Origin: Streptomyces flavofungini
GTDB taxonomy: Bacteria > Actinomycetota > Actinomycetes > Streptomycetales > Streptomycetaceae
DNA: 64,000 nt
Assembly (NCBI RefSeq): GCF_030388665.1
Contig: NZ_CP128846.1
Span: forward strand, 4,910,501-4,974,500
Direction of reading: 5' to 3'
Numbering within the stretch: the stretch's first letter is position 1; every line of letters starts with the position of its first letter. The position numbers were made by a program, and so were the translations under genes. Below are positions 1 through 64,000 of the stretch, one piece after another. The notes beneath the pieces are model-generated. The model was not told the origin of the DNA and made no database searches. It saw only the letters and a list, made by a program, of their open reading frames with translations.

Positions 1-923
1 CCTCGGCCGACCTGCTCGTCCTGCTGCCCGACATCACGTGGCAGGCGTACAACCTCTACCCGGAGGACGGCCACACCGGCGCCAGCCTCTACCACGCCTG
101 GGACGACTACGGCCGCCTGCTCGGCGAGAGCGAGGCCGCGACGACGGTCTCCTTCGACCGGCCGTACGCGGGCGCGGGCCTGCCCCTGCACGTGGGCCAT
201 GCCTACGACTTCATCCGCTGGGCCGAGCGCTACGGCTACGACCTCGCCTACGCCGACACCCGCGACCTGCACGCGGGCCGCATCGACCCCACCCGCTACC
301 GGGGCCTGGTCTTCCCCGGCCACGACGAGTACTGGTCGACGGCGATGCGCCGCACCACCGAGCTGGCCCGCGAGTCCGGCACGTCCCTGGTCTTCCTCTC
401 CGCCAACACCATGTACTGGCAGGTCGAGTTGGGCCCTTCGCCCTCCGGCGTCCCGGACCGCCTGCTCACCTGCCGAAAACGCCGGGGCCCCGGCAAGGCC
501 GCGCTGTGGCGCGAAGCGGACGTCCCCGAGCAGCAGTTGATCGGCATCCAGTACGCGGGCCGGGTCCCCGAGCCGCACCCCCTGATCGTCCGCAACGCCG
601 ACCACTGGCTGTGGGAGGCGACCGGCGCGCACGAGAGCGACGAGATCGACGGCCTGGTCGCGGGCGAGGCCGACCGCTACTTCCCGCGCACCGCGCTCCC
701 CGAGCACCAGGACCGCATCCTGCTCGCCCACTCCCCGTACGAGGACAGCGAGGGAGCCGTGCGCCACCAGGAGACCTCGCTGTACCGCGCCCCGTCCGGC
801 GCCCTCGTCTTCGCGTCGGGCACCTTCGCCTGGTCCCCGGCCCTGGACCGCCCCGGCCACATCGACGCACGCGTCCAGCGCGCCACAGCCAACCTCCTGG
901 ACCGCATCTGCAAACGCGACTGA
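1..923 (+). CDS. N,N-dimethylformamidase beta subunit-like protein, C-terminal part (5' end outside window)
   Basis: The open frame enters from the left edge (reading frame starting at base 3) and ends at the TGA at 921-923, giving about 306 residues. The visible part begins SADLLVLLPDITWQAYN and contains blocks PGHDEYWS, SANTMYWQVEL and a final FASGTFAWSPALD. These are features I associate with the large C-terminal domain found in the beta subunit of N,N-dimethylformamidase and in many secreted actinobacterial homologues of unknown substrate. The N-terminus, any signal peptide and the start codon lie outside the window. It is followed after 130 bp by purC on the same strand, but nothing links them functionally. 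Family assignment is from recall of conserved motifs; the substrate is unknown. Confidence 0.7.
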   Translation, partial: SADLLVLLPDITWQAYNLYPEDGHTGASLYHAWDDYGRLLGESEAATTVSFDRPYAGAGLPLHVGHAYDFIRWAERYGYDLAYADTRDLHAGRIDPTRYRGLVFPGHDEYWSTAMRRTTELARESGTSLVFLSANTMYWQVELGPSPSGVPDRLLTCRKRRGPGKAALWREADVPEQQLIGIQYAGRVPEPHPLIVRNADHWLWEATGAHESDEIDGLVAGEADRYFPRTALPEHQDRILLAHSPYEDSEGAVRHQETSLYRAPSGALVFASGTFAWSPALDRPGHIDARVQRATANLLDRICKRD

Positions 924-1053
924 GGCCCCGCCCCAGCGGACACGACCGAGGCCCGTTCGCGTTCACCACGCCCCGTCCGGGCAACCCGTGGCCAAAGCCA
1001 GCTCCCGCATACGGGAGAATCGAGGACATTGGACAGAACCACGGGGAGGAACC

Positions 1054-1968
1054 GTGTCCGGATTCGTCGAAAAGCCCGAGCCGATCCAGGTTCCGGGTCT
1101 GGTGCATCTGCACACCGGCAAGGTGCGCGAGCTGTACCGGAACGAGGCGGGCGACCTCGTGATGGTCGCCAGCGACCGCTTGTCCGCGTACGACTGGGTG
1201 CTGCCCACGGAGATCCCCGACAAGGGGCGGGTGCTCACCCGGCTCTCCCTGTGGTGGTTCGACCAGCTCGCCGACCTGGCGCCCAACCACGTCATCTCCA
1301 CCGACGTGCCGCCCGGCGCCCCCGCCGACTGGGAGGGCCGCACGCTCATCTGCAAGTCCCTGGCGATGGTGCCGGTCGAGTGCGTGGCCCGCGGCTATCT
1401 GGCCGGTTCGGGGCTCGTCGAGTACGAGCGGTCCCGCACCGTCTGCGGCCTCGCCCTGCCCGAGGGCCTGGAGAACGGCTCCGAGCTGCCCGCGCCCATC
1501 TTCACGCCCGCCACGAAGGCCGAGGTCGGCGAGCACGACGAGAACGTGTCGTACGAGGAAGCGGCCCGCCGGGTCGGCGCCGACACCGCCGCCCAGCTGC
1601 GCCAGACGACCCTCGCCGTGTACAGCCGCGCCCGTGACATCGCCCGCGAGCGCGGTCTGATCCTCGCGGACACCAAGTTCGAGTTCGGCTTCGAGGCCCG
1701 CGACGGCGAGCCCGACACACTGGTCCTCGCCGACGAGGTCCTCACCCCCGACTCGTCCCGCTTCTGGCCCGCCGACGAGTGGCAGCCGGGCCGCAACCAG
1801 CCGTCCTTCGACAAGCAGTACGTACGCGACTGGCTCACCTCGGCCGCGTCCGGCTGGGACCGCACGAGCGAGCAGCCGCCCCCGCCGCTGCCCGCGGACG
1901 TGGTGGCGGCCACCCGCGCCAAGTACATCGAGGCGTACGAGCGGCTCACGGGAACGCCCTGGGCGTAG
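1054..1968 (+). CDS. purC: SAICAR synthetase (phosphoribosylaminoimidazole-succinocarboxamide synthase)
   Basis: PurC is the cytosolic enzyme that ligates aspartate to CAIR using ATP in de novo purine synthesis. The 304-residue protein shows HTGKVRELY near the N-terminus (nucleotide binding), ASDRLSAYDWVLP, VECVARGYLAGSG and LADTKFEFGF, all hallmarks of this family, and the length is normal. The GTG at 1054 is chosen because a strong GGGGAGGA ribosome binding site lies at 1043-1050; the frame stays open upstream but without such a site. A strong hairpin terminator follows 20 bp after the stop. In this chromosome purC stands alone, about 5 kb from purSQL and 13 kb from purFM. Confidence 0.97.
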   Translation: MSGFVEKPEPIQVPGLVHLHTGKVRELYRNEAGDLVMVASDRLSAYDWVLPTEIPDKGRVLTRLSLWWFDQLADLAPNHVISTDVPPGAPADWEGRTLICKSLAMVPVECVARGYLAGSGLVEYERSRTVCGLALPEGLENGSELPAPIFTPATKAEVGEHDENVSYEEAARRVGADTAAQLRQTTLAVYSRARDIARERGLILADTKFEFGFEARDGEPDTLVLADEVLTPDSSRFWPADEWQPGRNQPSFDKQYVRDWLTSAASGWDRTSEQPPPPLPADVVAATRAKYIEAYERLTGTPWA

Positions 1969-1987
1969 GCACGACCGGCAGCACGAC

Positions 1988-2020
1988 AAAGCCCCCCGGT
2001 TCCGAGAACCGGGGGGCTTT
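1988..2020. terminator. Hairpin between purC and tRNA-Gly
   Basis: A 14-bp stem (arms AAAGCCCCCCGGTT and its complement) with a 5-nt loop closes with a short CTTT tail. It lies between the purC stop and the 3' end of the oppositely oriented tRNA-Gly gene, so it could end transcription from both sides. Confidence 0.85.
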
Positions 2021-2025
2021 CGCTG

Positions 2026-2098
2026 AGCGGACGACCAGGTTCGAACTGGCGACCTCAACCTTGGCAAGGTTGCGCTCTACCAACTGAGCTACGTCCGC
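2026..2098 (-). tRNA. tRNA-Gly (anticodon GCC)
   Basis: Read on the minus strand, the 73-nt gene has a 7-bp acceptor stem GCGGACG/CGTCCGC, D arm with AGCTCAGTTGGTAGAGC, anticodon loop TTGCCAA and T-loop GTTCGAA. The CCA end is not encoded. A sister gene at 6090-6162 shares a 46-base core and differs mainly by compensated changes in acceptor and T stems. Confidence 0.96.
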
Positions 2099-2121
2099 GC
2101 TGCGCCGAAGCGCGAGAGCAA

Positions 2122-2733
2122 CTATACCCAACCTCGCTCCCGCGCGAGACGCACTGCCGCATGCCGGTTCTCCGCGCCGATCTTGGTGACCGCCGAGGAG
2201 AGGTAGTTGCGGACCGTTCCCTGGGACAGCGCGGCCCGCTCCGCGATCTCCGACACGGGCGCGCCGTCGGCGGCGAGTTCGAGCACCTCGGCCTCGCGGG
2301 CGGTCAGCGGGGAGTCCCCGGCGGAGATCGCGTCGGCGGCCAACTCCTGGTCCACGTAGCGGTTTCCCGCGTGCACGGAGCGGATGATCTCCGCGAGCCG
2401 CTGCGCACTGACCGTCTTCGGGACGAACCCCCGCACACCGGCTTCGAGCGCCCGCTTGAGGTGCCCCGGACGGCCGTGGCTGGTGACGATCATGGTGCGG
2501 CAGTCGGGGAGTTCGTCCCGCAGGAGTGTGGCGACACTCACACCGTCGGCGCCCGGCATCTGCAGATCGAGCACGGCGACATCAGGGTGGTGGGCCCGCG
2601 CCATGGCCAGCGCCTCGGGTCCGGACGCGGCCTCGGCGACGACGACGAGGTCGTCCTCCAGGCCGAGCAGGGCGGCGAGCGCGCCGCGGATCAGATGCTC
2701 GTCGTCGGCGAGCAGGACGCGTACGGCGGTCAT
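2122..2733 (-). CDS. NarL/LuxR-family response regulator
   Basis: This 203-residue DNA-binding response regulator has an N-terminal receiver domain (about 1-120) with the acidic pair D10/D11, predicted phospho-acceptor D56 in AVLDLQMPG and the switch lysine K106 in GFVPKTV. A C-terminal LuxR-type helix-turn-helix follows (LTAREAEVLELAADG, then GTVRNYLSS). It is the last gene of a four-gene minus-strand operon (ABC ATPase, permease, sensor kinase, regulator), and its ATG overlaps the kinase stop by ATGA. By analogy with similar streptomycete sets it probably controls the adjacent ABC exporter in response to a membrane or antibiotic signal; that role is inferred. Confidence 0.93.
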   Translation of the reverse strand: MTAVRVLLADDEHLIRGALAALLGLEDDLVVVAEAASGPEALAMARAHHPDVAVLDLQMPGADGVSVATLLRDELPDCRTMIVTSHGRPGHLKRALEAGVRGFVPKTVSAQRLAEIIRSVHAGNRYVDQELAADAISAGDSPLTAREAEVLELAADGAPVSEIAERAALSQGTVRNYLSSAVTKIGAENRHAAVRLARERGWV

Positions 2734-4019
2734 GAGGCCCTGGCCTCCGGGGTGAGCGGGGCGGCGTCCGCCGGGCCGTGGGCCGCCGCGGTGCCCGGTT
2801 CCGGCAGCGGCACCCGCGCCGTGAGCCGGAAGCGTCCGTCGGCCGAGGCGTGCTCCAGCGTGCCGCCCACGGTGGCGAGGCGTTCCCCGAGGCCCCTGAG
2901 CCCGGACCCGCCGCTGCCGACGGCGGTCTCGGGCGCGCCGTCGTTCTCGATGGTCAACTCCGTACGTCCTTCCGTCACCGAAACCGTGATGGTGCACGTC
3001 TCCGCGTCGCCGTGCCGCAGCACGTTGGTGGTGCCCTCACGCACGACCCACCCCAGCGCTGCCTGTACGGCCGGGGGCAGACGGCGCTCGGGGTCGTGCG
3101 CCCCGGTCACCCGGCAGTCGATCCCCGCGGCCTCCAGGACGCCCTGCGCCCCGGCGAGTTCGGCGCCGAGCTCGGCCTCGCGGTAGCCGCGGACGACGTC
3201 CCGTATCTCCCGCTGGGTCTCGTGCGCGATCCGCTGCACCTCGACCATCTGGTCCACCGCCTCGGGCCTTCCGCGCCGGGCGAGCTGCACGGCGAGCTCG
3301 CTCTTGAGGGCGATGACGGCCAGGTTGCGGCCCATGACGTCGTGCAGGTCGCGGCCGAAGCGCAGGCGTTCCTCGGCGACGGCGAGGCGGCTCTCGGTCT
3401 CGCGGGCCCGCTCTGCCTCCCACATCACCGAAAGCGTCCAGGCCCCGCAGCGCGAGGTCAGCAGCGAGACCAGGCCGCCGCCGACGACGAGCAGCGCGAG
3501 CGCGGCCACCTGGCCCCCGCTCGCGCCGACGGCGGCGAATCCGGCCGCCACGACGACGAGGATGCCCGCGAGGTGGCGGAAGAAGCTCGGGATCGACACG
3601 GCGAAGCCCAGCGCCTCCGCGTACGGGGTGATCAGGAACAGTATGGCGAGGCCGATCACGTCGCCCTTGACGCCGTCGACCTGCTGGAGCGCGAGGGCGA
3701 GGCCGAGGCCGGCGGCACAGAGGCCGAGCATGACGGCCAGGTCGCGGTGCGGGAACGGGCCACGTCCCAGGTAGTGGTCGAGGAGCCGGCGCAGCGAGCG
3801 GTTGATCTGTACGCACTGGAGCGCGGCCACGGCGAGCATCGACCAGCCCAGGAGCTGCGCGGTGGGCTCGTGCCGCAGGTCCAGGCCCACCGGCACCGCG
3901 CACCAGCTGAGGAAGAAGATCCACGGCACGGTGTGCCACATGACGATGCTCTGCAGCTCGACCTGCTCGATCTTCCTCAGGCCGCGCCAGCCGCGCTGCC
4001 AACCCCGGATCCTGCCCAC
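2730..4019 (-). CDS. Sensor histidine kinase (HisKA_3 type), membrane bound
   Basis: The 429-residue kinase has several hydrophobic segments between about residues 28 and 190 (roughly five to six membrane helices, with no large extracellular domain). A cytoplasmic HisKA_3 dimerisation domain follows with FGRDLHDVMG (phospho-acceptor H226) and then a GHKL ATPase domain with TTNVLRHG and GGSGLRGLGERL. The GTG at 4019 is selected because GGGAG lies 4 bases upstream and because a longer frame would overlap the permease. Its stop overlaps the start of the response regulator by four bases. The short loops suggest an intramembrane-sensing kinase, as with BceS/LiaS-like systems that work beside ABC exporters; the ligand is unknown. 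Confidence 0.9.
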   Translation of the reverse strand: MGRIRGWQRGWRGLRKIEQVELQSIVMWHTVPWIFFLSWCAVPVGLDLRHEPTAQLLGWSMLAVAALQCVQINRSLRRLLDHYLGRGPFPHRDLAVMLGLCAAGLGLALALQQVDGVKGDVIGLAILFLITPYAEALGFAVSIPSFFRHLAGILVVVAAGFAAVGASGGQVAALALLVVGGGLVSLLTSRCGAWTLSVMWEAERARETESRLAVAEERLRFGRDLHDVMGRNLAVIALKSELAVQLARRGRPEAVDQMVEVQRIAHETQREIRDVVRGYREAELGAELAGAQGVLEAAGIDCRVTGAHDPERRLPPAVQAALGWVVREGTTNVLRHGDAETCTITVSVTEGRTELTIENDGAPETAVGSGGSGLRGLGERLATVGGTLEHASADGRFRLTARVPLPEPGTAAAHGPADAAPLTPEARAS

Positions 4020-4065
4020 CGCTCCCTGTCCCTTCGCCCGCTCGACGGCGTCCTGACGGGCGCCG

Positions 4066-4887
4066 CTAGCGCCGCGGCTCCCAGCGGAACCACTTGCGTA
4101 CAGCAAACACGCCGACCGCGATCCAGGCCACCGCGATCGTGAGGGCGCGCAGCGCCTCCCCCGTGTCCAGCTCACCGGTCCAGCCGCCGCGGATCAGCGC
4201 GATCACGGGGGACAGCGGAAGGAGTTCGCAGATCCTGGCGAGCTTGTCCGGCATGACTTCCAGGGGCACGGTCGCACCGGAGCCGATCAGGGAGGCGATC
4301 AGCAGTGGCATGACCATGACCTGGGCGCTCTCCACGCTCTGGCTGACGATCGAGGTGACCGCCGCGAGCAGCGGGAACATCACGAGTCCCAGGACCAGCC
4401 CCAGGGCCACGTAGTGCACGGCGCCGGGGGTGCCGACGTCGAGCATGGCGGCGCACATGCCGATCAGCACGAGGCACTGGACGAGGCCGATGGCGACGGA
4501 CGGCAGTGCCGCGCCCGCGAGGATCTCGGTGTCCCGCACCTCGCCGGTGCGCAGCCGCTTGAGCACGAGTTCCTCGCGCCGGGCCGCGTACACGGTGACC
4601 AGTGCCGAGTACACGGCGAAGAGCAGGGAGAAGGCGATCGCGGACGGCAGCAGGACCGAGCCGACGGAGAGGCCGGTGCCCTTCAGGTCCATCTCCTGGG
4701 CCGCCGACTTCATGGTGAAGGGCACCACCAGGGGCACGAAGAGCGCCGCGAACAGGGTGCCCTTGGCGCGGCCGATCAGGGTGAGCTCCGCGCGGGCCAG
4801 GGAGAGGAGCCGGCCGACCGGGGTGGTCGTGGTGGTGCCGGGGGCGGGCCGGTGGGTCCGCGGGGCAAGGGTGTCGGTGGGGCTCAT
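4066..4887 (-). CDS. ABC-2 type transporter permease
   Basis: The 273-residue membrane protein has about six hydrophobic segments (for example GTLFAALFVPLVVPF, VLLPSAIAFSLLFAVYSALV, YVALGLVLGLVMFPLLAAV). It carries the ABC-2 signature region, with ARREELVLKRLRTGEV after the second helix, as in DrrB/NodJ-like exporters. Its ATG overlaps the stop of the ATPase gene by ATGA, so the two are surely co-translated partners of one exporter. The kinase starts 46 bp downstream. The substrate cannot be read from sequence; drug or lipid export is the usual guess for this family. Confidence 0.92.
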   Translation of the reverse strand: MSPTDTLAPRTHRPAPGTTTTTPVGRLLSLARAELTLIGRAKGTLFAALFVPLVVPFTMKSAAQEMDLKGTGLSVGSVLLPSAIAFSLLFAVYSALVTVYAARREELVLKRLRTGEVRDTEILAGAALPSVAIGLVQCLVLIGMCAAMLDVGTPGAVHYVALGLVLGLVMFPLLAAVTSIVSQSVESAQVMVMPLLIASLIGSGATVPLEVMPDKLARICELLPLSPVIALIRGGWTGELDTGEALRALTIAVAWIAVGVFAVRKWFRWEPRR

Positions 4888-5879
4888 CGCACGGTCTCCT
4901 TCTGCTGGCGCGACCGGCGGGTGCCGCCGACCTGACGGACGTCGCCGGTCTCCTCGGCGGTCCGGGTGGCCTCCTGGGCGATCTGCAGGAACGCCTCTTC
5001 CAGCGAGGCGGCGCGCACGTCGAGCCGGTCCAGCTGGACCCGGGTCGCCTGGGCCCAGTTGAGCAGGGCCGTGGCGACCCGCTGGAGCTGGTCGGTGCGG
5101 AGCCGGATGGTGCGGCCCTCCACCTCGTGTCCGGTCACGCCGAGTTCGGCGAGCGGCGGCAGGTCGCCGGGGAAGTAGCCCTCGGGCAGTTGGAAGGAGA
5201 TGCGGGCGGGCTGGGAGGCGACGACCTCGGCGACGGTGCCGGTGGCGGCGATGCGGCCTTCGTGCAGGATCGCGAGGCGGTCGGCGAGGTTCTCGGCTTC
5301 TTCCAGGTAGTGGGTGGTGAGGAGCACGGTGGTGCCCCGGTCGCGCAGGGCGCGCACCAACTTCCAGGTCTCGCGGCGGCCTTCGGCGTCGAGCCCGGTG
5401 GTGGGTTCGTCGAGGAACAGCACGTCGGGGTCGCCGAGGAGGGCCGTCGCGAGGTCTAGGCGGCGCTTCTCGCCGCCGGAGAGCTGCTTGACGCGTACTT
5501 TTCCGCGGCCGGTGAGGCCGACGGATTCGAGGACCTCGGCGGCGGGGCGGGCCCCGCTGGTGCACCCGGCCCACATGCGCAGCGTCTCGTCGACGGTCAG
5601 CTCGGAGGGGAAGCCGCCTTCCTGGAGCATCACGCCGATCCGGGGCCGTACGACGGCGCGTTCGCGGTACGGGTCGTGTCCGAGCACGCGGACGGTCCCG
5701 GTGGTGGGTGCGGCGAGGCCTTCGAGGACTTCGACGGTGGAGGTCTTGCCCGCGCCGTTGGTGCCGAGCAGTGCGAACAGCTCACCGCGACCGGCGGTGA
5801 ACGAGATCCCCCGGACCGCTTCGAAGCCTCCCGTGTAGCGGCGCCGCAGGTCGGTCACTTCGATCACTTGGTCTGTCAT
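4884..5879 (-). CDS. ABC transporter ATP-binding protein (DrrA/CcmA-like)
   Basis: This 331-residue ATPase has Walker A GTNGAGKT (residues 39-46), signature LSGGEKRRL, Walker B VLFLDEPTTGLD and switch histidine in LLTTHYLEEAE. A C-terminal extension of about 90 residues is typical of DrrA-type exporters. It is the first gene of the ATPase-permease-kinase-regulator operon. Immediately upstream are inverted repeats of TTGTCAT (5922-5949), a likely operator, and then a polypurine tract. A 15-residue tail rich in R and T follows the conserved fold and is probably disordered. Confidence 0.94.
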   Translation of the reverse strand: MTDQVIEVTDLRRRYTGGFEAVRGISFTAGRGELFALLGTNGAGKTSTVEVLEGLAAPTTGTVRVLGHDPYRERAVVRPRIGVMLQEGGFPSELTVDETLRMWAGCTSGARPAAEVLESVGLTGRGKVRVKQLSGGEKRRLDLATALLGDPDVLFLDEPTTGLDAEGRRETWKLVRALRDRGTTVLLTTHYLEEAENLADRLAILHEGRIAATGTVAEVVASQPARISFQLPEGYFPGDLPPLAELGVTGHEVEGRTIRLRTDQLQRVATALLNWAQATRVQLDRLDVRAASLEEAFLQIAQEATRTAEETGDVRQVGGTRRSRQQKETVR

Positions 5880-5921
5880 GACTCAAGGCTCGCCCGCCGC
5901 CGGAGCCGCGGGCAGTGCGCG

Positions 5922-5949
5922 TTGTCATCGGCTCGCATGACAAATGTCA
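5922..5949. promoter_or_regulatory. Putative operator of the ABC/two-component operon
   Basis: A perfect inverted repeat TTGTCAT-N8-ATGACAA spans 5922-5943. A further TGTCA at 5945-5949 makes a second, tightly spaced inverted repeat with the right arm (TGACAAATGTCA). It begins 43 bp upstream of the ATPase start codon. It is a good candidate for binding of the cognate response regulator, but which protein binds is inferred. Confidence 0.55.
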
Positions 5950-5954
5950 GACGC

Positions 5955-6010
5955 GGGGGAGGGGGAGGGAGAAGGAGGGGGAGAGGGAGGGGGAGGGGGG
6001 GAGGAGGGAG
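5955..6010. repeat. G-rich polypurine tract
   Basis: Fifty-six consecutive purines, mostly runs of three to six G separated by single A or GA, lie between the ABC operon and the tRNA-Gly genes. Four or more G-runs with short loops fit a potential G-quadruplex or triplex. No gene is seen here. Confidence 0.8.
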
Positions 6011-6048
6011 CGCGGTGGTGGACGTGGAGGCAGCCGGTCCTGGGCATG

Positions 6049-6083
6049 ACGAAGGCCCGGTGTCTGGGACACCGGGCCTTCGT
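6049..6083 (-). terminator. Terminator downstream of tRNA-Gly
   Basis: A 15-bp stem with arms ACGAAGGCCCGGTGT and its complement and a 5-nt loop lies 6 bp beyond the 3' end of the minus-strand tRNA-Gly gene. It has no long T-run, as is usual for streptomycete terminators. Confidence 0.8.
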
Positions 6084-6089
6084 GACTGG

Positions 6090-6162
6090 AGCGAACGACG
6101 AGGTTCGAACTCGCGACCTCAACCTTGGCAAGGTTGCGCTCTACCAACTGAGCTACGTTCGC
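6090..6162 (-). tRNA. tRNA-Gly (anticodon GCC), second copy
   Basis: This 73-nt gene on the minus strand has acceptor stem GCGAACG/CGTTCGC, anticodon loop TTGCCAA and T-loop GTTCGAA. It shares a 46-base core with the gene at 2026-2098. The differences in acceptor and T stems are compensated on both strands, so the cloverleaf is intact. Confidence 0.95.
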
Positions 6163-6241
6163 ATTGCCTCCGACCAGCTCTCACTGATCGGCGCGAGCAC
6201 CAGCTTACCGCACCCGAATGGGTGGTCGGTGAGCGGTGCGG

Positions 6242-6313
6242 AGCGGGTGACAGGAATTGCACACTGCGCCTTCCCCCTGGAAGGGGGATGTTCTACTACT
6301 GAACTACACCCGC
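6242..6313 (-). tRNA. tRNA-Gly (anticodon TCC)
   Basis: This 72-nt minus-strand gene has acceptor stem GCGGGTG/CACCCGC, a D arm with TAGTTCAGTAGTAGAAC and anticodon loop CTTCCAG, giving anticodon TCC. The T-loop is GTGCAAT rather than the usual GTTCGAA. The CCA end is not encoded. It lies 79 bp upstream of tRNA-Gly(GCC) and could share its transcript. Confidence 0.9.
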
Positions 6314-6378
6314 ACGACTCCTCGGGGTCCGGCCTTTCGGCCTTGCCCTTCGGCGTGCTCCAGACTCTAGCTGACCAG

Positions 6379-6416
6379 CGGGGGTGCTGCGCAAGTCGGT
6401 TGCGCGAGCACCCCCG
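6379..6416 (-). terminator. Terminator downstream of lsrL
   Basis: A long hairpin has an outer stem CGGGGGTGCT paired with AGCACCCCCG and an inner stem GCGCAA/TTGCGC. It starts about 40 bp past the lsrL stop on the minus strand. Confidence 0.8.
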
Positions 6417-6455
6417 TTCCGAGGTCCGGGGGAGCCCCGTCGCCTGCGTCCGGAG

Positions 6456-6773
6456 TCAGTTGGCGGCCTCGAACGCCTCGTACACCTTCTTCGGGATCCG
6501 GCCGCGCGGCGGTACGTCGAGGCGGTGCGAGCGGGCCCAGGCGCGCACGGCCGCCGGGTCGGGGGTCACGGCCGTGTGCCGGTAGACCTTGCCGGACTTC
6601 GACTGCTTGCGGGCCGCGTCCAGGTAGGGCGCGAGCACCTTGCGGAGTTTCTCGGCATTGGTTTGGTTGAGGTCGATCTCGTACGACTTCCCGTCCAGAC
6701 CGAAGGCGACCGTTTCCGCCGCTTCTGAGCCGTCGATGTCGTCGAAGAGAGTGACCACGACACGCTGCGCCAC
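6456..6773 (-). CDS. lsrL: Lsr2-family nucleoid-associated protein (LsrL)
   Basis: The protein is 105 residues, the normal Lsr2 length. The N-terminal dimerisation domain shows VVVTLFDDIDGSEA and GKSYEIDLN. The C-terminal DNA-binding domain ends RAWARSHRLDVPPRGRIPKK, with the RGR AT-hook-like core that inserts into the minor groove of AT-rich DNA. Lsr2 proteins bridge DNA and silence horizontally acquired genes. Streptomycetes carry a main lsr2 elsewhere and this paralogue next to the purS region. The GTG at 6773 gives the family-typical N-terminus VAQRVVVTL; longer starts add unrelated residues. It is divergent from purS across a relatively AT-rich 457-bp gap. Confidence 0.9.
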   Translation of the reverse strand: MAQRVVVTLFDDIDGSEAAETVAFGLDGKSYEIDLNQTNAEKLRKVLAPYLDAARKQSKSGKVYRHTAVTPDPAAVRAWARSHRLDVPPRGRIPKKVYEAFEAAN

Positions 6774-7230
6774 GAATATCGGTCCTTTCGTGCGGCGCCA
6801 CCGCATTGACGTGCAACGATGTGCGGTGATGCCGACTGTCCGGCAGTTTTGGGACAAAGTATCGGCTATTGCCAATTCCTTTGTACAGTGCCCGGCATTG
6901 AATAGTGAAGCCATGGAAAACCAACCGCGTGTTCCGGCGGCGTGTCCGGGAGAATACGGGCAGGCCGGGCGCTTCCCCAGCAGGGTGGGTGCGGTGGGGT
7001 GGTGGGCGCAATGGTGAACTGTGATCTTTTCCAGGATTTTTCGCGGACGTGTCCTGCTCGACGCCGTGCCGACCCCTTCGAAGTGACTGCGGTCACGTAT
7101 GTTGCTACGAATCTACGCGGGTAGAAATTTTGTACGGGTAGTCTGAAGGAACCTGCTCGACGGCCCGCTCGGCGCCGACTGAGCAGTACCCCGCAAGCAG
7201 CAGCGCAAGCACCACACACCGGGAGTGCCA
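6774..7230. promoter_or_regulatory. Divergent lsrL/purS intergenic region
   Basis: This gene-free 457 bp is markedly richer in A and T than its surroundings (for example around 6840-6910 and 7085-7140). It must hold the lsrL promoter leftwards and the purSQL promoter rightwards. A plausible purS -10 element, TAGTCT, lies near 7138, but no convincing -35 is visible. I see no PurR-type box or riboswitch. Confidence 0.5.
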
Positions 7231-7494
7231 GTGGCACGCGTCGTAGTCGACGTCATGCTCAAGCCGGAGATCCTCGACCCCCAGGGACAGGCGGTGCAGC
7301 GTGCACTGCCGCGCCTCGGTTTCCAGGGCATCTCCGACGTACGTCAAGGAAAGCGCTTCGAACTCGAGGTGGACGGGCCCGTCGACGACGCCGCCCTCGC
7401 CCGTATCCACGAGATGGCGGAAACCTTCCTCGCCAACACCGTGATCGAGGACTTCGTCGTAAAGGTCGAAGAGCCGGCGGTGGAGGCGAAGTGA
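7231..7494 (+). CDS. purS: FGAM synthase subunit PurS
   Basis: PurS is the small dimeric subunit that bridges PurQ and PurL so that ammonia can pass between them in formylglycinamidine ribonucleotide synthesis. The 87-residue product shows the family pattern [18 protein letters not shown], then [16 protein letters not shown] and a C-terminal [17 protein letters not shown] at 7231 is chosen because GGGAG ends 5 bases before it; the GTG at 7225 overlaps that site. The stop overlaps the purQ GTG (GTGA), giving a tightly coupled purS-purQ-purL operon. Confidence 0.96.
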
Positions 7495-8170
7495 CCGCTC
7501 GAATCGGAGTCGTCACCTTTCCTGGAACGCTCGACGACCGCGACACCCAGCGCGCCGTGCGCGTCGCCGGTGCCGAGGCCGTGCCGCTGTGGCACCGCGA
7601 CAAGGACCTGAAGCAGGTCGACGCCGTGGTCCTTCCCGGTGGTTTCAGTTACGGCGACTATCTGCGGGCGGGCGCCATCTCGCGTTTCTCGCCGGTCATG
7701 GAGTCGGTCATCGAGCAGGCGAAGGCCGGAATGCCGGTCCTCGGGATCTGCAACGGCTTCCAGGTCCTCACCGAGACCCACCTGCTGCCCGGTGCGATGC
7801 TGCGCAACAACCACCTGCACTTCATCTGCCGTGACCAGAAGCTGCGCGTGGAGACCAACTCGACCGCCTGGACCGCCGACTACGAGGCGGGCCAGGAGAT
7901 CTCGATCCCGCTGAAGAACATCGACGGACGCTACGTCGCCGACGAGCGCACCCTCGACATGCTGGAGGCGGAGGGCCGCGTCGCCTTCCGGTACCTGGAC
8001 ATGAACCCGAACGGCTCGCTGCGCGACATCGCGGGCATCACGAACGAGGCCGGGAACGTCGTCGGCCTCATGCCGCACCCCGAGCACGCGGTCGAGCCGC
8101 TGATCGGGACCGGCCGCACGGACGGTCTGGGATTCTTCACCTCGATCCTGAAGAAGCTGGTGGACGCCCG

Positions 8171-8174
<4 letters not shown>
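7491..8174 (+). CDS. purQ: FGAM synthase glutaminase subunit PurQ
   Basis: This class I glutamine amidotransferase of 227 residues releases ammonia from glutamine for PurL. The nucleophile is C87 in VLGICNGFQ, and H196 and E198 in MPHPEHAVE complete the triad. [16 protein letters not shown] forms the oxyanion region. The start GTG overlaps the purS stop, and the stop overlaps the purL ATG, so expression is translationally coupled. Confidence 0.97.
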
Positions 8175-10420
<2,246 letters not shown>

Positions 10421-10444
10421 CGCCGCTCCGACGAGAGCTGCGGG

Positions 10445-10477
10445 AGCCCCCGTTCGGACGTGGTCCGGGCGGGGGCT
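10445..10477 (+). terminator. purSQL operon terminator
   Basis: A GC-rich hairpin has arms AGCCCCCG..TCGGAC and GTCCG..CGGGGGCT around a 3-nt loop, 25 bp after the purL stop. Confidence 0.8.
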
Positions 10478-10501
10478 TCGGCGTTCCGGGATTGATTGAG
10501 A

Positions 10502-10517
10502 TTACGTAATTACGTAA
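10502..10517. promoter_or_regulatory. 16-bp palindromic operator upstream of the HTH gene
   Basis: The perfect palindrome TTACGTAATTACGTAA sits 9 bp before the GTG start of the HTH regulator. It is strikingly AT-rich in a GC-rich chromosome. It overlaps the expected promoter or start region, so it most likely binds the downstream regulator for autorepression; this is inferred. Confidence 0.6.
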
Positions 10518-10526
10518 CCTGGTAGC

Positions 10527-11027
10527 GTGGATCTTGAAGAGCGCGTCGCCGAACTGGAGCGACGGATGGCCGCCCTCGAGGGCGAGGACCGGCCGGCGCC
10601 CGCCGTCGGCCGCGATGACTTCTGGGCGCTCGAAGGCCTGAAGGCGCAGCTCGCCGAGCTCGGGGCTGCGGACGGCGGGGTGCTGTACACCGGAGCGGTG
10701 CGGCTGCCGACGGGCCAGCGGTACGAGTGGCAGACCGGGAGTCTCACCGACCAGCTCTTCGACGAGGACTGGGCGGCGGCCGCCGACTCGTTCGCCGCGC
10801 TCGGGCACCCGGTGCGCCTGCGGCTGCTCCGCGAGATCCTCGGCGGCCGCCGCACCGCCGCCGACCTCGCCGCGCTCGACGACATCGGTACGACCGGGCA
10901 GATCTACCACCACCTGCGCCAACTCACCGCCGCCGGCTGGCTGGAGACGACCGGGCGCGGGCGGCACGAGGTGCCCGCGGGGCGGGTGGTGCCGCTGCTC
11001 GTGGCGCTGTCCGTCGCCCGGCCCTGA
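10527..11027 (+). CDS. ArsR-like winged-helix regulator
   Basis: The 166-residue protein begins with a short coiled stretch (LEERVAELERRMAALE). After a linker of about 70 residues comes an ArsR/HTH_20-type winged helix: FAALGHPVRLRLLREILGG, then AADLAALDDIGTTGQIYHHL and AAGWLETTGRGRHEV. This resembles actinobacterial regulators that act as small repressors. The palindrome at 10502-10517, directly ahead of the GTG, supports autoregulation. The M23 peptidase gene downstream (101 bp gap) may be in the same transcript. No metal-binding cysteines are present, so metal sensing is unlikely. Confidence 0.8.
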   Translation: MDLEERVAELERRMAALEGEDRPAPAVGRDDFWALEGLKAQLAELGAADGGVLYTGAVRLPTGQRYEWQTGSLTDQLFDEDWAAAADSFAALGHPVRLRLLREILGGRRTAADLAALDDIGTTGQIYHHLRQLTAAGWLETTGRGRHEVPAGRVVPLLVALSVARP

Positions 11028-11107
11028 CGCACCGGCACGGACCACCCGGCCCTGACGCCCCGGCGCGTACCCACCCCGGCCGTGACGCACCGGCACGCAC
11101 CCAACCG
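11021..11107. repeat. Three imperfect 28-30 bp tandem repeats
   Basis: Three copies begin GCCCTGACGC, GCCCTGACGC and GCCGTGACGC and continue with a CCGGC-containing half and a CCACCCG- or CCAACCG-like end, at 11021, 11049 and 11079. The first copy overlaps the stop codon of the HTH gene, and the array fills most of the gap to the M23 gene. Confidence 0.75.
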
Positions 11108-11128
11108 CACACACCAGGGGGAACGACC

Positions 11129-11983
11129 ATGTCCATACGTCTGCGCAAACTCCTCTACGTCCTCAGCCGTGTCCTGTGGCTGGCCTTCTTCGTCCAGGTG
11201 ACCGCGGGCTCCTTCGTCGACCTGCCCTACAACTACTGGCTCGGCTGGCTGCCCGTGCTCGGCGCGATCGCGCTCGACGTCCTGCGCCGCCGCGGCGCCG
11301 CGAGCCGGATCCGGGCGGAGGCCCGGCCGCCCGTCGAGGTCGAGCCCCCGGTCACCGGCCGCTGGTCCGCCCTCAACAGCCCCGCCGACAAGGTGCCGAG
11401 CCACGGCACGCACAGCCTCGGACAGACGTACGCCATCGACATCACGGCCGAGCCGGAGGGCGGGCCGAGCCGCCCGGCCCCCGTCTGGTTCTGGCCCGTC
11501 GCCCGGCACGGCCGGGCCTACCCGGCCTTCGGGGCGCCGCTGCACGCGGTCGCCGACGCCACCGTCGTGCACGCCGAGGACGGCCAGCGCGACCACCTGA
11601 GCCGCAGCTCCCTGGCCGGGGTGCTGTACTTCTGGCTGATCGAGGGGGTCGGCAGGGCGATCGGCGGGACCCGCCGCATCGTCGGCAACCACATCGTCCT
11701 CGACGTGGGAGACGGCGTGTTCGCCGTGTACGCGCACGTCCAGCAGGGCTCGCTCGCCGTCCGCGCCGGGGACACGGTCGTCGCCGGACAGCGGCTCGGC
11801 AACTGCGGGAACTCCGGCAACTCCACCGAGCCGCACGTCCACTTCCAGCTGATGGACGGCCCGGACCTGAACACGGCCAAGGGCGTGCCCTTCCGCTGGC
11901 GGGGCATCGGAGTGCCCGCGAACCGGGAGGTGTTCACGGCGGAACAGGCATCCGGCGGGAAATTGATCCAGAGCCAAACTTAG
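11129..11983 (+). CDS. M23-family metallopeptidase, membrane anchored
   Basis: The 284-residue protein has two hydrophobic segments near the N-terminus (about residues 8-28 and 33-48). A C-terminal LytM/M23 domain follows. Candidate zinc ligands are the His and Asp of SHGTHSLGQTYAIDI and the PHVHFQL motif, and YAHVQQGSL is the usual strand before it. Such proteins cleave peptidoglycan peptide cross-links or act as LytM-type activators. The ATG at 11129 has AGGGGGAAC just upstream. It follows the HTH regulator and precedes an independent TetR gene. Confidence 0.85.
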   Translation: MSIRLRKLLYVLSRVLWLAFFVQVTAGSFVDLPYNYWLGWLPVLGAIALDVLRRRGAASRIRAEARPPVEVEPPVTGRWSALNSPADKVPSHGTHSLGQTYAIDITAEPEGGPSRPAPVWFWPVARHGRAYPAFGAPLHAVADATVVHAEDGQRDHLSRSSLAGVLYFWLIEGVGRAIGGTRRIVGNHIVLDVGDGVFAVYAHVQQGSLAVRAGDTVVAGQRLGNCGNSGNSTEPHVHFQLMDGPDLNTAKGVPFRWRGIGVPANREVFTAEQASGGKLIQSQT

Positions 11984-12018
11984 CCTGAGAGTAAAATTCA
12001 TCCTGGTATGGTCCGGCC

Positions 12019-12708
12019 ATGGCAGCACGAGAAGCCACACCGGCCGGCGAGCCCGCAGCCTCTGACCAGGTCGGTCGCGCGCCCGGCCTGCGGGAGCGCA
12101 AGAAGCGGCAGACCGCCGCCCGGATCTGGCAGGCCGCGGTGGAGCTGTTCGTCGAGCGCGGCTTCGACAAGGTGTCCGTCGCCGAGATCGCGGCCGCCGC
12201 CGACGTCTCGAAGATGACCGTCTTCAACTACTTCGGCACCAAGGAGGACCTGCTCCTCAGCCCCATGGAGGAGCACGTCGCCGACGCCGCCGAAGCCGTG
12301 CGCGCCCGCGCCCCCGGCGAGTCCGCCGCCGAGGCCCTGCGCCGCCAGCTGCTCGACCTGATCGAGGCCAGGGACTCGTCCGTCGGCCTGAGCGACAGCG
12401 CCCGCACGCTCCAGGTCCTTCGCCTGATCACCGAGACACCCGTCCTCCTGCACCGCGCGCACTCCTTCCACCTGCGCCGCCAGGAACTCCTCGCCGACGT
12501 CCTCGCGGCCGAGACCGGCGACGCGGTCCTCGCGGAGGTCGCCGCGGCCCAACTGATCGGCGTGCGCAACGCGGTGTTCGCCGAGGTGCACCGCCGCCGG
12601 GTCGCCGGCGTCCCCCTCGACCAGGTCGCCGCCGACGCCGCGCGCCTGGCCAAGGACGCCTTCGGCCTGGTGGAAAAAGGCCTCAGCGGCTACGCGGTCA
12701 AGGCTTAG
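12019..12708 (+). CDS. TetR-family transcriptional regulator
   Basis: The protein has 229 residues. The N-terminal TetR helix-turn-helix runs RIWQAAVELFVERGFDKVS, then VAEIAAAADVSKMTVFNYF. The C-terminal domain is variable and presumably binds a ligand. The ATG lies 36 bp after the M23 stop; the short gap 11984-12018 is AT-rich and may carry the promoter or operator. The gene ends 9 bp before the maleylpyruvate-isomerase-family gene, which is therefore its likely co-transcribed target. The ligand is unknown. Confidence 0.92.
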   Translation: MAAREATPAGEPAASDQVGRAPGLRERKKRQTAARIWQAAVELFVERGFDKVSVAEIAAAADVSKMTVFNYFGTKEDLLLSPMEEHVADAAEAVRARAPGESAAEALRRQLLDLIEARDSSVGLSDSARTLQVLRLITETPVLLHRAHSFHLRRQELLADVLAAETGDAVLAEVAAAQLIGVRNAVFAEVHRRRVAGVPLDQVAADAARLAKDAFGLVEKGLSGYAVKA

Positions 12709-12717
12709 GCTCCCCCC

Positions 12718-13515
12718 ATGCCACCGGCCAAGAAGCGCACCCGCAGCTACGACCCGACCAAGATCCGCACCGCCGCGCTCGCCCAGTTCGCCACGGTGCG
12801 CACGGCCGTCGCGGGCCTGAGCCCGGAGCAACTGGCCGCGCCCACCCGGCTCGGGGACTGGACCGTGCGCGAACTGGCCGCCCACCTCACGATGGTGCTC
12901 GGCTCCGTCGCCCGCTGTCTGGACGCGCCCGAGCCGGACAAGCTCGAAGTGCCGCTCCAGGAGTGGCCGTTCCGCACGTCATCGGCAGCCGGTCAGGTCG
13001 ACGAGGACGTCCACGCGATCGTCGACGAGGGCTCCGACCTGGACGCCCTGTTCGCGCACGCCCTCGACCGGCTGGCGGACACCCTCCCCGGAGCGGCCGA
13101 CGACCGCCTCGTCCCGACTCGCTTCGGCGGCATGACCCTCGCCGACTTCATGGTCACCCGCACCGTCGAACTGATCGTCCACACCGACGACTTGAACGCC
13201 GCGCTGCCGGGCCTCGACGTGCCGTACGACCGCCAGGCCCTGGCCGCCTGCACCCGCCTCCTCGCCGACGCCCTGGCCGTCAAGGCCCCCGGCGGCTCGG
13301 TCGAGGTGCGCGTCCCGCCGTACGCCGTGGTCCAGTGCGTCGAGGGCCCCCGGCACACCCGCGGCACCCCGCCGAACGTCGTCGAGACCGACCCGCTGAC
13401 CTGGATCAGGCTCGCCACCGGGCGGACGACGTGGGCGGCGGCGCGCGAGGCGGCACAGGTCAGCGCGAGCGGTGAACGGGCCGATCTGGGCGGGTTGCTG
13501 CCGATCATGTCGTGA
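12718..13515 (+). CDS. Maleylpyruvate isomerase / mycothiol-dependent enzyme family protein
   Basis: The 265-residue protein has an N-terminal DinB-like four-helix domain (LSPEQLAAPTRLGDWTVREL, then AAHLTMVLGSVARCL) and ELIVHTDDLNAAL, the region that carries metal-binding His in mycothiol-dependent enzymes. A C-terminal sterol-carrier-like part ends TWIRLATGRTTW. These proteins are common in actinobacteria and use mycothiol or have unknown substrates. It lies 9 bp behind the TetR gene, so the pair probably forms one unit. The specific reaction cannot be assigned. Confidence 0.8.
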   Translation: MPPAKKRTRSYDPTKIRTAALAQFATVRTAVAGLSPEQLAAPTRLGDWTVRELAAHLTMVLGSVARCLDAPEPDKLEVPLQEWPFRTSSAAGQVDEDVHAIVDEGSDLDALFAHALDRLADTLPGAADDRLVPTRFGGMTLADFMVTRTVELIVHTDDLNAALPGLDVPYDRQALAACTRLLADALAVKAPGGSVEVRVPPYAVVQCVEGPRHTRGTPPNVVETDPLTWIRLATGRTTWAAAREAAQVSASGERADLGGLLPIMS

Positions 13516-13614
13516 CGGGTGGGGCCCGAGTGCCGAGACCACCGGCGGGAGCCGCGCGCCGGGCGCCGGCGCGCACGGAGGGAACCGGGCCCGGAGCCGC
13601 GCCGTCACAATGAC

Positions 13615-14454
13615 ATGTACAAGCAGCGTGTGACCCAGACCCTCACCGTCCTCGCCGCCGCCGGGCTGCTCGCGGCCTGCGGCTCTGAGTCCGGCTCCGG
13701 CGACGGCGGCTCCGACAAGGCCGGACCGGGCAACTCAGGCTCCGGCAAGGGCGGCGGCTCGGACTCGTCCCTGACCGGAGTCCGCTGGAACGTCGAAAGC
13801 CTCACGGTCGACGGCAAGAAGAAGACGGCCCCGAACGGCGCCTATGTGAAGTTCGGCGGCAAGGGCACCGCCGCGGGCAACTTCGGCTGCAACGGCTACG
13901 GAGCCAAGGCCTCCGTCGACGGCGACACCGTCCACTTCGAACCCGGGCAGCACACCCAGATGGCCTGCGACGCGCTCGACTTCGAGAAGAGCCTCGCCCG
14001 CGCCATGGACGGGAAGCTCAAGGCCCGGGTGGACGACGAACGCCTGACGCTCACCACCGCCGAAGGCGACCGCATCGCCTTCAGCGCCGAGGCCGGGGCG
14101 CCGCTGAAGGGCACCGAGTGGACGGTGACCTCCGTCGGCACCGGAGACACCACGACCTCCCTGCCCAAGGGCCTGAACGACAAGATCAAGCTCACCTTCA
14201 CCAAGGACGGCGCGGTCCGCGGCAACCTCGGCTGCAACGACGTCACCGCGAACGCGGCCGCCGCCGACGGCAAGATCACCCTGGGCCGGCCCCGCGTCAC
14301 CCGCAAGATGTGCCCCGGCGACGTCATGCCGACCGAGCGCGCCCTCCTGAAGCTCTTCGGCGGCAAGGCCTCCTACGAGCTCGACCACCGCACCCTCACC
14401 CTCACCGCGCCGGACGGCAGGACGACGGCCAAGGCCCAGGCCCCGGCGGCCTGA
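13615..14454 (+). CDS. META-domain lipoprotein
   Basis: The 279-residue protein has a lipoprotein signal with lipobox LLAAC (lipidated Cys near residue 22), followed by a Gly/Ser linker. Two META/HslJ-like domains follow, each with the pattern GxRW or GTEW at its start, then GNFGCNGY or GNLGCNDV in the middle and a MACDAL or MCPGD block. HslJ-type proteins are envelope proteins linked to stress or antibiotic tolerance in other bacteria; the role here is not known. ATG 13615 is used because it starts directly at the signal peptide MYKQRVTQTL. Confidence 0.88.
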   Translation: MYKQRVTQTLTVLAAAGLLAACGSESGSGDGGSDKAGPGNSGSGKGGGSDSSLTGVRWNVESLTVDGKKKTAPNGAYVKFGGKGTAAGNFGCNGYGAKASVDGDTVHFEPGQHTQMACDALDFEKSLARAMDGKLKARVDDERLTLTTAEGDRIAFSAEAGAPLKGTEWTVTSVGTGDTTTSLPKGLNDKIKLTFTKDGAVRGNLGCNDVTANAAAADGKITLGRPRVTRKMCPGDVMPTERALLKLFGGKASYELDHRTLTLTAPDGRTTAKAQAPAA

Positions 14455-14755
14455 CCCGGCGGCGGCTCCCGCGACCTCACCGGCGCAGGCCCGCCGGGGC
14501 GGCACCGAAGCCCGGCGGGCCCCGGCGAACGGGATGATTCGGACTCGTATGAAGACACGAAGTCCTCCTGGGCGGCGCGGGCGCGGCGGAGGCCGGGAAG
14601 GGCGCTCCAGCGGTGCGCCGCTGTTCAGGAGGGCTTCGTAGGATCGCCACAAGGGGTACTCAGGAAGCCGCCCGCGCCAGGGGCGCGCTCACGTTCCGTA
14701 CAGGCTCCGTATCCCCAATTCGGACCAGTGGTCGATCTCGCCTACACTCGGTGGC
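14455..14755. other. Gene-free stretch before purF
   Basis: About 300 bp lie between the META lipoprotein and purF. The only open frame starting with ATG (14549) is 30 codons long and has no ribosome binding site. The last 60 bp presumably hold the purF promoter. No hairpin or conserved element stands out. Confidence 0.5.
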
Positions 14756-16282
14756 GTGCCACGTGGTGACGGTCGACTCAATCACGATCTGCTCCCCGGC
14801 GAGAAAGGCCCCCAGGACGCTTGTGGCGTCTTCGGTGTCTGGGCTCCGGGTGAAGAGGTCGCAAAGCTCACGTACTTCGGGCTCTACGCCCTCCAGCATC
14901 GGGGCCAGGAATCCGCGGGAATCGCGGTCAGCAACGGCTCCCAGATCCTCGTCTTCAAGGACATGGGACTCGTCTCCCAGGTCTTCGACGAGACCTCCCT
15001 CAGTTCTCTCCAGGGACACATCGCGGTCGGTCACGCCCGCTACTCCACTACGGGAGCGTCCGTCTGGGAGAACGCCCAGCCCACCTTCCGCGCCACGGCC
15101 CACGGCTCCATCGCCCTCGGCCACAACGGCAACCTGGTCAACACGGCGCAGCTCGCCGAGATGGTCGCCGACCTGCCCAAGCAGGAGGGCCGCACCACGC
15201 GCGTGGCGGCCACCAACGACACCGACCTGCTCACGGCACTGCTCGCCGCGCAGACGGACGCCGACGGCAAGCCGCTGACCATAGAGGAAGCCGCCGGTGT
15301 GGTGCTTCCCCAGGTCCAGGGCGCCTTCAGCCTCGTCTTCATGGACGAGCACACGCTGTACGCCGGACGCGACCCGCAGGGCATCCGCCCGCTCGTCCTC
15401 GGCCGCCTCGAGCGCGGCTGGGTCGTCGCCTCCGAGAGCGCCGCCCTGGACATCTGCGGCGCCGCCTACGTCCGCGAGATCGAGCCGGGCGAGTTCATCG
15501 CCATCGACGAGAACGGCCTGCGAACGTCCCGATTCGCTGAAGCGAAGCCCAAGGGCTGTGTCTTCGAGTACGTGTACCTGGCTCGCCCCGACACCGACAT
15601 CGCGGGCCGCAACGTCTATCTCTCGCGCGTCGAGATGGGCCGCAGGCTCGCCGAGGAAGCCCCGGTCGAAGCCGACCTGGTGATAGCGACGCCGGAGTCC
15701 GGCACGCCCGCCGCCATCGGCTACGCGGAAGCCTCCGGCATCCCCTTCGGCGCCGGACTGGTCAAGAACGCCTACGTCGGCCGGACCTTCATCCAGCCCT
15801 CGCAGACCATCCGCCAGCTCGGCATCAGGCTGAAGCTGAACCCCCTCAAGGAAGTCATCAAGGGCAAGCGCCTGGTGGTCGTCGACGACTCGATCGTCCG
15901 CGGCAACACCCAGCGCGCCCTGGTCAAGATGCTCCGCGAGGCCGGCGCCGCCGAGGTCCACATCCGGATCTCCTCGCCGCCCGTGAAGTGGCCGTGCTTC
16001 TTCGGCATCGACTTCGCCACCCGCGCCGAACTCATCGCCAACGGCATGAGCATCGAGGAGATCGGCACGTCCCTCGGCGCCGACTCGCTCTCCTACATCT
16101 CCATCGACGGCATGATCGAGGCCACCACCATCGACAAGCCGAACCTCTGCCGCGCCTGCTTCGACGGCGAGTACCCGATGGACCTGCCCGACCCGGAACT
16201 CCTCGGCAAGCAGCTCCTGGAGACCGAGCTGGCGGCCGGCCCGGCGGCCACGGCAGCGGCCGACGCGATCCGTCGCCCCTGA
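14756..16282 (+). CDS. purF: Amidophosphoribosyltransferase
   Basis: PurF commits PRPP to purine synthesis by transferring ammonia from glutamine. The 508-residue precursor has a 22-residue propeptide before the catalytic C23 (QDACGVFGVW). The class II glutaminase motifs are LYALQHRGQESAGIA and GHARYSTTG. The PRPP-binding loop is VVVDDSIVRGNT. C-terminal cysteines NLCRACFDGEYP are those of Fe-S-cluster type PurF. Start is GTG at 14756. purM follows after a 32-bp gap, so the two form an operon. Confidence 0.97.
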   Translation: MPRGDGRLNHDLLPGEKGPQDACGVFGVWAPGEEVAKLTYFGLYALQHRGQESAGIAVSNGSQILVFKDMGLVSQVFDETSLSSLQGHIAVGHARYSTTGASVWENAQPTFRATAHGSIALGHNGNLVNTAQLAEMVADLPKQEGRTTRVAATNDTDLLTALLAAQTDADGKPLTIEEAAGVVLPQVQGAFSLVFMDEHTLYAGRDPQGIRPLVLGRLERGWVVASESAALDICGAAYVREIEPGEFIAIDENGLRTSRFAEAKPKGCVFEYVYLARPDTDIAGRNVYLSRVEMGRRLAEEAPVEADLVIATPESGTPAAIGYAEASGIPFGAGLVKNAYVGRTFIQPSQTIRQLGIRLKLNPLKEVIKGKRLVVVDDSIVRGNTQRALVKMLREAGAAEVHIRISSPPVKWPCFFGIDFATRAELIANGMSIEEIGTSLGADSLSYISIDGMIEATTIDKPNLCRACFDGEYPMDLPDPELLGKQLLETELAAGPAATAAADAIRRP

Positions 16283-16314
16283 GCCCCGTCATCCAACCCG
16301 AAAGATCCCAGGCA

Positions 16315-17388
16315 ATGTCTGAGACAACTGGTGCTTCCTACGCTGCGGCAGGCGTGGACATCGAAGCCGGCGACCGCGCCGTCGAGCTGATGAAGGAGTG
16401 GGTCAAGAAGACCCAGCGTCCCGAGGTCGCGGGCCTCGGCGGCCTCGGCGGCTTCGCCGGCCTCTTCGACGCCTCCGCCCTCAAGCGCTTCGACCGCCCG
16501 CTGCTCGCCTCCGCCACGGACGGCGTGGGTACGAAGGTCGACCTCGCGCGCAAGCTCGGCGTGTACGACACGATCGGCCACGACCTCGTCGGCATGGTCG
16601 TCGACGACATCGTCGTGTGCGGTGCCGAGCCGCTGTTCATGACCGACTACATCTGCGTCGGCAAGGTCCACCCCGAGCGCGTCGCCGCGATCGTCAAGGG
16701 CATCGCCGAGGGCTGCGTCCTCGCGGGCTGCTCCCTCGTCGGCGGCGAGACCGCCGAGCACCCGGGCCTGCTCGGCCCGGACGACTTCGACGTGGCGGGC
16801 GCGGGCACCGGTGCCGTGGAGGCCGACCGCGTGCTCGGCGCCGATCGCATCCGTAAGGGTGACGCGGTCATCGCCATGGAGTCCTCGGGTCTTCACTCCA
16901 ACGGGTACTCGCTGGTGCGGCACGTCCTCTTCGACCGCGCCGGGATGTCCCTGGAGCAGGAGGTCGAGGAGTTCGGCCGCACGCTCGGCGAGGAGCTCCT
17001 GGAGCCCACCAAGATCTACTCCCTGGACTGTCTGGCGCTGATCCGCACGGCCGAGGTGCACGCCTTCAGCCACATCACCGGCGGCGGCCTCGCGGCGAAC
17101 CTCGCCCGGGTCGTCCCGGACGGCCTGCACGCCACCGTGGACCGCTCCACGTGGACGCCGGGCGCGGTCTTCGACCTGGTCGGCCGCGCGGGCCGGGTCG
17201 AGCGCCTGGAGCTGGAGAAGACCCTGAACATGGGCGTCGGCATGATCGCCGTCGTGCCCCAGGAGTCGGTCGACGTGGCCCTCACGACCCTCGCCGACCG
17301 CGGGGTGGGCGCCTGGGTCGCGGGCGAGATCACCGACCGCGGTGACCGCGCGAGCGGCGCCGAACTCACCGGCGACTACGCGAAGTAG
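16315..17388 (+). CDS. purM: Phosphoribosylformylglycinamidine cyclo-ligase (AIR synthetase)
   Basis: This cytosolic ATP-dependent enzyme closes the imidazole ring of FGAM. The 357-residue protein shows LLASATDGVGTK, VDDIVVCGAEPLF, GCSLVGGETAEHPG, SSGLHSNGYSLVR and HITGGGLAANL, all invariant family motifs, at the normal length. It is 32 bp downstream of purF, and a hairpin terminator follows 30 bp after the stop. Confidence 0.97.
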   Translation: MSETTGASYAAAGVDIEAGDRAVELMKEWVKKTQRPEVAGLGGLGGFAGLFDASALKRFDRPLLASATDGVGTKVDLARKLGVYDTIGHDLVGMVVDDIVVCGAEPLFMTDYICVGKVHPERVAAIVKGIAEGCVLAGCSLVGGETAEHPGLLGPDDFDVAGAGTGAVEADRVLGADRIRKGDAVIAMESSGLHSNGYSLVRHVLFDRAGMSLEQEVEEFGRTLGEELLEPTKIYSLDCLALIRTAEVHAFSHITGGGLAANLARVVPDGLHATVDRSTWTPGAVFDLVGRAGRVERLELEKTLNMGVGMIAVVPQESVDVALTTLADRGVGAWVAGEITDRGDRASGAELTGDYAK

Positions 17389-17417
17389 CCCCGACGCGGT
17401 CCCATGGACAGCACAAA

Positions 17418-17452
17418 ACCCGGTCCGGCGGTGTTACCACCCCGGACCGGGT
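17418..17452. terminator. purFM terminator
   Basis: An 11-bp stem (ACCCGGTCCGG and complement) with a 13-nt loop lies between purM and the convergent DUF3073 gene. Confidence 0.8.
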
Positions 17453-17517
17453 GAAGTGCGATCGCTGTCAGAACGGCGCGATTGGCGCGAACTCAGCTTC
17501 GTGCGGCTACCGCGAGG

Positions 17518-17772
17518 TCAAGCGCCGCGGCGCTGCGACGAGGGACCGGACTGGTCGTCCTCGTCTTCCTCGTCGTCGTTGTACAGATCCGCGTACTGCG
17601 CGTACGGGTCGTCTTCCTCGTCCTCGTCCTCGAACGGCTCGCCATTCGGCGGCTGCTGCGAAGTCGAAGCGCCCAGCTCATTGGCCAGACGCGACAGGTC
17701 AGTCCCGCCGCTGTTGTACTTCAGCTGGCGGGCGACCTTTGTCTGCTTGGCCTTGGCCCGGCCGCGCCCCAT
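17518..17772 (-). CDS. DUF3073 family protein
   Basis: This small acidic protein of 84 residues starts MGRGRAKAKQTKVARQLKYN, the conserved head of the family, and continues SGGTDLSRLANEL. It ends in a low-complexity acidic tail (EDEDEEDDPYAQY, then NDDEEDEDD). It is conserved next to purM in streptomycetes but has no known function. The ATG at 17772 fits the conserved start; a longer frame upstream adds residues without similarity. The basic head and acidic tail suggest a nucleic-acid or ribosome-associated role, which is only a guess. Confidence 0.88.
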   Translation of the reverse strand: MGRGRAKAKQTKVARQLKYNSGGTDLSRLANELGASTSQQPPNGEPFEDEDEEDDPYAQYADLYNDDEEDEDDQSGPSSQRRGA

Positions 17773-17995
17773 GGCTCGACCCCCTCGGTATCGGGGCTTC
17801 ATGGCCCCAGAGTCTTGACACGCGTTCATGATCTAGAACGGACTCTCCATGGAGAGACCGGTCCGTAGGGCTTCCACGGTACCTGCTCCTGCGGCCATAC
17901 GGTACGTCGCCCGCAGGACGCGCCTAGGCGCACGACTGGCAAGGTGCCCTTCCCTCGCTGGTCAGCTGCGATTTTAACCTCTTCTTGGCGGGCGA
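17773..17995. promoter_or_regulatory. Upstream region of DUF3073 with a nested palindrome
   Basis: No gene is seen here. At 17838-17866 an outer inverted repeat (ACGGAC/GTCCGT) encloses a perfect 14-bp palindrome CTCTCCATGGAGAG. It lies 66 bp upstream of the DUF3073 start and may be an operator or a leader hairpin. Confidence 0.45.
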
Positions 17996-18039
17996 CCCGC
18001 CGACGGGGGTGAGTCTTGTCTCCCGAGGGCGTCGGCGGG
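17996..18039 (-). terminator. Hairpin downstream of vdh
   Basis: A 10-bp stem (CCCGCCGACG and complement) with a 24-nt loop starts about 65 bp past the vdh stop on the minus strand. No T-run is present. Confidence 0.6.
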
Positions 18040-18103
18040 CCGTGGTCCGGCGTCGAATCGGCGCTTTCCGCGCACGTTCCGTCGGGTGCGCGTCAGCGGT
18101 GCG

Positions 18104-19186
18104 TCACGGGCGGCGGGCCTCCGCGATGCGCTGCTCGGCGATCCTGTCGGCCGCCGCGGCGGGCGGAATCCCGTCCTGCTTCGCACGTGCGAATATGGTC
18201 AGCGTGGTGTCGAAGATCTTCGACGCCTTCGCCTTGCAGCGCTCGAAGTCGAAGCCGCGCAGCTCGTCGGCGACCTGGATGACACCGCCCGCGTTCACCA
18301 CGTAGTCGGGCGCGTAGAGGATCCCGCGGTCGGCGAGGTCCTTCTCGACGCCGGGGTGTTCGAGCTGGTTGTTGGCCGCGCCGCACACCACCTTCGCGGT
18401 GAGCAGGGGCACGGTCGTGTCGTTCAGGGCGCCGCCGAGCGCGCACGGGGCGTACACGTCCAGGCCCTCGGTGCGGATCAGGGTCTCGGTGTCGGCGACC
18501 GCGGTGACCTCGGGGTGCTTGCTGGTGACGCGGAGCAGGGAGTCCTCGCGCACATCGGTGATCACGACCTCGGCGCCGTCCTCCAGGAGGTGCTCCACGA
18601 GGATGTGGCCGACCTTGCCGACGCCCGCGACGCCGACCTTGCGGCCGCGCAGCGTGGGGTCGCCCCACAGGTGCTGGGCGGAGGCCCGCATGCCCTGGAA
18701 GACACCGAAGGCGGTGAGCACCGAGGAGTCGCCGGCGCCGCCGTGCTCCGGGGAGCGCCCGGTGGTCCAGCGGCACTCGCGCGCGACGACGTCCATGTCC
18801 GCGACGTACGTGCCGACGTCGCAGGCCGTCACATAACGGCCGCCGAGCGAGGCCACGAAGCGGCCGTAGGCGAGCAGCAGTTCCTCGCTCTTGATCCGGT
18901 CCGGGTCACCGATGATGACCGCCTTGCCGCCGCCGTGGTCGAGCCCGGCCATGGCGTTCTTGTACGACATCCCGCGCGCGAGGTTCAGGGCGTCGGCGAC
19001 GGCCTCTTCCTCGGTGGCGTAGGGGTAGAAGCGCGTGCCGCCGAGGGCGGGGCCCAGGGCGGTGGAGTGGATGGCGATGACGGCCTTGAGGCCGCTGGCG
19101 CGGTCCTGGCAGAGCACGACCTGCTCGTGGCCCCCTTGTTCCGAGTGGAACAGGGTGTGCAGGACGCCGTCGGTTACATCGGTCAC
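18104..19186 (-). CDS. vdh: Valine (branched-chain amino acid) dehydrogenase
   Basis: This NAD-dependent oxidative deaminase of the Glu/Leu/Phe/Val dehydrogenase family has 360 residues. In Streptomyces, Vdh starts valine catabolism and feeds branched acyl-CoA precursors into polyketides and fatty acids. Visible motifs are [38 protein letters not shown] (catalytic Lys region), [17 protein letters not shown] (NAD fold) and [10 protein letters not shown]. The GTG at 19186 gives [19 protein letters not shown], the N-terminus I expect for this family, with GGGAG upstream; the frame is open further but without support. It is divergent from the gene at 19423. Confidence 0.93.
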
Positions 19187-19422
19187 GGTGGTGACTCCCG
19201 GTTGCGTAGCGGCGGTTGGGCGGGGTTCCCGTGCGGGTGGCGGGCCCCGTTTGCCATGAGAGTAGAGCCTCGTGGTGCCCGGGCGCCGCACGGTGGCCGG
19301 CATGACTCTGTCCGGTCCCCGCGCGGGTCACTCTCGCGGGCCGCAGGACGGAGTACGGCACTGTTCGGCCATGGCACGATTTGCAGTGTTTTCCAGCCGC
19401 TGCGCGGGGGAGGGGAGGAGCC

Positions 19423-20289
19423 GTGCCCAAGGTGTCCTCGGTGATCGTCCCGTACGCGTCGTACCTGCGTGTGTATGAGCCCCTGGCGGCTTTCCCTGAG
19501 CCCGAGCGCGGCCACTGGGCGCGCTACGCCCGCCGCCGGGACCGCCCCTCGTACCAGGACGAACTCCGCCGCTCCCTGGCCGATCTCGTGCCCACGCCGC
19601 CCGTTCCGGTGCCGGTGCACGAGAGCGGCGAGGCGTTCGTGGTGGAGACGGACGGCGTGGTGTGCGTCTGCCCCTGGCGGACCCGGCTGCGCGGCTGGCA
19701 GGCCCTCGGCGCTCTCGGCGGCCAGCTGCCCCCGCCGGTCCTCGACGCGGTCCTGCCGCCGGTGGTGCGCCGCCAGGCCGCCGCGGACTACGAGCAGTGG
19801 CTGGCCCGCAACCCGGACGCGCGCCCCTGGATCCGCACGGCGACCTGGCACGTGCCGCTGAACTGGTTCGTCCTCGTCACGGACGAGGAGCGGCTGTACG
19901 AGCCCGGGGGCGCCGAGGGCGAGGAGACGTCCGCGGGGTCCGGGGGGCCGGTGCTGCGGTACCGCACGCCGATGGTGCAGGCGCGGCGCCGGGTGGCGCG
20001 GGGCCTGAAGGCGCTGCGGGACGCGATGGACGAGGGGCCGCTCATCGACGGCCTGGTGGACGTCGGGCGGTGGCTGGAGGAGTTCCACCCGCGCTCCCTG
20101 GTGGAGCTCGACTACGGCGGCCTGGTGCACGCGGTGCCGGAGGAGCTGCTCGACGAGGACCACTCGGCGGCGGACGTGGCGGCCGGGATCGAGGCGCTGC
20201 GGGCCGGTGACGGGGTGGGGGCCGGCGAGGCGTATGCGAGGCTCGTGGAGCGCTGGCGCGCGGTGCGGGAGCGGCAGTTCTCGAACTGA
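19423..20289 (+). CDS. Conserved hypothetical protein
   Basis: The 288-residue soluble protein has no membrane segment or signal peptide. Recognisable pieces are VIVPYASYLRVYEPLAAFP at the start, VCVCPWRTRLRGWQALGAL and DYEQWLARNPDARPWIRTAT. The region RWLEEFHPRSLVELDYGGL is followed by an acidic, Ala-rich C-terminus. It is conserved between vdh and bldC in streptomycetes, but I know of no function. GTG 19423 is chosen for the very strong GGGGAGGGGAGGAG site ahead of it. The domain is not recognised. Confidence 0.8.
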   Translation: MPKVSSVIVPYASYLRVYEPLAAFPEPERGHWARYARRRDRPSYQDELRRSLADLVPTPPVPVPVHESGEAFVVETDGVVCVCPWRTRLRGWQALGALGGQLPPPVLDAVLPPVVRRQAAADYEQWLARNPDARPWIRTATWHVPLNWFVLVTDEERLYEPGGAEGEETSAGSGGPVLRYRTPMVQARRRVARGLKALRDAMDEGPLIDGLVDVGRWLEEFHPRSLVELDYGGLVHAVPEELLDEDHSAADVAAGIEALRAGDGVGAGEAYARLVERWRAVRERQFSN

Positions 20290-20823
20290 ACGCCGTTCGG
20301 ACCTCCGACTGAGCGACGCCGGTCCCCGACCGGTGCGGCGCTCCGGCCTGCTCTCATGGAGAGCGCTTGTCCCGGTGCCGGGACGTAGGTCCCGATCCGG
20401 GCCTTTGCCTCAAGCGTGATGGACCGCACTTAAGTCACCCTTGCGCCGATCGGCCTTCCTCATGCCAAAATAGGACAAGGAGTCCGGAGAGGGCTCCTTC
20501 CGTTCAACTATGGGCGGAATGCTCTGCATTGCACGCTATGGGGGGTCTGTTGACTCCTGATCGCTCTGTGACTGATCGTCACTGTGGCGTGACTGTCCGC
20601 TATGGCATGGTCCATCGGCTTCCGTCGCTGATGGACACCTGGGAGGGCAATTCCATCGGTTTGGCCGACGCGGCTGGACGGATGGTGTAGTTGTAGTGCC
20701 GAGGACAAGCCGTTCGTCCTATAACCGACTCGACTCGCGTCCGCCATTTCGGGCAACGCGGGTCAAGGTGCAGAATTTAGAGGAATGAACCGAGAAGGTT
20801 CGGTTCTCCCGAGGAGGCCGCTC
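20290..20823. promoter_or_regulatory. Long low-GC upstream region of bldC
   Basis: These 534 bp are clearly less GC-rich than the flanks and must carry the bldC promoter(s). A 50-codon frame (20538-20690, ATG GGG GGT..) has many A/T third positions and no ribosome binding site, so it is not called. A small hairpin, AACCGA/TCGGTT, lies at 20787-20804 in the leader. GAGGAGG before bldC is the ribosome binding site. Confidence 0.5.
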
Positions 20824-21030
20824 ATGACCGCTCGCACCCCTGATGCCGAGCCGCTGCTGACCCCGGCTGAGGTCGCCACGATGTTCCGCGTCGACCCGAA
20901 GACGGTCACGCGCTGGGCCAAGGCTGGCAAGCTCACGTCGATTCGCACGCTCGGCGGGCACCGCCGTTACCGCGAGGCTGAGGTCCGCGCCCTGCTGGCG
21001 GGTATCCCCCAGCAGCGCAGCGAGGCCTGA
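20824..21030 (+). CDS. bldC: Developmental regulator BldC (MerR-like DNA-binding protein)
   Basis: The protein is 68 residues, the canonical BldC size. It consists of one MerR-type winged helix-turn-helix: LLTPAEVATMFRVDPKTVTR then WAKAGKLTSIRTLGGHRRYR, with no effector domain. BldC binds DNA as head-to-tail oligomers on direct repeats and delays the onset of sporulation in Streptomyces. The ATG at 20824 follows GAGGAGG at the right distance; an in-frame upstream ATG at 20785 would add 13 unrelated residues. A true intrinsic terminator follows about 165 bp downstream. Confidence 0.97.
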   Translation: MTARTPDAEPLLTPAEVATMFRVDPKTVTRWAKAGKLTSIRTLGGHRRYREAEVRALLAGIPQQRSEA

Positions 21031-21194
21031 GCACGGCGTTTGTGAACTAAGCAGCAATAAGCAGTACACATCGGATGATGAGCTCGACCGCTGCCGGGTC
21101 CCCCAACCTGGCCGTAACGTCCGACATATAGCTACACGCGACACGGGACCCGCCCCAACGGGCCCCACGCCTGATCGTTCTGGGTGCGTCGTTG

Positions 21195-21230
21195 ATCGCG
21201 CTGGACTCCGCCGGGTCCAGCGCGATTTTT
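21195..21230 (+). terminator. bldC intrinsic terminator
   Basis: An 11-bp stem (ATCGCGCTGGA and complement) is followed directly by five T residues. This is one of the few classical rho-independent terminators in the window. Confidence 0.9.
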
Positions 21231-21390
21231 CATGCCCGCGTGCCCCCTGGCGGCCCCCGCCGGCCGCCGTCCCCCGGCTGGGTGCGCGCTGTTGGGGGCC
21301 TCTGTGAGCCGTCCTGTTGATCCCTGGGGGACCCTGTCGGGCGAGCCGTACGGGGTCGGGGGGCACGCCGTCAAGGCGGCGCGTCAGGTG

Positions 21391-21572
21391 GTGCAATTGC
21401 ACATATTAGATTGACCTGTTGTAGGGCAGGTGTAAGTTCCGGGGTTTCCAAAACTCGTTCGGTGACTACCGTCACACGAACCGTGGCTTGTTGCCCTGAC
21501 TGCCCGTGCGCTAAAGGGGCGAAGCGCGCCGACACCGGGACGACTCCCCCGGAGAGCGCTCCCGCTCTCCGC
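21391..21572 (+). ncRNA. Candidate small RNA or leader with promoter and two hairpins
   Basis: A palindrome GTGCAATTGCAC (21391-21402) is followed by a sigma-70-like promoter, TTGACC (21411) with a 16-bp spacer to TAAGTT (21433). Next comes a perfect inverted repeat of 10-bp arms (GTTCGGTGAC / GTCAC-A-CGAAC, 21457-21481). A GC hairpin CGGAGAGCG-N4-CGCTCTCCG ends near 21572. No convincing protein frame begins here, and the next gene lies on the opposite strand. A transcript of about 130 nt is plausible but unproven. Confidence 0.3.
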
Positions 21573-21613
21573 TCAGCTTCCCACTGGACGGGTGGGGCGC
21601 GCCTCGGCTTTGG

Positions 21614-21901
21614 TCATGCCTTGGGAGGACTTTCGTCCGCGCGTTGCTCAACGGCCTCATGGGCCTCAGAGGCCTCGGCGGCCTCTGGGGCGCCCTCCAT
21701 CTCCGGGGCGGCCTCCGCGCCCTTCTCCGGGGCTTCCTCCGGGGTGTCGCGCGGGTCGCCGGAGGGTTCCATGGCGAGGCGCAGGAGTTGGTGGCAGATG
21801 GGACAGTGCCGGGTCAGGTGGCGGTAGCTGGTGGCTGCCGCGAGATGGGCGCGCAGCAGCGCGCGGGTCTCGTGCCGTGCGGACGCGGGGTATGCGGGCA
21901 T
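21614..21901 (-). CDS. DUF6274-like small protein with CxxC motif
   Basis: The 95-residue protein begins MPAYPASARHETRALLRAHL and contains RHCPICHQLLRLAM, a single CxxC with flanking His that could bind zinc. The tail is acidic and Glu/Ala-rich. The ATG at 21901 has GAGGAGG upstream. The pattern resembles a short streptomycete family (DUF6274) found near bldC; the function is unknown. The tail has a skewed composition and may be disordered. Confidence 0.7.
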   Translation of the reverse strand: MPAYPASARHETRALLRAHLAAATSYRHLTRHCPICHQLLRLAMEPSGDPRDTPEEAPEKGAEAAPEMEGAPEAAEASEAHEAVEQRADESPPKA

Positions 21902-22039
21902 GCGCCACCTCCTCGGGAGCGTGCGGCTCGCTCCCTGTTGTCTGGGGTACCGGCGGAATGTGACGCCGTCAACCCCGCTGCGCACGGGCACGACGCAGGG
22001 GGCCCGCCCCCTCGCGGGGTGCGGGCCTGAACGCGAAAA

Positions 22040-22068
22040 CGGGCCGCATCCTCATCGGATGCGGCCCG
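22040..22068 (-). terminator. Terminator downstream of tRNA-Asp (first copy)
   Basis: A 12-bp stem (CGGGCCGCATCC and complement) with a 5-nt loop lies 13 bp past the tRNA 3' end on the minus strand. Confidence 0.8.
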
Positions 22069-22081
22069 CTCTCCTTCACTG

Positions 22082-22156
22082 CGGTCCTGACGGGATTTGA
22101 ACCCGCGGCCTCCACCTTGACAGGGTGGCGAGCACTCCAAACTGCTCCACAGGACC
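22082..22156 (-). tRNA. tRNA-Asp (anticodon GTC), first copy
   Basis: This 75-nt minus-strand gene has acceptor stem GGTCCTG/CAGGACC, anticodon loop CTGTCAA (GTC), T-loop GTTCAAA and discriminator G. It is identical to the copy at 28935-29009. Confidence 0.96.
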
Positions 22157-22275
22157 AGGTTTCGCAGCTCCGATTGTTGCTCTGGGCTGCGAGAAAAGAC
22201 TGTACAGGAGGTCGGCTCCCTGGTCGAACTCGCTCTGGGTGAGCGGCTGGTTACAGCCGTGCGGCCGGAGGGGGC

Positions 22276-25200
22276 TCAGGGAGCGGCGGCGTCGATGGCC
22301 TTCACGATGCGTTTGTCCGAGACGGGGTACGCCGTGCCGAGGGCGTGCGCGAAGTAGCTGACGCGCAGCTCCTCGATCATCCAGCGGATGTCCAGGACCT
22401 CGCGCGGCACGGGCCGCCCCTGCGGCAGCTGCTCCAGGAGCCAGGCGTACTCGTCGCGCATCTCGCGGACCTTCTCCATGCGCGTGGTGTCCCGCTGGAC
22501 GCTCGTCGGCATCTGCTGGAGCCTGCGGTCCGCGGCGACCAGGTAGCGCATCAGGTCGGGCAGCCTGCGCAGCCCCGTCTCCGTGACGAAGCCGGGCTTG
22601 ATGAGGGCGTCGAGCTGCTCCCGCACGTCCGCGAGGTTCGCGAGCAGCGCCGGGCTCCTGGTGGACTTCAGGCGCCGCTCGCAGGCCTGCCAGGCGGCGA
22701 GGACCTGCTGGACCTGCGCGACGGCGTGCACGGTCGTGTCGACGATCTCGGCGCGCACCTTCTCGTACAGCTTGCGGTACGACTCCTCGTCCCACGCGGG
22801 CCCGCCGAAGTCCGCGATGAGCTTGTCCGCTGCGGCCCGCGCGCAGTCGTCGAAGAGGGCCTGCATGGAGCCGTGCGGATTCGCCGACAGGGCGAGCTTC
22901 TGGGCGTTGGTGAGCTTGTCCTGGGCGAACTTGGCCGGATTGACCGGGATGTTGCGCAGGATGAGGCGGCGGGTGCCCCGCCACATCGCGCCCGTCTGCT
23001 CCGCCTCGGTGTCGAAGAGGCGTACGGAGACGGTGTCGCCGTCGTCGACCAGGGCCGGGAAGGCCTTCACGGGCTGGCCCGCCCGCCGGGTCTCGAAGAC
23101 GCGGGAGAGCGTGCCGATGGTCCAGTCCGTGAGGCCGGTGCGCTCCACGGACTCCCCGCCCGAGCGCTCGGCCGTCGCGGCGGCCGCCTGTGACAGGGCC
23201 TTGCGGGCCTTCGGCTTGAGCCGGAGCTTCAGGGCCTCGAGGTCCTTGTCCTCGGCGAGCTTGCGGCGCCGCTCGTCGGTGATCCGGAACGTGATCTTCA
23301 AGTGGTCCGGTACGCGGCTCAGGTCGAAGTCGTCGCCGTGCACGGGCACGCCGACCATCTTCTGCAGCTCGCGCCCGAGCGTGACGTGCAGCGGCTCCTG
23401 GAGGGGGGTGGCCCGCTGCAGGAACTCCTTGGCGTAGTTGGGCGCGGGGACGTAGTGGCGGCGGATCGGCTTCGGCAGGGAGCGGATCAGCTCGGTGACG
23501 ACCTCCTCGCGCAGGCCGGGGATCTGCCAGTCGAAGCCGTCGGGCGAGACCTGGTTGAGCACCTGGAGCGGGATGTGGACGGTCACGCCGTCCGCGTCCG
23601 CGCCCGGCTCGAACTGGTACGTCACCCTGAACTTCAGCGGCCCCTGGCGCCAGCTGTCCGGATAGTCGTTCTTCGACACGTCGCCCGCGCGCTCGTTGAT
23701 GAGCATCGACCGCTCGAAGTCGAGCAGCTCGGAGGCTGCGCCTCCTTCTTGGAGCTTCTTCTTCCACCAGGAGTCGAAGTGCGCCCCCGACACCACGTGC
23801 TCGGGCACCCGCTGGTCGTAGAAGTCGAACAGGGTCTCGTCGTCGACGAGGATGTCGCGGCGCCGGGCCCGGTGCTCCAGCTCCTCGACCTCGGTGAGCA
23901 GCCGGCGGTTGTCGGCGAAGAACTTGTGGTGCGTGCGCCAGTCACCCTCGACCAAGGCATTGCGAATGAAAAGTTCCCGGGAGACCTCGGGGTCGATCCG
24001 GCCGTAATTCACCTTGCGGTCGGTGACGATCGGGACGCCGTACAGCGTCACCTTCTCGTACGCCATGACGGCCGCCTGGTCCTTCTCCCAGTGCGGCTCG
24101 CTGTATGTGCGCTTGAGCAGGTGCTGGGCCAGCGGCTCGATCCACTCGGGCTCGATCCTCGCGTTGACGCGGGCCCACAGCCGGGACGTCTCGACCAGCT
24201 CGGCCGACATGATGAAGCGCGGGGGCTTCTTGAAGAGGGCCGAGCCGGGGAAGACCGCGAACTTGGCGCTCCGCGCGCCCAGGTACTCGTTCTTCGCGCC
24301 TTCTTTGACGTCCTTCATGCCGATGTGGGACAGCAGCCCGGCGAGCAGCGAGAGATGGACCTGCTTGTCGCCCGCGTCGTCGTCGTTCAGACGGACGCCG
24401 AGCTGCTTGGCCACCGTGCGCAGCTGGGTGTAGATGTCCTGCCACTCACGGATCCGCAGGAAGTTCAGATACTCGCGTTTGCACAAGCGGCGGAACGCGG
24501 AGGAGCCGAGCTCCTTCTGCTGCTCGCGGACGTACCGCCACAGGTTCAGATACGCGAGGAAGTCGGACGTCTCGTCCTTGAAGCGGGCGTGCTGCTGGTC
24601 GGCCTGCGTCTGCTTGTCGGCGGGGCGCTCGCGCGGGTCCTGGATGGACAGCGCGGCCGCGATCACCATGACCTCGCGCACACAGCCGTTCTTGTCGGCC
24701 TCCAGGACCATCCGGGCGAGCCGCGGGTCCACGGGCAGCTGGGCCAGCTTGCGGCCCTGCTGCGTGAGCCGCTTCTTCGGGTCCTTCTGGGTGGGGTCGA
24801 GGGCGCCGAGCTCCTGGAGGAGCTGCACGCCGTCGCGGATGTTGCGGTGGTCCGGCGGGTCGATGAAGGGGAACTTCTCGATGTCGCCGAGCCCGGCCGC
24901 GGTCATCTGCAGGATGACGGAGGCGAGGTTCGTGCGCAGGATCTCCGCGTCCGTGAACTCGGGGCGGGCGAGGAAGTCCTCCTCGCTGTACAGCCGGATG
25001 CAGATGCCGTCCGACGTACGGCCGCAGCGGCCCTTGCGCTGGTTGGCGCTGGCCTGGCTGATCGCCTCGATGGGCAGGCGCTGCACCTTCGTGCGGTGGC
25101 TGTAGCGGGAGATGCGGGCGGTGCCCGGGTCGATGACGTACTTGATGCCCGGGACCGTCAGGGACGTCTCGGCGACGTTGGTCGCCAGGACGATTCTTCG

Positions 25201-26235
25201 CGCTGTTCCTGCACCGGGCCGCTGGAACACGCGGTGCTGCTCGGCGTGCGACAGCCGGGCGTAGAGGGGGAGGACCTCGGTGAACCTGTAGTTCTTCTTG
25301 TTCAGCGCGTCCGCCGTGTCCCGGATCTCGCGCTCGCCGGACAGGAAGACCAGGATGTCGCCCTTGCCCTCGGCCTGGAGCTCCTCGACGGCGTCCGTGA
25401 TCGCGGTGATCTGGTCGCGGTCGGGGTCGTCGTTGTCCTCTTCCAGGAGCGGGCGGTACCGCACCTCCACCGGATACGTCCGGCCGCTGACCTCGACGAT
25501 CGGTGCGTCCCCGAAGTGGCGCGCGAAGCGCTCCGGGTCGATGGTCGCGGAGGTGATGACCACCTTCAGGTCCGGGCGCTTCGGCAGCAGCTGCGCGAGA
25601 TAGCCGAGCAGGAAGTCGATGTTCAGGGACCGCTCGTGGGCCTCGTCGATGATGATCGTGTCGTACGCGCGCAGCTCGCGGTCCGTCTGGATCTCGGCGA
25701 GCAGGATGCCGTCCGTCATCAGCTTCACGTACGTGCCGTCGCTCACCTGGTCCGTGAAGCGGACCTTCCAGCCGACCGCCTCGCCGAGCGGCGTGTTCAG
25801 CTCGTCGGCCACCCGCTCCGCGACCGTGCGGGCCGCGAGGCGGCGCGGCTGCGTGTGCCCGATCAGGCCGCGCACGCCCCGGCCGAGCTCCAGACAGATC
25901 TTCGGGATCTGGGTCGTCTTGCCCGAGCCCGTCTCACCCGCGACGATCACGACCTGGTGGTCGCGGATCGCCTCGGCGATCTCGTCCTTCTTCTGGCTGA
26001 CCGGCAGTTGCTCCGGATACGTGATCGCGGGCACGCCGGCGGCGCGGCCCGCCATGTGGGCCGCGGCCTTCTCGACGTCCGCCGCGATCTCCGCGAGAAC
26101 GGCGGCGCGGGCCTCGGGCTTGCGGATCCGGCGCGCACCTTCGAGCCGCCTGCCGATCCGGTGCTCATCGCGCAGCGAGAGCTCCGTCAGGCGGGGGGCG
26201 AGGGCGTCGAGGGTGAGGGCGGGCTGCGTAGACAT
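22276..26235 (-). CDS. hrpA: ATP-dependent RNA helicase HrpA (DEAH box)
   Basis: This large cytosolic DEAH-box helicase has 1319 residues, the normal HrpA length. Walker A GETGSGKT is at residues 100-107, followed by HTQPRRLAARTVAERVADEL, the DEAH box in IIIDEAHERSLNIDFLLGYL, VITSATIDPERF, FLSGEREI and ATNVAETSLTVPGI. The arginine-finger region is QRKGRCGRTSDGICIRLYSE. HA2, OB-fold and a long DUF3418-type C-terminal half follow. HrpA-type proteins remodel RNA and have been implicated in mRNA processing and in rescue of stalled ribosomes in E. coli. It is a single gene between tRNA-Asp and a short secreted protein gene on the other strand. Confidence 0.95.
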   Translation of the reverse strand: MSTQPALTLDALAPRLTELSLRDEHRIGRRLEGARRIRKPEARAAVLAEIAADVEKAAAHMAGRAAGVPAITYPEQLPVSQKKDEIAEAIRDHQVVIVAGETGSGKTTQIPKICLELGRGVRGLIGHTQPRRLAARTVAERVADELNTPLGEAVGWKVRFTDQVSDGTYVKLMTDGILLAEIQTDRELRAYDTIIIDEAHERSLNIDFLLGYLAQLLPKRPDLKVVITSATIDPERFARHFGDAPIVEVSGRTYPVEVRYRPLLEEDNDDPDRDQITAITDAVEELQAEGKGDILVFLSGEREIRDTADALNKKNYRFTEVLPLYARLSHAEQHRVFQRPGAGTARRIVLATNVAETSLTVPGIKYVIDPGTARISRYSHRTKVQRLPIEAISQASANQRKGRCGRTSDGICIRLYSEEDFLARPEFTDAEILRTNLASVILQMTAAGLGDIEKFPFIDPPDHRNIRDGVQLLQELGALDPTQKDPKKRLTQQGRKLAQLPVDPRLARMVLEADKNGCVREVMVIAAALSIQDPRERPADKQTQADQQHARFKDETSDFLAYLNLWRYVREQQKELGSSAFRRLCKREYLNFLRIREWQDIYTQLRTVAKQLGVRLNDDDAGDKQVHLSLLAGLLSHIGMKDVKEGAKNEYLGARSAKFAVFPGSALFKKPPRFIMSAELVETSRLWARVNARIEPEWIEPLAQHLLKRTYSEPHWEKDQAAVMAYEKVTLYGVPIVTDRKVNYGRIDPEVSRELFIRNALVEGDWRTHHKFFADNRRLLTEVEELEHRARRRDILVDDETLFDFYDQRVPEHVVSGAHFDSWWKKKLQEGGAASELLDFERSMLINERAGDVSKNDYPDSWRQGPLKFRVTYQFEPGADADGVTVHIPLQVLNQVSPDGFDWQIPGLREEVVTELIRSLPKPIRRHYVPAPNYAKEFLQRATPLQEPLHVTLGRELQKMVGVPVHGDDFDLSRVPDHLKITFRITDERRRKLAEDKDLEALKLRLKPKARKALSQAAAATAERSGGESVERTGLTDWTIGTLSRVFETRRAGQPVKAFPALVDDGDTVSVRLFDTEAEQTGAMWRGTRRLILRNIPVNPAKFAQDKLTNAQKLALSANPHGSMQALFDDCARAAADKLIADFGGPAWDEESYRKLYEKVRAEIVDTTVHAVAQVQQVLAAWQACERRLKSTRSPALLANLADVREQLDALIKPGFVTETGLRRLPDLMRYLVAADRRLQQMPTSVQRDTTRMEKVREMRDEYAWLLEQLPQGRPVPREVLDIRWMIEELRVSYFAHALGTAYPVSDKRIVKAIDAAAP

Positions 26236-26318
26236 ACGCGGTCCAGGATCTCACCCGGCGCTCGGGAACGGCCAACCGATTTCCCGTGGGGCACGGGGGA
26301 ACACGTACGATTCCGGGC

Positions 26319-26765
26319 ATGTGGTCCCGGGCCCGGCTTGCTTGGCGCCTCCTGGTGGGGGTGCTGGTCGTCGTGCTCGGGGTCGGGGTGCTGTGTGGCT
26401 CCGCGGGGGCTGCCGGGGCGACCGGGGTGTCTGGGGCGACCGGGGTGCCCGGGGCGATGGGGGTGCCCGGGGCGGTTGTGTCGTCCGGGGCTGTGTCGGC
26501 CGGGGGCACCGAAGCGCCGGTGTTCGTCGCCGAGCGCCAAGGCGTGCCCGGGTGCGGTCAGGGTGGCGACAAGGGTGACGTGCAGCGGCCCGCCGCGCCG
26601 CCGCGTTCCCCCACCTCCTACGAGCTGCTTCCCGCCCTCTACGACACCCGGGCCGGCACCTGCTCCTGGGTCGCCGACCAGGCCTTCCTGATCCTCTCGC
26701 CCGGCCGGGCGCCGCCCGCCCTGGTGCCGCCCTCGCCGATGGACCTCTCCGTTCTGCGTGTGTAG
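26319..26765 (+). CDS. Hypothetical secreted protein with collagen-like Gly repeats
   Basis: The 148-residue protein has a signal peptide (WRLLVGVLVVVLGVGVLCGS). A short G-x-y low-complexity stretch follows (GATGVSGATGVPGAMGVPGA), then a region with two cysteines (QGVPGCGQGG and GTCSWVADQ) ending LPALYDTRAGTCSW. The ATG at 26319 starts directly before the signal peptide; no strong ribosome binding site is visible. It precedes the DsbA/CcdA pair, which could oxidise its cysteines, but that link is speculative. Confidence 0.6.
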   Translation: MWSRARLAWRLLVGVLVVVLGVGVLCGSAGAAGATGVSGATGVPGAMGVPGAVVSSGAVSAGGTEAPVFVAERQGVPGCGQGGDKGDVQRPAAPPRSPTSYELLPALYDTRAGTCSWVADQAFLILSPGRAPPALVPPSPMDLSVLRV

Positions 26766-26805
26766 GAGGCCCCTGTCCCAGGGGCCCTCAGCCGCGTACG
26801 CGTAC

Positions 26806-26850
26806 ACGTACGCATCCCATGCATCTCACGCATCACACGCATCACACGCA
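26806..26850. repeat. CATCACACG-type short tandem repeats
   Basis: Several copies of a 9-10 base unit around CACGCATCA follow one another in the leader of the DsbA-like gene. The unit partly overlaps the possible ribosome binding site (CAGGAGAAG, 26850-26858). Confidence 0.6.
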
Positions 26851-26869
26851 TCAGGAGAAGTGCATCAGC

Positions 26870-27721
26870 ATGTCGTCATCCACGGGCAAGTCGTCCACGG
26901 GCAAGTCGTCCACGGGCAAGTCGTCCACGTCCACCAGCAAGGCCGCCGCCCGCGCCCAGCAGGCCGCGCGCGAGAAGGCCGCCGCCCGCAAGAAGAAGAA
27001 CCTCGCCCTCGTCGCCGGTGTGGTCGTCGTCGCCGCGATCCTCGGCGTCGCCTCGTACACCGCCTCCAAGCCAGAGAAGGCGTCCACCGCCACCGCCGAG
27101 AAGTCCTCCGGCTCCGGCGAGACCGGCGCCTCCCCGCGCAAGGGCGTCTACCCCGAGCTGGCCGCCCTCGCCCGCCGTGACGCCAAGGACCCACTGGCCC
27201 AGGGCAAGGCCGACGCGCCTGTCGTCATGATCGAGTACGCCGACTTCAAGTGCGGCTTCTGCGGGAAGTTCGCCCGGGACACCGAGCCCGACCTGGTCGA
27301 GAAGTACGTCGAGGACGGCACCCTGCGCATCGAGTGGCGCAACTTCCCGATCTTCGGCGAGGACTCCGAGCGGGCCGCGCGCGGGGCCTGGGCGGCCGGC
27401 CGGCAGGGCAAGTTCTGGGAGTTCCACGAGGCCGCGTACGCGGACGGGGCCAAGGAGAAGGGCTTCGGGGACGGGCGGCTGAAGGAGCTGGCCCGGGAGG
27501 CCGGGGTCGGGGACGTCGAGCGGTTCGCCCGGGACGCCGGGAGCGATGCCGCTCGGGCCGCCGTGAAGAAGGACCAGGAGGAGGGGTACAAGCTCGGTGC
27601 CACCTCCACGCCGTCGTTCCTCGTGAACGGGCAGCCGATCGCGGGGGCGCAGCCGGACGCCGTGTTCGAGCAGGCCATCGACGCGGCGAAGGCAGAGGCG
27701 GCCGAGGGCAAGAAGAAGTGA
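26870..27721 (+). CDS. DsbA-like thiol oxidoreductase, membrane anchored
   Basis: The 283-residue protein has a Ser/Thr/Gly/Lys-rich cytoplasmic head encoded by direct repeats (SSTGK repeated), a single transmembrane anchor (NLALVAGVVVVAAILGVASY, about 45-64) and an extracytoplasmic thioredoxin-fold domain. The active site is CGFC within YADFKCGFCGKFA, and the cis-proline loop is GATSTPSFLVNG. The domain is of the DsbA/Thioredoxin_4 type that oxidises or isomerises disulfides in exported proteins. ATG 26870 is preferred; an upstream in-frame ATG at 26819 adds His/Thr repeats. It overlaps the CcdA-like gene by GTGA, so electron transfer between the two is likely. Confidence 0.88.
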   Translation: MSSSTGKSSTGKSSTGKSSTSTSKAAARAQQAAREKAAARKKKNLALVAGVVVVAAILGVASYTASKPEKASTATAEKSSGSGETGASPRKGVYPELAALARRDAKDPLAQGKADAPVVMIEYADFKCGFCGKFARDTEPDLVEKYVEDGTLRIEWRNFPIFGEDSERAARGAWAAGRQGKFWEFHEAAYADGAKEKGFGDGRLKELAREAGVGDVERFARDAGSDAARAAVKKDQEEGYKLGATSTPSFLVNGQPIAGAQPDAVFEQAIDAAKAEAAEGKKK

Positions 27722-28560
27722 GCGCCGACGTCGGGTACTTCGCCGCCTTCCTGGCGGGGTTGCTGGCCCTGGTGAGCCCGTGCAGCGCCTTGTTGCTGCC
27801 CGCCTTCTTCGCCTACTCGATCGACTCCACCTCGCGGCTCCTCGCCCGTACCGGGATCTTCTACGCCGGGCTCGCCACGACGCTGGTGCCGCTCGGCGCC
27901 GCCGGGTCCGTGGCCGGGCGGTTCTTCTTCGGGCACCGGGAGCAGTTGGTGTTCTGGGCCGGGTGGCTGATCATCGCGCTCGGTGTCGCGCAGGTGGTGG
28001 GCCTCGGGTTCGCCTCGCGGCGCATGGCCGAGCTGTCCGGGCGGATCCGGCCCACGACGGCTGTGTCGGTGTACGCGCTGGGGGCCGTGTACGGGCTCGC
28101 CGGGTTCTGCGCGGGGCCGATCCTCGGGAGCGTGCTGACCGTGGCGGCCGTGAGCGGGAGTCCCGTGTACGGGGGCGCTCTCCTCGCCGTGTACGCCCTG
28201 GGGATGGCTGTGCCGCTGTTCGTTCTCGCCGTGCTGTGGGAGCGGTTCGAGTTGGGGCGGCGGCGGTGGCTGCGGGGGCGGGTGTTCCGGGTGGGGCGCT
28301 TCGAGCTGCATACGACGTCGGTGCTGTCCGGGCTGTTCTTCGTGCTGCTCGGGGGGTTGTTCCTGGCGTACGACGGGGCTGCGGCCTTGCCGGGGTTGCT
28401 GGACGTGGACGACTCGTTCGCCGTGCAGGAGTGGGCGGGGCGGCTCGGGGACGCTGTGCCGGACTGGATGATGCTGGTGGGGGTCGTCGTGGTGGTGGGG
28501 GGTGTGGTGCTGCTTCGGCGCCGTCGGTCCGCCGCGGCTGAGGCTGACGTGTCTGGGTGA
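27718..28560 (+). CDS. CcdA/DsbD-like membrane thiol-electron transporter
   Basis: The 280-residue integral membrane protein has about six to seven helices. Two conserved redox cysteines lie in equivalent positions of the internal repeat: VSPCSALLLPAFF and AGFCAGPILGS. CcdA-type proteins carry electrons from cytoplasmic thioredoxin to extracytoplasmic thioredoxin-fold partners. The GTG start overlaps the stop of the DsbA-like gene by four bases, giving an obligate pair. The C-terminal helix is followed by a short basic tail. Confidence 0.88.
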   Translation: MSADVGYFAAFLAGLLALVSPCSALLLPAFFAYSIDSTSRLLARTGIFYAGLATTLVPLGAAGSVAGRFFFGHREQLVFWAGWLIIALGVAQVVGLGFASRRMAELSGRIRPTTAVSVYALGAVYGLAGFCAGPILGSVLTVAAVSGSPVYGGALLAVYALGMAVPLFVLAVLWERFELGRRRWLRGRVFRVGRFELHTTSVLSGLFFVLLGGLFLAYDGAAALPGLLDVDDSFAVQEWAGRLGDAVPDWMMLVGVVVVVGGVVLLRRRRSAAAEADVSG

Positions 28561-28799
28561 CTGGGGGGATTCGGGTTGCGGTCCCTCGCCCTCGGTTCGG
28601 TTGTGGGGCGGGGCCGCGCCGGTATGTCCGTGCTCGCGTGTGTGGCCTGGTGAGTGTGCTGTGTGCGTTCGTCGTGGTCATCCGAGCTGCGCGCGGACAT
28701 ACCGGCACGTCCCCTCCGGTTCGGTTCGCGGCTTTCGGTCCGGTGGGGGTTCCCCATTCGGCCGACGGTCACTGTGATGTGAGGGGGAGGGCAACGGCG

Positions 28800-28826
28800 A
28801 AGGCCCCGTCCTGGGGACGGGGCCTT
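28800..28826 (-). terminator. Terminator downstream of the tRNA-Asp/tRNA-Phe pair
   Basis: A 12-bp perfect stem (AAGGCCCCGTCC and complement) with a 3-nt loop sits 7 bp beyond tRNA-Phe on the minus strand. The 240 bp between CcdA and this hairpin hold no gene that I can see. Confidence 0.85.
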
Positions 28827-28833
28827 CTGGAGG

Positions 28834-28907
28834 TGGCTGGGGCCGGGATCGAACCGGCGACCTATCGCTTTTCAGGCGATCGCTCGTACCAACTGAGCTA
28901 CCCAGCC
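28834..28907 (-). tRNA. tRNA-Phe (anticodon GAA)
   Basis: This 74-nt minus-strand gene has acceptor stem GGCTGGG/CCCAGCC, anticodon loop CTGAAAA (GAA) and T-loop TTCGATC. It is probably transcribed with the tRNA-Asp gene 27 bp upstream. Confidence 0.95.
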
Positions 28908-28934
28908 ACGCAGCTCACCGGGGTGATCTGCAAG

Positions 28935-29009
28935 CGGTCCTGACGGGATTTGAACCCGCGGCCTCCACCTTGACAGGGTGGCGAGCACTCCAAACTGCTC
29001 CACAGGACC
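28935..29009 (-). tRNA. tRNA-Asp (anticodon GTC), second copy
   Basis: This gene is base-for-base identical to the 75-nt tRNA-Asp at 22082-22156. It marks the left border of the accessory island. Confidence 0.96.
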
Positions 29010-29047
29010 ATGTATTGCGCGAGGGTAATTCTCGCACAGTGTGTTGC

Positions 29048-29064
29048 GTGCTCCCAACGGGATT
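29048..29064. other. Putative left attachment site (attL-like)
   Basis: The 17 bases GTGCTCCCAACGGGATT match 16 of 17 bases at 48270-48286, where they form the 3' end of tRNA-Glu. On the minus strand the copy reads as the last 16 bases of that tRNA with one change, plus one base. Sequence identity stops on the inner side. This is what a worn attachment-site duplication of a tRNA-targeting element looks like. Confidence 0.6.
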
Positions 29065-29501
29065 TCTTCTTCCACACGGAGGTGGAGTGAAGGGCGATCC
29101 CGGAGGAAACGGTGCTCTCCGTCACTGTTTCCTCGGAGCACTGCCGACTCCAGGAGGTTGACTCCCGGTGTTGGTGGAGGTGCTCGTCAGGTCTGGTGAC
29201 GTCGCTGGATCAGCGTATCAGAGTGGATGCCGTGCTCTGAAAACGTGGCGCCGGGGCCAATGGATCTTGTCGCTCGATGGGGCACGGCAGGTCGGACCGG
29301 TTCGGCCGACACCTTGAGTGGCTCGGTGTCGGCGGAGTCGCTGTGTCTCCAAAGCGGCAACAGGGCCCTGTGGCAGGTCCTTTGACGGCGCTTTCTCCTC
29401 GCTTTCATCGGGGTTTCAAGAGCCCGTCCCACCCTCGGGGACACAGTGAGGAGGAACTGATGCACCCCAGGAACGGGAGGCTTCCCGGAACCGCTGCCGG
29501 G
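29065..29501. other. Gene-free left edge of the island
   Basis: No gene can be supported here. An 8-bp inverted repeat GAGGAAAC/GTTTCCTC lies at 29103-29134. The stretch is less GC-biased than the core and could be relic DNA of a mobile element, but I recognise no transposase or integrase fragment. Confidence 0.5.
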
Positions 29502-30272
29502 TCACGCGGGCACGCTCCACAGCGGCTCGTCCGCGGGTTCGATGCCCAGTTCGTCCCGGAGCAGGGTGCGCAGTGCCTGGAACGCGGTGCGGGCCTCGCC
29601 CCGGCGGCCCGACTCCCGCAGGGACGCGACGAGGGCCTGGTGGAACCACTCGTTGAAGGGGTGGGCGGCCACCAGGTCGCGCAGTTCGGGGACGAGCTGG
29701 CGGTGTCGGCCCGCGCGCATCTCCGCCTCGACGCGGATCCGCTGCGCGTGGATGCGCAACTCCTCCAGGTAGTCCACGTGGCCGGCGAGTACTCGGCCGG
29801 GGCGCAGCGTCGACAGGGCTCGGCCCCGCCACAGGGCCAGGGCCTCGTGGCAGGCGGAGGCTGCTTCGGCCGGGCGGTCCAGAGCGAGCAGCCGCTCGCC
29901 CTCCTTGCTCAGGCGCACGAATCGGGTCGCGTCGAGCCGCTCGGGGTCGATGTCCAGGACATACCCGGCCTGCCGGGTGTGCAGCAGGTGGCGTGCGGGC
30001 GTGCCGAGTGCTTCGTCGAGCTGGCCGCGCAGGTGGTAGATGTGCGTCCGCACGGTGCTGACGGCCCAGCGGGGCGGACGCTCCTCCCACAGCTCGTCGA
30101 TGAACACATCGACGTCGACCACCTGGCCCAGGCGCAGCAGAAGCAGAGCCATCACCTTGTTCACCTTGGGGCCGCGCAGGGTGTGGGGGGTGCCGTCCAC
30201 GGTGAGGTGGAGGGCGCCCAGTACCGAGAAACGCTCGTGCGTGTCGTCGTTCACGGGCCGGAATACAAACAC
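29502..30272 (-). CDS. SARP-family pathway-specific activator
   Basis: The 256-residue protein is the small SARP type. The N-terminal OmpR-like winged helix (about 15-105) runs FSVLGALHLTVDGTPHTLRG then PKVNKVMALLLLRLGQVVDV. The bacterial transcriptional activation domain (about 110-250) has ATRFVRLSKEGERLLALD, then LALWRGRAL and LYHQAL-like FNEWFHQALVASLRESGRRG. SARPs activate antibiotic and metabolite clusters by binding direct repeats near -35 elements. The gene is divergent from the monooxygenase operon with an 83-bp gap that contains an 11-bp direct repeat at 22-bp spacing. It is the left-most intact gene of the island. Confidence 0.92.
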   Translation of the reverse strand: MFVFRPVNDDTHERFSVLGALHLTVDGTPHTLRGPKVNKVMALLLLRLGQVVDVDVFIDELWEERPPRWAVSTVRTHIYHLRGQLDEALGTPARHLLHTRQAGYVLDIDPERLDATRFVRLSKEGERLLALDRPAEAASACHEALALWRGRALSTLRPGRVLAGHVDYLEELRIHAQRIRVEAEMRAGRHRQLVPELRDLVAAHPFNEWFHQALVASLRESGRRGEARTAFQALRTLLRDELGIEPADEPLWSVPA

Positions 30273-30290
30273 GGCCGCGGGCCGCGTGCG

Positions 30291-30323
30291 GTGCGGCTGC
30301 GCCTCAGTGGGCGTACGGCTGCG
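30291..30323. promoter_or_regulatory. Putative SARP-binding direct repeats
   Basis: GTGCGGCTGCG (30291) and GTACGGCTGCG (30313) are direct repeats whose starts are exactly 22 bp apart, two helical turns. They lie 33 to 65 bp ahead of the monooxygenase start. SARP operators are direct repeats with 11- or 22-bp periodicity, so the adjacent SARP is the natural candidate to bind. Confidence 0.55.
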
Positions 30324-30355
30324 TCCAAAGAGACATCAGCACAGAAGGTGGAATC

Positions 30356-31900
30356 ATGACCGAACCCTCGCAGGTGCTCATCGTCGGCGCGGGCCCGGTG
30401 GGCCTCGTCACGGGGATCGAACTCCTCCGGCGGGGGGTGCCGGTGCGCGTCGTCGACCGCTCCGAGCGGCCCAACCCGCACTCCAAGGCGATCGCCCTGT
30501 GGCCGCGGGGGATCGAGGCGCTGGCGCGGTTCGGCGCCGCGGACGAACTGCACCGGCGGGGTGTGGTGCTTCGGGCCCAGAACTACTACTCACAGGGGCG
30601 GCGCGTCGCTCGGCTCGCCTTCGGCGGAATGCGCCGTACCCGCTACCCGTATGCGCTGTCGATCCCGCAGCAGGAGACGGAGGCGGTGCTGCGAGACGTG
30701 TTCCAGGACCTCGGCGGTGTCATCGAGTTCGGCACCTCCCTGACCGGCTTCTCCCAGGACGGAGAGGGTGTGCGGGCCGAGCTGGAGACCGGGTCGGCCC
30801 AGCGGACGACCGAGCGGTTCGGCTGGCTGGTGGGGTGTGACGGCGCGCACAGCACAGTGCGCGGCGGGCTCGGGGTGCCCTTCCGGGGCAGCTCGTACCC
30901 GCAGCAATTCCTTCTCACCGACGGCCCCGTCCGTACGTCGCTGGCCCATGACGAAGTGCACTACTTCATGTCGGGCGCCGGGATCCTGGTCGTGGTGGGG
31001 CTGCCGGGCGGCTCGTATCGGACGTTCGTGAGCGCTGCCCCGGACCTGCGGGTGGACGACGCGACCCAGGCGGTGCAGCAGGCCGCGTCCGAGCGTTGCC
31101 CGGTACCGATCGAGCTGGTCGGCGAGCAGCGCACCGGGGTGTTCCGGGTGCACCGCAAGGTCGTCGACCGCATGCGCGTGGGCCGGGTCCTGCTGGCGGG
31201 TGACGCGGCGCACATCCACAGTCCGGCGGGCGGCCAGGGGCTCAACACAGGGATCGAGGATGCCGCCTCGCTGGCCTGGCGCCTCGCCGGAGTACGAGCG
31301 GGGCGGTACCGGGACGAGGTGCTCGACCGGTGGGAGAGCGAGCGGCTCGGGGTGGCGCGGGCGGTCGTCGGTGACACCGACTGGCAGACCCGGATGTGGA
31401 CCATGAACGGCTGGCGGGCACGGGCGCGCGACGCGGTGCTCGGCGTGGGCGGGCGCAGCGGCGTTCTGAACCGCGTGGTGGTGCCGCGCCAGGCGCAGCT
31501 TTCGCTCGCCTACCCGGGCCCGCGGGAGCGGGTGGGTCGGTTGCGCACCGGGATGCGGTTGCCCGACGTACCGCTCGACGCGGGGCGGTGGCTGCGGGAC
31601 GAACTGGACTCCACGGAACCGCTGTTGCTGTTCTTCCCGGGCGTGGGAAAACACCGGCGCGATGTCGGGGGCCTGGTCGAACACCACCGGAAGAAGCATG
31701 TCGGCATCCGTGTGACCGCGCCGGCCGACACGGGCGAACGCGCTCATCGGCTGCTCGGTCTCGTCCGGCCGTGTGCGGTCCTCGTACGGCCCGATGGAGC
31801 CGTCGTCGCGCTGCGCGACCCATTCGGTGATGAATTTGAATTGGACCAGTCCGTACGTGAATTGACCGGTGTGGCAGCCGAGGCGCGATGGGTAGGCTGA
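30356..31900 (+). CDS. FAD-dependent aromatic-type monooxygenase (class A)
   Basis: The 514-residue flavoprotein is of the PHBH/FAD_binding_3 fold. The Rossmann dinucleotide motif is VLIVGAGPVGLVTGIELLRR, the DG motif VGCDGAHSTVR, and the second FAD motif LLAGDAAHIHSPAGGQGLNT. A C-terminal thioredoxin-like domain follows (LLLFFPGVGKHRRD), as in polyketide hydroxylases such as MtmOIV- or RdmE-like enzymes. It would hydroxylate or Baeyer-Villiger-oxidise a cluster intermediate with NAD(P)H and O2. It is the first gene of a three-gene operon with DUF1611 (4-bp gap) and SMP-30, opposite the SARP. The substrate is unknown. Confidence 0.93.
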   Translation: MTEPSQVLIVGAGPVGLVTGIELLRRGVPVRVVDRSERPNPHSKAIALWPRGIEALARFGAADELHRRGVVLRAQNYYSQGRRVARLAFGGMRRTRYPYALSIPQQETEAVLRDVFQDLGGVIEFGTSLTGFSQDGEGVRAELETGSAQRTTERFGWLVGCDGAHSTVRGGLGVPFRGSSYPQQFLLTDGPVRTSLAHDEVHYFMSGAGILVVVGLPGGSYRTFVSAAPDLRVDDATQAVQQAASERCPVPIELVGEQRTGVFRVHRKVVDRMRVGRVLLAGDAAHIHSPAGGQGLNTGIEDAASLAWRLAGVRAGRYRDEVLDRWESERLGVARAVVGDTDWQTRMWTMNGWRARARDAVLGVGGRSGVLNRVVVPRQAQLSLAYPGPRERVGRLRTGMRLPDVPLDAGRWLRDELDSTEPLLLFFPGVGKHRRDVGGLVEHHRKKHVGIRVTAPADTGERAHRLLGLVRPCAVLVRPDGAVVALRDPFGDEFELDQSVRELTGVAAEARWVG

Positions 31901-31904
31901 TCAC

Positions 31905-33002
31905 GTGCTGATATCTGAATTCTCGAAATCTCCGCTACGTGTTGTGCTGTTCGCGGACGGTGCTTTCTCTCATCCCGAGGGAAAGACCGCCCAGGGTGTC
32001 CTGCGGCACAGCACATGGCTCCGGCCCGTGGCGGTGATCGACCGCTCCCACACGGCCCCGACCACGGCATCCGTGGTCCCCGGGACCGACGTGCCGGTCG
32101 TCGGGTCACTCGCGGAAGCCATACGGTTCGAGCCGGACGCGCTGGTCGTGGCACTGACCGAGTCCGACTTCGGGGAGTCGGTCGACGGTAAGTTCCTGCA
32201 TACGCCCCGGGAACCGGGTGACCTCCCAGATTTCTGGTGGGACACCATACGTACCGCCGTGCGCGACGGCCTCCACGTCATTTCCTGTCTGCATGTGCGC
32301 CTCCGCGAAACGGAACTGGTCGACCTGCTCGCCGACGGCCGGGAAATAGTCGACGTCAGGCGTCCGTACGAGAATTTGCCAAAATATTCCGGACGTCGTC
32401 GCCGCACCCGGGCCAGGCTCATTCACATCGCGGGCAGCGACTGCGTCGTGGGCAAGCGCACAGCCGCGTTGCAGATACACCGGGAAGCCCTCTCCCGGAA
32501 CATTGACTCCGGCTATGTGGGGACGGGCCAGACCTGTCTGCTCGCCGGGTGCACCGAGGGAGCCATCATCGACAGGACCCCGGTGTTCCAGGCGGCCGGA
32601 CTCGTGGAGCACCTCGTCCAGCGTGCGGACCCGCGCCACGACCTGCTGGTCATCAAGGGGCAGGCGTCCGTCATGCACCCGGCCTTCGGAGGCCTGGCCA
32701 CCGCGATCCTCCAGGGCTCCCAGCCGGACGCGGTGATCTTCGCCCACGACCCGGACCGTGGGGCTCGCTACCACTGGGACCATCTGCCGCTGGCGGACCT
32801 GGAGACCGAGCTGCGCATGGTCGAGCAGCTCGGCGGCGCTCCGGTCGCCGCGATCGCGACGCGCGGCCGGGAGAACGTACGGCGCCTTGCCGCCCTCGGG
32901 CTGCCGGTCGCCGACGTCCTGGACGGCGATGGCGCGGCGGTGCTGCTCGACGCGGCGCGGCGCGTCTGGGCCGGCCCGCGGGAGACCAGGGGAGCGCTGT
33001 GA
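31905..33002 (+). CDS. DUF1611 family P-loop protein (DgcN-like)
   Basis: The 365-residue protein has an N-terminal Rossmann-like domain (about 1-150: RVVLFADGAFSHPEGKTAQG, then PDALVVALTESDF) and a C-terminal P-loop-like domain (IHIAGSDCVVGKRTAALQIH, then GYVGTGQTCLLAGCTEGAII). This is the two-domain DUF1611 architecture. A DUF1611 member, DgcN, has been described as a D-glutamate N-acetyltransferase, so amino-acid acylation is one possibility. The nucleotide loop here reads GSDCVVGKR. Start is GTG 31905, 4 bp after the monooxygenase stop; the stop overlaps the SMP-30 start (GTGA). In a biosynthetic cluster its role is undefined. Confidence 0.82.
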   Translation: MLISEFSKSPLRVVLFADGAFSHPEGKTAQGVLRHSTWLRPVAVIDRSHTAPTTASVVPGTDVPVVGSLAEAIRFEPDALVVALTESDFGESVDGKFLHTPREPGDLPDFWWDTIRTAVRDGLHVISCLHVRLRETELVDLLADGREIVDVRRPYENLPKYSGRRRRTRARLIHIAGSDCVVGKRTAALQIHREALSRNIDSGYVGTGQTCLLAGCTEGAIIDRTPVFQAAGLVEHLVQRADPRHDLLVIKGQASVMHPAFGGLATAILQGSQPDAVIFAHDPDRGARYHWDHLPLADLETELRMVEQLGGAPVAAIATRGRENVRRLAALGLPVADVLDGDGAAVLLDAARRVWAGPRETRGAL

Positions 33003-33847
33003 CGGTCGAGGTGGTTCTGCGCGCGGCGGCGGCGTTCGGTGAGTGCCCGACGTGGGACGCGGCGGACGGGTCGCTGCTCTGGGTGGACCTGAACCGGTGC
33101 GAGGCACATCGGCTGCGTCCCGCGGACGGCAGCGACACGGCGCTGCGGTTCGACCAGCCCGTCGCCGCGGCCAAGCCCCGGGCGGGCCGGGCGGGCGGTC
33201 TGGTGCTGACCCTCCGGGACGGGGTGGCGGTAACGGGGCCCGACGGGGCGGTGCGCATGGTCACGGATTGGTCGGCCGAAGGGGTGCGGGGGAACGACAC
33301 CGGCGTGGACCGCCGGGGCCGCCTCTGGGTCGGCACCGTCGCCGGGGACGTCGCGCCGGGGTGGCTGGGACGGCTCTCGGGGGACGGGGCGACACACCGG
33401 GTGGTGACGGACACCCGGCTGAGCAACGGCATCGCCTGGAGCCCGGACGACCGCCGGATGTACTTCGTGGACACCCCCACGCGCCGCGTCGACGTGCTCG
33501 ACTACGACCTCGCGTCCGGCACGGCCGTGAACCGGCGCCCGTTCGTGGACCTCGCCGACGTCGAAGGGGTGCCCGACGGCCTGTGCGTCGACGCCGACGG
33601 CGGTGTGTGGGTGGCGCTCTTCCGGGGTGGCGCCGTCCGGCGCTACACCCCGGAGGGCCGTCTCGACAGGGAGATCCGCTTCCCCGTCTCGCTCACCACC
33701 GCGTGCGGCTTCGGCGGCCCCGACCTGACCGAGCTGTACGTGACCTCGGCGCGTCGCGCACCCGACCACGACGAGCCACTCGCGGGCAGCGTGTTCGTGG
33801 TGACCGGGGTCGGCCAGGGCGTCGCGGCGCCCGCCTTCGCTGGCTGA
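32999..33847 (+). CDS. SMP-30/gluconolactonase-family lactonase
   Basis: The 282-residue protein is a six-bladed beta-propeller of the SMP-30/regucalcin family. Likely divalent-metal ligands are the Glu in FGECPTWD, the Asn in LSNGIAWSPD and the Asp in PDGLCVDADGG. LLWVDLNRCEAHR and GGVWVALFRGG are blade motifs. Family members hydrolyse sugar lactones and other lactones. As third gene of the monooxygenase operon, it might open a lactone made by Baeyer-Villiger oxidation or tune the level of a lactone signal; both are inferences. Its stop codon lies within a palindrome shared with the convergent gene. Confidence 0.9.
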   Translation: MTVEVVLRAAAAFGECPTWDAADGSLLWVDLNRCEAHRLRPADGSDTALRFDQPVAAAKPRAGRAGGLVLTLRDGVAVTGPDGAVRMVTDWSAEGVRGNDTGVDRRGRLWVGTVAGDVAPGWLGRLSGDGATHRVVTDTRLSNGIAWSPDDRRMYFVDTPTRRVDVLDYDLASGTAVNRRPFVDLADVEGVPDGLCVDADGGVWVALFRGGAVRRYTPEGRLDREIRFPVSLTTACGFGGPDLTELYVTSARRAPDHDEPLAGSVFVVTGVGQGVAAPAFAG

Positions 33848-33860
33848 CCGTCCACGGTCA
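33845..33860. terminator. Palindrome spanning two convergent stop codons
   Basis: TGACCGTCCACGGTCA is a 7-bp inverted repeat with a 2-bp centre. Its two ends are the TGA stops of the SMP-30 gene (plus) and the 7-TM gene (minus). It may act as a compact bidirectional terminator, although the loop would need to open for a real hairpin. Confidence 0.4.
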
Positions 33861-35174
33861 CCCGGTGGGCGTGCGGCGCTCCCGCTCGGGCAGGGCGGCG
33901 AAGGCGCGGGAGACCTGGACCAGCCACCGTACGTCCGAGGAGAAGTCGAGGTCGCCGGGGCTCGTGGCGCGGCCCGATGCGATGCGCGGAGCCGGATCGC
34001 CCGCGGTATCGGGGGCCGGACCCCCCGCGGCACCGGAGCCCGGATCGCCTGCCTGACCGGTCACGGCGAGGACATCGGCCCGGCCGGGTGCGGCGACTGC
34101 GGCCGGTGCGGCGATCGGGACCACGCGGTCGGCCGCCCCCGCACCTCCTGACTCCGCGGCGAGCGCGGCGGCGATTCCGGCTGCCTCCCAGGCTGCCCGT
34201 TCCCGCTCCGTGCTGTCGGGGGGTGGCGCGGGTGCCGGGCCGGAGGTCTGGTGGACGCGCAGGGCCAGGCAGCCGTCCCTGATCTCGATGACCCGGCGGT
34301 GCAGCGCGAAGCGCAGGTCCCACAGGGCGGACAGGTCGCCGCGCGGATCGGTGTGCAGTGAGGTCTCCGGGTGCGCCCGGTGCAGCGCGTACCAGAGCGG
34401 ACGCAGCCGCCGGTAGCTGCGCAAGTCGGCGCACCAGGCGTGCAGGGAGTCGAGCCGCTGTCCCCACAGGGGAGCCGTCCAGCCGATGGTGTTGAGCGCC
34501 ATGCCGAGGGTCAGGCTGGTCCGCGTCGTGTTCGCCCACAGGGAGGGGTCCCAGCCGAGGTGGACCAAGAACACGTCGGCGAAGCGGCCGAGCGAATAGA
34601 CGAGATCGAGGCCGGCGCCGACCGCGGCGGTGCGCAGCCCGCGCCGCACCCAGGTGTCCTCGGTCCGGCCGGCGTAGAACCAGCAGGCGCGCGCCACGAC
34701 GGCCTTGCCGAGTGCGAACGCGGTGAGGTACACGACCTCGTACGCGACGAAGTAGGGCTGCTCGCCGGGGTGTGCGAACGAGTTGTGAGGATGGCCGTGC
34801 GTGGTGGCCAGCTGGAACAGGACGGCCATCGCGACGGGTACGCAGGCGATGACGGCGACCGCGCGGCGGGCTCGCGCGCGGGCGGCGTCGGCGGGGTACA
34901 GCCAGTGGATGAGCAGGACCTGCTGGCAGGCGATCACCGCGATGATCCACATCTGGACCGAGACGTTGTACCAGGTGACCGTGCCGAAGAGCGACCCCGT
35001 CCAGTGCGCCGGGGCCGACATGGCGAGGTACATGCCCTGGCACCCGAAGGAAGCGCACAGGGCGACGACCGCGGGCTCGCGGCGCCGGTGCCGGTGCCGC
35101 AGGATCGGGGTGAGCGTGCGGGCGAAGGCGAGCCAGCAGACCAGCGCCGCAAGCGGGTAGCGGACGCTGTTCAC
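33858..35174 (-). CDS. MAB_1171c-like seven-helix membrane protein
   Basis: The 438-residue protein has about seven hydrophobic helices in the first 230 residues, including VRYPLAALVCWLAFARTLTP, VSVQMWIIAVIACQQVLLIH and AVAVIACVPVAMAVLFQLAT. A cytoplasmic tail of about 200 residues follows, with a helical part (SYRRLRPLWYALHRAHPETS) and then a Pro/Ala/Gly-rich low-complexity region. It fits the actinobacterial family annotated as MAB_1171c putative transporter, although a receptor role is equally possible. GTG 35174 overlaps the stop of the ImmA-like gene (GTGA), and XRE-ImmA-7TM form one operon. No transport motif is seen. Confidence 0.8.
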   Translation of the reverse strand: MNSVRYPLAALVCWLAFARTLTPILRHRHRRREPAVVALCASFGCQGMYLAMSAPAHWTGSLFGTVTWYNVSVQMWIIAVIACQQVLLIHWLYPADAARARARRAVAVIACVPVAMAVLFQLATTHGHPHNSFAHPGEQPYFVAYEVVYLTAFALGKAVVARACWFYAGRTEDTWVRRGLRTAAVGAGLDLVYSLGRFADVFLVHLGWDPSLWANTTRTSLTLGMALNTIGWTAPLWGQRLDSLHAWCADLRSYRRLRPLWYALHRAHPETSLHTDPRGDLSALWDLRFALHRRVIEIRDGCLALRVHQTSGPAPAPPPDSTERERAAWEAAGIAAALAAESGGAGAADRVVPIAAPAAVAAPGRADVLAVTGQAGDPGSGAAGGPAPDTAGDPAPRIASGRATSPGDLDFSSDVRWLVQVSRAFAALPERERRTPTG

Positions 35175-35734
35175 GCGCGGCCCCTGCGGCGCCAGTCGAG
35201 GGAGCCGCGGATGCGGTCGAGGACGCCGTCCGAGGGAGTGGCGGCAGGGGCGGGTGCGGGGACGTCCGGCCTCTCACGCAGCCGTTCACCCAGGAGGAAC
35301 GCCATCACCTCGGCTTCCCGCTCCTGGATGTCGGAGTAGGTGTCACGGCACAGCAGGTCCTGCACCAGCGACGGGTCGAGGTCCGGGAAGAGCGTGGCGA
35401 CGGGGTCGGAGCCGCCGCTCCCGCTGCGGTGGCCGCACAGCATGTGGGCCAGTTCGTGGGCGACGATGTGCTCTTGGTGGTGGCGGCTGGTCTCCTGCTC
35501 GTACACGACGTAGTCGGCGTCCGAGAAGGCCAGCCACAGACCGCAGGGCCCGCTCGCGGACAGGGGCATCGGCACCAGGTGGAGGGGCCGGTTCCGCGAG
35601 CTGCCGAGGTGGGCGCAGAGGGTCATCAGGTCGTAGGTCTCGGGCAGTTCGAACGAGGCGAGCCGTTTGCGGCACTCGCGGCGCAGGGTCTGCAGTCCGG
35701 CTGCCTCGTCGCCGCGGGGGCGTATGAATCGCAT
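35171..35734 (-). CDS. ImmA/IrrE-type metallopeptidase
   Basis: The 187-residue protein has a zinc protease motif HELAH in HIVAHELAHMLCGH, with a downstream REAEVMAFLLGERL helix that supplies the third ligand (Glu) in this family. The N-terminal 60 residues resemble the usual ImmA/toxin-annotated head (MTLCAHLGSSRNRPLHLVPM). ImmA proteases cleave XRE-family repressors such as ImmR of ICEBs1, and IrrE/PprI cleaves DdrO. An XRE regulator is encoded 8 bp upstream in the same operon, so cleavage of that regulator is the obvious hypothesis. ATG 35734 is chosen because it starts a compact family-like N-terminus. Confidence 0.88.
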   Translation of the reverse strand: MRFIRPRGDEAAGLQTLRRECRKRLASFELPETYDLMTLCAHLGSSRNRPLHLVPMPLSASGPCGLWLAFSDADYVVYEQETSRHHQEHIVAHELAHMLCGHRSGSGGSDPVATLFPDLDPSLVQDLLCRDTYSDIQEREAEVMAFLLGERLRERPDVPAPAPAATPSDGVLDRIRGSLDWRRRGRA

Positions 35735-35742
35735 CGAGTGCC

Positions 35743-36213
35743 CTATCCCCGTCCCTCGGCGCCTTCCGTGCCGTCTCGGCCTCCGTCGGCCCGTGCGGCC
35801 CCGTCCGGCCGCGGGTGCCCGGAGGCCGCCGAGTGCAGTTGGCTCACCTCGTGGATGATGCGGGCCAGGTGCTTGCGGCCGGAGTCGTCCATGCTCATGG
35901 CGCGCAGCGCGATGTCCCGGACATCCGCGTTCCCCAGGGCCGAAGCGAGCGCCAGCTGGGCGTCGATCCGGTCGGCGGCGACATCGTCGAAGAAGTAGGC
36001 GGCGGGGACCCGGAAGAAGGCCGCGAGGGCCTCCAGGTGCCGCTTGGTCGGGTTGTCGCGCTGGCCTGTGCGCAGTTGCCAGACGTACGTCTTGGAGAAC
36101 GTGCCCCCGCTCTGCTCGCTGCAGCCCCGGGCGACCTCTTCGTACGAGTACTCCCGGCCGTTGGTCAGGATGGTCTTGAAGAGCCGGTCGACCTTGTCGG
36201 CCAGTTCGGGCAT
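35743..36213 (-). CDS. XRE-family transcriptional regulator
   Basis: The 156-residue protein has an N-terminal helix-turn-helix (about 5-75: FKTILTNGREYSYEEVARGC, then KTYVWQLRTGQRDNPTKRHL and EALAAFFRVPAAYFFDD), typical of SinR/BldD-like regulators. A short helical region (DVRDIALRAMSMDDSGRKHL) and a disordered tail follow. It is the first gene of the XRE-ImmA-7TM operon and is divergent from the histidine-kinase gene. By analogy with ImmR-ImmA it may be a repressor destroyed by the neighbouring protease; direct evidence is lacking. Confidence 0.88.
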   Translation of the reverse strand: MPELADKVDRLFKTILTNGREYSYEEVARGCSEQSGGTFSKTYVWQLRTGQRDNPTKRHLEALAAFFRVPAAYFFDDVAADRIDAQLALASALGNADVRDIALRAMSMDDSGRKHLARIIHEVSQLHSAASGHPRPDGAARADGGRDGTEGAEGRG

Positions 36214-36270
36214 CGCGGGCTCCTTCTGTCCGCAGGCGTGAACACGTGGGTCGTGTGAAAGTCATCGTAG

Positions 36271-36299
36271 TTGACACTCCGCGGGGGCACACCTACCGT
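36271..36299 (+). promoter_or_regulatory. Promoter for the histidine kinase operon
   Basis: TTGACA (36271-36276) with a 17-bp spacer to TACCGT (36294-36299) is a near-consensus housekeeping promoter pointing at the kinase gene. The predicted leader would be about 95 nt. The XRE promoter must lie in the same gap, so the XRE protein could control both. Confidence 0.6.
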
Positions 36300-36403
36300 C
36301 GAGCCGTTAGCTGAGATGGACAAGCGGGTCCTGGGCGGCAGCCATGGCAGGTCGCCGCTCTGCGTCGCCCGCGGGTCACAGGGGACGTACTCAGGAGGCT
36401 CGG

Positions 36404-37573
36404 GTGGGGACACCGCAGGTGGGGACAGTTCGGCGGGCAGCGCCACAGCTCGGGGAGCGGCGACCGGCACCGGCCGTCCCGGACGTCCTCGACCGGTATC
36501 GCGACGCCCTGCGCAGCGCGGGCAGTCCCCTCGGTGCGCGTCCGGAACTGTGGCAGGACGCCGCCGAACAGGCCGCGGTGATCCTCGCCGACCACGAGGC
36601 GCGTGCGGACAGCACGGACCAGGCCCGAGCGGGCGACCGCGCGGAGGTCTCCGCTGCGCTCGGCGCCCGGTGGGCCGCCGCGGGAGTCGGGCTTGCCGAC
36701 TGCCTCGGCGCCACCGAGTACCTCGCGGACGCCGCGCTCGCCCGCTCCTCGGCTCGCCGATGGGCCGCCGCGGGGCCGGATGCCGCGGACGCGCTCCACC
36801 GGGTGATCTCCCGGCACAACCGGGCCACCGCCCGCGGCTACGAAGAGCGGCTGCGGGCCGACGCCCGGAGCCGGGACGCCGACTGCTGCGGACGCCTGGC
36901 CCGCGACGTCCATGACCATCTGGGCAGCAGCCTCGCCCTGGCCCTGCGCCAACTCGAGCTGTACCGCGTCAGGACGAGGGCCACGACCGCGCACGCGGCC
37001 GACGGCGAACGCCACCTCCGCGCACTCCACGACGCGCTCGGTCAGGCCGCGGACCTCACCCGTGGCCTTGTCTCGGGACTGCGCACGGTGCAAACGGCGG
37101 CGGACACCGGCCTGGGCCAGTCACTGCGGGACTGCGCCGCGCAACTGGACCCGGCACCGGACGGCCCGGCGGTGCGGGTGCGGGTGACGGTGGAGGGAGA
37201 CGAGGCGAGGCTCCCGCCGGGCCACCGTCGGGAACTGTTCCTGATCCTGCGGGAGTTCCTGCGCAACTCCTTCACCCACGCCGATCCCAGCACTGTCGCG
37301 ATCGGCCTCCGCGTCCGGCCCGCAGGCGTCGAGGTCCACGCTGTCGACGACGGCCGAGGCTTCTCCTACGGGGCAGTGCGAGAGCACGGCGGCGGACTGA
37401 CGGCCGTACGCGAACGGGCGTCCCGGCTCGGCGGACGGTGCGTGCTGCTCAGCACACCGGGCGACGGCACCCGACTGCTGCTGTGGGTGCCGCTTCCCGG
37501 CAGCCGCCGTCCGCAGGAGGAAGAGCGGCGGAGTGCGTATGAGGAGGCGGCATGGATCCCATCCGCATCCTGA
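36404..37573 (+). CDS. Cytoplasmic sensor histidine kinase
   Basis: The 389-residue kinase has no membrane segment. An N-terminal helical domain of about 150 residues (VLDRYRDALRSAGSPLGARP, then EVSAALGARWAAAGVGLADC) resembles RsbRD/NarX-like input domains. A HisKA_3 block follows with RLARDVHDHLGSSLALALRQ (phospho-acceptor H170), then a GHKL ATPase domain (LREFLRNSFTHADPSTVAIG, VDDGRGFS, GGGLTAVRERASRLGGR). GTG 36404 is selected because AGGAGG ends 5 bases upstream; an upstream ATG at 36344 lacks one. Its end overlaps the response regulator by 22 bp. It must sense an intracellular cue or a partner protein. Confidence 0.88.
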   Translation: MGTPQVGTVRRAAPQLGERRPAPAVPDVLDRYRDALRSAGSPLGARPELWQDAAEQAAVILADHEARADSTDQARAGDRAEVSAALGARWAAAGVGLADCLGATEYLADAALARSSARRWAAAGPDAADALHRVISRHNRATARGYEERLRADARSRDADCCGRLARDVHDHLGSSLALALRQLELYRVRTRATTAHAADGERHLRALHDALGQAADLTRGLVSGLRTVQTAADTGLGQSLRDCAAQLDPAPDGPAVRVRVTVEGDEARLPPGHRRELFLILREFLRNSFTHADPSTVAIGLRVRPAGVEVHAVDDGRGFSYGAVREHGGGLTAVRERASRLGGRCVLLSTPGDGTRLLLWVPLPGSRRPQEEERRSAYEEAAWIPSAS

Positions 37574-38325
37574 TCGCCGACGACCACACGCTGTTGCGCG
37601 ACGCGCTGGCAGAACTGCTCGACACCGAGGAGGACTTCGAGGTCGTCGGGGTCGCCGGTGACGTGTCCGAGACGCTCGGCCTGGTCGCCGAGCTGGACCC
37701 GCACGTACTGCTCCTCGACATCGAGATGCCGGGCAACCAGCATCCGCCGAGCACCGTGCGGCACCTGCGCCAGCTGGCTCCGGGGCTACGGATCCTGCTG
37801 CTGACCATGCATGACGACCCTCGGCTCGTCCAGGCGCTGCTGCCTCTCGGCATCCGAGGGTTCCTGCACAAGACGGTGAGCCACCAGTCCCTCGCGGGCA
37901 CGGTGCGCGACGTGTGCGCGGGCGGCAGCCGGGTCACTGTCTCCTTGTCCGCGGAGAGCCTGGCCGCGCCCGAACCCGACGGCGGCGGGGTGCTGTCCGC
38001 AAGGGAGACGCAGGTGGTGGAACTGGCCGCGAGCGGACTGAGCAACTACCGGATCGCCCGGCGGCTCTCCATCGCCGAGGGAACCGTCAAACGCCATATG
38101 CGCAACATCTTCGGCAAGTTGAGTGCGGGCTCACGGGTGGAAGCGGCGAACAAGGCCGTGGAACTGGGCCTGATCGCGCCGCCGGTGGCGGTGCCGCGGG
38201 CAGGGTCCCGGGTCGGCCGGCAGCACCGGCCCGCGCCCGGGGAGCCTGCCGCCGCGCGGCAGGCCGGGGTTCAGATGCCCATGCCGATGCCACCGCCCAC
38301 CGGCAACACCGCGCCGGTCACATAG
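37552..38325 (+). CDS. NarL/LuxR-family response regulator
   Basis: The 257-residue protein has a receiver domain with acidic pair D10/D11, phospho-acceptor D56 in LLLDIEMPG and switch Lys in GFLHKTV. The LuxR-type helix-turn-helix is SARETQVVELAASGLSNYRI, then EGTVKRHMRNIF. The last 45 residues are Pro/Ala-rich and run antisense over the end of the convergent ketoreductase gene by 55 bp, so the tail is probably not functional. It starts inside the kinase gene (22-bp overlap), so the two are co-translated. It probably controls the cluster. Confidence 0.92.
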   Translation: MDPIRILIADDHTLLRDALAELLDTEEDFEVVGVAGDVSETLGLVAELDPHVLLLDIEMPGNQHPPSTVRHLRQLAPGLRILLLTMHDDPRLVQALLPLGIRGFLHKTVSHQSLAGTVRDVCAGGSRVTVSLSAESLAAPEPDGGGVLSARETQVVELAASGLSNYRIARRLSIAEGTVKRHMRNIFGKLSAGSRVEAANKAVELGLIAPPVAVPRAGSRVGRQHRPAPGEPAAARQAGVQMPMPMPPPTGNTAPVT

Positions 38326-38975
38326 CCCGCCTGCTCCGACGCCAGGAACCGGACGGCCGCGGCGACCTCCTCGGCCGTACCCGGCCGGCCCAGTGGAGTC
38401 ATCCCCATGACCTGCCGCATCCGGCGCTCGCTCAGTGCACTGGTCATATCGGTCTCGATGATGCCGGGCGCCACCAGATTGACGGTGACACCCCGGCCTC
38501 CCAGTTCCCAGGCGAGCGAACGGCCGAAGCCGAGCAGCGCGGTCTTGGCGGCGGCGTAGTTGGTCTGCCCCGGCGAGCCCAGGAACCCCAGCGCGGACGA
38601 CACCAGCACGATCCGGCCCCGGCGCGCGGCCAGCATGCCGCCGGCCGCGGCCCGCACGGTGCGGAAGACCCCCTTGAGGTTGGTCTCGAGCACCTCGTCG
38701 AACGCCGCGTCGTCCATGCGTGGCAGCAGCGTGTCCCGGGTGATGCCGGCGCTGGCGATCAGGACCTCGACGGGCCCCTGCTCCCGGGCGACGGTGTCGA
38801 ACGCGGCGCGCACGGACTCCTCGTCGGTCACCTCGCACCGCACCCCGAGGAACCCCTCCGGCGGGGTGCCCGTGCGATGGCCGACGGCCACCCGGTCGCC
38901 GTCGGCCGCCATGGCCCGCGCCACGGCCAGACCGATTCCCCGATTGCCTCCGGTGACGAAAACAGAACGTGACAT
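38271..38975 (-). CDS. 3-oxoacyl-ACP reductase (FabG-like SDR)
   Basis: The 234-residue short-chain dehydrogenase is of FabG type. The NADP motif is TGGNRGIG (8-15), followed by IASAGITRD. Catalytic Ser, Tyr and Lys lie in LVSSALGFLGSPGQTNYAAA then KTALLGF, and GIIETDMTSAL and the C-terminal GYVTGAVLPVGGGIGMGI are typical. It should reduce a beta-ketoacyl-ACP made by the nearby ketosynthases. It forms a minus-strand pair with the KAS III-like gene 69 bp upstream and overlaps the convergent response regulator gene by 55 bp. Confidence 0.92.
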   Translation of the reverse strand: MSRSVFVTGGNRGIGLAVARAMAADGDRVAVGHRTGTPPEGFLGVRCEVTDEESVRAAFDTVAREQGPVEVLIASAGITRDTLLPRMDDAAFDEVLETNLKGVFRTVRAAAGGMLAARRGRIVLVSSALGFLGSPGQTNYAAAKTALLGFGRSLAWELGGRGVTVNLVAPGIIETDMTSALSERRMRQVMGMTPLGRPGTAEEVAAAVRFLASEQAGYVTGAVLPVGGGIGMGI

Positions 38976-39044
38976 ACGTACGCAGTCCTCCTAGGACGGT
39001 GAAGCCAGAACGAACCGGTGCGGACCGCACCGTGGGTGCGCGAC

Positions 39045-40097
39045 TCAGCGCCGCGGGGACTCGACCAGCAGGCATGACCAGGTGAAGCCCGCGCCCGCGC
39101 TGAACACCAGGGCGGCGTGGCCGGGCGCGGGCAGGCCCCGCCGCACCAGATCGGCGAGTCCCGCGAGGGCGTCGCCCGCGCCCAAGTGGCCCGTCGCACG
39201 TCCGAAGTCGAGCAGCTGCGCGTCCACGCACTGGGCGAGGACCGGGAGCCACGACTCGGTCAGCGTCTTCGCGCCGAACCGGGGCAGGACGACATGGCTC
39301 AGGCGCGGGTCGGACGCGGTCATTCCCGCGTCCGCCAGAGCCTCGGCCACGACCGTACGGATGGCCCGCTCGTTGGCCGTGGTGAAGGGCTCCACCCCGT
39401 TGACGCGCAGCCAGGATCGCTTGGTGGCACGCATGTCGACCCGCTCGCGCAGGTCGCGCGCGGCCGGCATGAAGGGGTCCGTGCCGCGGTGCATCTCCTC
39501 CAGCTCCGGGTCCGCGTACGTCGCGACCGAGCGCAGGAGCAGGGCATCGCCGGGCACGGCCGGGCGACGCAGCACGACGGCCGTGCCGCCGTCCCCGTAC
39601 GCGACGCCGTAGTCGCTCGCCCAGCGGTCGAAGCCGGGCTCTGCGAACCGGTCCGCGGTGGTCACGAGCCCGAGCCGGGGGCGTGATGCCTCCGCGGAAT
39701 CCGCTGTGGCGAGCCACGCCGTGACAAACCCGAGGGCGGCCGCGCCGCCGTTGCAGACCTGCTGGACCCCGACGGGGAGGGCCCGCGGGGCCCCGAGCCG
39801 ACGTGCGACGTAGTGGGCGGGCGACCACAGGTCGTGCCCCTGGTGGTACATCCACGCATGGGCCAGCACCGCAAGGCGCTCGGCCGGCTCACCGGCCGCG
39901 TCCAGGGCCAGGTGCGCCGCGCGGACGGCGGCGTCGGGAGGGGCGGTGACGTCGGCGTCGGGCAGGGACTCGTGGCCCAGGTCCTCGGCCGCACGCTCGC
40001 GCAGGCGGCCGGCGGCGACCGCGTTCGAAGCGAGGGACCGCCCCTCGGGCAGCCACAGTCCGGCCGCCGCTATGCCGACCGGCTCCGTCGGTCTCAT
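39045..40097 (-). CDS. KAS III-like ketoacyl synthase/acyltransferase with altered triad
   Basis: The 350-residue protein has a thiolase fold. The nucleophile is C115 in GVQQVCNGGAAALGF. The usual FabH His (PHQAN motif) is replaced in LPRFGAKTL, and the usual Asn (GNTS) is replaced in ATGHLGAGDALAG, leaving H304 and D309 as candidates for a different Cys-His-Asp arrangement. Such deviating KAS III proteins either prime unusual starter units or act as acyltransferases (ChlB3/CerJ-like). It is divergent from the ACP-KS-CLF operon across 380 bp. The ATG at 40097 gives a family-like N-terminus (PVGIAAAGLWLPEG); a longer frame would translate the 15-bp repeats. Confidence 0.82.
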   Translation of the reverse strand: MRPTEPVGIAAAGLWLPEGRSLASNAVAAGRLRERAAEDLGHESLPDADVTAPPDAAVRAAHLALDAAGEPAERLAVLAHAWMYHQGHDLWSPAHYVARRLGAPRALPVGVQQVCNGGAAALGFVTAWLATADSAEASRPRLGLVTTADRFAEPGFDRWASDYGVAYGDGGTAVVLRRPAVPGDALLLRSVATYADPELEEMHRGTDPFMPAARDLRERVDMRATKRSWLRVNGVEPFTTANERAIRTVVAEALADAGMTASDPRLSHVVLPRFGAKTLTESWLPVLAQCVDAQLLDFGRATGHLGAGDALAGLADLVRRGLPAPGHAALVFSAGAGFTWSCLLVESPRR

Positions 40098-40124
40098 CCC
40101 CGCACCACCCCGCCCCTTTTCCAC

Positions 40125-40184
40125 CTGGTCGTCGTGCTCCCGGTCGTGTTCCAACCGGTCGTTTCGCACCTGATCGTTTCCATC
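40125..40184. repeat. Four tandem 15-bp repeats in the divergent KAS III/ACP promoter region
   Basis: The units start at 40125, 40140, 40155 and 40170. Each carries GGTCGT (last copy GATCGT) at the same place, with consensus CCGGTCGTnTTCCAn. They sit 28 to 87 bp upstream of the KAS III start. The remaining 380-bp gap (40098-40477) has no gene; GGAGG at 40466-40470 is the ACP ribosome binding site. Confidence 0.8.
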
Positions 40185-40477
40185 GCGGGAATGCTTGAAG
40201 GGCCCGATGAAAACGCGGGCAAAAGCGAGCCGACCAGGAGCGCGTGCCCGTTGCGGGACTCCTATGGAGGGCGCGGTGCCGCCCTTCGGGGACACCCCCG
40301 ATGGCACTTTGGAAGTGCTTGTCGCTGCCTCTGCCTCCGGGATTGGCTGACGCAGACCCACCGGGGAGCCGCGGAGCCGCCCCGGACCGCGGTCTCACAC
40401 AGGCCAACGGGCTTGTTCCGCAGATCAATTCGGCCGGCCCGTTCGGCGGACTGACCGATCGATTCGGAGGGCAGGAC

Positions 40478-40750
40478 ATGAGCGACATCGTCATATCGGA
40501 GGAGCAGCGCGAGAGGGTGCGTGCCGTCGTGGCGGACGTACTCGAGGCGGACCTCGACGCGCTGACCGACCGGAGCAGCTTCGCCGACGACTTCGAGGCC
40601 GACTCGCTGCTGGTCATCGAGATCTTCTCGCGCTTCGAGCGGGACCTCGGCATCAAGATCCCACAGGAGGCCATGACCGAGCTGGACGATCTGCCCAGCG
40701 CCTACGCCCTGGTCGCCGCGCACAGCGCCCCGGAGGCGCTGGGTGTCTGA
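40478..40750 (+). CDS. Acyl carrier protein
   Basis: The 90-residue ACP has the phosphopantetheine attachment Ser S43 in FEADSLLVIEIFSRFE, an intact DSL motif, and the usual acidic helices (VVADVLEADLDALTDRSSFA before it). It carries the growing acyl chain for the ketosynthase pair next to it. The ATG at 40478 has GGAGG at 40466-40470; the open frame extends upstream without family similarity. Its stop overlaps the GTG start of the ketosynthase by 8 bp, so the first three genes (ACP, KS, CLF-like) are a coupled operon. Confidence 0.93.
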   Translation: MSDIVISEEQRERVRAVVADVLEADLDALTDRSSFADDFEADSLLVIEIFSRFERDLGIKIPQEAMTELDDLPSAYALVAAHSAPEALGV

Positions 40751-41981
40751 CAAGGCCGCCGATGCCGGGCGCCGGGTCGTGGTGACCGGGCTCGGCGCGG
40801 TGAGCGGTCTCGGTCTCGGCGCCCGCGCGTTCACCGCGGCGATCAGGGCCGGACGCGGCGGCATCGGGCCCGTCGAGCAGTTCGACGCGACGGGTTTCGA
40901 ACGGTCCCTCGCCGGTGAAGTGCGCGGATTCCACCCGGAGATGCACCTGCGCGGGACCGACCCGGCACGGTGGGGCCGCAGCGGCCGGTTCGCCGCCGCG
41001 GCCGCCCGGATGGCGGTACTGGACGCGGGGATCGACCAGCGGGAGCTGTCCGCCCTGCGCACCGCGAGCTGCTTCGGCACGACGAACGGCGAGTCTCAGG
41101 TCGTCGAGCGGCTGACGGAGCGGTGGGTGACGGACGGCGGCCTCGCCGGCCTCGACCCCGTCCTCGCCGGGCAGGCGGATGCCGGCCGGATCGCGGCGGC
41201 GGTCAGCGCCGAGCTGGATCTGAGCGGCGAGGCCCTGACCTTCGGCACCGCGTGTGCCGCGAGCAACTACGCCATCGGGTACAGCTTCGACCTCATCCGC
41301 ACGGGAGAGGCGGACGCGGTGCTGTGCGGTGGGGCGGACGCTTCCAACCGGGCCACCCACGCCGGGTTCCACCGCCTCGGCGCCCTCGCCGCGGATGTTC
41401 CGCGCCCCTTCGACGAGCGGCGCGACGGCATCGTCACCTCCGAGGGCGGTGCGGCGCTGCTCCTCGAACCGCTCGACGCGGCCCTCGCACGCGGTGCCCG
41501 CGTCTACGCCGAGGTGCTCGGCTACGGCATGACGTGCGACGCGCGGCACATGACCAACCCGGATGCGGTGTCCATCGCCGAGTGCATCCGGCGCGCCCAC
41601 CACAACGCGGGGGTCAAGCCCGGCGACGTCGACTACATCTGCGCGCACGGCACCGGAACGCGGGCCAACGACGCCACCGAGACGGCGGCCGTGCGCGAGG
41701 TTTTCAACGACTCTCCGCCACCGATCAGCTCCATCAAGTCGATGCTGGGCCACACGATGGGCGCCGCGGCCGGGTTCGGCGCCCTGGCGTGCTGCGCCGC
41801 CCTCTTCGAAGGCTTCCTGCCGCCGACCGCGACGGTGCGCCAGGTCGACTCGGCCCTCGGCCCGGACCTCGACTGCGTCCCCGGGCAGGCCCGGGCCGCG
41901 CGGCCACGCGTCGCGCAGAACCATGGATTCGCCTTCGGCGGCAACAACGCCGTCACGATGTTCGGGGGGTTCTCCCGATGA
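40743..41981 (+). CDS. Beta-ketoacyl-ACP synthase (KS-alpha, FabF-like)
   Basis: The 412-residue ketosynthase has a complete active site: C171 in TFGTACAASNYAIGY, H302 in CAHGTGTRANDATET, K332 and H337 in SSIKSMLGHTMGAAAG. VVVTGLGAVSGLG at the N-terminus and NHGFAFGGNNA at the C-terminus are typical. It would condense malonyl-ACP with an acyl chain. The GTG start overlaps the ACP stop, and its own stop overlaps the next gene by ATGA, the classic KS-CLF coupling of type II polyketide and highly reducing type II systems. No cyclase or aromatase lies nearby, so an aliphatic product is more likely than an aromatic one. Confidence 0.92.
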   Translation: MSDKAADAGRRVVVTGLGAVSGLGLGARAFTAAIRAGRGGIGPVEQFDATGFERSLAGEVRGFHPEMHLRGTDPARWGRSGRFAAAAARMAVLDAGIDQRELSALRTASCFGTTNGESQVVERLTERWVTDGGLAGLDPVLAGQADAGRIAAAVSAELDLSGEALTFGTACAASNYAIGYSFDLIRTGEADAVLCGGADASNRATHAGFHRLGALAADVPRPFDERRDGIVTSEGGAALLLEPLDAALARGARVYAEVLGYGMTCDARHMTNPDAVSIAECIRRAHHNAGVKPGDVDYICAHGTGTRANDATETAAVREVFNDSPPPISSIKSMLGHTMGAAAGFGALACCAALFEGFLPPTATVRQVDSALGPDLDCVPGQARAARPRVAQNHGFAFGGNNAVTMFGGFSR

Positions 41982-43135
41982 GGACTGTCGACAGGACGCC
42001 CGGCGTGGCCACCGCCGCTCCGGCGCGACCGGTGGCCCCGGTCGACCTCGTGGCGGCGGGCGTGATCAGTGCCGCCGGGGTGGGCCTTGACGCGCTCGGC
42101 GACGCCCTGCGCGCGGGCCGGGCCGAGGGCGGCCGGCCGGACGCCGCCCGGGACACGGAGACGTACCCGCCCGTCGAACTGCGCGCGGCCGACTTCGCGG
42201 CCGTCGACCTCCTCGGGCGCAAGGGCCTGAGCCGGCTGACTCGGGCCGACCAGCTCGGCGCGGCCGCGTGCGGTCTGGCGCTCGATTCGGTCGCCGACCC
42301 CGCAGGGACCGGTGTGGTACTCGGCACGTCGCTGGGCAGCGCCGGCGCGGTCGCCAGGTTCGCCCGGGACACCTTCGTCCAGGAGCGCCCCTACCTGGTG
42401 AATCCCTCGGACTTCCCGGGGACGCTGATGAACTCGGCGGCCGGGCGCACCGCCATCCGCCATCGCCTCACCGACGTCAACGCGACCGTCTCAGGCGGCC
42501 CGCTGGCGTCCCTGCACGCGCTGCGCTACGCACGCCAGACCCTGCTGGCCGGCCACGCACGGCGGATCCTGGCGGGAGGCGTGGAGGAACTGTCCCCGCA
42601 GAGCGCCTGGGCCTGGCACCGCACGGGTGCCCTTGCTCCGCGCGTCGCCCTCGGCGAAGGTGCGGCGGTGTTCGCCCTGGAGTCCCCGGGTGAGCGGCGC
42701 GGTGCCGGGACGCCTCCCTTGGCCAGGCTCATGGTGTGCACCACCGGCTTCGCGGACGTCGCCCGCGGTGCCCTCGTGGTCGCCCATCGCCTCACCGCGT
42801 GCGTCGAGGGCGCCCTGCGACGTAGCGGCCTGACGGCGCAGGACGTGGCCGTCGTCGCTCCCGGTGCGGCCGGGCGGCGCGGATGGGCGGCGGTGGAGGA
42901 GCGGGCGTTGCGCGCCGCGCTGCCCGCCGCCGCGGACCGGCACCGTCTGCCGGTGCACGCGGTGCTCGGCGAGACCCATGGCGCGGGCGCCGCGCTCCAG
43001 GTGGCCGGGGTCCTCGCCCGCTGGCAGGACCCGCGGCTCGACACCCGGCACGAACACGCGGCACTCGTGACCTCGTGCGGACCGGACGGGTCGGTCGGCT
43101 GCGCCGTCCTCGTCCGCGCGAACGCCCCGGTGTGA
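41978..43135 (+). CDS. Ketosynthase-like chain-length-factor partner lacking the active-site Cys
   Basis: The 385-residue protein has the ketosynthase fold but no nucleophile. The segment equivalent to GTACAAS reads SGGPLAS, placing Pro about residue 175 where Cys should be. The first catalytic His block (AHGTGT) is absent, while a second His survives in LGETHGAGAALQVAG (H334). This matches chain-length factors (KS-beta), although those usually carry Gln at the Cys position. It overlaps the KS gene by ATGA, so a KS/CLF heterodimer is very likely. Length and N-terminal VDLVAAGVISAAGVG agree with the family. It should help set chain length. Confidence 0.82.
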   Translation: MRTVDRTPGVATAAPARPVAPVDLVAAGVISAAGVGLDALGDALRAGRAEGGRPDAARDTETYPPVELRAADFAAVDLLGRKGLSRLTRADQLGAAACGLALDSVADPAGTGVVLGTSLGSAGAVARFARDTFVQERPYLVNPSDFPGTLMNSAAGRTAIRHRLTDVNATVSGGPLASLHALRYARQTLLAGHARRILAGGVEELSPQSAWAWHRTGALAPRVALGEGAAVFALESPGERRGAGTPPLARLMVCTTGFADVARGALVVAHRLTACVEGALRRSGLTAQDVAVVAPGAAGRRGWAAVEERALRAALPAAADRHRLPVHAVLGETHGAGAALQVAGVLARWQDPRLDTRHEHAALVTSCGPDGSVGCAVLVRANAPV

Positions 43136-43251
43136 GGGGCCGCTTGCCCTGCGGGCGGCCGCACGCACACCCGGCGCCGTACACCACCCCCATATCCCCC
43201 ATATCCCCCTCCTCTTCTCCTCTTCGTCTGTTTCGTAAGGAACCCTTCTCC

Positions 43252-44319
43252 ATGCGCTACCGCTACCTCGGCCGCACCGGCCTCCAGGTCTCAGAGCTGT
43301 CGTTCGGAGCGGCCACCCTCGGCACTCCCGGCGCGTTCGGCGGCCTGCCCGGCGCCAACTGGTCCCAGTTCGGCGTCAACACCGGCGACGACGCCGTACG
43401 GCTCGTCCATGCCTGCCACGACGCCGGCGTCAACTTCTTCGACACGGCCGATGTCTACCGCGACGGCGAGTGCGAGGAGCTGCTCGGTCTGGCCCTCAAG
43501 GACCGCAGGGACAAGGCCGTCATCGCCACCAAAGCCCGCTTCCGCACCGACCCCGACGACATCAACGCGGCCGGCTCCTCCCGGCACCACCTCGTGCGTG
43601 CCGTGGAGGCCAGCCTCCGCCGCCTCGGTACCGACTACATCGACGTTCTCTACCTGCACGGCACCGACCCTCGCACCTCGCTGGAGGAGACCCTCGGTGC
43701 CCTTGACGACCTGGTGCGGGCCGGCAAGCTGCGCTACATCGGCTGCTCCAACTTCCCCGGTTGGCAGCTGATGAAGGCCTTGGACATCTCCGACCGCCGC
43801 GGCCTGGTCCGGTTCTCCGCCTACCAGGGCTACTACAACCTGGGCGCCAGGGAGCTGGAGCACGAGATCGTCCCCGCCGCCGTTGACCAGGGCGTGGGTG
43901 TCACTGTCTGGAGCCCGCTGGCCGGCGGCTTCTTCTCCGGCAAGTACCGGCGCGGCCAGGAAGTCCCCGAAACCTTCCGCCTGGCACACGAAGGACCCTC
44001 GGCCATCGCTCCGCTCACTGACCGCGAGCAGGCGTACGACGTGGTCGAGGTGCTGGACGGCATCGCGAAGGAACGAGGTGTCTCCGTCGCGCAGGTTGCC
44101 TTGAACTGGGTGCTGAGCAAGCCGGCCGTGACCTCGGTGGTGTTCGGCGCGAGTCGCCCGGACCAGCTCCGCGACAACCTCGGTGCTGTCGAGTGGGAGC
44201 TGACACCGGTCGAGACGGCACTCCTCGACACGGCGAGCGAGCGCCCCGCCCCGTACCCCTACTGGCACATGCGCGCGATCGCAGGCGACCGCGACCTTCC
44301 CGGCGACATCCTGCCCTGA
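43252..44319 (+). CDS. Aldo/keto reductase
   Basis: The 355-residue NADPH-dependent reductase has the (beta/alpha)8 AKR fold. The tetrad is Asp and Tyr in FFDTADVYRDGECEELLG, Lys in KAVIATKARF and His in VLYLHGTDPRTS. YIGCSNFPGWQ and VTVWSPLAGGFFSGKY are also typical. It could reduce a keto or aldehyde group of the cluster product. It is 116 bp downstream of the CLF gene after a pyrimidine-rich leader with repeated CATATCCCCC. The stop codon lies inside the first copy of a 7-bp tandem repeat. Confidence 0.92.
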   Translation: MRYRYLGRTGLQVSELSFGAATLGTPGAFGGLPGANWSQFGVNTGDDAVRLVHACHDAGVNFFDTADVYRDGECEELLGLALKDRRDKAVIATKARFRTDPDDINAAGSSRHHLVRAVEASLRRLGTDYIDVLYLHGTDPRTSLEETLGALDDLVRAGKLRYIGCSNFPGWQLMKALDISDRRGLVRFSAYQGYYNLGARELEHEIVPAAVDQGVGVTVWSPLAGGFFSGKYRRGQEVPETFRLAHEGPSAIAPLTDREQAYDVVEVLDGIAKERGVSVAQVALNWVLSKPAVTSVVFGASRPDQLRDNLGAVEWELTPVETALLDTASERPAPYPYWHMRAIAGDRDLPGDILP

Positions 44320-44362
44320 GCCCTGAGCCCTGAGCCCTGAGCCCTGAGCCCTGAGCCCTGAG
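44314..44362. repeat. Seven perfect copies of a 7-bp repeat at the AKR stop codon
   Basis: CCCTGAG is repeated seven times without a mismatch. Because the unit is 7 bp and contains TGA, the array places stop codons in all three forward frames within 21 bp. It separates the AKR gene from the MFS gene. Confidence 0.95.
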
Positions 44363-44428
44363 CCCGGCCCTCGCCCGGGCCGTCCCCCCTCGATCCACCT
44401 ACGTACGGACCCCACCAGGAGCACAGCC

Positions 44429-45628
44429 GTGCCCATTGCCGTGATCGCCCTCTCCCTCAGCGGTTTCGCCATCGGCGTCACCGAGTTCATCATCGCGGGC
44501 ATCCTGCCCGACATCGGATCCGACCTTGGCGTCTCCATCCCCACCGCGGGGCTGCTGGTGTCCGGATACGCGCTCGGCGTCGTCATCGGCGCCCCGCTCC
44601 TGACCGTGCTCTGCGCGCGCACCGAACGCAAGCGCCTGTTGATCCGGCTCATGGCGCTGTTCCTGATCGGCACGGTCGTGTCCGCCCTCGCGCCCACCTA
44701 CGGGGTGTTGATGGCGGGCCGCGTCCTGTCGGCGCTCGCCCACGGCGCCTTCTTCGGCGTCGCGATGGTGGTGGCCGCGGACCTCGTGGCCGGTGACCGC
44801 AAGGGCCGCGCGGTGTCCATGGTCGCCGCGGGCCTGACCATGTCCACCATCCTCGGCGTCCCGGCGGGAACCTTCATCGGGCAGAACTTCGGCTGGCGCT
44901 GGGCCTTCTGGATGGTCGCTCTCTTCGGAGCCGTCGGCCTCGCCGGCATTTCCGCGCTCGTGCCCAGGACTCCCGCGCCCGAGGGCACCGGCCTGCGCGG
45001 CGAACTGAGCGTGCTGCGCCGCCCCCAGGTGATCCTGGTGCTGCTGACCACCGTGCTCGGCTTCGGAGGTGTCATGACCTCGTACACCTACATCGCCGAA
45101 ATGGTCACCAAGGTCACTGGCTTCTCCGACGGTGCCGTCACCCTGATCATGGTCCTGTTCGGGGTCGGGATGTTCGTCGGCAACCTGATCAGTGGCCGAC
45201 TCGCGGACCGTGCCCCCAACAGCGCCATGTGCGGCTCGCTGGCCCTGCTCACCGTGGTCCTCGCGGTGTTCGTCCTCACCGTGCACGACAAGACGGCCAC
45301 CTGCGTGACCGTCTTCCTCTTCGGCGCCGCCACCTTCGCCACCATCTCGCCTCTCCAGATGCGGATCATGGCCAAGGCCGACGGAGCCCCCACCCTGGCC
45401 TCGGCGTCGAACATCGCCGCCTTCAACCTCGCCAACGCCGCGGGCCCGCTGCTCGGCGGCCAGATCATCCACGCCGGCCTCGGCTACCCGGCCCTCAACT
45501 GGGCGGGCGCCCTGGTGACCCTCGCCGGTCTGTTGCTCGCCGCACTCGGGGTGGCCGTCGAGCGCCGTGCCGACGCCGTGGCACCGGCCCCCGCCCCCGC
45601 CGTCACGAGCGGCTCAGCCGCCCACTGA
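44429..45628 (+). CDS. MFS transporter, DHA1 (AraJ/CmlA-like) family
   Basis: The 399-residue membrane protein has twelve predicted helices. Its start, SLSGFAIGVTEFIIAGILPD then LLVSGYALGVVIGAPLLTVL, is typical of DHA1 exporters. The loop motif ARTERKRLLI is present after helix 2, and SALAHGAFFGVAMVVAADLV is in helix 4. It probably exports the cluster product. Start is GTG 44429 with CCAGGAGC upstream. It sits between the aldo/keto reductase and the AfsA-like gene in one rightward run. Confidence 0.92.
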   Translation: MPIAVIALSLSGFAIGVTEFIIAGILPDIGSDLGVSIPTAGLLVSGYALGVVIGAPLLTVLCARTERKRLLIRLMALFLIGTVVSALAPTYGVLMAGRVLSALAHGAFFGVAMVVAADLVAGDRKGRAVSMVAAGLTMSTILGVPAGTFIGQNFGWRWAFWMVALFGAVGLAGISALVPRTPAPEGTGLRGELSVLRRPQVILVLLTTVLGFGGVMTSYTYIAEMVTKVTGFSDGAVTLIMVLFGVGMFVGNLISGRLADRAPNSAMCGSLALLTVVLAVFVLTVHDKTATCVTVFLFGAATFATISPLQMRIMAKADGAPTLASASNIAAFNLANAAGPLLGGQIIHAGLGYPALNWAGALVTLAGLLLAALGVAVERRADAVAPAPAPAVTSGSAAH

Positions 45629-45670
45629 CATCCGACCGCATCAACGATCCGCTACGAAAGGGCAGTCACA

Positions 45671-46657
45671 GTGGAAACCCAGGTCCTGGAGGCGCCCCCC
45701 GAGGCGCCCGGTTACGACCGGACCGTGTCCCGCGCCCTGGTGCACCGCTGGGCGCTGTCCGAGGTGTTCCTGACCGACTCGGTGTCCGTGGGTGACGGCC
45801 TCTTCGTCGCCGGTGCGCAACTCCCGCTCACCCACGGGTACTTCCGGGACCACATCCCCGGACGCCGCCACCACGATCCGCTGCTCGTCCTGGAGAGCTG
45901 CCGCCAGGCCGTGACGTATGCCTCCCACGTCCACGAGGGCGTATCCGCTGACACCACGTTCATGGTCACGTCCTGGACGCTGGACATCGCCGACCCGGCG
46001 GCCCTGAAGTGCGGCGAGCGCCCCGGGGAGCTGCGGATGGACGGGGAAGTCACCGACCGACGCAGGCGTGGCGGTCGGCTGCGGGGCCTGGCCTTCGCCA
46101 TGGATCTGACCCTGGACGGCCGCCCGCTCGGCAGGCTCACCATGGACACCAACTGCACGCCCACCGACCAGTACCACGCGCTGCGGCGGATGCAACGGGG
46201 CACGGCCGTGCCCACGGCCTTCGACCTCCCGGCCGACCCGGCCGGTGAGCCGGTGGAGCCCGCGCTGGTGTGCCGCCTCGACTCCGCGAACGCGGTCCTC
46301 GACGCGGTACGCCGACAGGGGGCGGCCCTGACCGCCCGGCTCAGCCCGCGCACGTACCGCAATCGCAGCATGTACGACCACCCCTACGACCACGTTCCCG
46401 CGATGGTGTTCAGCGAGGCGGCGCGGCAGTGCGGCCTGCTGCTCGGCGCCGACGCGAGCGCCGTCACCGGGTCCCCGCCGGACTCCGGCCCTCGCCGGGT
46501 CCTCAGGCTGCACGGGTCCTTCGTGAAGTTCGCCGAGCTGGACGCCGAGGTCCTGCTGAGCGCCGCACCGGAGGACGGAGCCGGGCCGGGTGCCTTCCGC
46601 ATGGCAGCCGTGCAGGGGGACGAGACGGTCGCGGAGGTGCGCGTCACGCTCGGCTGA
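45671..46657 (+). CDS. AfsA-family gamma-butyrolactone/butenolide-type synthase
   Basis: The 328-residue protein has two hotdog domains as in AfsA, ScbA, BarX and MmfL. The first shows VSRALVHRWALSEVFLTDSV then HGYFRDHIPGRRHHDPLLVL and ESCRQA. The second shows MYDHPYDHVPAMVFSEAARQ then VLRLHGSFVKFAELDAEVLL. AfsA-type enzymes condense a beta-ketoacyl thioester with dihydroxyacetone phosphate, the first step to A-factor-like butyrolactones and methylenomycin furans. GTG 45671 follows GAAAGGG. A HAD phosphatase gene follows 78 bp downstream, as would be needed to dephosphorylate the product. No ArpA/TetR receptor gene is present in the island, which is unusual. Confidence 0.92.
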   Translation: METQVLEAPPEAPGYDRTVSRALVHRWALSEVFLTDSVSVGDGLFVAGAQLPLTHGYFRDHIPGRRHHDPLLVLESCRQAVTYASHVHEGVSADTTFMVTSWTLDIADPAALKCGERPGELRMDGEVTDRRRRGGRLRGLAFAMDLTLDGRPLGRLTMDTNCTPTDQYHALRRMQRGTAVPTAFDLPADPAGEPVEPALVCRLDSANAVLDAVRRQGAALTARLSPRTYRNRSMYDHPYDHVPAMVFSEAARQCGLLLGADASAVTGSPPDSGPRRVLRLHGSFVKFAELDAEVLLSAAPEDGAGPGAFRMAAVQGDETVAEVRVTLG

Positions 46658-46667
46658 GCCACCGCCT

Positions 46668-46710
46668 TCCCTTCCCCTTCCCCTTCCCCTTCCCCCTCCC
46701 CCCTCCCTTC
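46668..46710. repeat. Pyrimidine tract with TTCCCC repeats
   Basis: A run of about 40 pyrimidines contains four to five copies of TTCCCC between the AfsA-like and phosphatase genes. A similar pyrimidine-rich stretch precedes the AKR gene (about 43188-43235). I see no hairpin. Confidence 0.8.
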
Positions 46711-46735
46711 AGCCCCGACCGCACTCGGAGTTCTT

Positions 46736-47422
46736 GTGATCACCCCACCGTTGCCTTCGGCGACCGCCGTCGCGTTCTTCGACGTCGACGAGACGCTGAC
46801 CACCGTCAAGACCATGTTCGACTTCTACGACTTCTTCCTGGCCGCCGTCGGCCACAGCGAGGAGGAGCAGGCCCGGCTGCGGGACGACGCCCGCGCCCTG
46901 CTGCTCCCGGGCCTGCCCCGGGAGCAGGGCAACCGCCTGTTCTACCGGCGGTTCGCGGGCTACAAGGCCGAGCAGGTCGACGCCGCGGGCGAGGCCTGGT
47001 TCGACCGGCACCTTGAACGCGGTGGGTTCTTCCACCGTGACGTCCTCGACGCCTTGCGGGAGCACCGGGCGGCGGGCCTGGCCACGGTGCTGGTCTCGGG
47101 CTCCTTCCAGGGCTGCCTGGGGCACGTCGCTGCGTACGTGGGGGCGGACGCGGTGCTGTGCACCCGGCCCGAGATCCGAGACGGCGAGTACACCGGCGAC
47201 GTACTGGAGACCATGATCGGCGACGCCAAGGCGCGGGCCGCCCGCGCCCTCCTCGCGGAGCGCGGCATCGCACCGGAGCACTGCCACGCGTACGGCGACC
47301 ACACCTCCGACCTGGAGCTGCTCCGCCTCGTGGGCCACCCGGTGGTCGTCGGCTCGCATCCGGACATGGTGGCCGAGGCCGCCCGCAACGACTGGCGCCG
47401 CCTGCCCGGCGTACCCGGCTGA
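46736..47422 (+). CDS. HAD-superfamily phosphatase (subclass IB)
   Basis: The 228-residue protein has HAD motif I in AFFDVDETLTTVKTMFDFYD, motif II Ser in ATVLVSGSFQG, and motif III/IV in CHAYGDHTSDLELL with AKARAARALLAERG before it. Subclass IB enzymes (SerB-like) hydrolyse small phosphate esters. Next to an AfsA homologue, the natural role is removal of the phosphate left from dihydroxyacetone phosphate, as proposed for MmfP in methylenomycin furan synthesis. Start is GTG 46736. A broken AMP-ligase gene follows after 26 bp. Confidence 0.9.
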   Translation: MITPPLPSATAVAFFDVDETLTTVKTMFDFYDFFLAAVGHSEEEQARLRDDARALLLPGLPREQGNRLFYRRFAGYKAEQVDAAGEAWFDRHLERGGFFHRDVLDALREHRAAGLATVLVSGSFQGCLGHVAAYVGADAVLCTRPEIRDGEYTGDVLETMIGDAKARAARALLAERGIAPEHCHAYGDHTSDLELLRLVGHPVVVGSHPDMVAEAARNDWRRLPGVPG

Positions 47423-47448
47423 CTGTCCCCCTGCACAGAGACCGAGCG

Positions 47449-47994
47449 ATGGGCACCATGACGACGACGCAGCAGATACCGGAAGACCGCCCCGGCACGG
47501 CCACGGTCGAGCGCGGGACCGACCTGGCCGGGCTGCTGTTGCGGGCCGCAGCAGAGTTCCCCCGAGCACGGGGTCCGCTACTGCTCGGGGGAACGGGCCC
47601 TCGACCACACGCCGCGCACCTATCCACAGCTGCTCGACGACTCCCGTCGGCTGCTGGACTCCTTGCGTGCGGCGGGGGTCCGTCCCGGACGGGTCGTGGT
47701 GCTCCTGCTGGAACAGCCCGAGAAGTTCCTCCCGGCCCTCTGGGCGTGCCTGCTCGGGGGGATCACCGTCTGCCCGCTGGTTCCCGTCCGCGACGATCCG
47801 CAACGTTGGGCAGCGCAGTTGAGCCACGTCCATGCCCTGCTCGAAGGGCGCTCATGGTCACCGACAGCGGGACGCGTGCGGAGCTTCCGGCAGTTGAAGG
47901 GCTGGCGGTGGCCACCTTCGAGGAACTGGCCCGGGCCGCCGCCGCCACCCCGACTCCCTTCTCGATCGTCGAAGCGTCCGTGAACGGGAGCTGA
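47449..47994 (+). pseudogene. Truncated AMP-dependent acyl ligase (fatty acyl-AMP/CoA ligase) with two frameshifts
   Basis: Only about the first 170 of some 550 residues expected for an AMP ligase remain. The frame starts TDLAGLLLRAAAEFP. After a C5 run (47559-47563, one extra C) it continues in another frame as EHGVRYCSGERALDHTPRTY, GVRPGRVVVLLLEQPEKFLP and ALWACLLGGITVCPLVPV. At the G-run 47846-47848 one base is missing, and the first frame resumes as LMVTDSGTRAELPAVEGLAV. The two shifts compensate, so sequencing error is possible for those, but the loss of the C-terminal two thirds is real. It presumably once activated an acyl starter for the ACP. Confidence 0.75.
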
Positions 47995-48269
47995 CCGCGG
48001 GCCGTGCCCGCGCTTGGCGTGCGTATGAGGCGGAGCGGGAGTGGCTTCAACAGGCTGTGGACAACCACAGGCGCAGGCAGCGCACCACTCGGCGCCAGGC
48101 TCAAGAGCGCGAGCCCGGCGATCCGGAGGCAGAGATCTGTATCACATGGCCCGCCTCGCGCCTGGACAGCATCACAGAAACGGAGGAAAACGGCGGAAAG
48201 AGTGACAGAAAGGACGCCAGCTACTCAGAAGCACGCCCCCACGATGGAGAGCGTGCCTCGAAGCTGTAG
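47995..48269 (+). pseudogene. C-terminal fragment of an unidentified protein abutting tRNA-Glu
   Basis: An open frame without a plausible start reads ELTAGRARAWRAYEAEREWL then QQAVDNHRRRQRTTRRQAQE and, further on, AEICITWPASRLDSITETEE, ending in a TAG at 48267-48269, directly before the tRNA-Glu 3' end. Base composition is less GC-biased than the core. It looks like the charged C-terminus of a mobile-element or plasmid protein left at the att end of the island, but I cannot name the family. Confidence 0.4.
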
Positions 48270-48286
48270 GTGCCCCCAACGGGATT
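48270..48286. other. Putative right attachment site within tRNA-Glu 3' end
   Basis: GTGCCCCCAACGGGATT contains the last 16 bases of the tRNA-Glu gene (minus strand) plus one base. It matches 29048-29064 in 16 of 17 positions and in the same orientation, so the pair delimits about 19.2 kb. Confidence 0.6.
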
Positions 48287-48343
48287 CGAACCCGTGCTAC
48301 CGCCTTGAAAGGGCGGCGTCCTGGGCCACTAGACGATGAGGGC
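48271..48343 (-). tRNA. tRNA-Glu (anticodon TTC)
   Basis: This 73-nt minus-strand gene has acceptor stem GCCCTCA paired with TTGGGGGC-type bases (one G-T wobble), anticodon loop CTTTCAA, T-loop GTTCGAA and discriminator A. Its 3' end lies at the right border of the accessory island. Confidence 0.95.
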
Positions 48344-48424
48344 TAAGAGGCCCGCCGTGGCGCTTTGCAGCGCGTCGGGGACGTGAGAAGCATATGGGAT
48401 GGGGGGAGGGATCGCCAAAACGGT

Positions 48425-49984
48425 TTACGAGGGCGGGACCGGAGGTGGTGTCGAAGGGTCGGCCCCGGGCTGGTTCTCCTTGGGCAGATGGCGGCTGACC
48501 TCGGCCTTCGTGAGGCCGAGCCCGCCCAGTTTGATCTCGTCCCAGGCCTGGAGGCGTTTGGTGGCGCGGTCCAGGTAGAGCACGGACGTCTCCACCGGGT
48601 CGGGGTGCTCCCCCTCGACCGCGCGCAGGCCGCTGCCCCCCGTCGAACCCTCGATGCGCAGCCGCGTGCCCTCCTCCATGACCTCCATCTCCTGGTGGTG
48701 CACATGGCCCGCGAGGACGAGCGGCACCGTCCCGTCCGTCCTCCGCGCGGCCGCCGGGTTGTGCGCGACGGCGATGTCGACCGGCGTGCCCTTGGCGGCC
48801 TGCTCGCGGAGGGAGGCCGCGAGGTTGATGCCCGCCATCTCCTCCACCGGGTTGCCCTCCTGCTTCACCGAGCGGTCCGGTGTGAACTGGGGGTCCCCGA
48901 TCCCGGCGAAGCGCAGGCCCGCGACGTCGACCGGCTTGCCGCCGTCGAGCACGTGGGTGTTCTTGAGCTTCTTCACATAGCGCTGCGTCGCGAACGAATC
49001 GTGGTTGCCGCGCACCCACACGTAGGGCGCGCCCAGGTCTTCGATCGGGTCGAGGAAGGCGTTCTCCGCGGCGCTGCCGTGGTCCATGGTGTCGCCGGAG
49101 TCGACGATGACGTCGATCTCGTACTGCTCGACGAGCGAAGCGATGATCTTCCAGCTCGCCGGGTTGAGGTGGATGTCCGAGACGTGCAGCAGGCGGATCG
49201 TGGACGGGTCCGGCTCGTACGCCGGGAGGGTGGACGTCACGTCGTACAGCTTCGTCACGTTCGTGACCAGGCGCGCCAACTCCCTTTGGTAGACGTCGAA
49301 TTCGCTGACGATGTTCCGGGCGTTGCCGACGACCGAGGGGGCGCTGCTGAGGAGGCCCGAGAACTTCGGCTCCAGGACCGACTTGGGGTTCCAGGTCGCG
49401 TACGCCGCCGCGCCCGATGCCGCCAGGAGGGCGAGGGCGAGGCCGCCCGCCGCGAGCGCCCTGCGCGGCCTGCGGTACACCGCGAGGCCCAGCGCCGTGG
49501 CGCCCGCGACCACCGCCGCGCACGAACGCACCGCCAGGTCGAGCGTGCCCGTGACGACGTCCTCCGCCACCTCCTCCTGCATCCCCGAGATCCGCTCCGG
49601 ATGGTCCACCAGGGCCTCCGAGCGCACCGGGTCCAGGCGGTCCACCTCGACGTCCAGGCGGATCGGCGCCACGTGCGAGTTCAGTTCCAGGGCGCCGAGC
49701 GGCGACACGTCGATCTTCGTGCCGCCGGTCAGGGACGGGCGCAGCTGCATCCGCGTGTCCATGGGCCCCACGGACGTACGTACGCTGCCGACGATCAGCA
49801 GCCCCAGCCAGGCCCCCAGGAGCACCACCGCCACCAGGCCCACCGCCCGGCCGAACGGGTGCGGGGTGCTGGTGAGGTTCGTGGTGGGGGGCGGGTGTGC
49901 CGCGCGGTAGCGGCTGACGAGAGCGGTCGTCGCCCCGCGCAGGCCACGCAGGTTCCGCAGAACGACAGTCCAGTCGCGCCCCAT
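48425..49984 (-). CDS. Membrane-anchored metallophosphoesterase
   Basis: The 519-residue protein has one membrane segment near residues 50-72 (VGLVAVVLLGAWLGLLIVGS) and a second pair near 160-200. A calcineurin-like phosphoesterase domain follows with all metal motifs: LLHVSDIHLNP, VDSGDTMDHG, VWVRGNHDS, VAHNPAA and LAGHVHHQE. The C-terminus is Pro-rich. The catalytic domain is probably extracytoplasmic. The substrate is unknown. ATG 49984 gives MGRDWTVVLRNLRGLRG; two upstream starts are possible. It is divergent from the small metallopeptidase gene at 50134. Confidence 0.88.
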   Translation of the reverse strand: MGRDWTVVLRNLRGLRGATTALVSRYRAAHPPPTTNLTSTPHPFGRAVGLVAVVLLGAWLGLLIVGSVRTSVGPMDTRMQLRPSLTGGTKIDVSPLGALELNSHVAPIRLDVEVDRLDPVRSEALVDHPERISGMQEEVAEDVVTGTLDLAVRSCAAVVAGATALGLAVYRRPRRALAAGGLALALLAASGAAAYATWNPKSVLEPKFSGLLSSAPSVVGNARNIVSEFDVYQRELARLVTNVTKLYDVTSTLPAYEPDPSTIRLLHVSDIHLNPASWKIIASLVEQYEIDVIVDSGDTMDHGSAAENAFLDPIEDLGAPYVWVRGNHDSFATQRYVKKLKNTHVLDGGKPVDVAGLRFAGIGDPQFTPDRSVKQEGNPVEEMAGINLAASLREQAAKGTPVDIAVAHNPAAARRTDGTVPLVLAGHVHHQEMEVMEEGTRLRIEGSTGGSGLRAVEGEHPDPVETSVLYLDRATKRLQAWDEIKLGGLGLTKAEVSRHLPKENQPGADPSTPPPVPPS

Positions 49985-50133
49985 TGGGGCCGTATGCCCA
50001 TGCGGGGTGGTGGCTATGCCCGCGCCGGGCGGTCGCCGTGCCCGTCGGCCCACGGGCGCCGGCCCGGTGCGCGGCCGTTCCCCGCCGGGGCGGCGGTGGG
50101 CGTGGGGCGTGGGGCGTGGCGGACAATGGGCGT

Positions 50134-50484
50134 GTGCTGGAGATGACGCGCGAGGAGTTCGAGGAACTGGTGGCCGAGGCGCTCGACCGGATTCCTCCCG
50201 AGCTGACGCGGCTCATGGACAACGTCGCGGTGTTCGTCGAGGACGAACCGCCCCGCGACGACCCCGAGCTGCTGGGTCTGTACGAGGGAACTCCGCTCAC
50301 CGATCGCGGGGAGTGGTACGCCGGGGTGCTGCCCGACCGCATCACCATCTACCGGGGACCCACCCTGCGGATGTGCGAGTCGCGCGAGGACGTCGTCGCC
50401 GAGACCGAGATCACCGTGGTGCACGAGGTCGCGCACCACTTCGGGATCGACGACGAGCGGCTGCACGCCCTGGGGTACGGATGA
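50134..50484 (+). CDS. Small acidic zinc metallopeptidase (TTHA0227-type)
   Basis: The 116-residue protein shows TREEFEELVAEALDRIPPEL, then VFVEDEPP, YRGPTLRMCES, and the zinc motif HEVAHHFGIDDERLHALGYG. The HExxH plus downstream Asp/Glu are the minimal gluzincin-like site of the MMP_TTHA0227 family found in most actinobacteria. No signal peptide is seen, so it is cytosolic. The substrate is unknown. GTG 50134 or ATG 50143 could be the start. Confidence 0.88.
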   Translation: MLEMTREEFEELVAEALDRIPPELTRLMDNVAVFVEDEPPRDDPELLGLYEGTPLTDRGEWYAGVLPDRITIYRGPTLRMCESREDVVAETEITVVHEVAHHFGIDDERLHALGYG

Positions 50485-50634
50485 GGTTCCGGGGCCTCGC
50501 GGACGGTCGAGCGCGGTCGGATTGAGGCTTCGGTCACAGGTCGGGCGCGGGCGCGGGGTTTCCGTGTCCTCTTGCGGGGCGCGGGAGTTGGGCAGGGCGT
50601 TCCTTCCCCCCAGCGCCTTCGGAGGTGCTCGGCC

Positions 50635-51204
50635 GTGCGCCATGTGTACGTTTCCGTTCGGTGGGCCGCGGCTGTCGTGGCCGTCGCGGCCACCGCGGGC
50701 TGTATGAGCATCGGCGACGACGGGAGCGGCGCGCCCGCCCCCGCGCGGTCCGCCGGTGAGCGGAGCGGGGCCGCCGCCCCCGACGGGGGGACCGTCACGC
50801 CCGGCGGCTCCCGCGCCGACGGGCGCGCGGACGGCCGCCGGGGCGGAGAGAAGGACGGCAAGGGCGGCAAGGACGGCAAGGACGGCGATGAGGACGGCGG
50901 CAAGGACGGCAAGGAGCCGGCCGCCGGGCGCGGGAAGGACGCCGCGTCGGACCACGAGCACCCGAAGGGCGGCTCCGGCGGCGGCTCGACCGTCGAGCCC
51001 ACCAACGACGGCGGCAAGCCCTCGCCGACCCGTACGCGGCCGGGCCCCCGGCCGACCCGGAGCACCCCCGCCCCCGACCCGACGTCCGCGACGCCCACGC
51101 CGACCCAGGAGCCGACGCCCCCGGAGCCGTCGTCGTCCGCCCACGGCGGGGTGGGGGAGCCCGCGGGGCAGGGGGAGCCCTCGCCTCAGGCCGGGCCCGC
51201 GTAG
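50635..51204 (+). CDS. Low-complexity lipoprotein
   Basis: The 189-residue protein has a signal peptide and lipobox (VRWAAAVVAVAATAGC). Almost the whole mature part is low complexity: Gly/Lys/Asp-rich (KDGKGGKDGKDGDEDGGKDG), then Pro/Thr-rich (PTRTRPGPRPTRS), ending with EPTPPEPSSS and a Gly/Pro tail. It is probably a surface-exposed linker-type protein. No domain is recognised. GTG 50635 follows GGAGG. Confidence 0.65.
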   Translation: MRHVYVSVRWAAAVVAVAATAGCMSIGDDGSGAPAPARSAGERSGAAAPDGGTVTPGGSRADGRADGRRGGEKDGKGGKDGKDGDEDGGKDGKEPAAGRGKDAASDHEHPKGGSGGGSTVEPTNDGGKPSPTRTRPGPRPTRSTPAPDPTSATPTPTQEPTPPEPSSSAHGGVGEPAGQGEPSPQAGPA

Positions 51205-51455
51205 GGGGTGTGGCGCCGTCGTCGGGGCCTTGGGAAAGCCCCGATATGGTGGGCGTTTGCCAATTGGGGTGGAGGGTGCGTATGGTGGTAGATCGTTTGA
51301 TCCCATTTGCCCGGCCCTCTTGGTGGAAAAGCCACAGAAGAGCGCCGCGTGGCGCGTACTCTCCCTTGCCGTGGCTGACCGCATAGAGGCGGTCCATTGC
51401 GAAATCACGGAGTTGACGGGCGCGTGCCGAGACTCCGGAAGGTTTCGCATTTCGC

Positions 51456-53771
51456 ATGTCCATTTTTAGTTCTGACCACGCCGTCCTGCCCGAGAACGAG
51501 TCGGTCGAGGCCGTCGAAGCCGTCGAGGCCGTCAAGAGCGACGCCGTAGCGGCTGTCGCCGAGGCCGCGGAGACCGTCGAGGCCGCGGACGTCACCGAGG
51601 TCACCGCCGACGCCGAGGCCGTCGAAGACGACGCCGAGCCCGAGATCACCTTCGGCGACCTCGGCCTGCCCGACGGCGTCGTCCGCAAGCTCGCCCGCAA
51701 CGGCGTGCACACCCCGTTCCCGATCCAGGCCGCGACCATCCCGGACGCCCTGGCCGGCAAGGACATCCTCGGCCGCGGCCGCACCGGCTCCGGCAAGACC
51801 CTCTCCTTCGGTCTGCCGACCCTGGCGCGCCTCGCCGACGGCCACACCGAGAAGAAGAAGCCCCGCGCGGTCATCCTCACCCCGACCCGCGAGCTGGCGA
51901 TGCAGGTCGCCGACGCCCTCCAGCCCTACGGCGACGTCCTCGGCCTGAAGATGAAGGTCGTCTGTGGTGGTACTTCCATGGGCAACCAGATCTACGCCCT
52001 GGAGCGCGGCGTCGACATCCTCGTCGCCACCCCCGGCCGCCTGCGCGACATCATCAACCGCGGCGCCTGCTCCCTGGAGAACGTCGAGGTCGCCGTCCTC
52101 GACGAGGCCGACCAGATGTCCGACCTGGGCTTCCTGCCCGAGGTCACCGAGCTGCTCGACCAGGTCCCGGCCGGCGGCCAGCGCATGCTGTTCTCCGCCA
52201 CGATGGAGAACGAGATCTCCACGCTGGTCAAGCGCTACCTGAACAACCCGGTGACGCACGAGGTCGACAGCGCCCAGGGCAACGTCACGACCATGACGCA
52301 CCACATCCTGATCGTGAAGCCCCGCGACAAGGCGCCCGTCACGGCCGCCATCGCCGCCCGCAAGGGCCGCACGATCATCTTCGTCCGCACCCAGCTGGGC
52401 GCCGACCGCATCGCCGAGCAGCTGCGCGATGCCGGTGTGAAGGCCGACGCGCTGCACGGCGGCATGACGCAGGGCGCGCGCACCCGCACCCTCGCCGACT
52501 TCAAGGACGGCTACGTCAACGCCCTCGTCGCCACTGACGTCGCCGCCCGCGGCATCCACGTCGACGGCATCGACCTGGTCCTGAACGTGGACCCGGCCGG
52601 CGACCACAAGGACTACCTGCACCGCTCCGGCCGTACGGCCCGCGCGGGCCGCAGCGGCACGGTCGTGTCCCTGTCGCTCCCGCACCAGCGCCGCCAGATC
52701 TTCCGCCTCATGGAGGACGCCGGCGTCGACGCCTCGCGCCACATCATCAACGGCGGCGGCGCCTTCGACCCGGAGGTCGCCGAGATCACCGGCGCCCGCT
52801 CCATGACCGAGGTCCAGGCCGAGTCCGCGGGCAACGCCGCCACCCAGGCCGAGCGTGAGGTCCGCGAGCTCACCAAGGACCTGGAGCGCGCCCAGCGCCG
52901 CGCAGCCGAGCTGCGCGAGGAGGCCGACCGCCTCACCGCCCGCGCCGCCCGCGAGCGCGGCGAGGACCCCGCGGCCGCGGTCGCGGAGGCCGCCGAGGCC
53001 GCCGCCGAGACCGAGGCCGCCGCGGTGTCGGTGCCGGAGCAGCCGGTCGCGGAGCGCGACGCCGAGCGTCCCGCCCGCGAGGACCGTCCCTCGTACGAGC
53101 AGCGCCGTCCGGCCCGTGACGAGCGCGGCAACTACGAGAAGGAGCGCCGCTCCTTCGACCGCCGTGACGACCGCGGTGGCGACCGCCGTGACGACCGCGG
53201 TGGCGACCGTGGTGGCTTCAACCGCGACCGCCGCGACGACCGTCGTGACGACCGCGGTGGCCGTTCCTTCGACCGCCGTGACGACCGCGGTGGCGACCGT
53301 GGTGGCTTCAACCGCGACCGTCGCGACGACCGTGGTGGCTTCAACCGCGACGACCGTGGCGGCGACCGTGGTGGCTTCCGCCGCGACTTCAACCGTGACG
53401 ACCGCGGTGGCCGTTCCTTCGAGCGCCGTGACGACCGGGGTGGCTTCAACCGTGACCGTCGTGACGACCGCGGTGGCCGTTCCTTCGAGCGCCGTGACGA
53501 CCGGGGCGGCTTCAACCGTGACCGTCGTGACGACCGTGGCGGCCGTTCCTTCGAGCGCCGCGACGACCGGGGCGGCTTCCGCCGCGACGACCGTCCGTCC
53601 GGTCACCGGGGCAGCGACCGCCCGTTCAACCGCGACCGCCGCGACGACCGCCCCGCCGGCGGCCACCGCGCGGGCGGCCACGACCGTCCGTCGTACAACC
53701 GCGGCTCCGGCTCCGGCACCGGCTCCTTCGGCCGCCGCGACGACAAGCCGCGCTGGAAGCGCAACGGCTGA
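51456..53771 (+). CDS. DEAD-box RNA helicase with long RGG/RDD repeat tail
   Basis: The 771-residue helicase has an acidic Ala/Val/Glu head (residues 1-62) and then a DEAD-box core: Q motif PFPIQAATI, Walker A GRTGSGKT (108-115), TPTRELA, VAVLDEADQMSDLGFLPE, FSATM, IIFVRTQLGADRIAEQL, VATDVAARGIHV and HRSGRTARAG. A coiled Glu/Ala/Arg section follows. The final 220 residues are repeats of FDRRDDRGG, FERRDDRGG and GGFNRDRRDD, an RNA-binding, phase-separation-prone tail. Such genes are cold-induced in many bacteria, and the 250-bp gene-free leader may regulate it. A strong terminator follows. Confidence 0.93.
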   Translation: MSIFSSDHAVLPENESVEAVEAVEAVKSDAVAAVAEAAETVEAADVTEVTADAEAVEDDAEPEITFGDLGLPDGVVRKLARNGVHTPFPIQAATIPDALAGKDILGRGRTGSGKTLSFGLPTLARLADGHTEKKKPRAVILTPTRELAMQVADALQPYGDVLGLKMKVVCGGTSMGNQIYALERGVDILVATPGRLRDIINRGACSLENVEVAVLDEADQMSDLGFLPEVTELLDQVPAGGQRMLFSATMENEISTLVKRYLNNPVTHEVDSAQGNVTTMTHHILIVKPRDKAPVTAAIAARKGRTIIFVRTQLGADRIAEQLRDAGVKADALHGGMTQGARTRTLADFKDGYVNALVATDVAARGIHVDGIDLVLNVDPAGDHKDYLHRSGRTARAGRSGTVVSLSLPHQRRQIFRLMEDAGVDASRHIINGGGAFDPEVAEITGARSMTEVQAESAGNAATQAEREVRELTKDLERAQRRAAELREEADRLTARAARERGEDPAAAVAEAAEAAAETEAAAVSVPEQPVAERDAERPAREDRPSYEQRRPARDERGNYEKERRSFDRRDDRGGDRRDDRGGDRGGFNRDRRDDRRDDRGGRSFDRRDDRGGDRGGFNRDRRDDRGGFNRDDRGGDRGGFRRDFNRDDRGGRSFERRDDRGGFNRDRRDDRGGRSFERRDDRGGFNRDRRDDRGGRSFERRDDRGGFRRDDRPSGHRGSDRPFNRDRRDDRPAGGHRAGGHDRPSYNRGSGSGTGSFGRRDDKPRWKRNG

Positions 53772-53791
53772 CGCCGTCCGAGAGCAGTGAC

Positions 53792-53829
53792 CGAAGGCCC
53801 GTACGACGTACCCGTCGTGCGGGCCTTCG
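53792..53829 (+). terminator. Terminator of the DEAD-box helicase gene
   Basis: A 17-bp stem (CGAAGGCCCGTACGACG with one mismatch in the other arm) and a 4-nt loop begin 20 bp after the stop. Confidence 0.85.
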
Positions 53830-53918
53830 CCCACCCGTGGGCACACGGACGGGATACCCGATCGGATGCCGGGGCCCGGCGGGCTATGCTCATGGGTGCG
53901 CCGACAGCTTGTCGGCGA

Positions 53919-53991
53919 GGACCGTTAGCTCAATTGGCAGAGCAGTGGACTTTTAATCCATTGGTTGTGGGTTCGAGTCCCACACGGTCTA
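53919..53991 (+). tRNA. tRNA-Lys (anticodon TTT)
   Basis: This 73-nt plus-strand gene has acceptor stem GGACCGT/ACGGTCT (G-T at the first pair), D arm AGCTCAATTGGCAGAGC, anticodon loop CTTTTAA and T-loop GTTCGAG. Confidence 0.95.
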
Positions 53992-54139
53992 CCGGGAGCG
54001 GGTTGGCGAGGACACCGTCCGACCCGCGTGCGAGCGCTCCACTCGATCATTTCGGGTGGGGCGCTCCGCTGTGTCCGGGCTGCTGGCGGGCCCTGGCCGG
54101 GCCGCATCGGGTCCGGCGCGTACATGGCAAACTCGGCGG

Positions 54140-54220
54140 GTGCGGATCGCGATGCCGGGGCCGTTCGAAGTGCGTACCGGCGACGGCGGGTTGGTCGACG
54201 TGCCGGGGGCGCAGCTGCTC
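54140..54220 (+). pseudogene. Relic of an AfsR/SARP-type regulator N-terminus
   Basis: From a GTG at 54140 the frame reads VRIAMPGPFEVRTGDGG then LVDVPGAQLL, which is the start of AfsR-like regulators (usually LGPFEVRT..VDVPGARLR). After about 27 codons the similarity stops, and the frame runs into unrelated sequence before the lyase gene. It is a decayed fragment 150 bp behind tRNA-Lys. Confidence 0.6.
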
Positions 54221-54334
54221 GTCGCGCCGGAGTTCCGCCTCCGAGCCACGTCACCCGCATGGCCCATCACCCCCTGCGCCCCCACCCGCCCCACGCGACG
54301 CTGCCAGTGGCGCGACCCGATACGGAGGTGCGGG

Positions 54335-55564
54335 ATGGCGGCAGCGGAACGCAGGGGCCGGGCTGGGCGGGTGGTGGTCGCCGTTGTGATGGGGCTGGTC
54401 CTGGGCGCCGGGGGCGTGGGGTGCGGCGGGGAGGACGGTGAGGGGGACGGAGTACGGCGGGCGCGGGCCGCCGACCTGCCGTTCTCCCACCCCGGGGTGC
54501 TCGTCAGCAAGAAGCAGCTCGACCGGGTCCGCGCGCATGTCGCCGCGCGCGAGGAGCCCTGGTTCAAGGCCTTCCAGCAGATGCGGGCCAGCAAGTACGC
54601 CGCGAACGACTACACGGCCAAGCCGTACGCCGTCGTCGCCTGCCCGCCCGACCTGCGCCCCGGGCGGGGGTGCGTCGAGGAGCGCGAGGACGCGCTCGCC
54701 GCGTACACCCACGCGCTGCTCTACAACATCACCGGCGACCGCGCCCACGCCGCGAAGACCGTGCAGATCATGGACGCCTGGTCCCGCGTGCTCACCCGGC
54801 ACACGGAGGCCAACGCCGGGCTCCAGACCGCCTGGGCCGCCACCTCCTGGGCCCGCGCCGCCGAAGCCGTGCGCTACACCTACGACGGCTGGACCGACGG
54901 CGAGCTGCTGCGCTTCGAGCGGATGCTCCGCAACGCCTACCTGCCCCAAGTCCGCGACGGCTCCGCCGACTTCAACGGCAACTGGGACCTCGTCATGGCC
55001 GACGCCACCATCGGCATGGCCGTCTTCCTCGACGACCACGAGGCGTTCGAGCGGGCCGTGCGCCACTTCCGCACCCGCGTCCCCGCCTACTTCTACCTGA
55101 AGTCCGACGGGGAGCTCCCCGTGTCGCCGGAGGGCAGCGACATCACCACCGGGGCCCAGCTCCGGACGTACTGGTTCGGGCAGAAGACCTTCGCCGACGG
55201 CCTCTCCCAGGAGACCTGCCGCAACTTCAAGCACGCCGGCTACTCGCTCGCCGCCACCGCGCACATCGCCGAGACCGCCTGGCACCAGGGCGTCGACCTG
55301 TACGACGAGACCAAGGACCGGCTGCGGGCCGCCCTGGAGTTCCACTCCCGCTACCAGCTCGGCGCCGCCGCGCCCGGCTGGCTGTGCGGCGGCGAGGTCC
55401 GGCGCGACATGGGCCCCGACACCGAGGTCGCCCTCAACCATCTGCGCGGCCGCCTCGGCCTCGACCTGCCGCAGACCCAGCGGCTCACCTCGCAGCAGCG
55501 GCCCGAGGGGACCGACGATCTGTTCGTCGCCTGGGAGACGCTGACCCACGCCGAGAATGCCTGA
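54335..55564 (+). CDS. Alginate lyase-family lipoprotein
   Basis: The 409-residue exported protein has a hydrophobic signal ending GAGGVGC (probable lipobox), then a linker and an (alpha/alpha) toroid domain of the alginate lyase superfamily. Visible motifs are DLPFSHPGVLVSKKQLDRVR, GLQTAWAATSWARAAE, DFNGNWDLVMADATIGMAVF (N-x-N-W core), NFKHAGYSLAATAHIAETAW (candidate catalytic His/Tyr) and EFHSRYQLG. It probably cleaves a uronic-acid polysaccharide outside the cell; alginate itself is only a family name here. ATG 54335 has GGAGG at 54324-54328. Confidence 0.85.
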   Translation: MAAAERRGRAGRVVVAVVMGLVLGAGGVGCGGEDGEGDGVRRARAADLPFSHPGVLVSKKQLDRVRAHVAAREEPWFKAFQQMRASKYAANDYTAKPYAVVACPPDLRPGRGCVEEREDALAAYTHALLYNITGDRAHAAKTVQIMDAWSRVLTRHTEANAGLQTAWAATSWARAAEAVRYTYDGWTDGELLRFERMLRNAYLPQVRDGSADFNGNWDLVMADATIGMAVFLDDHEAFERAVRHFRTRVPAYFYLKSDGELPVSPEGSDITTGAQLRTYWFGQKTFADGLSQETCRNFKHAGYSLAATAHIAETAWHQGVDLYDETKDRLRAALEFHSRYQLGAAAPGWLCGGEVRRDMGPDTEVALNHLRGRLGLDLPQTQRLTSQQRPEGTDDLFVAWETLTHAENA

Positions 55565-55676
55565 CGGCGGGGGTCTGCGGGGGCGCCGGGGACAGGGGTG
55601 CGGCGCCCCCGCCGAGGGGGTGCGCGTAACCAGTTCGCTTTCCGCACGTCGCATGGCGTACTGTTGGGTTCACCGA

Positions 55677-55750
55677 CGCGGGGTGGAGCAGCTCGGTAGC
55701 TCGCTGGGCTCATAACCCAGAGGTCGCAGGTTCAAATCCTGTCCCCGCTA
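55677..55750 (+). tRNA. Initiator tRNA-Met (anticodon CAT)
   Basis: This 74-nt gene has the initiator hallmarks: an unpaired first base of the acceptor (C opposite T), three G-C pairs in the anticodon stem (CTGGG-CTCATAA-CCCAG) and T-loop GTTCAAA. A terminator hairpin follows within 7 bp. Confidence 0.95.
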
Positions 55751-55756
55751 CTGAAA

Positions 55757-55795
55757 CCGAAGGCCCGGAATCGTTCATCGATTCCGGGCCTTCGG
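55757..55795 (+). terminator. Terminator of initiator tRNA
   Basis: A perfect 17-bp stem (CCGAAGGCCCGGAATCG and complement) with a 5-nt loop starts 6 bp after the tRNA. Confidence 0.9.
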
Positions 55796-55916
55796 CGTGT
55801 GCGGCGCCGGGTCCACGTCGGCTGACGTGTTTCGGCTGTACGTGGCGTTGTTTCACGCCGTTGTCGGCGTCGGGCTTTGCGCCGGATCATGTGCCGTGCG
55901 TAGCTTTGTGGTCACT

Positions 55917-56300
55917 ATGAGTCGGGTGCGGTACGTGCTCTCGGTGGTGCTGCTCACCGCCTGCGCGCTGTTCGCCGGTGTGTGCCACGGGCCGCACGGG
56001 CTCACCGCCGCGACCGCGGTCACCGCCGTCCCGCCCGTCCACCACGCCTGCCCGGGACCCGCCCACGGCGAGCACGCGGGCTCCTCCCACCCCGCGGCGC
56101 TCGCCGCGCAGCCCGCCGACCGCGAGCGGAAGGACGGGGCGGGCGGCAAGGGCGGCAGGGCCGGCAAGGGCGCCCTCGACGGCGCACCCGCGACGGACAC
56201 GGCGGCCCGGTTCGTCCGGTGCGCGCCGCCCCGCGCCGGGCCCTGTTGTCCGGAGTCGGGCCAGCGGCTCCTTCTCGTCATCGGAGTGGACCGGAACTGA
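55917..56300 (+). CDS. Small secreted Cys-containing hypothetical protein
   Basis: The 127-residue protein has a signal peptide ([20 protein letters not shown]) and then a His-rich portion ([20 protein letters not shown]). A Lys/Gly stretch and a C-terminal [16 protein letters not shown] follow. His and Cys suggest a metal-binding surface protein. It precedes the PLP enzyme by 76 bp on the same strand and may be co-transcribed. No family is recognised. Confidence 0.6.
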
Positions 56301-56376
56301 GGGTGCCCCGGAGTCCCCGCGCGGACTCCCACGCCACCCCCCATCCACGTACCGAAGCACCGAAGGACACCCCCGC

Positions 56377-57618
56377 ATGATCGGCAACCTTCAGCCCGCG
56401 GCGGCCGCCGTGGGCAACACGCCCGTGCTCTGGATCGACGAACCCTCGCCCGACGGCGGCCGCGGCTACTGGGCCAAGCTCGAAGGCTTCAACTTCGGCG
56501 GCATCAAGGACCGGGCCGCCCTCCACATGGTCGAACGGGCCCGCGCCCGCGGCGAGTTGCGGCCCGGCGCGCCCATCGTCGAGTCCACATCCGGCACCCT
56601 CGGCCTCGGCCTCGCCCTCGCGGGCGTGCACTACGGCCACCCCGTCCACATCGTCACCGACCCCGGCCTCGAACCCATCGTCGAGCGGATGCTGACCGCG
56701 CACGGCGCCCGCGTCCACCTCGTCCGCGAACCAGGACCCGTGGGCGGCTGGCAGCAGGCGCGGGTCGAGCGGGTCGCCGCGCTGATGGAGCGGCCCGAGT
56801 TCACCGGGGCCTGGTGCCCGAACCAGTACCACAACCCCGAGAACCAGGCCGCCTACCGACCCCTCGCCGACGAACTCGTCCGGCAGATCGGCCAGTTCGA
56901 CGTCCTCGTGTGCGCCGTCGGCACCGGCGGGCACTCCGCCGGGATCGCCCGCACCCTGCGCGCCGCCGCCCTGCCCGGCCTCGAACTGGTCGGCGTGGAC
57001 AGCGTCGCCTCGACCATCTTCGGGCTCGCCGCAGGCCCCCGCCTGATGCGCGGGCTCGGCTCGTCGATCCATCCGCGCAACGTCGACCACGCCGCCTTCG
57101 ACGAGGTCCACTGGGTGGGCCCCGCCGAGGCCGTGCGCAGCGCGCGGCGGCTCGCCGGGCGGCAGTTCGCCTCCGGCGGCTGGAGCGTGGGCGCGGTCGC
57201 GCTCGTCGCGGCCTGGCTCGCCCACACCCGGCCGCGCGGGACGCGGATCGCGGCGGTGTTCCCCGACGGGCCGCAGCGGTACTTCGACACCGTGTTCAAC
57301 GACGAGTACTGCGACGCGCACGGGCTGCTCGGCCGTCCCGGCACGATTCCGGACGAGCCCCGGGAGGTGCCGGGCCCCGGGGACGGGGTGGTGGCGTGGA
57401 GCAGGTGGCGGGCCGGCCGGTGCGCCACGGCTCCCCGGTGGGACGTACGGGGAGACGCGGGGGACGGCGCGCGGGGTGACGCGCGGGGTGCGGTGAGTCC
57501 GTCCGGCGGTGGTCCCGGTCTTCCCGGGGAGCCCGTGGGCGGTCCCGGTCTCCCGGGTGAACCCGTCGGCGCCCACGGCCACCCCGTCGCCGTACCGGGC
57601 GAAGGCGTCGTCCAGTGA
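56377..57618 (+). CDS. PLP-dependent cysteine synthase/CBS-like enzyme
   Basis: The 413-residue fold-type II PLP enzyme has the Schiff-base Lys in [14 protein letters not shown]. The substrate loop is [15 protein letters not shown], and the phosphate-binding Gly loop is [26 protein letters not shown] is also typical. The catalytic part ends near residue 330. The remaining 80 residues are Gly/Pro/Asp-rich with a repeated [10 protein letters not shown] and probably disordered. It resembles O-acetylserine/O-phosphoserine sulfhydrylases but lacks the exact SxNPxxSxKDR motif, so the substrate is uncertain. Its stop overlaps the MFS gene start (GTGA), suggesting that its product is exported. Confidence 0.85.
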
Positions 57619-58883
57619 CCCAGGTCTGGGCCCGCGCGCGCACCTTCGAGCCCGCCGTGCAGCTCCTCTTCGTCAACCAGTTCACCATCAACCTCGGCTT
57701 CTACATGCTGATGCCGTACCTGGCGGCCCACCTCTCCGGCGAACTCGGGCTCGCCGCCTGGGCGGTGGGCCTGGTGCTCGGCGTGCGGAACCTCTCCCAG
57801 CAGGGGATGTTCCTGGTCGGCGGCGCGCTCGCCGACCGGCTCGGGTACAAGCCGATGATCGTCGCCGGGTGCGCCCTGCGCACCGGCGGCTTCGCGGCGC
57901 TCGCGTTCGCACAGACGCTGCCGGTGCTCATCGCGGCGTCGGCGGCGACCGGGCTCGCGGGGGCGCTGTTCAATCCGGCGGTACGCGCGTACGTGGCCGC
58001 GGAGGCGGGCACACCGGAGCGCCGCGTGGAGGCGTTCGCGCTGTTCAACGTCTTCTACCAGACCGGCATCCTGCTCGGCCCGCTCGTCGGACTCGCCCTG
58101 ACCGGCGTGGACTTCAAGCTCACGTGCGCGGTGGCGGCCGTCCTGTTCGCCCTGCTCTCCGTGGTGCAGGTGCTGCGCCTGCCCGTGCGCAGGGGAGAGG
58201 CGGCGACCGCGGACGGCGCCGCCGGGACGGGGCGGGGACAGTGGCGGGCGGTGTTCGGCAACCGGCCGTTCTGGCTGTTCTCGCTCGCCATGACCGGTTC
58301 GTACGTCCTGTCGTTCCAGGTGTACCTCGCGCTGCCCCTCGAAGTGGAGCGGCTGCTCGGCGGGGGCACGGCCACGACCGTCGCGACCAGCGCGCTGTTC
58401 GTGGTGTCGGGGCTCGTCGCGCTCGTCGGCCAGCTGCGGATCACCGACTGGTGCAAGCGCACGTGGACGCGGGAGCAGTGCCTGTTCGGCGGGCTCGCCC
58501 TGATGGGTGCCGCGTTCCTGCCGCCCGCCCTCGGCGGACCCGGGTACGCGGGCGTCACGGCGCTGCTGCTGTGCGCGGCGGCCCTTGCGGCGGCGAACGC
58601 GGTGCTCTACCCCTTCGAGATGGACACCGTCGTCTCGCTCGCCGGGGAGCGGTGGGTGGCCACGCACTACGGCCTCTACAACACGGTCTGCGGGATCGGC
58701 ATCACCGCGGGGAACCTCGCGATGGGCGCGCTGCTCGACGTGGCGGAGAACCGGGGGCTGCCCGCGGTGCCGTGGCTCGCGCTCGCCGTCCTCGGCGTCG
58801 GCTGCGCGCTGGCCCTGCGCTCGCTGGGCAGGTCCGGTCGGCTCGCGGCGCCGGTGCCGGTGCTCGGGGGTGACGCCGCCTGA
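57615..58883 (+). CDS. MFS transporter
   Basis: The 422-residue membrane protein has about eleven to twelve helices. N-terminal part: [20 protein letters not shown], then [27 protein letters not shown] (MFS loop 2-3 motif [11 protein letters not shown]). Central region: [21 protein letters not shown]-terminal part: [20 protein letters not shown]. It is the YdeE/YceL-like MDR type. GTG start overlaps the PLP gene stop, so it likely exports the amino-acid product of that enzyme, or a toxic analogue. Confidence 0.9.
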
Positions 58884-59035
58884 CCCCCGCGCGCCCGGGG
58901 CGTGCGGTGCCGCTCCTGCTCGGCCCCACGCCTCCGGGCGCGTCCACGCCCCACCACACGGCTCACCCACTCGGCCCACATCAGGTCGCCCCCGGCCACC
59001 GCTGCGGGAAGCCTGGACGGGCCGACGCGGCGCTG

Positions 59036-60316
59036 ATGCGGTGGAGTGGAGTGGTGGTGGTTGCTGTGCGTGGTGGGGGGCCGGACGGTGCGCAGGGCGG
59101 CCCGGGGACCGGGGGCGGTGAGTCCGGCGGCTCAGGTCGCGCCCGTCCCCGCTCCCGCTCCCGCCCCCGCAAGGCACGCCGCCCCCAGCCGACCGTCGCC
59201 CCCGTCGGCCCCACCCGCACCCTGCCCCGCGAGCGGGCCCTCGTCCGCGCGCTGCCCCCGCTCCTCCTCGTCGCCGGGATCTGCTTCGACATGATCACGC
59301 CGCCCGAGTTCACCGCGTCCCCGCTGTTCGCCGCGGCACCCCTGATCACCGCCCCGTTCTTCCGGCTGCGGACCACCGTCGCGGTCGCCGCCGTGTCCTG
59401 TGCCGCCGTGCTCGTGCTGCGCCTGAGCGACCGCGTCGGCGGCACCGACGTAGAGGTCACCACCGAGTTCCTGACGATGCTGACCGTCGGCGCGCTGGCC
59501 GTCGTCATCAACCGGGTCGTCCGCCGCGGCGACGCCCGCCTGGCCTCCGCCCGCTCCATCGCCGAGGCCGCCCAGCGCGCGGTCCTGCCGCAGCCCGACC
59601 CGCGGATCGGCGGCCTGGACATCGCCGCGCGGTACGAGGCCGCGGAGGCGGACGCGTTCATCGGCGGGGACCTGTACGCGGTGCAGGACACCCCGCACGG
59701 GGTGCGGCTCGTCGTCGGTGACGTACGGGGCAAGGGGATGGGCGCGGTGGCCGCCGTCGCCGTCGTCATCGGCGCCTTCCGGGAGGCCGCCGAGCAGGAG
59801 GCCACGCTGGAGGCGGTGGCGCAGCGTCTGGAGCGTGCCCTCGCGCGGGAGGGGATGCGGCGCGACGGGCTCGACGCCTTCGAGGGGTTCACCACGGCGG
59901 TCCTCGTGGAGATCCCGCGCGGCGACGAGGGCACCGTACGGATCCTCAACCGCGGCCACCCCGAGCCGCTGATGCTGTGCGCCGACGGGCGGCTGTGCGT
60001 GCTCTCGCCGTCCGAGCCCGCGCTGCCGCTCGGCATGGGCGAACTCGGCACCTGGCCGGACCGCGCGGACCGGAGTCCGTTCCCGCCGGGGGCCACACTG
60101 CTGCTCTACACCGACGGGCTCTCCGAGGCCCGGGACCAGGACGGCGAGTTCTACGTCCCCGCCGCCCGGCTCGGCGGCCGGATCTTCCCGGGCCCCGCGG
60201 GCCCCGACTCGCTGCTCGCGACCCTCGTCGAGGAGGTCCGCCGCCACACCGGGGGCGGCGCCACCGACGACCTGGCGATGCTCGCCGTACGCCGCCCGGT
60301 GACGGTCGGTGACTGA
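59036..60316 (+). CDS. Membrane PP2C-type (SpoIIE/RsbU) serine phosphatase
   Basis: The 426-residue protein has an Arg/Pro-rich N-terminus, about three to four membrane helices (ALPPLLLVAGICFDMI, then TVAVAAVSCAAVLVLRLSD and FLTMLTVGALAVVINRVV) and a SpoIIE-type phosphatase domain. Metal ligands are seen in AEADAFIGGDLYAVQ and VVGDVRGKGMGAVA. LLLYTDGLSEARDQDGEFYV and GGGATDDLAMLAVRR complete the site. These phosphatases dephosphorylate anti-sigma antagonists in stress and developmental pathways. The start is uncertain: ATG 59036 has no clear ribosome binding site. Confidence 0.88.
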   Translation: MRWSGVVVVAVRGGGPDGAQGGPGTGGGESGGSGRARPRSRSRPRKARRPQPTVAPVGPTRTLPRERALVRALPPLLLVAGICFDMITPPEFTASPLFAAAPLITAPFFRLRTTVAVAAVSCAAVLVLRLSDRVGGTDVEVTTEFLTMLTVGALAVVINRVVRRGDARLASARSIAEAAQRAVLPQPDPRIGGLDIAARYEAAEADAFIGGDLYAVQDTPHGVRLVVGDVRGKGMGAVAAVAVVIGAFREAAEQEATLEAVAQRLERALAREGMRRDGLDAFEGFTTAVLVEIPRGDEGTVRILNRGHPEPLMLCADGRLCVLSPSEPALPLGMGELGTWPDRADRSPFPPGATLLLYTDGLSEARDQDGEFYVPAARLGGRIFPGPAGPDSLLATLVEEVRRHTGGGATDDLAMLAVRRPVTVGD

Positions 60317-60544
60317 AGGGCACCCCAGCGCAGCGCGATTGACGTGATGTCAGCAAGCCGTGGAGATCCAGAACGCTGCGGTGCGTCATGGCCTCCGCGC
60401 AACTCGCCCTACTCCAGCCGCTGATGTCCCTTGTGTTCGTAGCGTAAGCGTTAACGATCAGTCGGAACGGCTTGGAATACGGCACCGCTGTCTATTAACG
60501 TTCGATAACGCAGCGCGGTCGTCCCAGCCGACACTCCAGTCGGC

Positions 60545-60680
60545 TCCGTGCGCACGCGCCTAATCCCGCAAGGGAGCCGGGGAACCACCACATTGGGGTG
60601 AATCGGGCACGCACCATGCCCGTAGGAGACCTTCCTGCTCCGAACCCGTCAGCTAACCCGGTAGGCGAGAAGGAAGGAAA
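60545..60680 (+). ncRNA. c-di-AMP riboswitch (ydaO-yuaA type)
   Basis: The leader of the M23 gene contains the conserved blocks of this riboswitch in order: AGCCGGGGAACCAC (60585-60598), TTGGGGTGAATCGGGC (60593-60608), GTAGGAGACCTTC (60622-60634), then CTCCGAACCCGTCAGC and TAACCCGGTAGGCG (up to 60667). In Streptomyces this class sits upstream of cell-wall hydrolase genes and turns expression down when c-di-AMP is high. The end of the element is about 10 bases ahead of the ribosome binding site AAAGGAG (60678-60684). Exact boundaries, especially the 5' side of P1, are estimated. Confidence 0.88.
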
Positions 60681-60693
60681 GGAGTGCGCCCCA

Positions 60694-61791
60694 GTGGCGT
60701 CCAACCGGCCTGCCCCCGAAGCGCTCTACGTACCGAACGACTCCGCCGAAGGACCTGACGGTTCCCCGGGGTTCGCCGCGTACGCCCCCCAGGAGTCGTG
60801 GGAGGAGTGGAACCCCACCGCGGAGTCCATCCGCCCCGTGCGCGGCCGGCACCGGGTCCACAAGAAGGGCGGCGGCGGACTCGCGCGCAGCTCCACCGTC
60901 CTCGGCGTCGGCGTCATCGCGGCCGTGGGCGCGGGCGGCATCGCCACCGCGCAGGGCGGCAAGCCGCCGGTCTCCATCGCCATGCCGGACATGTCGGCGG
61001 TCACCGACCAGCTCCCCGAGGCCAAGTCCCTGCCGGGCGTGGGCTCCCTGATAGCCGACGACTCCGACGGCGGCGCCGACACCTCCACCGTCGCGGCCCC
61101 GCTCAGCTCCGCGGGCGTCACCACCGCCGACGCCGAACGCGGCACCACCGGCGCGGGCGAGGCCCTGCGCGCCCGCATCATGCAGCAGGCCGAGAACCAG
61201 CAGCACCAGGCGGACGACGCCCAGCGCATCGCGGCCGAGGACGCCGCCGTGAAGAAGGCCGCCGAGCAGGCCGCGGCCCAGCAGGACAAGGCGCAGGCGG
61301 CCGCGAAGGCCAAGGCCGCCGAGGAGAAGCGCAAGAAGGAAGAGGCCGCGCGCAAGAAGGCCGAGGCGGAGCGCCTCGCCAAGCTCGCCAAGAGCTTCTC
61401 GCTGCCCACCTCCTCGTACACCCTCACCTCGCACTTCGGCGACTCCGGTTCCATGTGGTCCTCCGGCCAGCACACCGGCCTTGACTTCGCCGCCCCCACC
61501 GGCACGCCCCTCAAGGCCGTGCACACGGGCACCATCAAGTCGGCCGGCTGGTCGGGTTCGTACGGCTACCGCACGGTGCTCGAACTCAAGGACGGCACCG
61601 AGATCTGGTACTGCCACCAGTCCTCGATGAGCGTCAGCGTCGGCCAGAAGGTCACCACGGGCGAGGTCATCGGCCGCGTCGGCGCGACCGGCAACGTCAC
61701 CGGGCCGCACCTCCACATGGAGGTCCACACCAGCGGCGGCGCCAACATCGACCCGCTCGCCTGGCTGCAGGGCAAGGGCCTCAACCCGTAA
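60694..61791 (+). CDS. M23-family cell-wall endopeptidase
   Basis: The 365-residue exported protein has a cytoplasmic or leader part, an N-terminal anchor (STVLGVGVIAAVGAGGIATA, about 68-88), and a long Ala/Lys/Glu-rich coiled coil (about 180-240: KKAAEQAAAQQDKAQAAAKA, KKEEAARKKAEAERLAKL). A C-terminal LytM domain follows: HTGLDFAAPTGTPLKAVHTG with first His and Asp ligands, IWYCHQSSM and GPHLHMEVHTSGG. It should cleave peptidoglycan cross-links during growth, germination or spore maturation. Control by c-di-AMP is indicated by the riboswitch directly upstream. GTG 60694 is chosen for AAAGGAG 9 bases upstream. Confidence 0.92.
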   Translation: MASNRPAPEALYVPNDSAEGPDGSPGFAAYAPQESWEEWNPTAESIRPVRGRHRVHKKGGGGLARSSTVLGVGVIAAVGAGGIATAQGGKPPVSIAMPDMSAVTDQLPEAKSLPGVGSLIADDSDGGADTSTVAAPLSSAGVTTADAERGTTGAGEALRARIMQQAENQQHQADDAQRIAAEDAAVKKAAEQAAAQQDKAQAAAKAKAAEEKRKKEEAARKKAEAERLAKLAKSFSLPTSSYTLTSHFGDSGSMWSSGQHTGLDFAAPTGTPLKAVHTGTIKSAGWSGSYGYRTVLELKDGTEIWYCHQSSMSVSVGQKVTTGEVIGRVGATGNVTGPHLHMEVHTSGGANIDPLAWLQGKGLNP

Positions 61792-61946
61792 CACCCCACC
61801 GGCTCCGGCGGTCCTGGCGACGACCCCCCGACGCCAGGGCTGCCGGTCGGTGTCCGCGCGGGCCGCACCCGGCCCCCGGAACCGTGCCGCAGATTTCCGT
61901 GAGCCACACACGGAATTCGTTCCCCGGTACGGATGTTGAGCCCCTT

Positions 61947-62891
61947 ATGACCACACTCCGCCCCCTGGGCTCCTCCGACCTCGAAGTCTTCCCCCTCGCC
62001 CTCGGCGGCAACGTCTTCGGCTGGACCGCGGACGAGGCGCAGTCCTTCGCCGTCCTCGACGCCTACACGGCCGCGGGCGGCAACTTCGTCGACACCGCCG
62101 ACGTCTACTCGGCCTGGGCGCCCGGCAACAAGGGCGGCGAGTCCGAGACCGTCCTCGGCCGCTGGCTCGCCGCGCGCGGCAACCGCTCCGACGTCGTCAT
62201 CGCCACCAAGGTCGGCGCCCACCCCGACTACCAGGGCCTCGCGGCGAACACCATCAAGTCCGGCGTCGAGGAGTCGCTGCGCCGCCTCGGCACCGACTAC
62301 ATCGACCTCTACTACACCCACTACGACGACCCGTCCGTGCCGGTCGAGGAGTTCCTCACCGCCCTCGACGAACTGGTGCGCTCCGGCAAGGTCCGGGCGA
62401 TCGCCGCGTCCAACATCAGCGCCGAACGCCTCCAGGAGTCCCTGGACTTCTCCGACCGCGAGGGCCTGGTGCGCTACGTCGCGCTCCAGCCGCACTACAA
62501 CCTGGTCTCCCGCGACACCTACGAGGGCCCCCTCCAGGAGGTCGCGTCCCGCTCCGGCCTCGCCGCCATCCCGTACTACTCGCTCGCCTCCGGCTTCCTG
62601 ACCGGCAAGTACCGCCCCGGCGCCGAGGTCGACAGCGCGCGGGCGGGCAGCGCGGGCGCGCACCTGGAGACCGAGCGCGGGCAGCGCGTCCTCGCCGCCC
62701 TCGACGCGATAGCCGAGGAGCGCGGCGCCCAGCACGCGACGGTCGCCCTGGCCTGGCTCGCCGCCCAGCCCACGGTGGCGGCGCCGCTCGCCTCCGCGCG
62801 CACGGTCGACCAGCTCCCCGCGCTCCTCGACGTCGCCGACCTCGACCTGACCGAGGACGAGGTGGCCCGCCTCACCGCCGCGTCGGCGTGA
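61947..62891 (+). CDS. Aldo/keto reductase
   Basis: The 314-residue protein has the AKR tetrad: Asp and Tyr in FVDTADVYSAWAPGNKGGES, Lys in VVIATKVG and His in DLYYTHYDD. AIAASNISAERLQ, ALQPHYNLVSR and PYYSLASGFLTGKYRPGAEV are typical of AKR11/YajO-like oxidoreductases. It is a stand-alone gene; the ribosome binding site before ATG 61947 is weak (GTTGAG). It is only distantly similar to the island AKR and not part of it. The substrate is unknown. Confidence 0.92.
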   Translation: MTTLRPLGSSDLEVFPLALGGNVFGWTADEAQSFAVLDAYTAAGGNFVDTADVYSAWAPGNKGGESETVLGRWLAARGNRSDVVIATKVGAHPDYQGLAANTIKSGVEESLRRLGTDYIDLYYTHYDDPSVPVEEFLTALDELVRSGKVRAIAASNISAERLQESLDFSDREGLVRYVALQPHYNLVSRDTYEGPLQEVASRSGLAAIPYYSLASGFLTGKYRPGAEVDSARAGSAGAHLETERGQRVLAALDAIAEERGAQHATVALAWLAAQPTVAAPLASARTVDQLPALLDVADLDLTEDEVARLTAASA

Positions 62892-62919
62892 GCGGCCCCG
62901 GCGCGCGCCGGGTCGTGCG

Positions 62920-64000
62920 TCAGGTGCGGTAGGGGTTGTACGAGGGGTAGGCGGGGCCGTGCGCGAGGTTCGGTGACGCGTGCGGGGCGGGGGGTGCGGC
63001 GCGGGGGTGGTGCGGGGGGCCGTACGCCGGGTACGGCAGGTGCGGGGGGCCGTAGGCCGTGTACGGCAGCGGCACCACGACCGGTGCCATCACCCGTGCC
63101 GCGTACGCCAGCGCCGGGCGGACCACCTCGCGGCGCTCCCACAGCGCGTCCAGCAGCTCCCGCTCCCGGACGGCGAAGTCGGCGCGGGCCCGGCCCCGGC
63201 CGGCCCGGTGCCGCAGCACCGCGAGGGTCGTCGCGTACGTCTCGTACGCGACGACGGTCCGCCCGCCCGGCCTGCCCAGGTGGTGCGTGGCGTAGTCGCG
63301 GGCGAGGTCCCGCGCGGACATCGAGCCGAGGGCGAACGGCTCGGCGGCGGTGAGCCAGCCCGCCGCCACATAGGCGGGCAGTTCGGCGCGCACCAGCCGC
63401 AGTTCGCGCTGGCGCAGCCAGACGGCGAGCCAGCAGAGCAGCCCGAACAGGGGCAGCATGAACGTCGCGTACACGACGAAGAAGCCGTACTCGCCGAAGC
63501 TCGCCGAGCCGTTCCAGAAGGCGTGCAGGGCCATGGCGAGCAGCAGTCCGGCGATGGGCAGGAGTATCCGCCGGGCCGTGTGCCGCTCCCCGCTGAGGGC
63601 GGCGATCCCGAAGCCGATGCCGGTGAGCACGGTGAACAGCGGATGCGCGAACGGTGACATGACGACCCGGACGAAGAACGTCGCGGCCGTCACCGACGCG
63701 AGGCCGGTCTCGCCGCTGAGCTGGTCGGTGCCGAAGGCGTTGCCGAGATAGAGGATGTTCTCGGTGAAGGCGAAGCCGGTCGCGGTGACGCCCGCGATGA
63801 CGAAGCCGTCGACGACACCGGTGAAGTCGGCTCTGCGGAAGAGGAAGACGAGCAGCACGGCCGCCGCCTTCGCGGTCTCCTCGACGATCGGGGCGATGAC
63901 GGTCGCGCCGAGGGTGTCGGCGCTGGTCGGGTCGGCGGTCGCGGTGGCTATCCAGCGGGTCGCGAAGCTGTTCGCGACGATCGCTATCAGCGCGGCCGCG
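62920..64000 (-). CDS. PrsW-family intramembrane metalloprotease (5' end outside window)
   Basis: The visible 359 codons run from the right edge to the stop at 62920. The membrane part has the PrsW active-site elements: EEtxK in APIVEETAKAAAVLL, the FTENILYLG helix, SPFAHPLFTVLTGIGFG and LHAFWN. PrsW in Bacillus cleaves the anti-sigma factor RsiW; streptomycete members are uncharacterised. After the helices a cytoplasmic domain follows with RDLARDYATHHLGRPGG. The Pro/Tyr-rich tail ends PPHLPYPAYGPPHHP and is probably disordered. It is convergent with the AKR gene (28-bp gap). Confidence 0.88.
   Translation of the reverse strand, partial: AAALIAIVANSFATRWIATATADPTSADTLGATVIAPIVEETAKAAAVLLVFLFRRADFTGVVDGFVIAGVTATGFAFTENILYLGNAFGTDQLSGETGLASVTAATFFVRVVMSPFAHPLFTVLTGIGFGIAALSGERHTARRILLPIAGLLLAMALHAFWNGSASFGEYGFFVVYATFMLPLFGLLCWLAVWLRQRELRLVRAELPAYVAAGWLTAAEPFALGSMSARDLARDYATHHLGRPGGRTVVAYETYATTLAVLRHRAGRGRARADFAVRERELLDALWERREVVRPALAYAARVMAPVVVPLPYTAYGPPHLPYPAYGPPHHPRAAPPAPHASPNLAHGPAYPSYNPYRT

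What the first reader, a model, noticed from the sequence alone, without database searches (positions are those of the whole stretch)
38271..47422. AfsA-type synthase and HAD phosphatase joined to a dedicated ACP/KS/CLF-like/KAS III set
AfsA enzymes usually borrow a beta-ketoacyl chain from primary fatty acid synthesis. Here an ACP, an intact ketosynthase, a Cys-less partner, a deviating KAS III, a ketoreductase and an aldo/keto reductase sit beside an AfsA homologue and a HAD phosphatase, all between one exporter and its regulators. I infer a self-contained route: build a chain of defined length, condense with dihydroxyacetone phosphate, dephosphorylate, reduce, export. This would be an unusual lactone or butenolide system, either as a signal or as an end product.
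Basis: partly seen in the sequence, partly recalled or inferred. Interest (0 to 1): 0.85.

Follow-up and report, generated by a model that had tools for sequence, protein, structure and literature searches.

The report
Polyketide line ending in butenolide synthase
A Streptomyces gene cluster joins its own small polyketide assembly set to an enzyme family best known for making bacterial hormones; relatives in several actinomycete genera keep the same pairing, which points to an undescribed group of exported lactone or furan natural products rather than to a hormone.

Summary
In detail: KR, KAS III-like, ACP, KS, CLF, AKR, MFS, AfsA and HAD genes lie at 38271-47422. KS keeps Cys/His/Lys/His, the CLF lacks the Cys, the KAS III is DpsC/ChlB3/CerJ-like, and AfsA keeps its family's residues. 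It is not a chance neighbourhood: of 12 loci found with AfsA alone (six genera), 11 carry KAS3-ACP-KS-CLF. In midpoint-rooted quick trees the 25 AfsA-linked KSs fall in one group of 31 rows, and the 25 CLF-linked AfsAs in one of 28. AfsA distances follow KS, CLF, KAS3 and KR. HAD directly follows AfsA in 24 of 25. One ScbR query found no receptor in the window; the genome's only match lies beside another AfsA, 362 kb away. Best reading: a type II PKS whose chain AfsA releases with a C3 phosphate, then dephosphorylated, tailored and exported as an end product. The chemistry is inferred; no product is known. Precedents: gladiofungin (AfsA domain on a modular PKS), methylenomycin and sphydrofuran (AvrD with own ACP/KAS III). 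Four paper searches did not show a KS-CLF/AfsA pairing.

The parts
29502..30272 (-). SARP-family activator (BTAD + Trans_reg_C)
   Evidence: relatives in the fetched stretches of L036, L037, L038, L047, L048, L076
30356..31900 (+). FAD-dependent monooxygenase (FAD_binding_3)
   Evidence: 82% in L047, 69% (cut by the fetched stretch) in L073; FMO-like hit within 13 kb of AfsA in 43 of 75 places, but only 10 of the 25 CLF-linked ones
31905..33002 (+). DUF1611 protein; near relatives L073 (=L045) and L074 keep it (81-82%)
33035..33847 (+). SMP-30/gluconolactonase-like (SGL) protein; exact start not settled
   Evidence: ORF 32549-33847, PF08450 1.5e-73
36344..37573 (+). sensor histidine kinase
37552..38325 (+). 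LuxR-type response regulator
38271..38975 (-). ketoreductase (FabG-like SDR)
   Evidence: 78-90% in 10 of 12 loci
39045..40097 (-). KAS III-like starter enzyme of the DpsC/ChlB3/CerJ kind; Cys, His, Asp kept, Arg at the HQAN His position
   Evidence: DpsC 5.2e-58, ChlB3 1.7e-40, CerJ 4.6e-37
40478..40750 (+). acyl carrier protein with DSL motif
40743..41981 (+). ketosynthase, intact active site; nearest solved chain 6kxd_A (KS of a KS-CLF pair)
41978..43135 (+). chain length factor-like partner without the Cys; nearest solved chain 6kxd_B
43252..44319 (+). aldo/keto reductase
   Evidence: between CLF and AfsA in L045, L047, L074 (C-terminal part in L044), not in the other named loci
44429..45628 (+). 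MFS exporter, near Cmx/CmrA and AraJ families but under their cut-offs
45671..46657 (+). AfsA-family (ScbA/BarX-like) protein, proposed chain-releasing butenolide synthase
46736..47422 (+). HAD-IB phosphatase; last conserved gene of the cluster

Best explanation
A dedicated type II polyketide synthase makes a short beta-ketoacyl chain and AfsA takes it off the carrier. Proposed steps: the DpsC-like KAS III loads a starter acyl group; KS-CLF extends it on the ACP with malonyl units; the KR reduces some keto groups but leaves the last beta-keto; AfsA condenses the beta-ketoacyl-ACP with dihydroxyacetone phosphate (or a near C3 phosphate) to a phosphorylated butenolide; the HAD phosphatase removes the phosphate; the aldo/keto reductase and the FAD monooxygenase tailor the product; the MFS protein exports it. 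The product is an end product (lactone or furan), controlled by the two-component system and the SARP. Shown here: gene content, kept active-site residues, and co-inheritance of AfsA with KS, CLF, KAS III and KR. Inferred: every reaction, the order of steps, the chain length and the product.
For: 11 of 12 loci found with AfsA alone carry KAS3-ACP-KS-CLF beside it. The 25 AfsA-linked KSs lie in one group of 31 rows (SH-aLRT 97), apart from 15 KSs without AfsA; the label needs 5 changes against 15.3 in shuffles. The 25 CLF-linked AfsAs lie in one group of 28 rows (SH-aLRT 91). Distance correlations over 13 loci: AfsA with KS 0.78, CLF 0.82, KAS3 0.75, and over 12 loci with KR 0.82; none of 5000 permutations as high. 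HAD directly downstream of AfsA in 24 of 25. AfsA shares 15 of 16 tested conserved residues with the MmfL-position protein of a methylenomycin cluster. KS and CLF nearest to the 6kxd pair. One ScbR query found nothing in the window; the genome's only match is adjacent to another AfsA. An AfsA domain is needed for gladiofungin, where release with DHAP is proposed (PMC7756420, passages).
Against: No product, mutant or enzyme assay. Locus L076 carries KR-KAS3-ACP-KS-CLF with a PF00698 acyltransferase gene where AfsA-HAD would be, so the KS set can exist without AfsA. L044 keeps AfsA, HAD and MFS but lacks the KS set. 6 of 31 rows of the AfsA-rich KS group have no AfsA within 9 kb (one, L086, is an 8-kb contig). 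No dehydratase was found in the window cluster although its KS-CLF is nearest to a polyene-type pair. AfsA-HAD distances correlate only weakly (0.41; 93 of 5000 permutations as high), though HAD-KS is 0.69 (0 of 5000). The correlations are not corrected for the organisms' own relatedness. One of 12 type A HADs (and 21 of 66 HADs overall) has Gly for the second Asp of motif I. FMO and AKR lie within 13 kb in only 10 of 25 CLF-linked loci each (some stretches are short, and the window's own FMO lies just beyond that limit). AfsA scores 196.7 against a cut-off of 200 for the ScbA/BarX equivalog.
Confidence: 0.62

Rival explanations
1. AfsA-HAD makes a gamma-butyrolactone or butenolide hormone from a fatty-acid-derived chain, and the hormone switches on an independent type II PKS cluster.
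For: AfsA is classically a hormone synthase (recalled); it nearly reaches the ScbA/BarX cut-off; HK/RR and SARP regulators are present; L048 has an ScbR-like gene about 9 kb from AfsA, and 7 of 75 AfsA places have one within 10 kb.
Against: No ScbR-like gene was found in the window (one query) and the only one in the genome at E 1e-10 sits beside another AfsA, 362 kb away. None of the 12 loci has one within 10 kb in the stretch held. AfsA groups with the CLF-linked rows, away from the MmfL-position protein and the ScbR-linked rows, and tracks the enzymes.
Confidence: 0.18
2. The AfsA homologue, a double hotdog protein, acts as the missing dehydratase or as a cyclase of the polyene-type KS-CLF, not as a C3-condensing enzyme.
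For: No FabZ or MaoC type dehydratase was found among the window cluster proteins scanned although the nearest solved KS-CLF is of a polyene system; dehydratases are hotdog proteins (recalled); AfsA tracks KR and KS.
Against: Tested family residues are the same as in the MmfL-position protein at 15 of 16; a HAD phosphatase directly follows AfsA in 24 of 25, which fits a phosphorylated intermediate; L085, L087 and L088 have both MaoC proteins and AfsA.
Confidence: 0.1
3. The cluster is decaying or silent in this strain, and the neighbouring genes no longer make one product.
For: Degenerate NRPS adenylation piece directly downstream; L044 shows that clusters of this kind do break.
Against: The cluster genes are open, and the active-site residues tested in KS, KAS III, HAD and AfsA are present; DNA similarity to relatives ends at the HAD stop, so the broken gene lies outside.
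Confidence: 0.06

Closest known systems
Gladiofungin PKS (Burkholderia gladioli, GlaE AfsA domain)
   Same: AfsA domain takes the chain off a PKS; DHAP and a phosphatase are proposed (PMC7756420, passages)
   Different: There AfsA is part of a modular trans-AT PKS; here it is a free protein with a KS-CLF pair
Methylenomycin cluster (mmy), read here in S. anthocyanicus plasmid L133
   Same: Dedicated ACP and KAS III, butenolide synthase, HAD-IB hydrolase (46% to the window HAD) and MFS exporter; MmyD is proposed to condense acetoacetyl-ACP with a pentulose (PMC12593393, passages)
   Different: Uses an AvrD protein (PF05655), not AfsA; no KS-CLF and no FabG-like KR annotated in the stretch read; its AfsA protein (MmfL position, 27% to the window AfsA) sits beside an ScbR gene, and mmfL directs hormone production (PMC12593393)
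Sphydrofuran cluster (S. ambofaciens GI-9)
   Same: AvrD protein, ACP, two KAS III, one KS, aldo/keto reductases, FAD monooxygenase and MFS in one island; inactivating the AvrD gene abolished two metabolites, one identified as sphydrofuran (PMC11195616, passages)
   Different: AvrD instead of AfsA; histidine phosphatase instead of HAD; no CLF listed
Highly reducing (polyene) type II PKS, KS-CLF structure 6KXD (name Iga11-Iga12, ishigamide: recalled)
   Same: Nearest solved relatives of KS (1.7e-113) and CLF (2.2e-35); ACP and KR present
   Different: No dehydratase found in the window cluster; AfsA-HAD added
AfsA/ScbA-ScbR hormone systems
   Same: AfsA family, conserved residues
   Different: No receptor gene found nearby; AfsA groups with KS-CLF-linked relatives

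Membership tests
AfsA (A-factor synthase) family | two AfsA hotdog domains (PF03756) | tested here: met
   135.1 bits, 2 stretches
AfsA (A-factor synthase) family | conserved polar residues of the family | tested here: met
   at 16 positions picked as conserved, the window agrees with the MmfL-position protein at 15
ScbA/BarX hormone synthase equivalog (NCBIfam NF041195) | score over curated cut-off 200 | tested here: not met
   196.7 bits, just below
GBL hormone system | ArpA/ScbR-type receptor gene nearby | tested here: not met
   no hit in the window with one ScbR query; only genome hit at E 1e-10 lies beside another AfsA
AfsA (A-factor synthase) family | condensation of a beta-ketoacyl thioester with DHAP | not testable with these tools
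   needs enzyme assay
Type II PKS, KS-CLF | KS with Cys/His/Lys/His and a partner lacking the Cys encoded beside it | tested here: met
   gene overlap KS/CLF
Highly reducing type II PKS | KR and dehydratase in the cluster | tested here: not met
   KR present; no dehydratase among proteins scanned (not every small ORF was scanned)
FabH-type condensing KAS III | Cys-His-Asn triad | tested here: not met
   Cys kept, Arg at the HQAN His in 13 of 13 type A loci, His in the Asn region; nearest to DpsC/ChlB3/CerJ
Methylenomycin-type butenolide pathway | AvrD-family synthase | tested here: not met
   PF05655 in L133; the window protein matches PF03756 only
Modular PKS with terminal AfsA domain | AfsA fused to a PKS | tested here: not met
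   separate 328-aa protein

The most novel reading that the evidence does not exclude
A whole branch of type II PKSs (KS-CLF) uses a free-standing AfsA protein plus HAD phosphatase as its standard way to release and cap the chain with a glycerol-derived C3 unit, giving a class of polyketide butenolides, butyrolactones or furans not yet isolated; such AfsA proteins, annotated as hormone synthases, are chain-release enzymes of end products in several actinomycete genera.
Probability: 0.55. Interest if true: 0.75.

Novelty: new variant of a known kind. Interest (0 to 1): 0.6.

Why it matters
It would give type II PKSs an off-loading route parallel to the one known from a modular PKS, predict a compound class from sequence, and warn that an 'AfsA / gamma-butyrolactone synthase' annotation need not mean a hormone system: of 61 AfsA places in loci chosen by AfsA alone (the nearest relatives of the window AfsA, so not a random sample), 38 have a KS-like hit within 9 kb and 5 an ScbR-like hit within 10 kb. 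The clusters are compact (about 10-18 kb) and testable in standard Streptomyces hosts.

Tried and rejected
Hormone reading: lowered, see rivals. The broken ORF at 47.4-48.0 kb as a cluster gene: rejected, similarity to relatives stops at 47423 and the piece matches NRPS proteins. P0051, an apparent AfsA-HAD fusion: rejected as evidence; read by eye, the end of its AfsA region looks out of frame, so a frameshift may explain the join. ScbA active-site numbers from the literature: the search gave nothing, so only conservation is used. Structure prediction of AfsA was not obtained; no solved AfsA relative at E up to 1. Chain length and starter could not be predicted. Cispentacin-type KS (AmcF): the window KS scores 179.4 against a cut-off of 325, not followed further.

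Sampling: of the 98 stretches scanned (window included), L036-L047, L048, L050, L051, L060-L064 and L093-L132 were chosen by AfsA (61 AfsA places), L049, L052, L054-L059 and L065-L092 by KS (13 AfsA places), so the pooled rates are not population rates; one search gives them apart. In one search the distance limit was 9 kb for KS, CLF and KAS III but 6 kb for ScbR; with 10 kb the ScbR count is 7 of 75.
Full report
What is there. The window is part of a 9.36-Mb genome of 4 contigs. Between 38271 and 47422 lie KR and KAS III-like genes on the minus strand and ACP, KS, CLF, AKR, MFS, AfsA and HAD genes on the plus strand. ACP/KS overlap by 8 bases and KS/CLF by 4. To the left are HK and RR (36344-38325), an SGL protein, a DUF1611 protein, a FAD monooxygenase (30356-31900) and a SARP (29502-30272).

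Active sites. KS keeps Cys, His, Lys, His in 13 of 13 clusters of the window's kind ('type A': window, L036-L043, L045-L047, L074). The CLF has Pro (11) or Ala (2) at the Cys position. The KAS III has Cys in 13 of 13, Arg at the HQAN His, and His and Asp in the motif GHLGAGD in 13 of 13. In the HAD, motif I, Ser, Lys and motif IV residues are present in the window; the second Asp of motif I is Gly in 1 of 12 type A HADs and 21 of 66 overall (all). By sequence the KAS III is nearest to DpsC, ChlB3 and CerJ, so acyl loading is likelier than condensation (inference; the roles of these three enzymes are recalled). KS and CLF are nearest to the two chains of 6kxd, which PMC10698177 cites as a typical KS-CLF complex (first part and passages seen). 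AfsA agrees with the MmfL-position protein of L133 at 15 of 16 conserved positions tested.

Not chance. A scan of genome contigs with AfsA alone gave 12 loci, 59-75% identical, in Streptomyces, Nocardiopsis, Actinorugispora, Marinitenerispora, Allonocardiopsis and Amycolatopsis. 11 of 12 carry KAS3-ACP-KS-CLF in the same order; KR is adjacent in 10 of 12; HAD follows in 10 of 12 at 60-75%, in L038 as a 37% relative of the L048 HAD, and in L041 the contig ends after AfsA. The exception L044 has a deletion that joins part of the HK gene to the end of the AKR gene; AfsA, HAD and MFS remain. In 392 genomes of the genus, 22 KS matches of at least 60% identity were listed; 14 of these have an AfsA match within 9 kb (compared by eye; the AfsA list is cut, so this is a lower bound). 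Assuming about four AfsA-like genes per 8.5-Mb genome, the chance rate would be about 1% each (rough; the rows are related).

Wider set. 98 stretches (window included) were scanned by tblastn. KSs with at least 60% identity: 28, of which 22 have AfsA within 9 kb and 21 AfsA and HAD; KSs of 48-60%: 18, of which 3 have AfsA. Of 75 AfsA places, 25 have a CLF, 52 a KS-like and 52 a KAS III-like hit within 9 kb; 5 have an ScbR-like hit within 6 kb, 7 within 10 kb. Counting only loci chosen by AfsA: 61 places, 12 with CLF, 38 KS, 45 KAS III, 45 HAD, 5 ScbR within 10 kb; among the 46 AfsA places taken from genus genomes by rank below the window's own branch, none has a CLF within 9 kb, so the KS-CLF pairing belongs to particular branches, not to AfsA at large. 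In the 25 with CLF: HAD directly downstream in 24, KR in 25 (in L043 only a 32% match), ACP in 21, DpsC-like KAS III in 18, FMO and AKR within 13 kb in 10 each, SnoaL-like cyclase in 8, MaoC in 3. Several arrangements occur, for example L048, a linear plasmid of Streptomyces sp. ADI95-16, with added acyl-CoA carboxylase, SnoaL, MaoC and phosphopantetheinyl transferase genes.

Trees. KS tree (46 rows): all 25 AfsA-linked rows within one group of 31 (SH-aLRT 97); 15 rows without AfsA outside; 5 changes of the label against 15.3 in shuffles, 0 of 500 as low. AfsA tree (77 rows): all 25 CLF-linked rows within one group of 28 (SH-aLRT 91, below the starred level); the other three are L044 (deletion), L108 (stretch ends at the contig end) and L110 (short contig); the MmfL-position protein falls in the other half. 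Both are quick trees without bootstrap, rooted at the midpoint for drawing, and both carry long-branch warnings. Distance correlations for type A loci: AfsA-KS 0.78, AfsA-CLF 0.82, AfsA-KAS3 0.75 (13 loci); AfsA-KR 0.82 (12 loci); none of 5000 permutations as high; AfsA-HAD 0.41 (12 loci), 93 of 5000 as high; HAD-KS 0.69, 0 of 5000. They are not corrected for the relatedness of the organisms.

Signal or end product. With one ScbR query no receptor gene was found in the window. The only genome match at E 1e-10 is at C1:4593596-4594180, beside another AfsA (4594419-4595273), 362 kb away. The exporter resembles Cmx/CmrA and AraJ transporters, under their cut-offs. Together with the co-inheritance this favours an end product.

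Results against. L076 has the KS set with an acyltransferase gene in place of AfsA-HAD. Six of 31 rows of the KS group lack AfsA within 9 kb (L049, L076, L084, L086, L089, L092). No dehydratase and no malonyl transacylase were found among the window cluster proteins scanned. AfsA is just below the ScbA/BarX cut-off. An apparent AfsA-HAD fusion, P0051, may be a frameshift and is not used.

Known relatives. The methylenomycin cluster, read in an S. anthocyanicus plasmid (L133), has AvrD, KAS III, ACP, a HAD-IB hydrolase 46% identical to the window HAD, and an MFS exporter; its MmfP-position HAD is 40% and its MmfL-position AfsA 27% identical to the window proteins (mmy/mmf names assigned here from gene order and recall). 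PMC12593393 (passages) reports that mmyD deletion abolishes the product. PMC11195616 (passages) reports an AvrD cluster with ACP, KAS III, KS, aldo/keto reductases, FAD monooxygenase and MFS that makes sphydrofuran. PMC7756420 (passages) reports the AfsA release domain of gladiofungin and proposes DHAP. Four searches for AfsA or butenolide together with type II PKS, CLF or KS terms gave no paper whose listing describes this pairing (listings of 68 and 86 were cut to 20 of 61 and 15 of 18); subscription journals are mostly not held, so this is weak evidence of absence.

Verdict. A real, conserved biosynthetic module; a new variant of known butenolide-forming pathways. The reactions and the product remain inferred.

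Noticed in passing
window 47570-47848: Degenerate NRPS-like piece in shifted frames between HAD and a tRNA-Glu gene (48269-48343); outside the conserved cluster.
   Followed up: partly
L044 7413-8693: A deletion joins part of the histidine kinase gene to the end of the aldo/keto reductase gene; the KS set is gone while AfsA, HAD and MFS remain. An assembly fault is not excluded.
   Followed up: partly
L076 11982-13145: A PF00698 acyltransferase gene stands after CLF where relatives have AfsA-HAD.
   Followed up: partly
L050 6956-12924: AfsA-HAD-MFS-FAD monooxygenase-AKR run without ketosynthases on a Rhodococcus fascians plasmid.
   Followed up: no
L060-L063, L093-L103: A second group of AfsA loci with DpsC-like and other KAS III, a distant KS, often KR, FAD monooxygenase, AKR and HAD, but no CLF; products unknown to me.
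   Followed up: no
L064, L105, L111, L113, L114, L116, L119: An aldo/keto reductase about 59-63% identical to the window's stands next to AfsA in loci without CLF.
   Followed up: no
window 33858-36213: DUF6545 protein and an ORF without Pfam match (35743-36213) on the minus strand between the SGL gene and the kinase; DUF6545 kept in L073 and L074.
   Followed up: no
G000:C1:60585-60962: A third, weaker AfsA-family match in the same genome.
   Followed up: no
window 44314-44362 and 46666-46706: Short repeats upstream of the MFS gene (CCCTGAG units) and of the HAD gene (CCCTTCC-like units), seen in the sequence.
   Followed up: no
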